A program made the translations under genes and the position numbers. From positions 1-23,927 of IMG/VR virus record IMGVR_UViG_3300020438_002638: DNA of 23,927 nucleotides. One strand, written 5' to 3'. The notes under the pieces were generated by a model. It was not told the origin of the DNA. It made no database searches and was given only the letters and a program-made list of their open reading frames with translations. This DNA is from a virus. Below are positions 1 to 23,927 of the stretch, piece by piece (the first letter of the stretch is position 1; each line of letters starts with the position of its first letter).

Positions 1-8
1 AATCTGTC

Positions 9-37
9 TTGACAACATTTTGAAACTGTGATATAAT
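9..37 (+). promoter_or_regulatory. sigma70-like early promoter for gp43
   Basis: TTGACA (9-14), a 17-nt spacer and TATAAT (32-37): a full-consensus vegetative promoter. The gp43 ATG begins at 44, seven bases after the -10, where initiation is expected, so the mRNA would be leaderless or nearly so. No Shine-Dalgarno sequence lies before the ATG. The hexamers are seen directly; function is inferred. Confidence 0.85.
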
Positions 38-43
38 ACATAT

Positions 44-2560
44 ATGTTTTATACCAATGTTGCAAGATATTCAAACTACATTCTTTACCGAGGTTATGAC
101 GATCTCGGTAAAAAAGTTTTTAAGAAAGAAAAGTTCAAACCAAAATTCTTTGTACCATCCAAGACTGAAACTGGATGGCGTGGTTTGGACGGTAATCATA
201 TAGGTGAAGTAGATTTCGACTCTATGAGAGAAGCACGTGATTGGTTGGAACAATACCAACATGTCACTGGTTTCCAAGTCTATGGAACGAACAACTACTT
301 ACACCAGTATGTCACACGCAAGTTCCCAAAAGATATTCGGTTTGATCGTGATAAGATCAACGTTACCACTATTGACATTGAGACTGAGTATGAAGGTGGA
401 TTTCCTAAAGTAGCAGTTGCAGACCAAAGAGTACTTGCAATAACTATTAAGAATAATATTGATGGGATCTATCATGTGTGGGGTCTACAAGATTACGACA
501 CAGAGAAGGCTCTGATCAAACCAGTCAACTATGTCAAGTGTGAGTCAGAACCAGAACTACTCGCTCGATTTGTAAATCACTGGAGACAGGAAGAAAACTT
601 ACCAGACGTTATCACTGGTTGGAATGTTCGGTTCTTTGATATCCCCTATTTGGTTAATCGTATCAATCGCGTTTGTGGTGTTGATATGGTCAGACAGTTT
701 TCACCATGGGGTCTGATAGATCAACGCAAGATACGAAGACTCAACAAAGAAGAAATGACCTACGACATCAAAGGCATCCAAACTATGGATTACCTTGAGT
801 TGTTTCAGAAGTTTGGTTACTCGTATGGTAAACAAGAGTCATACAAACTTGATCACATTGGTCATGTTGTGCTCGGTGAGAAGAAACTGTCTTACGAAGA
901 ATCTGGTTCATTGAAGAACTTGTACAAAGATGATTTCCAAAAGTACATCGACTATAACATGAAAGATGTGCAGTTGGTTGATCGTCTTGAAGAAAAGATG
1001 GGACTCATTACACTGGGTATGACTATTGCATATAAAGGTGGTGTGAACTATCAGGATGCGTTTGGTACTACAGGTATCTGGGAATCTATCATCCATCGTA
1101 AACTCAACAACATGAAAGTTGTTCCATCTGCATTCAAGATAGAGCACGAGAAGAGTGAGTTTGCAGGTGGTTACGTGAAGAACCCACAGACAGGTGCACA
1201 CGACTGGGTTGTGTCGTTTGACTTGAACTCACTGTACCCAAACATTATTGTGCAATGGAACATGTCACCAGAAACTCTACTGAAGAGTCCACCAGATAAT
1301 CTACCTAGTGGTGTTGATCATTATCTCAAAGCCTTTGATGGTGTAGATCCTATACATCCTGCACAGAGAGAAAGAAACAATGCAGTTGCATCAAACGGAT
1401 CTATCTATAGTAAGAAGATCGATGGTGTGATTCCAAATATTATTATTGACTACTATGATGAACGTAGTTCTGTCAAGAAACAAATGTTATCTGCAGAACA
1501 ATCATATCAGAAAGAAAAAACATTTGAATTAGAAAAAGAGATAAACACTCTCCACAATCAACAGATGGCGATTAAGATCTTGATGAACTCTTTGTATGGT
1601 GCGATGGGTAACAGGTACTTCAAGTATTATGATCTACGTATTGCAGAGGGTGTGACTCTCACTGGTCAGATGGTTATCCAATGGGCAGAGAAAACAATCA
1701 ACAACGAAATGAATAAAATATTAAAGACTGAGGAAGATTATGTACTGGCTATCGATACCGACTCTGTTTATATTAACATGTCTGCTCTTGTACGGCAACT
1801 TAATCCTAACGATCCTGTTAAGTTCTTAGACAAAATTTGTAGAGATCACTTCGAACCTAAACTCGCAAAATCTTTTGATGATTTGTTCCACAAGATGAAC
1901 TGTCACAAACCTAGAATGGAAATGGCACGTGAGGTTATTGCAGATCGTGGTATATGGACTGCAAAGAAGAGATACATTCTCAACGTGCATAACTCTGAAG
2001 GTGTGCAATACGATGAACCCAAACTAAAGATGATGGGTATCGAAGCAATCAAATCTTCCACACCACAAGTTGTCCGTGACAAATTCAAAGAGGCGTTCAA
2101 GATTATTATATCGTCTACTGAGAAAGAAACGCAGGACTTCATCCAACAATTCAAATCAGAGTTTAAACAGTTACCACCAGAGTCTATTGCATTTCCACGT
2201 GGTGTGTCTAATATAACAGACTGGAGTGATCGTAAACAAATATACAAAAAGGGGACACCCATACATGTTCGTGGGTCTCTACTATATAATAAGTACTTGA
2301 AGGAATATAAACTCACCAACAAGTACGAACCGATTGAGAATGGTAGTCGTATCAAGTTCTGTTACTTGAAGATGCCTAACACAATCAAAGAAAACATAAT
2401 CTCATTTCCAGATGTGGTTCCACAAGAGTTTGGTCTGGGAAGATTCATAGATTATGACAAACAATTTGAAAAGACTTTTATTGAACCATTGAAAATGATA
2501 CTAGACGCGGTCAATTGGTCAGTAGAAGAACAACAAACACTAGAGGATTTTTTCGCATGA
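44..2560 (+). CDS. 43: DNA polymerase, family B, T4 gp43-like
   Basis: Replicative DNA polymerase with 3'-5' proofreading, 838 aa (T4 gp43 is about 900 aa). Exonuclease motifs are intact: ExoI DIE (D111, E113), ExoII around [12 protein letters not shown] (N194, D199), ExoIII YNMKD (D308). Polymerase motif A is DLNSLYP (393-399), motif [10 protein letters not shown] (511-519) and motif C IDTDS (D571, D573). Motif C reads I-D-T-D-S where most family-B enzymes have G-D-T-D-S. The last residues, QQTLEDFF, fit the canonical clamp-binding PIP box QxxLxxFF. The start at 44 is supported by the perfect promoter immediately upstream and by a typical gp43 N-terminus (MFYTNV). The stop overlaps the next start (ATGA). 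Identification is close to certain. Confidence 0.98.
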
Positions 2561-2901
2561 AGGCTGGTAAAGTATGGGGTACGACAGAACTTATAGAAGC
2601 AAATGGTGCACTGGAGTTCCATCGTATTGAAATGGAAAAGGGTGGGGTTTGTTCTAAACACCTACACAGATATAAATGGAATGGGTTCTATGTAGAATCT
2701 GGTAAGATGTTAATCCGAACTTGGCAGAGAGATTATGACCTTTGTGATATTACAATCCTAAACATGGGTGATTACCATAAAGTGAAGCCTGGACTCTACC
2801 ATCAATTTGAATGTTTGGAAAGTGGTATTGCATACGAATTGTACTGGGCAGAATTTAATCACAACGATATAGTTAGAGAATCTGTAGGAGAAATGAAATG
2901 A
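2557..2901 (+). CDS. cupin-domain protein
   Basis: A 114-aa single-domain cupin. Cupin motif 1 is visible as GGVCSKHLH...E (H35, H37, E47) and motif 2 as [15 protein letters not shown] (H82), giving the usual metal-binding His/Glu set. The general resemblance is to the small mannose-6-phosphate isomerase type II or WxcM-like cupins, but the substrate cannot be read from sequence. A phosphomannomutase gene at 12273 makes a sugar role plausible. The start is ATG 2557, which overlaps the gp43 stop as ATGA; an in-frame start further upstream would lie inside gp43 and is unlikely. It overlaps the next gene by four bases, so translation is probably coupled. Confidence 0.85.
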
Positions 2902-3281
2902 TACGCGAGACGAACTTTGATAAAGTAAGAATTTTTATGGAAACGTTTGGTCAAGAAGTGAAGAGAGAACCAGAGTTACCAGATGATGAAACTTCTAAAC
3001 TTAGATTAGAACTTATTGCAGAAGAACTTGGTGAACTAGAAGAAGCAATTGCTAATAAAGATTTTGTTGAAATCGCAGACGCACTTACTGATATATTATA
3101 TGTAACCTATGGTGCAGGTCATGCTTTTGGTCTTGACCTTGATGCATGTTTCAGAGAAGTCCAAAGATCCAATATGTCTAAGTTGGGAGAGGATGGTAAA
3201 CCTATCTATCGTGAGGATGGTAAGGTTCTCAAAGGCCCAAATTATTCTGAACCAGATCTAAAAAAGACTTTACAACTGTAA
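2898..3281 (+). CDS. mazG: MazG-like nucleoside triphosphate pyrophosphohydrolase
   Basis: A 127-aa all-alpha NTP pyrophosphohydrolase, a family that hydrolyses (d)NTPs to NMP plus PPi. The metal-binding acidic helices are visible: E38...E42-E43 in RLELIAEELGELEE, and E58xxD61...D65 in EIADALTDILYV. The tail EDGKPIYREDGKVLKGPNY is characteristic of the phage MazG/PRA-PH-like subgroup. It overlaps the cupin by ATGA. The stop codon lies inside the terminator hairpin at 3268-3287. A role in nucleotide-pool or alarmone management during infection is known for phage MazG relatives but is inferred here. Confidence 0.9.
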   Translation: MIRETNFDKVRIFMETFGQEVKREPELPDDETSKLRLELIAEELGELEEAIANKDFVEIADALTDILYVTYGAGHAFGLDLDACFREVQRSNMSKLGEDGKPIYREDGKVLKGPNYSEPDLKKTLQL

Positions 3282-3287
3282 AGTTTT
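3268..3287 (+). terminator. rho-independent terminator after mazG
   Basis: CTTTAC (3268-3273) and GTAAAG (3278-3283) form a 6-bp stem with an AACT tetraloop, followed by TTTT. The stem is short and A/T-rich. The left arm contains the -35 (TTTACA, 3269-3274) of the next promoter and the right arm contains the mazG stop codon. Confidence 0.55.
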
Positions 3288-3297
3288 CTGGTATAAT
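3269..3297 (+). promoter_or_regulatory. sigma70-like early promoter (leaderless)
   Basis: TTTACA (3269-3274), a 17-nt spacer and TATAAT (3292-3297). The ATG of the downstream gene is at 3304, exactly seven bases after the -10, the same geometry as at gp43, and again without a Shine-Dalgarno sequence. Confidence 0.8.
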
Positions 3298-3303
3298 AAC
3301 ATT

Positions 3304-4407
3304 ATGAATACATTGAATACAGAGCAAGCACAATTTTGTGCAGGTATCTTTAATGATTACTTTGGTCAGTTCTCAAGAATTGATCAATATATGCGTGATC
3401 AAAAACTTGCACAAATAAAAGGTGTTCCAACTTCATTGCCAGGCATGGGTCTGGACGATGATATGTTTGATGACTTTTCTATGTCACCAGAAGATATGGA
3501 TTTGCAAGTAGTAGAACCTAGTAATTTTATCTGGGACACTTCTATCAACATGATATCAAGTCATAGTAATATGGTGAGTATCCCTGGCAAGACTGTAAAA
3601 CTTGCAGTCAAAGAAATGAATACAAATAAGTATGTTGGATTTATTCGACTTGGTTCTCCAGTTATAAACTGTAAACCTCGTAATGATTTGTTAGGTCAAG
3701 TTCCAGAACTTACCATATTTAACAAAACAACTGTCATGGGGTTTGTTATAGTTCCTTGTCAACCTTTTGGGTATAATTATCTTGGTGGTAAACTTCTTGC
3801 CGCTTTGTGTTGTTCTCATGAAGTGAGAGAAAAACTCAACAAAAAATATGACATGAACTTGTGTATGTTTGAGACTACAAGTCTATATGGTAACTCAAAG
3901 TCTGCGTCTCAGTATGATGGTATGAAACCTATGTTAAGAAATAGGGGCTTGACAATCTCTGATTTTATCCCTATGCTTAACGGTGAACCATATCTTAATC
4001 TTGTCAAGTATGTTGAGGATGTATTTGGTAAAGGCGAACTAGTACCAGAAGGTGCATCAAGTAGAAAACTAAAAATGACTAATGCTATTATTGGACTGTT
4101 AAAAAGATCTTTGAAGGGTGAAGACCTTGCAAAGTTTAAACTAACAATTGACAATGCAAAACAGTTGACAGAACAGAAAAGATATTATGTGTCTAACTAT
4201 GGTATTGAAAACTATATTGACATTGTAAATGGTAAAACTGATAAGATAGTTGAAGCGCCAAACTTCGACAGGTACGGTCAAGATCAACTTATAGAATGGT
4301 GGAAGAAACTTGCCACTAAAAGATATAAAAAATTAAAAGAAGAAGACAGACTAAGAAAAGATCTTGAGGTATGGACTGAGGACAGTCAAATTGATATTAT
4401 AAGGTGA
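3304..4407 (+). CDS. DUF4338/DruA-like protein
   Basis: A 367-aa protein without an assigned function. The middle (about residues 95-220) follows the order of motifs I recognise from the DUF4338 domain, the domain of DruA from Druantia defence systems and of some transposon-associated proteins. These are a 'GFIRLGSP' strand, an 'RNDLLG' turn, a hydrophobic 'GFVIVPCQPF' strand, a helix ending 'REKLNKKYDMNL', and 'MFETTSLYG' matching the family's 'LETFVD.....G' segment. The family's GTCYKAANW segment is not clearly present. The C-terminus is Lys-rich (KRYKKLKEEDRLRKDLE). It is first in its transcript, from a leaderless promoter. The match is by eye, so treat it as a hypothesis. Confidence 0.6.
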   Translation: MNTLNTEQAQFCAGIFNDYFGQFSRIDQYMRDQKLAQIKGVPTSLPGMGLDDDMFDDFSMSPEDMDLQVVEPSNFIWDTSINMISSHSNMVSIPGKTVKLAVKEMNTNKYVGFIRLGSPVINCKPRNDLLGQVPELTIFNKTTVMGFVIVPCQPFGYNYLGGKLLAALCCSHEVREKLNKKYDMNLCMFETTSLYGNSKSASQYDGMKPMLRNRGLTISDFIPMLNGEPYLNLVKYVEDVFGKGELVPEGASSRKLKMTNAIIGLLKRSLKGEDLAKFKLTIDNAKQLTEQKRYYVSNYGIENYIDIVNGKTDKIVEAPNFDRYGQDQLIEWWKKLATKRYKKLKEEDRLRKDLEVWTEDSQIDIIR

Positions 4408-4410
4408 TAC

Positions 4411-5328
4411 ATGTACTCACTAACTATATTTAAGAATAGATACGATAACAAGACACATCGTAGAATGGACTTTGACAACTGGTCGGAGTTCAAAAGTTTA
4501 TTCTATCAACTATCTAAACAACCACTAGCGTCTAAAGAAGATGCAAACTTGATTTCTCCTGCGACCTACCAACCCAATACAACTCGTAAGAATGTAAACG
4601 TAGTAGATTGGGGTGGTTGGTGTGCAGTAGACGTAGATGAACACAACTTCGAAGGAGACCTAAAGAATGAGTTGGATAGTAGGTACACTTATATCTGTTA
4701 CAGTACTGCTAGCAGTCGAGAAGATTTTCCAAAGTTTCGCTTGGTGTTTCCACTTACAAAAAGAGTTGGATCGGACTCTATTAAACATTTCTGGTACGCA
4801 CTCAACACCGAACTCAATTCGATTGGAGATAAACAAACTAAGGATTATTCACGGATGTATTATATCCCTAGTACGTACTCTGGGGCTTTCAACTTTATTT
4901 TTGATAATACTGGTGTGGATATAGATCCAGATGAACTTATGTTCAAACATCCGTATGCAGAGAAATCTAATTTAAATAATTTTTTCGATAGATTACCCGA
5001 AGATATAAAACAAGAATATCTAAGGCATAAGAAACAAAGACTAGACAATACTAACATTCACTGGACATCTTATAAAGACTGTCCGTTCTTTCCGAAGAAA
5101 CTAGGATCTGAATATAGACTAATTACTAACACTGGTTGGTATCACAAGATGTATCAGATCATGGTCGCAATTGCAGGTAATGCGATAAAGAAACAATATC
5201 CGATCACTGCACAAGAAATATCTAAACTGTGTAGAGAACTAGATATGGAAACTGGTAATTGGTACGAGAACCGTCCTCTGGACAAGGAGGCTGATCGTGC
5301 ACTTGAATATGTTTATAGGAATGGTTAA
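4411..5328 (+). CDS. putative AEP-type (PrimPol-like) primase
   Basis: A 305-aa protein. Residues about 60-165 resemble the archaeo-eukaryotic primase core of phage and plasmid PrimPol proteins: a hydrophobic strand ending DVD (D74, D76 in WCAVDVDEHN), then YSTASSREDFPKFRLVFPL (with R110), then a KDYSRMYYIPSTY segment (D145) like the 'D.aR...iP.T' motif of that family. The C-terminal region (about 235-305) looks like a PriCT-type helical domain. T4 gp61 is a DnaG/TOPRIM-type primase, so this would be a different enzyme class. No DnaG-type primase is present in this window. Four bases separate it from the upstream gene. The function is an inference from motif order. Confidence 0.55.
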   Translation: MYSLTIFKNRYDNKTHRRMDFDNWSEFKSLFYQLSKQPLASKEDANLISPATYQPNTTRKNVNVVDWGGWCAVDVDEHNFEGDLKNELDSRYTYICYSTASSREDFPKFRLVFPLTKRVGSDSIKHFWYALNTELNSIGDKQTKDYSRMYYIPSTYSGAFNFIFDNTGVDIDPDELMFKHPYAEKSNLNNFFDRLPEDIKQEYLRHKKQRLDNTNIHWTSYKDCPFFPKKLGSEYRLITNTGWYHKMYQIMVAIAGNAIKKQYPITAQEISKLCRELDMETGNWYENRPLDKEADRALEYVYRNG

Positions 5329-5603
5329 TGAGTAAAAAACAAGATTACAATGACGAAATGCAAGATCTTATATTCACCTCTGCAGGTGACTTCATGGGAA
5401 TGCAAAAAGAAGAACCTCACGAGTATTGCACAACAAAAGGTTTGGGTTGGGCATTCCTTATCATTGCTTTGTTTATGATAGGTGTTCCTATAATAATGCT
5501 TATGATTATGGTAGGACTAGATGAGTATGCTAGATATTGTAATTTAAATATCATGCCGTGTTTCACAAATACAATAAACTTTTTTAGATCGGTATTAGGA
5601 TAA
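5328..5603 (+). CDS. small membrane protein
   Basis: 91 aa, not recognised. A cytoplasmic-looking acidic N-terminus (about 35 residues) precedes one strong hydrophobic segment (about 41-64, GWAFLIIALFMIGVPIIMLM). The C-terminus carries two cysteines. The start overlaps the preceding stop as TAATG, and the stop overlaps the next start in the same way, placing it in a tightly coupled run of membrane-protein genes. Confidence 0.7.
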   Translation: MSKKQDYNDEMQDLIFTSAGDFMGMQKEEPHEYCTTKGLGWAFLIIALFMIGVPIIMLMIMVGLDEYARYCNLNIMPCFTNTINFFRSVLG

Positions 5604-5821
5604 TGACAGACCCTAGAGAATCCGCACAGTTGGAAGCAGAAAAAACTTTTGAAATGTTTATGGATTGGACAAAGAAAGTTGTATATATAATCATATTCTT
5701 CTTAGTAGTAGTTGTCGTAGGATGCAACAATGGTGTAGAGAAAGGGCCTAATGCAACAGGTTCTAAATATAATGGTGAGCAATACGATCCTACTAATCTT
5801 AACACAAAGGAAAACAAATGA
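5603..5821 (+). CDS. small membrane protein with lipobox-like motif
   Basis: 72 aa, not recognised. A charged N-terminus of about 27 residues is followed by one hydrophobic helix (about 27-41) ending VVVGC, which fits the lipobox rule, and then a polar Asn/Lys-rich tail. The long charged N-terminus is unusual for a lipoprotein signal, so a simple single-pass membrane protein is equally possible. Phage Rz1-type spanins are small lipoproteins, but this tail is not Pro-rich and I do not assign that role. It overlaps both neighbours. Confidence 0.65.
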   Translation: MTDPRESAQLEAEKTFEMFMDWTKKVVYIIIFFLVVVVVGCNNGVEKGPNATGSKYNGEQYDPTNLNTKENK

Positions 5822-6144
5822 GTAATAAAGTAGAACCCATAGGATGGGCGAGAACTCTTCTAGGTGCAAAAGATGCGTGGAAAAGTATAATGACTATAAA
5901 GAACTCTCCACTTCGTAACCTACCACCTCAGTTGGGATTGATGATTTTTTCAATACTGTCTATTATGTGGAGTGGTATCTTTGCAGCAATAATAAATAAT
6001 CCGTATGCATTTGGAGTATCTGCAGGTGGACACTTGTTAGTAGTATTTGGTATTTTTATTACTGCTATAGTATATGACAGTGCAGAAAAATATAGTGCAC
6101 CACAAAATTACAATATACGTGGAAACGGTGGCGAACACGAGTGA
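5818..6144 (+). CDS. small membrane protein, two predicted helices
   Basis: 108 aa, not recognised. Two hydrophobic segments (about residues 40-61 and 70-86) follow a basic amphipathic N-terminus. The C-terminus is polar. It overlaps the previous gene by ATGA and the next by GTGA, so the whole run appears translationally coupled. No enzymatic motif is visible. Confidence 0.7.
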   Translation: MSNKVEPIGWARTLLGAKDAWKSIMTIKNSPLRNLPPQLGLMIFSILSIMWSGIFAAIINNPYAFGVSAGGHLLVVFGIFITAIVYDSAEKYSAPQNYNIRGNGGEHE

Positions 6145-6227
6145 CATGGTTATACTTCATAGTTGTATATGGTTATCCAATTATGATGATTGCCATGGCA
6201 GTCATAATGCATAAGAGATTCAAATGA
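6141..6227 (+). CDS. 28-aa transmembrane micro-ORF
   Basis: A GTG-initiated ORF of 28 codons fills the interval between two accepted genes. It overlaps the upstream stop as GTGA (6141-6144) and the downstream start as ATGA (6224-6227). The peptide is almost entirely a hydrophobic helix (starting MTWLYFIVV) followed by a basic end HKRFK, which would orient the C-terminus in the cytoplasm. The perfect coupling geometry at both ends is the main evidence. There is no independent support for translation. Confidence 0.5.
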   Translation: MTWLYFIVVYGYPIMMIAMAVIMHKRFK

Positions 6228-6475
6228 AATGGTTGATAGTAATAATTTTTAATACACTGGCAGGTGATATTTTCGTATTTCAAGAACCTAAGTTTGATAC
6301 AAGAGAAGAATGTATGATTACTCTAATCCAATCTAGGGATGCAGTCCTACAAAAACTCTTACTTGAGTATGGAGCACCTTTGCCTATAGAGGCTGTAAAT
6401 TGTGTGCGCGAAGATGTGATTAAGAAAGTATTAAGAAATGAAATGGTTGATATTAGTTTTACTAACGAAGGGTGA
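6224..6475 (+). CDS. small exported protein, MKWLI family (copy 1)
   Basis: 83 aa, not recognised. A short hydrophobic N-terminus (MKWLIVIIFNTLAG) resembles a signal peptide. The mature part carries two cysteines (C30, C60) that could form a disulfide outside the cytoplasm. The first 15 bases, ATGAAATGGTTGATA, are identical to those of the gene starting at 6438. The layout of N-terminal helix, beta-strand with Phe/Pro, Cys near 29 and a second Cys near 60 is shared with it, indicating a tandem paralogue. Confidence 0.65.
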   Translation: MKWLIVIIFNTLAGDIFVFQEPKFDTREECMITLIQSRDAVLQKLLLEYGAPLPIEAVNCVREDVIKKVLRNEMVDISFTNEG

Positions 6476-6677
6476 ACCTTTCACAATACCAATGCAAGAG
6501 TTCGAACACGAAGATGCTTGTTTTGAGTATGTAACTACCAAAGAGAATTATCCTACAATCGCAGTAGAAGTGATTGCAATCGCAGGGTTCAATGATCCTG
6601 TAGTAAATATAATATGCACACCAGAGAACAGAGTAAAGGAATATTTAAATGTGGGTTCTAGTATGGTTAGCACTTGA
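6438..6677 (+). CDS. small exported protein, MKWLI family (copy 2)
   Basis: 79 aa, not recognised. It begins MKWLILVLL and has cysteines at 28 and 60, the same plan as the preceding gene, which it overlaps by 38 bases. It overlaps the next small ORF by 29 bases. No good Shine-Dalgarno sequence is visible, so expression would depend on coupling to the upstream gene. Confidence 0.6.
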   Translation: MKWLILVLLTKGEPFTIPMQEFEHEDACFEYVTTKENYPTIAVEVIAIAGFNDPVVNIICTPENRVKEYLNVGSSMVST

Positions 6678-6825
6678 AGCAAACCAAAAAGTAGACTACT
6701 ATCACATCGGTACATATGATACCGATAAAGTTTGTCAGATATCATTGAAAGAAGCAGTAGTACTGATAACAAATAATAATCAAGCACTAAGTTGTTTTTA
6801 CGTTGGAGAGGATGCTGATGGATAA
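6649..6825 (+). CDS. small exported protein, third member of the MKWLI-like run
   Basis: A 58-aa ORF starting MWVLVWLALE. It has a hydrophobic start and cysteines at 29 and 49, matching the plan of the two preceding genes. It overlaps the preceding gene (stop at 6677) and the following dehydrogenase start (6818). It is the only open frame bridging the two genes. Not recognised as a known family. Confidence 0.55.
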   Translation: MWVLVWLALEANQKVDYYHIGTYDTDKVCQISLKEAVVLITNNNQALSCFYVGEDADG

Positions 6826-7660
6826 AGTGAATGTTGCCATTGTTGGTCATGGTTATGTTGGTAAGGCAGTAGAGTATGGATTCAATACATCAAGCGTAAA
6901 TCAATACATTTTAGATCCGATATACAATAAAGGTATGGAGACAATCAAGGACGTAAAGATAGATCTTGCGTTTGTCTGTGTTCCTACACCTTTTGGATCT
7001 GACGGTAAGATCGACTCATCTATTGTAGAAGAAGTCGTTGGTCAACTAAAGTCTAAGAACTGTGTCATTGCTATTAAGTCTACAGTAACACCAGACATAG
7101 TTACTAAACTACACGAAGAGAATAACATGGTTGTTTACAATCCAGAGTTTCTCACAGAACAGAATGCACTAGAAGATTTTGTCAATCCACCCATGCATGT
7201 GTTTGGTGGTGATAAAACACATTGTCATTACTTGTACCAGTTCTACTTAGATCACAGTAGATGTAAAGATACAACAACAAGGTCATACTACTTGACACCT
7301 GCAGAAGCATCGTTTGTCAAGTATGGGATAAACTCTTTTCTCGCATCAAAGGTATTATGGTTTAATCAATTCTCAGATCTTTGTGATAAACATAACGTCA
7401 AGTATAACGCTGTGATGAATGCATTGATTACAGATAGACGTATTGGTAATAGTCACATGACAGTGCCAGGCCCTGATGGTAGGAAGGGTTACGGTGGTGC
7501 ATGTTTTCCAAAGGATACAAATGCATTCTCTAGATTTGCCGAAGGAGACTTCTCACTTCTTGATTTAGTTATCGAAGAAAATAATAAGTATCGTTCTGAA
7601 TATGTATTAGATGATAGAGAAAAAGAACAGAATGTTGTTTACATTAGAAACAAATTATGA
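6818..7660 (+). CDS. ugd: UDP-glucose 6-dehydrogenase-like, short form
   Basis: A 280-aa member of the UDP-glucose/GDP-mannose dehydrogenase family, which oxidises UDP-glucose to UDP-glucuronate with two NAD+. Visible features: Rossmann loop GHGYVG (10-15), KSTVTP (87-92), NPEFLTEQNA (108-117), the substrate-domain lysine in SFVKYGINSF (K168), and the catalytic cysteine in GGACFPKD (C229). Typical enzymes are about 390-450 aa; this one ends soon after the catalytic loop and lacks the C-terminal NDP-sugar-binding Rossmann domain. Start ATG 6818 has GGAGAGG at 6805-6811; a TTG start at 6803 is less likely. The next gene is a matching UDP-glucuronate 4-epimerase-like enzyme, which supports UDP-glucose as substrate. 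Confidence 0.88.
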   Translation: MDKVNVAIVGHGYVGKAVEYGFNTSSVNQYILDPIYNKGMETIKDVKIDLAFVCVPTPFGSDGKIDSSIVEEVVGQLKSKNCVIAIKSTVTPDIVTKLHEENNMVVYNPEFLTEQNALEDFVNPPMHVFGGDKTHCHYLYQFYLDHSRCKDTTTRSYYLTPAEASFVKYGINSFLASKVLWFNQFSDLCDKHNVKYNAVMNALITDRRIGNSHMTVPGPDGRKGYGGACFPKDTNAFSRFAEGDFSLLDLVIEENNKYRSEYVLDDREKEQNVVYIRNKL

Positions 7661-7666
7661 TATAAT
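7638..7666 (+). promoter_or_regulatory. sigma70-like early promoter for the epimerase gene
   Basis: TTTACA (7638-7643), a 17-nt spacer and TATAAT (7661-7666), overlapping the end of the dehydrogenase gene. The leader to ATG 7685 is about 12 nt and contains an AAGGGAAG Shine-Dalgarno element (7674-7681). Confidence 0.75.
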
Positions 7667-7684
7667 ATATTAGAAGGGAAGATT

Positions 7685-8641
7685 ATGTCTCGTATTGCTA
7701 TTACAGGTATTGCAGGTTTTATTGGGTTTCACCTAACAAACAAACTTGTTGATGAGGGTCACGATGTTGTGGGGTTTGACTCGTTCAATGACTACTACGA
7801 TCCTAAACTAAAACAGGCACGTGCAGAAGAACTCAACATGACTGACGGTATCGAAGTTGATCAATTAGACTTAAAGAACAAAGATAAGTTGATCGAATGG
7901 TTTGGTGAGAAAAAACCAGAGATAGTTATACACCTTGCCGCGTATGCAGGTGTGCGTAACTCACTCGACTTCCCAGATGATTATATTCAAAATAATATTG
8001 TTGGTACTCACAATCTGATAGAAGCATGTAATGAACATGGAGTAGAAAAAGTTATCTATGCATCTACCTCATGTGTAATGGCAGGCAATGAGTTACCATG
8101 GAAGGAAGATGAGAAAGTCGGGTATCCACTTAACCCATATGGTTATAGTAAACTGTGTAACGAATCTCAGTTTATGGCAAGTGACATACCTGCGGCGATT
8201 GGTCTACGGTTCTTCACTGTATATGGGCCTTGGGGTAGACCAGACATGGCACTCTTTGACTTCACTAATAAGATTATTAAAAATGAACCTATCGATCTGT
8301 TTAACAATGGAGACATGATTCGTGATTTCACATATGTCGATGATATTGTAAACGGTATTAATATTATTATAGATTATATAAAGAGTTCTATGGTTGTTAA
8401 AGACATATACAATATCGGTAACGGTAGACAAGTTCCTCTCATGGAGTTTGTTGAGAACATAGAGTTTCAATTGCAACGAAAAGCAATAAAGAATTTTGTC
8501 CCGAAGCATCCTGCAGATACGCAGGCGACTTGGTCAGATACAAGTAAGTTACAAGCATTGGGATACAAATCAGAAACACCTATTGAAGTTGGTGTATCAA
8601 AATTTATAGAATGGTATAAGAGGTATTATAATGTCAACTGA
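7685..8641 (+). CDS. NAD-dependent epimerase, UDP-glucuronate 4-epimerase-like
   Basis: A 318-aa short-chain dehydrogenase/reductase of the extended (epimerase/dehydratase) class. NAD loop GIAGFIG (8-14); the FDSFNDYYDPKLKQAR segment (31-46) closely follows the 'D..NDYYD..LK..R' signature of UDP-glucuronate 4-epimerases. Catalytic residues are S127/T128/S129 in YASTS and Y152-x3-K156 in NPYGYSK. The family's 'RFFTVYGPWGRPDMA' segment is also present. Likely reaction: UDP-glucuronate to UDP-galacturonate, continuing from the dehydrogenase upstream. It has its own promoter. The ATG of the next small ORF lies just before its stop. Confidence 0.9.
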   Translation: MSRIAITGIAGFIGFHLTNKLVDEGHDVVGFDSFNDYYDPKLKQARAEELNMTDGIEVDQLDLKNKDKLIEWFGEKKPEIVIHLAAYAGVRNSLDFPDDYIQNNIVGTHNLIEACNEHGVEKVIYASTSCVMAGNELPWKEDEKVGYPLNPYGYSKLCNESQFMASDIPAAIGLRFFTVYGPWGRPDMALFDFTNKIIKNEPIDLFNNGDMIRDFTYVDDIVNGINIIIDYIKSSMVVKDIYNIGNGRQVPLMEFVENIEFQLQRKAIKNFVPKHPADTQATWSDTSKLQALGYKSETPIEVGVSKFIEWYKRYYNVN

Positions 8642-8765
8642 AGAATTGGAAAAAAAAGTAGCAAAGTTTCACAACATAAGTCTTGAAGAGTTGTATCAAC
8701 GAACAGTCAAGGGTGGTGAAGCATTGTTTCATCAATACTACATGAGAGACGGTATAGGGTTCTAA
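8631..8765 (+). CDS. small hypothetical protein, 44 aa
   Basis: A 44-codon ORF starting MSTEELEKKVAKF. It begins 11 bases before the epimerase stop and ends as TAATG over the cytidylyltransferase start. It is mostly helical and charged, with an aromatic end (HQYYMRDGIGF). It occupies the only gap between two real genes and both junctions show overlap. Not recognised. Confidence 0.6.
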   Translation: MSTEELEKKVAKFHNISLEELYQRTVKGGEALFHQYYMRDGIGF

Positions 8766-9235
8766 TGAAGACTGGACTAACTGCGTCTACATTTGACTTG
8801 CTACATGCAGGTCATATTGCAATGTTAAGAGAGGCTAAGTCACAGTGTGACTATCTTATCTGTGCATTACAAATAGATCCGTCTATTGATAGACCAGATA
8901 AAAACTCACCAGTACAATCTATCGTAGAACGATATGCACAACTGTCTGCAGTAAAGTATGTGGATGAAATACTGGTGTACCAATACGAAGAAGACTTGTT
9001 GGACATCATACAGATGTATCCAATAAACCTTAGAATCCTTGGATCAGAATATCGTGATAAGGATTTCACTGGTAAGGATGAGTGTCGTAGATTAGGCATT
9101 CAACTTTATTTTAATAATAGAGAACATAGGTTCTCATCATCTGATCTAAGAAAAAGAGTGAGACTAAAGGAGGGTGGAGATGAAACAAGAAAGATATTAC
9201 GAGAGTATACTGAGAATGAATCGGGAAGCGAATAA
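8765..9235 (+). CDS. cytidylyltransferase-like protein (glycerol-3-phosphate type)
   Basis: A 156-aa nucleotidyltransferase of the HxGH superfamily, which transfers a nucleotidyl group from CTP (or ATP) to a phosphorylated acceptor. The N-terminal signature TFDLLHAGHIAML contains HAGH (14-17). RILGSEYRDKDFTGK (90-104) matches the 'G.D.....TG' region, and HRFSSSDLRKRV (121-132) matches the 'iSST.LR' nucleotide-binding motif. The closest known group by length and motif is glycerol-3-phosphate/sugar-phosphate cytidylyltransferases. The substrate is not determinable from sequence, although sugar-nucleotide genes sit directly upstream. Confidence 0.85.
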   Translation: MKTGLTASTFDLLHAGHIAMLREAKSQCDYLICALQIDPSIDRPDKNSPVQSIVERYAQLSAVKYVDEILVYQYEEDLLDIIQMYPINLRILGSEYRDKDFTGKDECRRLGIQLYFNNREHRFSSSDLRKRVRLKEGGDETRKILREYTENESGSE

Positions 9236-9266
9236 AAAAGAAGATCAAGAGGAATCCAAAGAATAG
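9180..9266 (+). CDS. 28-aa micro-ORF with strong ribosome-binding site
   Basis: The ORF starts at ATG 9180 inside the end of the cytidylyltransferase and ends TAG 9264-9266 just before the -35 of the uvsX promoter. An excellent Shine-Dalgarno sequence (AAAGGAGGG, 9166-9173) lies six bases before the ATG. The peptide is very charged (MKQERYYESILRM..., ending QEESKE). Part of the ribosome-site sequence also encodes KEGG of the upstream protein, so chance is possible. Confidence 0.45.
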   Translation: MKQERYYESILRMNREANKKEDQEESKE

Positions 9267-9268
9267 AC

Positions 9269-9297
9269 TTTACATCCGTTTTATTATGTGTTATAAT
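9269..9297 (+). promoter_or_regulatory. sigma70-like early promoter for uvsX
   Basis: TTTACA (9269-9274), a 17-nt spacer and TATAAT (9292-9297). AGAC precedes the -35, as at the promoter at 3269. The leader has AAAGGAG (9304-9310) six bases before ATG 9317. Confidence 0.82.
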
Positions 9298-9316
9298 TGT
9301 GTTAAAGGAGTAATTA

Positions 9317-10363
9317 ATGTCAATAATGGATAAACTCAAAAAGAATAGTAAGTTGGATCACACAGCTATTCTTTCTGAGTCTAAATTTTTTAATGAAAAA
9401 GATATGGTTCCAACCCACGTTCCAATGATGAACGTTGCCTTGTCTGGATCAATCGATGGTGGTCTTGCGCCTGGCCTTACAATACTTGCAGGGCAATCAA
9501 AACATTTCAAGACATCATTCGCTTTAATCATGGCGAGTGCTTATCTCAAAAAATATCCAGAGTCAGTTATCTTATTTTATGACTCTGAGTTTGGGTCACC
9601 ACAATCGTACTTCGAACAGTATGATATCGATCCCTCACGTGTACTACACACACCCATCACAAATGTAGAAGAACTCAAGTTCGATCTAGTAAATCAACTT
9701 GACGCTCTTGATCGTGATGAACGTGTATGTGTTGTAATTGACTCTATTGGTAATCTAGCATCCAAGAAAGAATTAGAAGATGCAATCAATGAGAAGTCAG
9801 TTGCAGATATGTCTCGTGCAAAATCCTTGAAAGGTTTGTTCCGCATGTGTACGCCGTACCTTGCAATGAAGAACATTCCTATGATTGCAGTAAACCACAC
9901 GTACAAAGAAATTGGATTGTTTCCTAAAGATATAGTCGGTGGTGGTACAGGTCTGTACTATTCTGCAGATAACATCTGGATCATTGGTCGCCAACAGGAA
10001 AAGAAAGGCACTGAGATCGAAGGATATCATTTCATAATTAATGTGGAGAAATCTAGATATGTCAAAGAAAAGTCTAAAATCCCTATTACTGTTACTTGGG
10101 ATGGTGGTCTGCTTTCTCATAGTGGACTCCTCAATGTCGCTATCGCAGGTGGTTATATCCGCAGTCCTAGTACTGGGTGGTATAGCATTGTTGACAGAGA
10201 TAGTGGAGAACTCTTACCATCCAAATATAGAGCAAAAGATACCTTACATCCCGAATTCTGGGTGCAAATATTACAAGAGACTGACTTCAAAGAGTTTGTC
10301 AAACAGAAATACTCTATTGGTGGGTCTCTTAGTAACGAAGCTGGTGGCGAAAGTGAAGCATGA
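9317..10363 (+). CDS. uvsX: UvsX, RecA-like recombinase
   Basis: A 348-aa T4-type recombinase that forms filaments on single-stranded DNA and drives strand invasion for recombination-dependent replication. The Walker A motif is the T4-like variant GQSKHFKTS (59-67), with Phe where RecA has Gly before the lysine. Walker B is VVIDSIGNL, and the glutamate-rich YDSEFGSP strand and AVNHTYKEIGLF segment follow T4 UvsX order. The C-terminus is polar and acidic. Start ATG 9317 has a strong Shine-Dalgarno sequence and its own promoter. The usual T4-like order uvsX, small gene, 41 is kept. Confidence 0.96.
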   Translation: MSIMDKLKKNSKLDHTAILSESKFFNEKDMVPTHVPMMNVALSGSIDGGLAPGLTILAGQSKHFKTSFALIMASAYLKKYPESVILFYDSEFGSPQSYFEQYDIDPSRVLHTPITNVEELKFDLVNQLDALDRDERVCVVIDSIGNLASKKELEDAINEKSVADMSRAKSLKGLFRMCTPYLAMKNIPMIAVNHTYKEIGLFPKDIVGGGTGLYYSADNIWIIGRQQEKKGTEIEGYHFIINVEKSRYVKEKSKIPITVTWDGGLLSHSGLLNVAIAGGYIRSPSTGWYSIVDRDSGELLPSKYRAKDTLHPEFWVQILQETDFKEFVKQKYSIGGSLSNEAGGESEA

Positions 10364-10685
10364 AGAAAACGACACCTATGTATTAATACCCAATGAAGTT
10401 AATGAGGAGTTCTGGTCTGTCAGAATCCTCAAGGGTATGTTTAATGAAACGGTGATTCGTTATGGTAACATTGCATTCAATGAAGTTGCAGAAGGTATTA
10501 TGTCATTTAACTTTGTTGTTGAGTCTTCACCAGACTCTTCTATCACTGAAGAGAATGAAGTGCTTCAAGAAGTTGCAGGTGACATACTACAAAAGATTAT
10601 CGCAAACGCACTGGACAACGATGAAGGTATCGTAGGTAAGAAACCAGAAGATGATGAATGGGAAGAGGTAACTGCAGAAACATGA
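10353..10685 (+). CDS. conserved hypothetical between uvsX and 41
   Basis: About 110 aa; start taken as GTG 10353 (then KHEENDTYVLIPNEVN), overlapping the uvsX stop by 11 bases. The frame stays open far upstream inside uvsX, but that part is a shadow of uvsX. Visible features are an N-terminal beta-rich part with NEEFWSVRILKG and RYGNIAFNE, then a very acidic C-terminus. It occupies the position of T4 gene 40, although I see no convincing similarity to the T4 gp40 membrane protein. It overlaps gp41 by ATGA. The function is unknown. Confidence 0.7.
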   Translation: MKHEENDTYVLIPNEVNEEFWSVRILKGMFNETVIRYGNIAFNEVAEGIMSFNFVVESSPDSSITEENEVLQEVAGDILQKIIANALDNDEGIVGKKPEDDEWEEVTAET

Positions 10686-12058
10686 ACACTAACTTAGAGC
10701 AAGTGATCCTAAGAAACATTCTGACTGATGATGAGTATACAAGAAAAGTTCTACCGTTTATCAAACCAGAGTATTTCGAAGGTATCTATAGAATACTATT
10801 CAGAGAGACTGCAAAGTTTGTAACCAAGTATAACAAGTTACCGACTGCAGAGGCATTCAAGATTGAACTTGATCAGTCTGACAGACTCAATGGTGAGAAC
10901 TATACAGTGGCGATGGATCTTTTACCACAGTTGTTTGCAAAGGAAAAGACTGACTCTGATTGGTTGATACAGAACACAGAGAAGTGGTGTCAAGATCGTG
11001 CGATATACAATGCAGTGATGGAGTCTATCTCTATCATTGATGGTAAACACGAGACTATGACTAAAGGTGCATTACCAGATCTGTTGTCTAAGGCTCTGGG
11101 TGTTGCATTTGACACAAACGTTGGTCACGACTATATTGACAATGTCGAGGATCGTTGGGACTTCTATAACAAACAAGAAGAACGTATACCATTTGATCTA
11201 GAACATTTCAACACAATCACTAAAGGTGGTGTACCGAAGAAAACTCTGAACATTGCACTGGCAGGTACTGGTGTTGGTAAGAGTTTGTTCATGTGTCACG
11301 TTGCTTCTAGTGCATTGACTGATGGTAAGAATGTATTGTACATCACTATGGAAATGGCAGAGGAACGTATCGCAGAACGTATTGACGCAAACTTACTCAA
11401 CGTTCCTATCGATCAGTTAGAGACTATGCCTAAGACTATGTTCACTGAAAAGGTGAAACAATTGTCTTCTAAGACTAAGGGTAAACTAATCATCAAAGAG
11501 TATCCTACTGGATCTGCACACTCAGGACACTTTCGTGGACTTTTAAATGAATTAAAATTAAAACGACAGTTTGAACCAGATATCATTTTTATAGATTATT
11601 TAAATATTTGTGCGTCAAGTAGAATGAAAGGAATGGGTGGTGCAATCAACTCATACAACTACATTAAAGCAATTGCTGAAGAGTTACGCGGCCTTGCAGT
11701 CGAGTTTGACGTACCGATCTTCTCTGCAACACAAACGACTCGTAGTGGTTATTCTAACTCGGATGTTGGGTTGGAAGACACGTCCGAGTCTTTTGGATTA
11801 CCCGCTACCGCTGACCTCATGTTCGCTCTCATATCTACAGAAGAACTCCAACAACTAGGTCAGATCATGGTCAAACAATTGAAGAATAGATACAACGATC
11901 CTACAAATAATAAAAGGTTTGTTGTTGGTGTTGACCGTAGTAAGATGAGATTGTTTGATGTAGATCCTAACGAACAGACATTGACAGACGATACTCCAGT
12001 GTTTGATAAGTCGGATGCAGGAGAGAACATATCAAAGTTTAAAGATTGGAATATCTAA
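10682..12058 (+). CDS. 41: replicative DNA helicase, T4 gp41 / DnaB-like
   Basis: A 458-aa hexameric 5'-3' helicase (T4 gp41 is 475 aa). The N-terminal helical domain starts MNTNLEQVILRNIL. Walker A is GTGVGKS (195-201), ITMEMAEERIAERID holds the H1a glutamate, and Walker B is IIFIDYLNI (D305). The SATQTTR helix and the arginine-finger segment KNRYNDP come near the C-terminus, followed by VVGVDRSKMRLFD. Start ATG 10682 overlaps the upstream stop as ATGA; a longer in-frame start at 10658 is less likely because the MNTNLEQ start matches DnaB family N-termini. It works with the primase at the fork. Confidence 0.96.
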   Translation: MNTNLEQVILRNILTDDEYTRKVLPFIKPEYFEGIYRILFRETAKFVTKYNKLPTAEAFKIELDQSDRLNGENYTVAMDLLPQLFAKEKTDSDWLIQNTEKWCQDRAIYNAVMESISIIDGKHETMTKGALPDLLSKALGVAFDTNVGHDYIDNVEDRWDFYNKQEERIPFDLEHFNTITKGGVPKKTLNIALAGTGVGKSLFMCHVASSALTDGKNVLYITMEMAEERIAERIDANLLNVPIDQLETMPKTMFTEKVKQLSSKTKGKLIIKEYPTGSAHSGHFRGLLNELKLKRQFEPDIIFIDYLNICASSRMKGMGGAINSYNYIKAIAEELRGLAVEFDVPIFSATQTTRSGYSNSDVGLEDTSESFGLPATADLMFALISTEELQQLGQIMVKQLKNRYNDPTNNKRFVVGVDRSKMRLFDVDPNEQTLTDDTPVFDKSDAGENISKFKDWNI

Positions 12059-12276
12059 TGAAGAGAAAACTAATATCAGAATTTTGGGGTGACGAAAAGA
12101 ACCCAGACCGCAAAGCAGAGATACATCATAACTTAATCTATGATCATTTTGAGGTTGACTTTTATAATAAGACTGAGTTGAAAGAAACACGCGACATGAA
12201 GACTGACGGTGTTATACATAGTTTAAGATATGCAGAGGACGCTGCAGAGAACTGGTGTTTAGGATACATACCATGA
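12058..12276 (+). CDS. small hypothetical protein, 72 aa
   Basis: Not recognised. It begins MKRKLISEFWGDE and is rich in His and acidic residues (AEIHHNLIYDHFEVDFYNK). It overlaps gp41 as TAATG and the phosphomannomutase start as ATGA, so it belongs to the same coupled transcript. No membrane segment is visible. Confidence 0.7.
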   Translation: MKRKLISEFWGDEKNPDRKAEIHHNLIYDHFEVDFYNKTELKETRDMKTDGVIHSLRYAEDAAENWCLGYIP

Positions 12277-13001
12277 GAGATCATTTACCGATGCCTGAAC
12301 GTTTGTTTATTTTTGATGTCGATGGAACACTTACTCCAAGTAGACAGAAGATGGACATGGAGTTTCAGAAATACTTTATGGACTTCTGTGAAGACAACTT
12401 TGTTTACCTGATTACAGGATCTGACAAAGACAAGACGGTTGAACAAGTTGGTATCGATGTTTACTATATGGCAGATAGAGTTTATAATTGTTCTGGTAAC
12501 CACGTCTTTGAACAAGGTAAAGAGATATATAGAACAGACTGGAAGTTACCAGACAACGCTGCATTCTTTTTATTAGACAAGTTACACGACAGTAGTTTTC
12601 ATAGGAAGACTGGTAATCACATAGACGAAAGGCCAGGCACAGTAAACTTTAGTGTTGTTGGTAGAAACTGTAACCTAGAAGAACGTATGATGTATAGAGA
12701 GTGGGATGATCATGAGAATGAAAGACGTGTGATTGCAGAAGCATTTAACTCTAAGTTCCCAGACATTGAAGCATTGGTTGCAGGAGAGACTGGTATAGAT
12801 ATATTTCCAAGAGGTGCAAGCAAAGGTCAGATATGGACAGAAATAAAAGATCATGACGTGCATTTCTTTGGTGACAAAATGGAAGAGGGTGGTAACGATT
12901 ACCCACTCGCAGAAAAGAATAGACATGGAACAAACCATCATGTCAAAAACTGGGAACATACAAGAAGCATATTGTTAGCATATAATGAGTATAAACTATG
13001 A
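12273..13001 (+). CDS. pmm: phosphomannomutase, eukaryotic-type (HAD superfamily)
   Basis: A 242-aa HAD-fold sugar phosphomutase interconverting mannose-6-P and mannose-1-P, the precursor of GDP-mannose. The nucleophile motif is FDVDGTLTPSR (D15, D17). ITGSDKDKTVEQVG (47-60) holds HAD motif II. ERPGTVNFSVVGRNC (119-133) matches the 'RPGM.N.SPIGR.C' signature of PMM1/PMM2-type enzymes. FFGDK (198-202) and GGND (206-209) are the metal and cap motifs. Most bacterial phosphomannomutases are alpha-D-phosphohexomutases of a different fold, so this eukaryotic-type enzyme is noteworthy. It overlaps both neighbours by ATGA. Length fits PMM (about 246 aa). Confidence 0.92.
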   Translation: MRDHLPMPERLFIFDVDGTLTPSRQKMDMEFQKYFMDFCEDNFVYLITGSDKDKTVEQVGIDVYYMADRVYNCSGNHVFEQGKEIYRTDWKLPDNAAFFLLDKLHDSSFHRKTGNHIDERPGTVNFSVVGRNCNLEERMMYREWDDHENERRVIAEAFNSKFPDIEALVAGETGIDIFPRGASKGQIWTEIKDHDVHFFGDKMEEGGNDYPLAEKNRHGTNHHVKNWEHTRSILLAYNEYKL

Positions 13002-13675
13002 AAGCTAGATTAATATCATACTCACAGACTGGGGAGAATTTACATGTCGGTAATGACATACAGGAACTCGTTGCGTATTGCGCCCGTGTATCCAATCCAT
13101 CGAATCAAAATAACACTGAAACGTCCGAAAAACTTTTACGTTACCTTGCCAAACACAAACACTGGTCACCATTTGAGATGGTCAGTGCTTGCATAGAAGT
13201 AGAGACTACTCGTGACATTGCAAGACAGTTACTAAGACACAGATCGTTTTCATTCCAAGAGTTTTCGCAGAGGTATGCAGATGTTCGAGACATGGACAAT
13301 CAGTTTGTTATGCGTAAGGCAAGACTGCAAGATCCCAAGAACAGACAGAATAGTATCGATACATCTGACGCAAAACTTATGACTACATGGGAAGAACACC
13401 AGAGTAATGTCTGGTACGCTGCAATGAAAGCATACGACTGGGCGATAGAAAACGGTATCGCAAAAGAACAGGCGAGGTGTGTGTTACCAGAAGGTAATAC
13501 TTTGTCACGACTTTATGTAAACGGTACGTTAAGATCTTGGATTCACTATATAGAACTAAGGTCTGCAAACGGAACACAGAGAGAGCATATGGACTTAGCA
13601 ATAGAATGTGCTAAAGCAATAATAGCAATATTCCCTAGTGCGGTGGGATACATTGACACACAAGGAATCTCATAG
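12998..13675 (+). CDS. thyX: FAD-dependent thymidylate synthase ThyX
   Basis: A 225-aa flavin-dependent thymidylate synthase making dTMP from dUMP with methylenetetrahydrofolate and NADPH. The diagnostic ThyX motif RHRSFSFQEFSQR spans 80-92 (RHR-x3-S pattern). The preceding HWSPFEMVSA and following RYADV segments are typical. The C-terminal half contains VLPEGNTLSRLYVNGTLRSWIHYIELR, the family's conserved helix pair. The start overlaps the phosphomannomutase stop by ATGA. It provides dTMP for phage replication. Confidence 0.96.
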   Translation: MKARLISYSQTGENLHVGNDIQELVAYCARVSNPSNQNNTETSEKLLRYLAKHKHWSPFEMVSACIEVETTRDIARQLLRHRSFSFQEFSQRYADVRDMDNQFVMRKARLQDPKNRQNSIDTSDAKLMTTWEEHQSNVWYAAMKAYDWAIENGIAKEQARCVLPEGNTLSRLYVNGTLRSWIHYIELRSANGTQREHMDLAIECAKAIIAIFPSAVGYIDTQGIS

Positions 13676-13847
13676 ACTCTTTTGGATAGTCAAGGGACAT
13701 CTAGGGAATGAACAAACTGTACTTGGTAGCGCAAACAGTTACTTCAATAGATTATGGACTACGTATCAAGGTGAAGACACTAGTTACATAGAGGAAGGTT
13801 TTGAAGAAGCATATTACTTAAAATATCCAAACAGAAAAGGAGATTAG
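13653..13847 (+). CDS. small hypothetical protein, about 64 aa
   Basis: Not recognised. The frame overlaps the thyX end. Possible starts are TTG 13653 (with GGTGGG a few bases upstream) or GTG 13638; no in-frame ATG is available. The predicted protein contains HRLFWIVKGHLGNEQTV and ends with an acidic/aromatic stretch (EEGFEEAYYLKYP). It is followed by a good Shine-Dalgarno sequence for the next small gene. The start is uncertain. Confidence 0.55.
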   Translation: MTHKESHRLFWIVKGHLGNEQTVLGSANSYFNRLWTTYQGEDTSYIEEGFEEAYYLKYPNRKGD

Positions 13848-13946
13848 ATGGAAGGGCCGATCTGTAAACTAAGAAAAAAAATTAAAACTTGGTTGAGTAA
13901 GAAAGATGATAAACAAGTAAAATACTTATCAGGTAAAAAGAAATAA
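13848..13946 (+). CDS. 32-aa basic protein
   Basis: An ATG ORF of 32 codons (MEGPICKLRKKIKTWLSKK...) with a strong Shine-Dalgarno sequence AAAGGAG (13836-13842). It ends directly at the terminator stem (TAA 13944-13946). The peptide is strongly lysine-rich. Its tight fit between an excellent ribosome site and a terminator argues for a real gene. Function is unknown. Confidence 0.6.
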   Translation: MEGPICKLRKKIKTWLSKKDDKQVKYLSGKKK

Positions 13947-13970
13947 GGGGGTTGACAAGATCCCCTTTTT
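13945..13970 (+). terminator. rho-independent terminator
   Basis: AAGGGG (13945-13950) pairs with CCCCTT (13962-13967) around an 11-nt loop, followed by a T run ending at 13970. The loop contains the TTGACA -35 of the next promoter. Confidence 0.75.
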
Positions 13971-13980
13971 CTGTTATCAT
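13952..13980 (+). promoter_or_regulatory. sigma70-like promoter for the cell-wall hydrolase gene
   Basis: TTGACA (13952-13957), a 17-nt spacer and TATCAT (13975-13980). A second TATAAT occurs at 13986-13991 but has no matching -35. The -35 lies in the loop of the terminator above. A Shine-Dalgarno sequence TTGAGG precedes ATG 14010. Confidence 0.7.
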
Positions 13981-14009
13981 ATGTCTATAATAATAATTGA
14001 GGTAGTTAT

Positions 14010-14543
14010 ATGATAAAGCAGTTAGTTTTTGGTTTTGTTGCACTCTCTATGGTTCCTAGTGGATCTGAGAGTGCATCAATCGCAGAAGCAGGTGAGTTTC
14101 ACACTGCACTAAGTGAACAGGTTTGTCTTGCAAACAATATCTATTGGGAAGCAAGGAACCAAACAAAAGAAGGAATGATAGGTGTTGGTCTTGTGGTACG
14201 CAATCGTGTTCTTGATAATCGTTTCCCACATTCGTATTGTGAGGTGGTTCATCAAGGCCCAACTAAACCTAGTTGGAGAGACCCTGACGTTAAGATACCT
14301 GTTCGACACCGTTGTCAATTTAGTTGGTATTGTGACGGTAAGTCTGATGATATTATTGCTAGGGAGTTGGACGTTTATACCCTTGCTAGTGATATTGCTC
14401 ATCGAATTTACGCAGGTACAATTGACGATGTTACCGATGGTGCTACACATTACCATGCCGACTATGTGATACCTGCATGGGCAGCAACAAAGATTCGAAC
14501 AGTCAAGATTGACGATCACATATTTTATAGATGGGAGTTTTAA
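14010..14543 (+). CDS. cell wall hydrolase, SleB/CwlJ type
   Basis: A 177-aa peptidoglycan hydrolase of the Hydrolase_2 (SleB/CwlJ) family. A signal-peptide-like N-terminus (MIKQLVFGFVALSMVPSGSES, cleavage likely after about residue 20) suggests export to the periplasm. ANNIYWEARNQ holds the probable catalytic glutamate E47. RCQFSWYCDGK and DGATHYHADYVIPAWA match the family's conserved 'CQFSW..D' and 'GATHYHA..V.P.W' blocks. IDDHIFYRWEF ends the domain. This is a possible lysis or entry enzyme; such genes are common in marine T4-like phages. It has its own promoter. Confidence 0.92.
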   Translation: MIKQLVFGFVALSMVPSGSESASIAEAGEFHTALSEQVCLANNIYWEARNQTKEGMIGVGLVVRNRVLDNRFPHSYCEVVHQGPTKPSWRDPDVKIPVRHRCQFSWYCDGKSDDIIARELDVYTLASDIAHRIYAGTIDDVTDGATHYHADYVIPAWAATKIRTVKIDDHIFYRWEF

Positions 14544-14824
14544 TGGAAATAGATTATAAGTTCAATGAAGAAAAACTATTGACGGAATTTAAGGAGTATG
14601 TAGACGCAACCTATGACGCACACTATTCTAAAGAGAAATTCCAAGCGACTGAGTTTATCGTAGACAGTGGTCACGGAACTGGTTTCATGATAGGAAATGT
14701 AATGAAGTATGCTCAGAGGTATGGCAAGAAGGGTTCCGACAAAGATGCTCGGAAAGATCTCCTTAAAGTTTTACACTATGCGTTGATGCAACTTCATGTT
14801 CATGATACTAAAGAATTCCGCTAG
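14543..14824 (+). CDS. DUF3310-like protein (SaV-like)
   Basis: A 93-aa protein; start ATG 14543 overlaps the hydrolase stop (TAATG) with GGGAG just upstream. The segment FIVDSGHGTGFMIGNVMKYAQRYGKKGSDKDARKDLLKVLHYALMQ (written here only to show the pattern, positions about 41-86) follows the 'F...G..GF..GN.IKY..R.GKK....DL.KA..YL' pattern of DUF3310, a phage family of unknown function often near nucleotide metabolism genes. It converges with and overlaps the minus-strand gene by 17 bases. Confidence 0.72.
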   Translation: MEIDYKFNEEKLLTEFKEYVDATYDAHYSKEKFQATEFIVDSGHGTGFMIGNVMKYAQRYGKKGSDKDARKDLLKVLHYALMQLHVHDTKEFR

Positions 14825-15296
14825 TAGAACCTTTTGTAAAGATATAAAAGAAAAGACCACAAAGAGCGAGTACAGCAAGTCCTAATGGAATGATAATCAT
14901 AAGTTTCTCTTGAAACTCTGCTTGCTTTTTCATTGCTTCTCTTCTCAGTTCTTCGAGACGTTCTTTCTCTTCTCTCATTCGTTGTTGACGTAACGCGATA
15001 ATTTCTTTCCACGTTCCCCAACCGAATCTATGGTCAATCAGTTCTCGCATTTCTTCCATTTGCTCGGCCGCAAGTTTTGCATCGATCACCTCTGTGGCAA
15101 CCGATTTAATCCCTAACTGATCGGACACAGAGTTTCCTCTTTCTAGTTTTGCCTTTTGAACTTGAGCATTACCGTCTAAGAGACTTTCTAACTGAGAACC
15201 GATCTGAGAAATATCTTTTACTGTATTGATGTTTGACTTGATAAAATCAACTGATTGTTTTACCAGAGCAATACCAGCGAGAATTTCTGCGACCAT
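14808..15296 (-). CDS. late coiled-coil membrane protein
   Basis: 162 aa. The N-terminal part is helical (MVAEILAGIALVKQSVDFIKS). The middle (residues about 75-90) contains ATEVIDAKLAAEQMEEM. A long charged coiled coil (about 103-130, rich in R/E/K) precedes one C-terminal transmembrane helix (about 132-153). I recognise this overall plan as a conserved uncharacterised protein of T4-like marine phages. It is the only gene downstream of the minus-strand late promoter (15353-15360), so it is probably made late, possibly in morphogenesis or lysis. No enzymatic motif is visible. Confidence 0.75.
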   Translation of the reverse strand: MVAEILAGIALVKQSVDFIKSNINTVKDISQIGSQLESLLDGNAQVQKAKLERGNSVSDQLGIKSVATEVIDAKLAAEQMEEMRELIDHRFGWGTWKEIIALRQQRMREEKERLEELRREAMKKQAEFQEKLMIIIPLGLAVLALCGLFFYIFTKGSTSGIL

Positions 15297-15352
15297 CTTT
15301 TTCTTTCAATTGAAATTAATATAGGTCACTACTTTAATATGAATCACAACTA

Positions 15353-15360
15353 TATTTATA
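15353..15360 (-). promoter_or_regulatory. T4-type late promoter, minus strand
   Basis: The minus strand reads TATAAATA here, the exact T4 late -10 word used by the gp55 sigma factor. It points to the gene at 15296, 57 bases away, which has no sigma70 promoter. Confidence 0.75.
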
Positions 15361-15376
15361 CTAAATAGTTTTCTAG

Positions 15377-15384
15377 TATAAATA
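15377..15384 (+). promoter_or_regulatory. T4-type late promoter for the tmRNA transcript
   Basis: Exact TATAAATA. With the usual late-promoter spacing, transcription would begin at about 15389-15391, which coincides with the predicted 5' strand of the tmRNA acceptor piece (TGTAGA, 15389-15394). Confidence 0.8.
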
Positions 15385-15388
15385 AAAA

Positions 15389-15442
15389 TGTAGATGTTGG
15401 AGGATATTCTGGACATGGGGGCAGTACCCATCACCTCCACCA
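15389..15442 (+). ncRNA. ssrA: tmRNA acceptor piece (two-piece, permuted ssrA)
   Basis: The tRNA-like 3' half of a two-piece tmRNA, placed upstream of its coding half. CACCTCC (15432-15438) is the acceptor strand, followed by an encoded ACCA (15439-15442). The T-arm is ATGGG (15415-15419) with CCCAT (15427-15431) around the 7-nt loop GGCAGTA. TGTAGA (15389-15394) pairs perfectly with TCTACA (15709-15714) of the coding piece, and weaker pairs (402-408 with 699-705 of the 15-kb block) extend this P2-like helix. The 5' end is set by the expected late-promoter start. The 3' end would be made by processing or trimming after CCA. Confidence 0.85.
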
Positions 15443-15460
15443 AAATTGCATGGAGAAGAT

Positions 15461-15670
15461 ATGGACGATAAAAATAAAATAATAGATGTCAAAACAGGCA
15501 CAAATGAATTCGAAGTAGGAGTAAGACTACTAGGGAATGAATTGATTGGAATCAGACTCGCATCTACTAACGCGAGTGGTAAGATGATTCTATGGGCAGT
15601 ACTATTGTTGTTCTTTACGTTTATGATAATGGAAGTGTTTGGATTTAACCAGTACTTCCTAAACATGTAA
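15461..15670 (+). CDS. 69-aa membrane protein encoded inside the permuted tmRNA gene
   Basis: Starts at ATG 15461 (MDDKNKIIDVKTGTNEFEV...), with GGAG at 15452-15455; an in-frame TTG at 15446 is less likely. The polar N-terminal half (beta-like, EFEVGVRLLGNELIGIRL) is followed by one transmembrane helix (about 47-64, MILWAVLLLFFTFMIMEV). It lies wholly within the segment between the CCA end of the acceptor piece (15442) and the 5' end of the coding piece (15678), leaving 18 and 7 bases on either side. It must therefore be transcribed as part of the tmRNA precursor. The family is unrecognised beyond a general likeness to small T4-like phage membrane proteins. Confidence 0.75.
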   Translation: MDDKNKIIDVKTGTNEFEVGVRLLGNELIGIRLASTNASGKMILWAVLLLFFTFMIMEVFGFNQYFLNM

Positions 15671-15677
15671 TTTTGAT

Positions 15678-15812
15678 GGGGGTGAAACAGGATCGACAGG
15701 TATTTGAGTCTACAAACACAAATGCAAACGATAATTTTGCACCATCTGGATTACGCCTAGCGGCATAATCGCAGGGGGTTGGGCACTTACCTAGCAACAG
15801 AAAAGTGTCACC
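15678..15812 (+). ncRNA. ssrA: tmRNA coding piece with tag ANDNFAPSGLRLAA
   Basis: The 5' end GGGGGTG (15678-15684) forms seven acceptor pairs (one G-U) with CACCTCC of the acceptor piece. ACAGGATCGACAGG is the conserved tmRNA D-loop region. The tag reading frame resumes at GCA 15724 and reads ANDNFAPSGLRLAA, then TAA (15766-15768). AND at the start and LAA at the end are hallmarks of ssrA tags that direct products to ClpXP. The stop sits in the loop of a small hairpin GCG/CGC (15760-15762, 15770-15772), as in other tmRNAs. A longer hairpin (15777-15788 with 15803-15812) follows. The 3' end is approximate. Confidence 0.88.
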
Positions 15813-15833
15813 AATTTACTAATGGGATAAATT

Positions 15834-16256
15834 ATGAAATATTATATTACAGGGACGAGGAGAGGTCTTGGTAAATCACTTGAAGAAAAATATGGTAATT
15901 GTAATAACATAGAAGATTGTGATATCTTTATCAATTGTAAACATAATAAATTTGAACAAGTGGAATTGTTATATAAAGCGGCTAAGTTAAATAAACGTAT
16001 AATAAACATTGGTTCCCATGCAAGTGATTTTACTTTTAAATACAGGTATGCCGTTGAAAAGAGAGCATTGAGAGAAGCAAACAATAATTTATTTTGTGAT
16101 GGTGTAAACACAACCTGTTTAAATTTTGGTTACTTTGATAGTCCAAAAGTAGATCACGTAAAAGAAAAAAAGATGACTATAGAATATTGTGTTGAAATTA
16201 TTGATTGGGTATTAAAACAACCATATAGATTAAAGGAATTGACAATTTGTCCATGA
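15834..16256 (+). CDS. minimal short-chain dehydrogenase/reductase
   Basis: A 140-aa SDR-like protein, far shorter than the usual 250 aa. The nucleotide loop is TGTRRGLG (6-13). The central NIGSHAS (Ser) and the catalytic YAVEK (Tyr-x3-Lys) are present in IGSHASDFTFKYRYAVEK. CLNFGYFDSP resembles the family's 'N.V.PG.v.T' strand. The strands between the loop and the NNAG-type segment are largely deleted, so it is a core-only enzyme or a binding protein. It follows the tmRNA coding piece by about 20 bases and has only a weak Shine-Dalgarno sequence. It overlaps the next gene as ATGA. Confidence 0.75.
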   Translation: MKYYITGTRRGLGKSLEEKYGNCNNIEDCDIFINCKHNKFEQVELLYKAAKLNKRIINIGSHASDFTFKYRYAVEKRALREANNNLFCDGVNTTCLNFGYFDSPKVDHVKEKKMTIEYCVEIIDWVLKQPYRLKELTICP

Positions 16257-16735
16257 GTGATTACATAGAAAAAATAGATACCGTTGATATTGATAAAATA
16301 AAATCAGAATTTAATAGTTACTTAGAGAGAGAAATAAAAGGTACTCTTCAAGTTAGTTTGCAAGGATTTTCAAAAGATGATTTCACTGGAGCAAATGGTA
16401 AAACGGACAATCTAAAAAATAATGAAGAAGAATGTAATGTTCGTTTATATGATGATTACAAATATACATACGATGTCATAGAAAAATTTAATCTATACCG
16501 ATCAAGACTGATGATCATATCAGATAAAAGAAATTATAGTTGGCACTTAGATTATAGTAAAAGAATCCACATACCACTAATTACAAATGAAAGTTGTTTC
16601 TTTATAATAGAGGAAACAAAAATACATTTACCTGCAGATGGTAGTGTATATCTAGTTGATACAACTAAGTGGCATACCTTTGTAAATGCAAATAGAAATA
16701 AATTTGATAGATCACACATTGTGGGGTGTGTATGA
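16253..16735 (+). CDS. aspartyl/asparaginyl beta-hydroxylase-like 2OG oxygenase, copy 1
   Basis: 160 aa. The C-terminal half is a double-stranded beta-helix of the AspH type: SWHLDYSKRIHIPL gives iron ligands H98 and D100 plus R104, the third ligand is H141 in KWHTFVNAN, and the 2-oxoglutarate-binding arginine is R153 in DRSHIVG. The N-terminal half is a poorly conserved helical region. Start ATG 16253 overlaps the SDR stop as ATGA. The protein family uses Fe(II), O2 and 2-oxoglutarate to hydroxylate side chains or small molecules; the substrate is unknown. The downstream gene is a paralogue with identical spacing of all five residues. Confidence 0.85.
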   Translation: MSDYIEKIDTVDIDKIKSEFNSYLEREIKGTLQVSLQGFSKDDFTGANGKTDNLKNNEEECNVRLYDDYKYTYDVIEKFNLYRSRLMIISDKRNYSWHLDYSKRIHIPLITNESCFFIIEETKIHLPADGSVYLVDTTKWHTFVNANRNKFDRSHIVGCV

Positions 16736-17229
16736 AATCGCCAATAGAAAAAATTGGAGAGATAGACTTAGATACCTTATTGAAAGAAATTGGTCATATC
16801 AGACTTCCTAAAGAAGGTGCAAGACAATTTCCTTTTCAGAAAAGAAAAGATGATAATGATGGAGAGTCTGCTAAAGGTAATGACTATACGTTTAGAGTGG
16901 ATGATCTAGAATATGATACTCTTATCTACGATGAATATAACTATACTAATTTAATAATAGAAAAGTATAATATGTGTAGAACACGCATTATGTGGATGAA
17001 ACAAAAATTTGCATATGGGTGGCATAAAGATCACAGTCCTAGAATACATATACCATTAGTTACAAATGAACACAACATGTTTATCATTGACGATAATGTT
17101 TACAGAATACCAGCTGATGGTGGTGTTTATCTAGTGAACACAACATTACCACACACATTCGTAAATGCTAACTCAGAACGATTTTTAAGATCACATCTGT
17201 TAGGAACTTCTAAGGTACAGTATAAGTAG
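16732..17229 (+). CDS. aspartyl/asparaginyl beta-hydroxylase-like 2OG oxygenase, copy 2
   Basis: 165 aa. The catalytic residues are at the same numbers as in the upstream copy: H98 and D100 in GWHKDHSPRIHIPL, R104, H141 in PHTFVNAN, and R153 in LRSHLLG. Outside these motifs the two proteins differ widely, especially in the N-terminal half, so the duplication is old. The start overlaps the upstream stop (ATGA). The 3' end converges with and overlaps the minus-strand gene by 20 bases; no terminator is seen in between. Confidence 0.85.
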   Translation: MKSPIEKIGEIDLDTLLKEIGHIRLPKEGARQFPFQKRKDDNDGESAKGNDYTFRVDDLEYDTLIYDEYNYTNLIIEKYNMCRTRIMWMKQKFAYGWHKDHSPRIHIPLVTNEHNMFIIDDNVYRIPADGGVYLVNTTLPHTFVNANSERFLRSHLLGTSKVQYK

Positions 17230-17662
17230 ATTCACTTTTTAAAGGATCTCCAATAACCATACCACTTTCTCGAAAATCAGATCTTACAACTTGCAATACT
17301 TTTTGTTCTGCATTTTTTATATCAGACCATATTATATCAAGTTCTGCAGAATCTACTTCTCTAGCATTCATAGTATACTCATAAGGAAAAGACTCCAGAT
17401 AAGTTGCAGGAGGTATGTCGGAATCGTATTCATCTCTTGCAGATTTATTTTCCCATACCTGTGTAAACTTAAAGTGATCTCCATCCACGACCTTTGATCT
17501 TACTATAAGTTTCCCACTGTCTCTAGCCTTTCTAAACGCATCACCATACTTGTTCCAATATTCTGCGTCTGGCCAGATAGTTTGAAATCTTTTATCTGGG
17601 TTTTGAATGTAATCAACAAAGTTACTATCTGTAACCTCAAAGGTTGTTAACCAGTAACTCAT
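17210..17662 (-). CDS. hypothetical protein, last gene of the minus-strand operon
   Basis: 150 aa, not recognised. It begins MSYWLTTFEVTDSNFVDYI and is rich in aromatic and charged residues. IWPDAEYWNKYGDAFRKARDSGKL and TQVWENKSARDEY could form helices. No signal peptide, membrane helix or catalytic motif is visible. The start overlaps the end of the radical-SAM gene by 26 bases. Confidence 0.7.
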   Translation of the reverse strand: MSYWLTTFEVTDSNFVDYIQNPDKRFQTIWPDAEYWNKYGDAFRKARDSGKLIVRSKVVDGDHFKFTQVWENKSARDEYDSDIPPATYLESFPYEYTMNAREVDSAELDIIWSDIKNAEQKVLQVVRSDFRESGMVIGDPLKSESTYTVP

Positions 17663-19013
17663 TTTCTTTCTCCAACTTTCTTAATATTAATTTCTCTTGT
17701 TGTTCTATTCTTGTGTCACTTTTTAGACCAATCTCTTTTGTCAAATCGTGAACTTGTTTCCATCTTTCATATCTTTTTCTATATGTAAGTTCACCATCTT
17801 TTGTCCAACTTTTCCATAACTGAACATCACCATGCCATAGATCTTTATTCTCAAAAATTTCTGTGTCTGGCATTAGCATTGCAATATTACATCTTACCTC
17901 AACGTTATATTTATACGGTTCAGATCTTTTTAATAGTTCTAAAGTATCACTGAAATCTTCTTCAGTCTCTGTGGGATATCCAACTATTAACAAATACAAC
18001 ATATCTATTTTTCTTTTACCTAGTGCTTCAACACTTTCGTACATATCTTTATTTGTAAATTTTTTCTTCATGTGCCATCTTACGGTGTCACTTCCACTTT
18101 CAATTCCTATCCACAATCCTTTACATCCACTAGCAGCGAGATTATCCCAATCTTCTTCTCTCATTCCACTTCTAAAAATAAATTGTCCTCTCCATTCAAT
18201 TGGCAGGTTTGCATCCGCAAGTTCTTTACAGAATACTCTAAACTCTTTCAATGAACCATTTACAAGACTGTCACTAAAATGAAACTTCTTTATACCATAT
18301 GTTTTATATTGGTGTATCATTTCATCTGCAACTTCTTTGCCTGGCCTAAATCTGTACTTTTTCCAGTTGACATGCACATCACAAAACGTACACTGTCTTA
18401 CACATCCTCTACTACCAGTAACAATTAAAGTTGGTTTGGAGTATTCGTCAAAATTAATATCACTGTAATCTGGAATAGGTAAGTTTGATATGTCATTCAT
18501 TTGTGGAAAATTGTAGTCTTGACCTCTAAGTAAGGCTGGTAGAGATAAGTCTCCTTCACCGTTTACAACATAATCTGTTAGGTTTGTTTGTAACATTTCA
18601 TCTGAAAATGTTCTGGTAATCGTAGATAAGTCAGTGTGGTTATCTACCATTCCATTACCACCTATTATAATTTTTTTCTCTGGATATTTTTTTCTAACTC
18701 TTTTTAAAAACAACCTTGTAAATATTTGACTGTTTAGGGTAAAGACGCTTGCACCTATATGAGAGTATCCTTCAAAAGATTCTATATAATCATCAATAAA
18801 ATATTGATAATCATTTATGTAGTCTTCGCCAGTTTCGCACCAATGTACCGCGTCCTTTCCAAACCTTGTCAAGAACGCATGATTTAAATCAAAGCAAGTA
18901 CTTTTTATATTCTCTCGATTCAAAACACCTTTTAGAAAAACAATACTTGGTGCAGGATGCCAGTAATTCTGACTAGGCATTGATACAAGAGCAACGTTTA
19001 AATCATCTGCCAT
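17637..19013 (-). CDS. radical SAM protein with N-terminal B12-binding-like domain
   Basis: 458 aa from ATG 19013 (GTG 19037 would add eight residues). The N-terminal part (LNVALVSMPSQNY... to about 165) has the layout of a cobalamin-binding Rossmann domain (VSMPS start, IIIGGNGMV, VVNGEGDLSLPALL), but the DxHxxG cobalamin-ligand motif is not evident. The radical-SAM cluster motif CVRQCTFC gives C204, C208 and C211. FHFSDSLVNG and GLWIGIESGSD follow, as expected for the SAM-binding strands. The product is a methyl, thio or ring-rearranging reaction on an unknown substrate. It sits among oxygenases in the same operon. It overlaps the upstream TauD-like gene by 16 bases. Confidence 0.9.
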   Translation of the reverse strand: MADDLNVALVSMPSQNYWHPAPSIVFLKGVLNRENIKSTCFDLNHAFLTRFGKDAVHWCETGEDYINDYQYFIDDYIESFEGYSHIGASVFTLNSQIFTRLFLKRVRKKYPEKKIIIGGNGMVDNHTDLSTITRTFSDEMLQTNLTDYVVNGEGDLSLPALLRGQDYNFPQMNDISNLPIPDYSDINFDEYSKPTLIVTGSRGCVRQCTFCDVHVNWKKYRFRPGKEVADEMIHQYKTYGIKKFHFSDSLVNGSLKEFRVFCKELADANLPIEWRGQFIFRSGMREEDWDNLAASGCKGLWIGIESGSDTVRWHMKKKFTNKDMYESVEALGKRKIDMLYLLIVGYPTETEEDFSDTLELLKRSEPYKYNVEVRCNIAMLMPDTEIFENKDLWHGDVQLWKSWTKDGELTYRKRYERWKQVHDLTKEIGLKSDTRIEQQEKLILRKLEKENELLVNNL

Positions 19014-19804
19014 GGTTGATATAAAGTCTTTCTCCACAATAATCTTTCTTCTTCTGTTGTAATTGTTCCTCTATAGTGTACATTTATCCAGTTGTCAAGG
19101 ATTAATAAATCCCCAACTTGCCACTTGTGAACATATAGGTATTTATCCTTTAACATGTCAGAAAACCACTCATTTATCTCTTCAGGTAATACTAAATCTC
19201 TATTAGGTTTCTGTATTGCCATTGTAAAACTAAATCGTGGTGCAGGTACACCTTCATCTTGTTGTAAACCATATGTATCGCCTGGAACAGGCATTGCACC
19301 CCAGTAGAAACTCTCTTTCTTTGTGATTGGGTGTATCTTAACAAATGAACTCCAAAACGGTTGACATCCACCTTTGTAACATTGTGTTAAAACTTTTAAT
19401 GATCTAAAATATTCTTTTTCCTTTTCTGGGAGATCTTCAAACCAGTCAGTGATATTCAACATTGCTAAAGAACCATCTTCTGGATCTGGTATTTTTACCG
19501 CATAAAATGCTCTCAGTGGAAACTTATATTTTTCGTGCCATGGATTATCGGCGTGCCAAGGAATACTCATTTTTCCAAATCTTGTATTACTAGACCAGTT
19601 GACTATTTCATTTTCATCAACTGTTTCTCTATGGATTTTGTGTGTTTCAACTGACCAAGGTTTTGTGATAGATGAACAGAAATCATAAAATTCATCTCTG
19701 TTTAAATCTAAACCTCTCTGAACCCAATAACCATCTCTACGAGATGATTCAAGAATCTCTTGTGGTGTACTTGAAATGTGGGTCAACCCAACTCTCCTCA
19801 ACAT
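18998..19804 (-). CDS. TauD/TfdA-like Fe(II)/2OG dioxygenase
   Basis: 268 aa. Iron ligands are H84 and D86 in IPWHADNPWH and H243 in LILDNWINVHYRG; the 2-oxoglutarate arginine is likely R258 in LLWRKTLYQPW. DGSLAMLNITDWFEDLP and the WQVGDLLILDNW strand follow the TauD family order. The metal triad is intact, so it should be catalytically active. The ATG 19804 start overlaps the upstream gene by 56 bases; a TTG at 19786 with AGGAG before it is an alternative. The substrate is unknown. Confidence 0.85.
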   Translation of the reverse strand: MLRRVGLTHISSTPQEILESSRRDGYWVQRGLDLNRDEFYDFCSSITKPWSVETHKIHRETVDENEIVNWSSNTRFGKMSIPWHADNPWHEKYKFPLRAFYAVKIPDPEDGSLAMLNITDWFEDLPEKEKEYFRSLKVLTQCYKGGCQPFWSSFVKIHPITKKESFYWGAMPVPGDTYGLQQDEGVPAPRFSFTMAIQKPNRDLVLPEEINEWFSDMLKDKYLYVHKWQVGDLLILDNWINVHYRGTITTEEERLLWRKTLYQPWQMI

Positions 19805-20432
19805 AATTTGGTCTAGACAATTTCATTTTGTATGGTGAATTTTTTATTAAATTTAAATATTTGTTGGTTGGTTTTCCATCCCAAGGACTTCCCACACACA
19901 AAGTTATTTTTTCCTGATCACTTGGGTCTAGACTATGGACATGACTTCCATCTAATACGTAACTGTCATAACAGTCTGGGACATAAATTTTATTACTATC
20001 TTTATCTAAAAAATATAACTTATCTATATTTCCATTTAGTACAAGTCTATATTTGTGTTGACGTGTTCCTATCTCATCGGCCTTTGTATCCATGTGAACA
20101 TTAAGACCTAAGTTTGCTTTAGTTCTCAATACGTTTAATCTACCTACAGGATTCATCCATGAAAATATCTTTTTTTCAAATATCTTTATGCTATTTTTTA
20201 AAAACCCTTCAACGTCTGTATATTTAAAATCTCCTTTAGATGTGTCACCAACTTTTTCTCTCTGTCCTCTTACACCACCACCATTGTAGACTGGTAATAT
20301 CCTACATCCTCTGAATTCATTACCTTGGTAATACTTATCGGGTACATTCAAAATTTCATTTAATATAATTTTTTTTTCTTCCTGTGTGATGCCAATATCA
20401 ATTGCACAGAATGTGAAGTTCATAAAATTCAT
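19749..20432 (-). CDS. 2OG-Fe(II) oxygenase-like beta-helix protein
   Basis: 227 aa from ATG 20432, which overlaps the upstream stop as TAATG (ATG 20438 would add two residues). HxD is seen in LNVHMDTKADE (H113, D115), preceded by RLNVLRTKANL, and the distal ligand is likely H166 in DGSHVHSLDP. The usual 2-oxoglutarate arginine ten or so residues later is not clear (the segment reads EKITLCVG), so cofactor binding may differ. The general plan resembles AspH/phytanoyl-CoA-hydroxylase-like proteins. Substrate unknown. Confidence 0.7.
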   Translation of the reverse strand: MNFMNFTFCAIDIGITQEEKKIILNEILNVPDKYYQGNEFRGCRILPVYNGGGVRGQREKVGDTSKGDFKYTDVEGFLKNSIKIFEKKIFSWMNPVGRLNVLRTKANLGLNVHMDTKADEIGTRQHKYRLVLNGNIDKLYFLDKDSNKIYVPDCYDSYVLDGSHVHSLDPSDQEKITLCVGSPWDGKPTNKYLNLIKNSPYKMKLSRPNYVEESWVDPHFKYTTRDS

Positions 20433-21073
20433 TACCATCTCTTATTAGCATCATGATCATCTTGTGACCAAGGGACTCCGTTATCAAATAGTTTAAACCT
20501 TTTACCTTGTTCATAGTGAGATACCAATTGTTCCCAAGGTACAACTGTCATATGGGTTTTCAAAATAAGACGTTCTGTAGGTTCATCATTAAATACTCCA
20601 TGCGGTTTGTTTACATTTAAAAAGCAAGGATTTTTATACTCATGCCTTGTCAGTTCTGTCACATCATCTTTAAACAAAGCGATTTCTGTTTTACCTTTCA
20701 GAGGTATATTAAATGCACTCAATGCTAGTAGATTCATGTTTACGTGCGGCATGAAAAATCCACCAGGCGGTTGACCTAAAAATGTAAATCTTATAACATG
20801 TTTTATTTGTTCCCAGTCAATATAGACTTCACATTTTTCTGCTATATTTTTTACCCTGTCGTATATGCCTCTCCATACTTTCATGTTGCAATCATAACAT
20901 ACATGATACACTAACTGATTATCAGATTCTCTACCCACCCCATCTGTTTTTAGTTCGTCCCACTTAGGTCTAATTTTTTTGTCAAAGTAATCTAAAAGTT
21001 CTTTTCTTTCTTCAGGAGCATCTTTCCCAGCCTCTGCAAATCTATCTTCATACCTATATCTTAGTTTACTCAT
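20432..21073 (-). CDS. 2OG oxygenase-fold protein with HxN in place of HxD
   Basis: 213 aa. The C-terminal half has the order of an AspH-like beta-helix: FFMPHVNMN (H110, N112), a NIPLKGKTEIALF strand pair, NKPHGVFND (H158) and TERLILKTHM (R168). The expected iron-ligand Asp is Asn (H-V-N). The N-terminal half (residues 1-95) is helical with no recognised motif; two cysteines (C59, C62) are noted. It could be an inactive relative, a different metal site, or simply not iron-dependent. It overlaps both neighbours by a few bases. Confidence 0.65.
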   Translation of the reverse strand: MSKLRYRYEDRFAEAGKDAPEERKELLDYFDKKIRPKWDELKTDGVGRESDNQLVYHVCYDCNMKVWRGIYDRVKNIAEKCEVYIDWEQIKHVIRFTFLGQPPGGFFMPHVNMNLLALSAFNIPLKGKTEIALFKDDVTELTRHEYKNPCFLNVNKPHGVFNDEPTERLILKTHMTVVPWEQLVSHYEQGKRFKLFDNGVPWSQDDHDANKRW

Positions 21074-21918
21074 CTAAACAATCTCCTGTAATCAAATGAC
21101 AGTCTGTATAACAATCTCTCTCCTTGAACTTCATTTCTCTTATGTATACTATGAAATTGATCCATAAAAATAAAATCTCCAGTCTGCCAGTCATCATGAT
21201 GATATATGTATTTTTCTTGGAATACATGTTTAAGTAAATAATCTTTTAACCACTCTTGATCTAGTTTTGTACCGTTCTTTCTCCACATATTTTTGATGTA
21301 ATGAAACGTAAAATACAATCCCTTTTCACCAGTCCACGGATGAGTATACACTAAACTTTTATTTACCCCATCTACAAAATCTGGGTGTTGTTCGAATATA
21401 ACTAACTCTTTATCATCTTTCTCTAAATCATAAAAAGTATTGTTCTCAAATTTAAATAGACATTCAACATCATCTACAATTTCTTTTATATCTTCGGGTA
21501 GATCGATGTATGCTTGTCTTGTATCACAAAAACTTGTAACACTATTCAATCCAGGCTTTACACAGTAAAGAGCAACGCATGACTCTTTACCACTCGGTCT
21601 ACCGTTCCCATTACTATGCCAATCCAATTCTTTATCGGCAAACAAACCAGTTTTCTCTCCATGTTCGTCTCTCTCATTTGTAACTCTAAACAATCCAGGC
21701 ACAGTGTCATGCATAAAAAATTGTTTTGGTTTCATACAATGACCAAAAGTTTCACAGACTTCTAAAACTTTTTGATCAGTTAAACTTTGATTTCTAACTA
21801 GTATAATATTATCAATCGGTATTCTTTTACCAAATTCTTTTATTTCTTCCTTTGACATTCTGTTAAAGTCAAGTTCATATTCAGAACCAATACCAGAAAG
21901 ATTATTCACCTTTTTCAT
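21070..21918 (-). CDS. TauD/TfdA-like protein with HxN metal motif
   Basis: 282 aa. The N-terminal region (MSKEEIKEFGKRIPIDNIILVRNQSLTDQKVLEVCETFG, residues about 21-59) is the typical TauD/TfdA entry segment. The metal motif is LDWHSNGNGRP (H101, N103), where the family has WHxD. The distal part FMDQFHSIHKR (H259) and ERLLYRLSFDYRR (R272) is intact, as is the TSFCDTRQAYIDLP segment. The Asp-to-Asn change would lower or alter iron binding unless compensated. Substrate unknown. It starts one base inside the stop of the upstream gene. Confidence 0.82.
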   Translation of the reverse strand: MKKVNNLSGIGSEYELDFNRMSKEEIKEFGKRIPIDNIILVRNQSLTDQKVLEVCETFGHCMKPKQFFMHDTVPGLFRVTNERDEHGEKTGLFADKELDWHSNGNGRPSGKESCVALYCVKPGLNSVTSFCDTRQAYIDLPEDIKEIVDDVECLFKFENNTFYDLEKDDKELVIFEQHPDFVDGVNKSLVYTHPWTGEKGLYFTFHYIKNMWRKNGTKLDQEWLKDYLLKHVFQEKYIYHHDDWQTGDFIFMDQFHSIHKRNEVQGERLLYRLSFDYRRLFR

Positions 21919-22556
21919 TATAACATAATTCCTTTACTTAATTTTAGATCATCAAAGTGAAAACCAAAGATTGCAACTCTTCTAATTCTAGAATCATTTT
22001 CAACTGTATGCATCCACCCAGTGTTTATAAACCATAATTCTTTAGGTTTCATTTCAAATGATTTTACGCCTTCTCTATCTTTAAATAAAAACTTGCTACT
22101 ATTTTCATTTAAACATATCTGTGCCCTACATATAACACTTGTGTCTGCGTCTATATGCCAATTAAGTGAATGATTAGGTTGCATTTCACTCAATCTAAAT
22201 CTATAAACATTTTTAAACCAAGTAGATAATTCTTTGGATGGTGTGTTATCAATCCAGTGTGAGTAAAGATATTCATCAGTTACGTTCACTTCGTTTGTAG
22301 GATTTTTTTGTAGTATAACCTGTCGGTATTTGTTGGCAACATTAAATACATTTTCGTAGTCACATCCTTTACTAATACCATAGTTGTCTGTGCCAATATC
22401 ACTTTGATCATTACTATCCAAATAAGAATTTAAATAATTATATAATTCATCAGAAACTTCTCCAAGTTTTTTAAACACAACCAGTTTGTTTCTTTTAGGC
22501 CCTGTACCATTAACACGTTGTCTTTTTGTTTGTTCTATCAAACATTTTTCTGCCAT
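21918..22556 (-). CDS. AspH-like 2OG-Fe(II) oxygenase
   Basis: 212 aa. The HxD motif is LNWHIDADTSV (H134, D136), R144 follows in VICRAQICL, the distal ligand is H183 in INTGWMHTVEND, and the 2-oxoglutarate arginine is R192 or R193 in SRIRRVAIFGF. The triad is complete. The N-terminal half is helical and unrecognised. It overlaps the GNAT-like gene by 19 bases and the TauD-like gene by one base. Substrate unknown. Confidence 0.85.
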   Translation of the reverse strand: MAEKCLIEQTKRQRVNGTGPKRNKLVVFKKLGEVSDELYNYLNSYLDSNDQSDIGTDNYGISKGCDYENVFNVANKYRQVILQKNPTNEVNVTDEYLYSHWIDNTPSKELSTWFKNVYRFRLSEMQPNHSLNWHIDADTSVICRAQICLNENSSKFLFKDREGVKSFEMKPKELWFINTGWMHTVENDSRIRRVAIFGFHFDDLKLSKGIML

Positions 22557-23101
22557 TTAAACTTCCATTCATCAATTGTCATTTTAGGTAGTTTTAGTTC
22601 CGCACCTTTATATATTACGCTTTGCCAACAGTTAGAATTATTAGAACTACAGGTTTGAATCATGTCTGGGTGTAGTTCCCAACCATTACCTAACTTTTGT
22701 GAATACCTATACAGTGCTTGTCTTCTTTTTAAATCTTGCATAGAAATAAAAATAGTTTTATAAGACCCAATATGTTGAATTTGAGATAAAAACAAGTAAG
22801 TTGATGGACTGCTTACTTCATCATACTTCGGTAACAACTGTCTTCTATATTTAGGATAGATGTATGTCCTTGTCAACAACCTAAAACATTTAGGATAGTA
22901 TTCTTGAATTGTAGCAAATGCTACGAGTTCATCATTATCTACAAGAAAAAACCATTCTCCAAACTTTTGATCATATTTTTTAAGTAACATATTAAACCAA
23001 CTATGGTTTCTTTTGTCACCTATAAAATTCTTTTCATTTAAAATTTTTAATTCGTCTAGGAAGTTTTCTTTCCCAAATTCATTTAACGAGATTACTTTCA
23101 T
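22538..23101 (-). CDS. GNAT-like acyltransferase (putative)
   Basis: 187 aa. The layout WFFLVDNDELVAFATIQEYYPKCFRLLTRTYIYPKYRR (residues about 50-87) resembles the beta2-beta3-beta4 and motif A of the GNAT fold, with YPKYRR in the place of the acetyl-CoA pyrophosphate loop (R/QxxGxG/A in classical GNATs, which is not exact here). FISMQDLKRRQALYRYSQKLGNGWE follows, as for motif B. The substrate is unknown. It overlaps the desaturase by 23 bases. Confidence 0.65.
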   Translation of the reverse strand: MKVISLNEFGKENFLDELKILNEKNFIGDKRNHSWFNMLLKKYDQKFGEWFFLVDNDELVAFATIQEYYPKCFRLLTRTYIYPKYRRQLLPKYDEVSSPSTYLFLSQIQHIGSYKTIFISMQDLKRRQALYRYSQKLGNGWELHPDMIQTCSSNNSNCWQSVIYKGAELKLPKMTIDEWKFKWQKNV

Positions 23102-23810
23102 TCTTTATCAATCTAATAAAAATAGCAGTTGGATCAAACTGCCACCATCGTCTTCCTATTTTATAATTTCTACTATCCTCATGATGATTTAAATGCCATC
23201 CCTCACCTGCAGTCAATATATTACCTATTATTGTATTGTTAGGTCTACCATCTTTATGTCCCAGTGTATTTAATATACTGTACCCATGAAATGCTAAGAC
23301 TACTGGCCATGCATACGCAAAGATTAATAGTAAAGGATGTATTAAAAGTAAAGTCAGAACTACAATAAAATTTAATTTAAAATAATTATTGTAAAACCAC
23401 TTCACAACCTTGTTGGATATTAGATCTTTTATATATTTTCTTTCAATCACTGCATCATATCCCCATACGTTTGTGTACACTTTCCAAAACCCTTTGAATT
23501 TAAAACTGTGAGGATCTTCCTCAGTGTCACTATGAGAGTGGTGTTTTCTGTGAGATCCAACCCAAGATAAGACAGGGCCTGCTCCACTAAACATTCCTAA
23601 AAAATTAACTATAGGTTCATAAAGTTTAGATGTTTCGAAAGACTTGTGACTGTAGTATCTGTGATATCCACCACTAATTGATACTATCGCAATAAGTTGC
23701 CACCACAAAAATCCTAAAAGAAACATCCACCACTCACCATATATAAACGCAGGTATCATCATGATATGACAGAATAAATGATTTAATAATAATTTTGTTG
23801 TACTTAACAT
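23079..23810 (-). CDS. fatty acid desaturase (acyl-CoA delta-9 type)
   Basis: A 243-aa integral membrane di-iron desaturase. The three histidine boxes are present: GGYHRYYSHKSF (H50, H55), GSHRKHHSHSD (H87, H90, H91) and GEGWHLNHHEDS (H206, H209, H210), with H175 and H185 nearby. At least four hydrophobic segments flank the boxes (about 10-32, 33-47, 70-85, 145-178). The length is a little shorter than bacterial DesC-type enzymes (about 300 aa). Expected role: introducing a double bond into acyl chains of membrane lipids during infection. It is the first gene of the minus-strand operon that continues into GNAT, oxygenase and radical-SAM genes. Confidence 0.92.
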   Translation of the reverse strand: MLSTTKLLLNHLFCHIMMIPAFIYGEWWMFLLGFLWWQLIAIVSISGGYHRYYSHKSFETSKLYEPIVNFLGMFSGAGPVLSWVGSHRKHHSHSDTEEDPHSFKFKGFWKVYTNVWGYDAVIERKYIKDLISNKVVKWFYNNYFKLNFIVVLTLLLIHPLLLIFAYAWPVVLAFHGYSILNTLGHKDGRPNNTIIGNILTAGEGWHLNHHEDSRNYKIGRRWWQFDPTAIFIRLIKNESNLVK

Positions 23811-23817
23811 TTTCCGC

Positions 23818-23846
23818 TTGACAACTCCATATTGTTGTGGTACTAT
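23818..23846 (+). promoter_or_regulatory. sigma70-like early promoter for the nucleotidase gene
   Basis: TTGACA (23818-23823), a 17-nt spacer and TACTAT (23841-23846). AGAGG precedes ATG 23871. It lies in the divergent 60-bp gap with the desaturase. Confidence 0.7.
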
Positions 23847-23853
23847 TATCTTG

Positions 23854-23861
23854 TATTTAGA
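23854..23861 (-). promoter_or_regulatory. possible weak late promoter for the minus-strand operon
   Basis: The minus strand reads TCTAAATA, one base from TATAAATA, about 45 bases before the desaturase ATG. No better promoter for the operon is visible in the gap. Weak evidence. Confidence 0.25.
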
Positions 23862-23870
23862 GAGGTTATT

Positions 23871-23927
23871 ATGAAGAAAATTGTTTATGTCGATATGGAT
23901 GGAGTCTTGGTTGATTTCAATTCTGGT
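23871..23927 (+). CDS. 5'(3')-deoxyribonucleotidase-like protein, partial (5' end)
   Basis: Only the first 19 codons are in the window; the gene runs off the right edge. MKKIVYVDMDGVLVDFNSG shows the HAD nucleophile motif DMDGVLVDF, characteristic of the NT5C-type deoxyribonucleotidases common in phages, which dephosphorylate dNMPs. A promoter and AGAGG ribosome site precede it. Confidence 0.75.
   Translation, partial: MKKIVYVDMDGVLVDFNSG

What the first reader, a model, noticed from the sequence alone, without database searches (positions are those of the whole stretch)
4411..5328. AEP-type primase candidate in a T4-type replisome
The DVD, FPKFRLVFPL and DYSRMYYIPST motifs followed by a PriCT-like tail match PrimPol proteins, while T4 uses a DnaG-type gp61. 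If no gp61 exists elsewhere in the genome, this phage has replaced its primase class.
Basis: inference. Interest (0 to 1): 0.55.

Follow-up and report, generated by a model that had tools for sequence, protein, structure and literature searches.

The report
Archaeal-type primase in T4-like phages
A large group of T4-related phages, probably marine, appears to have swapped the bacterial-type enzyme that starts new DNA strands for an unrelated archaeal/eukaryotic-type one, while keeping the polymerase and helicase of T4's copying machine.

Summary
The ORF is real (4411-5328, 305 aa) and the quoted motifs are present. Its predicted structure (pLDDT 86.8) is an AEP catalytic domain; the best solved match is the cyanophage S-2L PrimPol AEP domain (Z 9.1). 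The acidic residues of motifs I and III are invariant in 33 of 33 aligned relatives. It stands alone, with no fused helicase, between gp43 (polymerase) and uvsX/gp41 (helicase).

The swap holds in relatives. The gp61 profile finds nothing in 86 AEP-bearing virus records, including complete phage C48C1 and six contigs of 135-160 kb (most others are short fragments). It finds gp61 in 14 of 14 AEP-lacking T4-type phages (4 of them chosen as known carriers); none has the AEP. On gp43 trees rooted on T4, all sampled AEP carriers (24 rows, and 60 in a quick tree; Vibrio phages not included) form one clade beside the gp61-bearing phages, so one replacement suffices. The window is a fragment, so absence of gp61 from its own genome is inferred. 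gp59 is undetected in 17 of 17 clade records tested.

Most likely this is the replicative primase, working in trans with gp41: a new variant of a known kind. Primase activity, primer type and gp41 binding are inferred.

The parts
4411..5328 (+). stand-alone AEP-type primase, 305 aa
   Evidence: ORF; phrog_9765 'DNA primase' E 9e-48; AF2 model with AEP fold
4411..4953 (+). AEP catalytic domain (residues 1-181)
   Evidence: VIA-align 2 to S-2L PrimPol AEP domain 6zp9_A: Z 9.1, 3.5 A over 145 residues, model 1..181
4630..4638 (+). motif I, D74-V-D76
   Evidence: both Asp invariant in 33 of 33
4729..4740 (+). motif II region, P-K108-F-R110; basic residues where many AEPs have His (assigned by pattern)
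   Evidence: K108 and R110 invariant in 33 of 33
4843..4869 (+). motif III, D145-x-S-R-M-Y-Y-I-P153 (assigned by pattern)
   Evidence: D145, S147, R148, Y151, P153 invariant in 33 of 33
4978..5325 (+). C-terminal helical bundle (about residues 190-305), perhaps helix-bundle/PriCT-like
   Evidence: residues 186-305 folded alone, pLDDT 88.5; best match the RepB' bundle, Z 5.8, 3.2 A over 75; weak
44..2560 (+). gp43-like family B DNA polymerase (replisome partner)
   Evidence: phrog_262 E 3e-300
9317..10363 (+). UvsX-like recombinase
   Evidence: phrog_97 E 9.6e-89
10658..12058 (+). gp41/DnaB-like replicative helicase, inferred partner of the AEP
   Evidence: phrog_19 E 2e-132

Best explanation
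The gene encodes the replicative primase of a T4-type (Kyanoviridae-like) phage. It belongs to the AEP superfamily and, most simply, took the place of the DnaG-type gp61 once, in the ancestor of a large sister clade of the gp61-bearing Kyanoviridae. The N-terminal AEP domain carries the presumed two-metal active site (D74, D76, D145), with basic K108/R110 in place of the usual motif II His; the C-terminal helical bundle probably holds the template and initiating nucleotide. Being a protein with no fused helicase, it most likely acts in trans with the retained gp41 hexamer to lay down lagging-strand primers that gp43 extends. Shown: predicted fold, conservation, mutual exclusion with gp61 in the records searched, synteny, one clade on the gp43 tree. 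Inferred: priming activity, gp41 partnership, primer chemistry, roles of individual residues, and absence of gp61 from the window's own full genome.
For: AEP fold: AF2 pLDDT 86.8; Foldseek E 1.1e-4 to S-2L PrimPol and 1.6e-4 to RepB'; by their titles the first 18 of 50 VIA-align rows are AEP-type enzymes or primase complexes. Sequence: phrog_9765 'DNA primase' E 9e-48, phrog_3228 'replicative helicase-primase' E 4e-9; hhalign to the N-terminus of the K1G helicase-primase, probability 95.8%, E 8e-9. gp61 profile phrog_47: 0 of 3 complete named AEP phages and 0 of 83 IMG/VR AEP records (28, 32, 16, 7; 3.19 Mb in all, 6 of them over 130 kb, 27 over 40 kb), against 14 of 14 AEP-lacking T4-type phages. 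Of those 14, T4, syn9, ACG-2014f and AG-345-E15 were picked as known gp61 carriers; the other 10 were picked by gp43 or gp41 similarity or by name. AEP profile: 0 of those 14, 5 of 5 AEP carriers as control. gp41/DnaB family in 7 of 7 AEP records and 3 of 3 gp61 phages tested. Tree: 24 AEP carriers one clade, 100/98, in 34 rows rooted on T4; 60 carriers one clade, 98, in a 71-row quick tree. Order gp43-AEP-uvsX-gp41 in 50 of 80 C48C1-side loci, part of the same order in the other 30. Purifying selection.
Against: No biochemistry. The window is a fragment, so its own gp61 status is inferred from relatives. 56 of the 83 IMG/VR records are under 40 kb and say little about absence. All IMG/VR carriers were found through the AEP itself, so it is not shown that every member of the clade has it. 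In Vibrio phage 12B8 the gene beside the AEP is a Dda-like helicase, not gp41, and gp41 lies far away in 12B8 and V6Aob, so adjacency to gp41 is not universal. Residue-level alignment to S-2L PrimPol is not significant (hhalign E 0.17), so the active-site mapping rests on motif pattern and fold. In K1G the position aligned to D145 is not Asp. The root of the gp43 tree hangs on one long T4 branch. Unrelated helical proteins have Z close to that of RepB' for the C-terminal bundle.
Confidence: 0.85

Rival explanations
1. The AEP is a repair or damage-tolerance PrimPol; lagging-strand priming is done by the host DnaG, possibly acting with gp41.
For: [quoted passage not shown] No activity was measured here.
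Against: AEP and gp61 are complementary in the records searched: 0 of 86 AEP records with gp61, 14 of 14 AEP-lacking phages with gp61 and none with AEP. The gene sits in the core replication operon and is under purifying selection. T4 forks use their own primase bound to gp41 (passages of PMC3016281).
Confidence: 0.08
2. A diverged or fused gp61/TOPRIM primase exists elsewhere in these genomes but escapes the profile, and the AEP is a second primase, as in Bacillus phage 0305phi8-36, which carries both an AEP and a DnaG primase (passages of PMC2147016).
For: A published phage carries both classes. Absence rests mainly on one profile; the PF01807 search was not sensitive (no match in T4).
Against: phrog_47 rings in 10 of 14 control genomes, E. 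coli and B. subtilis among them (presumably their DnaG), and finds gp61 of all 14 T4-type controls at E 2.5e-78 or better, so it is broad; it has no first-look candidate in any of 86 AEP records. In C48C1 the two ORFs before nrdA, the place of gp61 in syn9, ACG-2014f and HTVC008M, match no primase family.
Confidence: 0.05
3. The protein is an initiator-type AEP (RepB'/ColE2-Rep-like) that primes only at an origin, leaving lagging-strand priming to the host.
For: RepB' is the second-best solved match (Z 6.7) and the best for the C-terminal bundle; the ColE2 Rep DNA-binding domain also appears (Z 4.1).
Against: Such initiators belong to small plasmids (recalled); here a T4-type replisome with gp41 is present and gp61 is missing in the same genomes.
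Confidence: 0.04

Closest known systems
T4 gp61 (DnaG/TOPRIM-type primase, phrog_47)
   Same: Inferred role: stand-alone primase of a gp43/gp41 replisome; similar size (342 against 305 aa).
   Different: Different family and, by established knowledge, an unrelated fold (TOPRIM); no gp61 profile match; different place (gp43-uvsX interval, not beside nrdA).
Cyanophage S-2L PrimPol (6zp9)
   Same: Closest solved AEP domain (Z 9.1 over 145 residues); also followed by a PriCT-2 region (passages of PMC8065100).
   Different: S-2L PrimPol is a 737-aa protein fused to a VirE/VapE-type domain, in a phage where it is the sole possible polymerase (abstract start); sequence comparison not significant.
Kagunavirus (K1G) helicase-primase N-terminal domain
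   Same: Detectable sequence relative (hhalign probability 95.8%; tblastn E 7e-4); motifs I and II align.
   Different: There the AEP-like domain is fused to an AAA ATPase in a 755-aa protein and the motif III Asp does not align; here it is free-standing.
Vibrio phages henriette 12B8, 2.058.O, 3.058.O, V6Aob primase
   Same: 31-33% identity over at least 95% of the length, stand-alone; in the two tested (12B8, V6Aob) a gp41-type helicase is present and gp61 is not found.
   Different: In 12B8 and V6Aob gp59 is detected and the gene beside the AEP is not gp41 (Dda-like in 12B8; annotated only as P-loop NTPase in V6Aob).
Phage C48C1 (OQ984149) CDS0039
   Same: 50% identical orthologue, same gene order, complete 156-kb genome without a gp61 match; deposited as 'DNA primase'.
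   Different: A record only; the annotation does not name the primase class.
Bacillus phage 0305phi8-36 orf181 AEP beside a DnaB helicase
   Same: Published proposal that an AEP and an adjacent DnaB-type helicase form a replicative complex (passages).
   Different: That phage also keeps a DnaG primase and uses DNA polymerase III; no T4-type replisome.
[quoted passage not shown]
   Same: AEP as alternative to DnaG in large phages (passages of PMC7824862).
   Different: Fusion proteins in another phage group, not a stand-alone AEP with gp43 and gp41.

Membership tests
AEP superfamily | AEP catalytic fold | tested here: met
   Predicted model, residues 1-181: 6zp9_A Z 9.1, 3.5 A over 145; CAPP, RepB' catalytic domain, Prim-PolC, LigD, human and yeast primase at Z 4.0-6.6
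AEP superfamily | motif I acidic pair (hhhDhD/E) | tested here: met
   D74 and D76 invariant in 33 of 33
AEP superfamily | motif III acidic residue | tested here: met
   D145 invariant in 33 of 33; assignment by motif pattern, not by superposed coordinates; in K1G the aligned residue is not Asp
AEP superfamily | motif II His (common, but not required: replaced by Gln, Tyr, Arg or Lys in several AEP families, Kazlauskas et al. 2018, section read) | tested here: not met
   Position held by K108/R110
AEP superfamily | helix-bundle/PriCT accessory domain (common, not universal) | tested here: inconclusive
   Helical bundle predicted; best match RepB', Z 5.8 over 75 residues, next rows unrelated helical proteins at 5.2 and below; no Pfam hit
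AEP superfamily | template-directed primer synthesis | not testable with these tools
   needs purified protein
PrimPol (primase-polymerase) subtype | DNA polymerase activity or dNTP priming | not testable with these tools
   needs purified protein
PrimPol-PV1 supergroup | conserved Arg motif IV | not tested
   -
DnaG/gp61 TOPRIM primases | match to gp61 profile phrog_47 | tested here: not met
   Not among the PHROG families matching the window protein at E up to 1
T4-type replisome (filed here as a variant of it) | gp43, UvsX and gp41 in the same module | tested here: met
   PHROG matches 3e-300, 9.6e-89 and 2e-132; gp43 is sister to that of Kyanoviridae
T4-type replisome (filed here as a variant of it) | gp61 primase present | tested here: not met
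   0 of 86 AEP records by profile; no significant tblastn hit in the window, best E 1.6
T4-type replisome (filed here as a variant of it) | gp59 helicase loader present (not strict: 22 of 26 T4-like phages in PMC3037559, passages) | tested here: not met
   0 of 17 records of the AEP clade, several of them fragments; 11 of 14 gp61 phages and 2 of 2 Vibrio AEP phages have it. The window alone was not searched.

The most novel reading that the evidence does not exclude
The T4 primosome was remodelled once in an ancestral phage: gp61 was replaced by a free-standing AEP and the gp59 loader was lost, so gp41 is now loaded and coupled to priming by the AEP itself or a new partner, perhaps with DNA or mixed primers. 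This would be a hybrid: an archaeal/eukaryotic-class primase working on a DnaB-class helicase throughout a large clade of T4-type phages.
Probability: 0.35. Interest if true: 0.7.

Novelty: new variant of a known kind. Interest (0 to 1): 0.52.

Why it matters
gp61 stands in the published table of the T4 core genome (passages of PMC2993671). A single swap of primase class inside an otherwise retained gp43/gp41 replisome gives a natural experiment on how strictly the helicase dictates the class of its primase. The gp61- and AEP-bearing sister clades can be compared directly (gp41 surfaces, gp59 loss, priming sites). With at least 597 relatives in IMG/VR, the group that lacks this textbook core gene is large. 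It also warns annotators: no Pfam or NCBIfam model matches this primase.

Tried and rejected
Pfam and NCBIfam gave nothing for the protein. Sequence search of the PDB by phmmer and by profile gave no credible hit. PF01807 (DnaG zinc ribbon) cannot prove absence, because it also misses T4 gp61; phrog_47 was used instead. hhalign to S-2L PrimPol was not significant. K1G gave no credible solved structure. A scan with the Vibrio protein found no IMG/VR relatives. The idea that UvsX was swapped together with the primase was dropped: window UvsX is 52% identical to T4 UvsX, and it is HTVC008M and Melnitz that diverge (33-35%). A tree with C48C1 held together with the gp61 phages was rejected (AU p 0.007; the group was named after the quick tree had been seen). 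The PrimPol-PV1 motif IV was not tested. That the small ORF between uvsX and gp41 sits where T4 has gene 40 is; their relation was not tested.

Literature: no paper describing the swap was seen in searches; the library holds open-licence papers only, so this does not show that it is unpublished. Seen as passages only: PMC4360716, PMC7824862, PMC8718748, PMC8065100, PMC12205980, PMC11309003, PMC2993671, PMC7544198, PMC2147016, PMC3037559, PMC3016281, PMC7581432; PMC5862659 as outline, passages and section 8. Others named are from search listings.

Selection and rows dropped: of the first 80 IMG/VR loci, 60 records were profile-searched for gp61 (28 + 32); the other 20 (contigs of 4-8 kb) were checked only by tblastn on the held DNA, no hit. 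Of the 80 C48C1-side loci, 16 were profile-searched; the held DNA of all 80 had no gp61 tblastn hit. Of the 80 loci, 7 not searched before were profile-searched. Of the 11 loci from prokaryote genome bins, only the held DNA was checked by tblastn (no gp61 hit). Tree rows: only loci with gp43 of at least 780 aa; 34 of the 71 rows were chosen by me for the careful tree. Habitat is shown in no call for the window or the IMG/VR records; 'marine' is inferred from named relatives.

Full report
What is there. The ORF at 4411-5328 (+) encodes 305 aa and ends on the ATG of the next ORF. The window holds a T4-type replication module: gp43-like polymerase (44-2560, phrog_262), a nucleotide pyrophosphohydrolase (2898-3281), a conserved unknown (3304-4407, phrog_19197), the ORF in question, two genes matching the sugar-nucleotide genes of C48C1, UvsX (9317-10363) and the gp41/DnaB-like helicase (10658-12058) (for the families; for the sugar genes). 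The record is a 23,927-base virus fragment.

Sequence evidence. Pfam and NCBIfam have no model for it. PHROGs match it to 'DNA primase' phrog_9765 (E 9e-48) and, more weakly, to helicase-primase families. In named phages tblastn finds a 50% identical protein in phage C48C1 (complete, Kyanoviridae), 31-33% identical proteins in four Vibrio phages (five records), and partial matches in 65 further records, of which the 54 listed are mostly E. coli and Salmonella phages with a helicase-primase or helicase annotation. In IMG/VR at least 597 relatives exist. In 33 aligned proteins D74, D76, K108, R110, D145, S147, R148, Y151 and P153 are invariant. The motif II position is basic rather than His; Kazlauskas et al. 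2018 describe replacement of this His in several AEP families, including Arg/Lys in the DR0530-like family (PMC5862659, section 8 read).

Fold. An AlphaFold2 model from 37 window and IMG/VR sequences has mean pLDDT 86.8 and pTM 0.61. Foldseek against the PDB puts the cyanophage S-2L PrimPol AEP domain (E 1.1e-4) and primase RepB' (E 1.6e-4) first; only these two of 399 matches have E <= 0.001. VIA-align gives 6zp9_A Z 9.1 (3.5 A over 145 residues, model 1-181), RepB' 6.7 and CAPP 6.6; by title the first 18 of 50 rows are AEP-type enzymes or primase complexes. Against predicted viral proteins 72 matches have E <= 0.001; 16 of the 50 listed carry a primase, helicase-primase, NrS-1-polymerase or VirE/virulence-associated name, the others being helicases, replication proteins, unnamed or other. 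The two-domain arrangement is not rigidly matched (rmsd 15.5 A to full RepB'). The C-terminal part folded alone (pLDDT 88.5) has the RepB' bundle as its best match (Z 5.8, 3.2 A over 75), with unrelated helical proteins not far behind and no Foldseek match at E <= 0.001: compatible with a helix-bundle/PriCT role, not proof.

Has gp61 been replaced? T4 gp61 belongs to phrog_47. That profile finds gp61 in 14 of 14 AEP-lacking T4-type phages: T4, HTVC008M, syn9, ACG-2014f and AG-345-E15, and Sf-CH5, DSL-LC03, S-SRM01, S-SM2, AG-345-F15, AG-345-L05, P-SSM2, Melnitz and P-TIM68. T4, syn9, ACG-2014f and AG-345-E15 were chosen because they carry gp61, so 10 of the 14 are the fair test. The profile rings in 10 of 14 control genomes. 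It finds nothing in C48C1, henriette 12B8 and V6Aob or in 83 IMG/VR AEP records (3.19 Mb in all, six records over 130 kb, 56 under 40 kb). Conversely the AEP profile finds nothing in the 14 gp61 phages and matches all five AEP carriers used as control. In 9 of 10 gp61-bearing Kyanoviridae-type phages gp61 begins 9-22 kb downstream of the start of gp43, in Melnitz 24.6 kb; the window covers 23.9 kb downstream of the gp43 start and tblastn with three gp61 proteins gives nothing better than E 1.6, while the same queries find gp61 in two controls at 8e-45 or better. In syn9, ACG-2014f and HTVC008M gp61 lies directly before nrdA; in C48C1 the two ORFs before nrdA match no primase family.

History. 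On a gp43 tree of 34 rows rooted on T4, 24 AEP carriers are one clade (100/98) and nine gp61-bearing phages (eight filed as Kyanoviridae, Sf-CH5 unclassified) are the other (99/95); holding C48C1 with the gp61 phages is rejected (AU p 0.007, group named after the quick tree was seen). The 71-row quick tree, with 60 AEP carriers, agrees. Since a gp61 homologue is found in 2,377 phage records, from Escherichia to Synechococcus phages, gp61 is most simply ancestral and the AEP derived, by one replacement. The T4 branch is long, so the root is the weakest point. All IMG/VR carriers were found through the AEP, so the tree does not show that every member of the clade has it. The Vibrio phages, whose polymerase is annotated in two genes in 12B8, were not placed.

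Surroundings. gp43 lies upstream in 69 of the first 80 loci; on the C48C1 side 50 of 80 loci show the full order gp43-AEP-uvsX-gp41, and the other 30 hold part of it in the same order. A gp41/DnaB-family helicase is found in 7 of 7 AEP records and 3 of 3 gp61 phages tested. The gp59 loader profile finds nothing in 17 of 17 records of the AEP clade (C48C1 and nine others, seven; five of the 16 contigs exceed 130 kb), but it is present in 2 of 2 Vibrio AEP phages and 11 of 14 gp61 phages. gp59 was reported in 22 of 26 T4-like phages (PMC3037559, passages), so its loss alone is not unique; its absence from all clade records tested is a lead.

Mechanism. T4 gp61 binds and works with gp41 (PMC3016281, passages). 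The helix-bundle domain of AEPs binds the primase recognition site (NrS-1 paper PMC8718748, passages), and an AEP beside a DnaB helicase was proposed to form a complex in Bacillus phage 0305phi8-36 (PMC2147016, passages). By analogy, this AEP most likely primes the lagging strand in trans with gp41. The gene is under purifying selection (dN/dS 0.09-0.20 in five of nine comparisons; dS saturated in the other four).

Novelty. AEPs in phages, and even beside DnaB-type helicases, are known; C48C1's entry already says 'DNA primase'. Not seen in ten literature searches of an open-licence library is a clade-wide replacement of the T4 core primase by an AEP within a retained T4-type replisome. I rate it a new variant of a known kind.

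Noticed in passing
window 16247-23810: Cluster rich in 2OG-Fe(II)-type oxygenases: two TauD and three Asp/Arg-hydroxylase-like ORFs (two of these three below Pfam's cut-off), two further ORFs without a Pfam match, with a radical SAM protein (17637-19037) and a fatty-acid desaturase (23079-23810); substrate unknown.
   Followed up: partly
C48C1 and 16 IMG/VR records of the AEP clade: gp59 helicase-loader profile (phrog_269) finds nothing in the 17 clade records tested, while gp41 is kept in the 5 of these clade records tested for it; how gp41 is loaded is open.
   Followed up: partly
L110 3984-5003 (HTVC008M) and L109 8854-9915 (Melnitz): Their UvsX/RecA-like proteins are only 33-35% identical to the window's UvsX, although T4 UvsX is 52% identical: UvsX seems diverged or replaced in these two.
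   Followed up: no
L109 10446-10772 (Melnitz, MZ577097): A 108-aa ORF beside gp41 is annotated 'DNA primase', but the gp61 profile match lies at 26017-27054 of the record: probable misannotation.
   Followed up: no
window 10041-10685 (true start probably later): Small conserved ORF between uvsX and gp41, found also in C48C1 and in 22 of 80 and 55 of 80 loci; only a weak match to phrog_3998 of unknown function. By position it may be a counterpart of T4 gene 40 or a helicase partner.
   Followed up: partly
G018 (IMGVR_UViG_3300046171_000193) 141513-142863: gp41 profile match is split into two pieces in this 151.7-kb contig: frameshift, insertion or assembly error.
   Followed up: no
L200-L210 (genome bins): More divergent AEP-clade phage contigs (50-58% identity) sit in bacterial MAGs, Rhodobacteraceae, Gammaproteobacteria, Flavobacteriaceae and Planctomycetaceae bins among them; either host hints or binning errors.
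   Followed up: no
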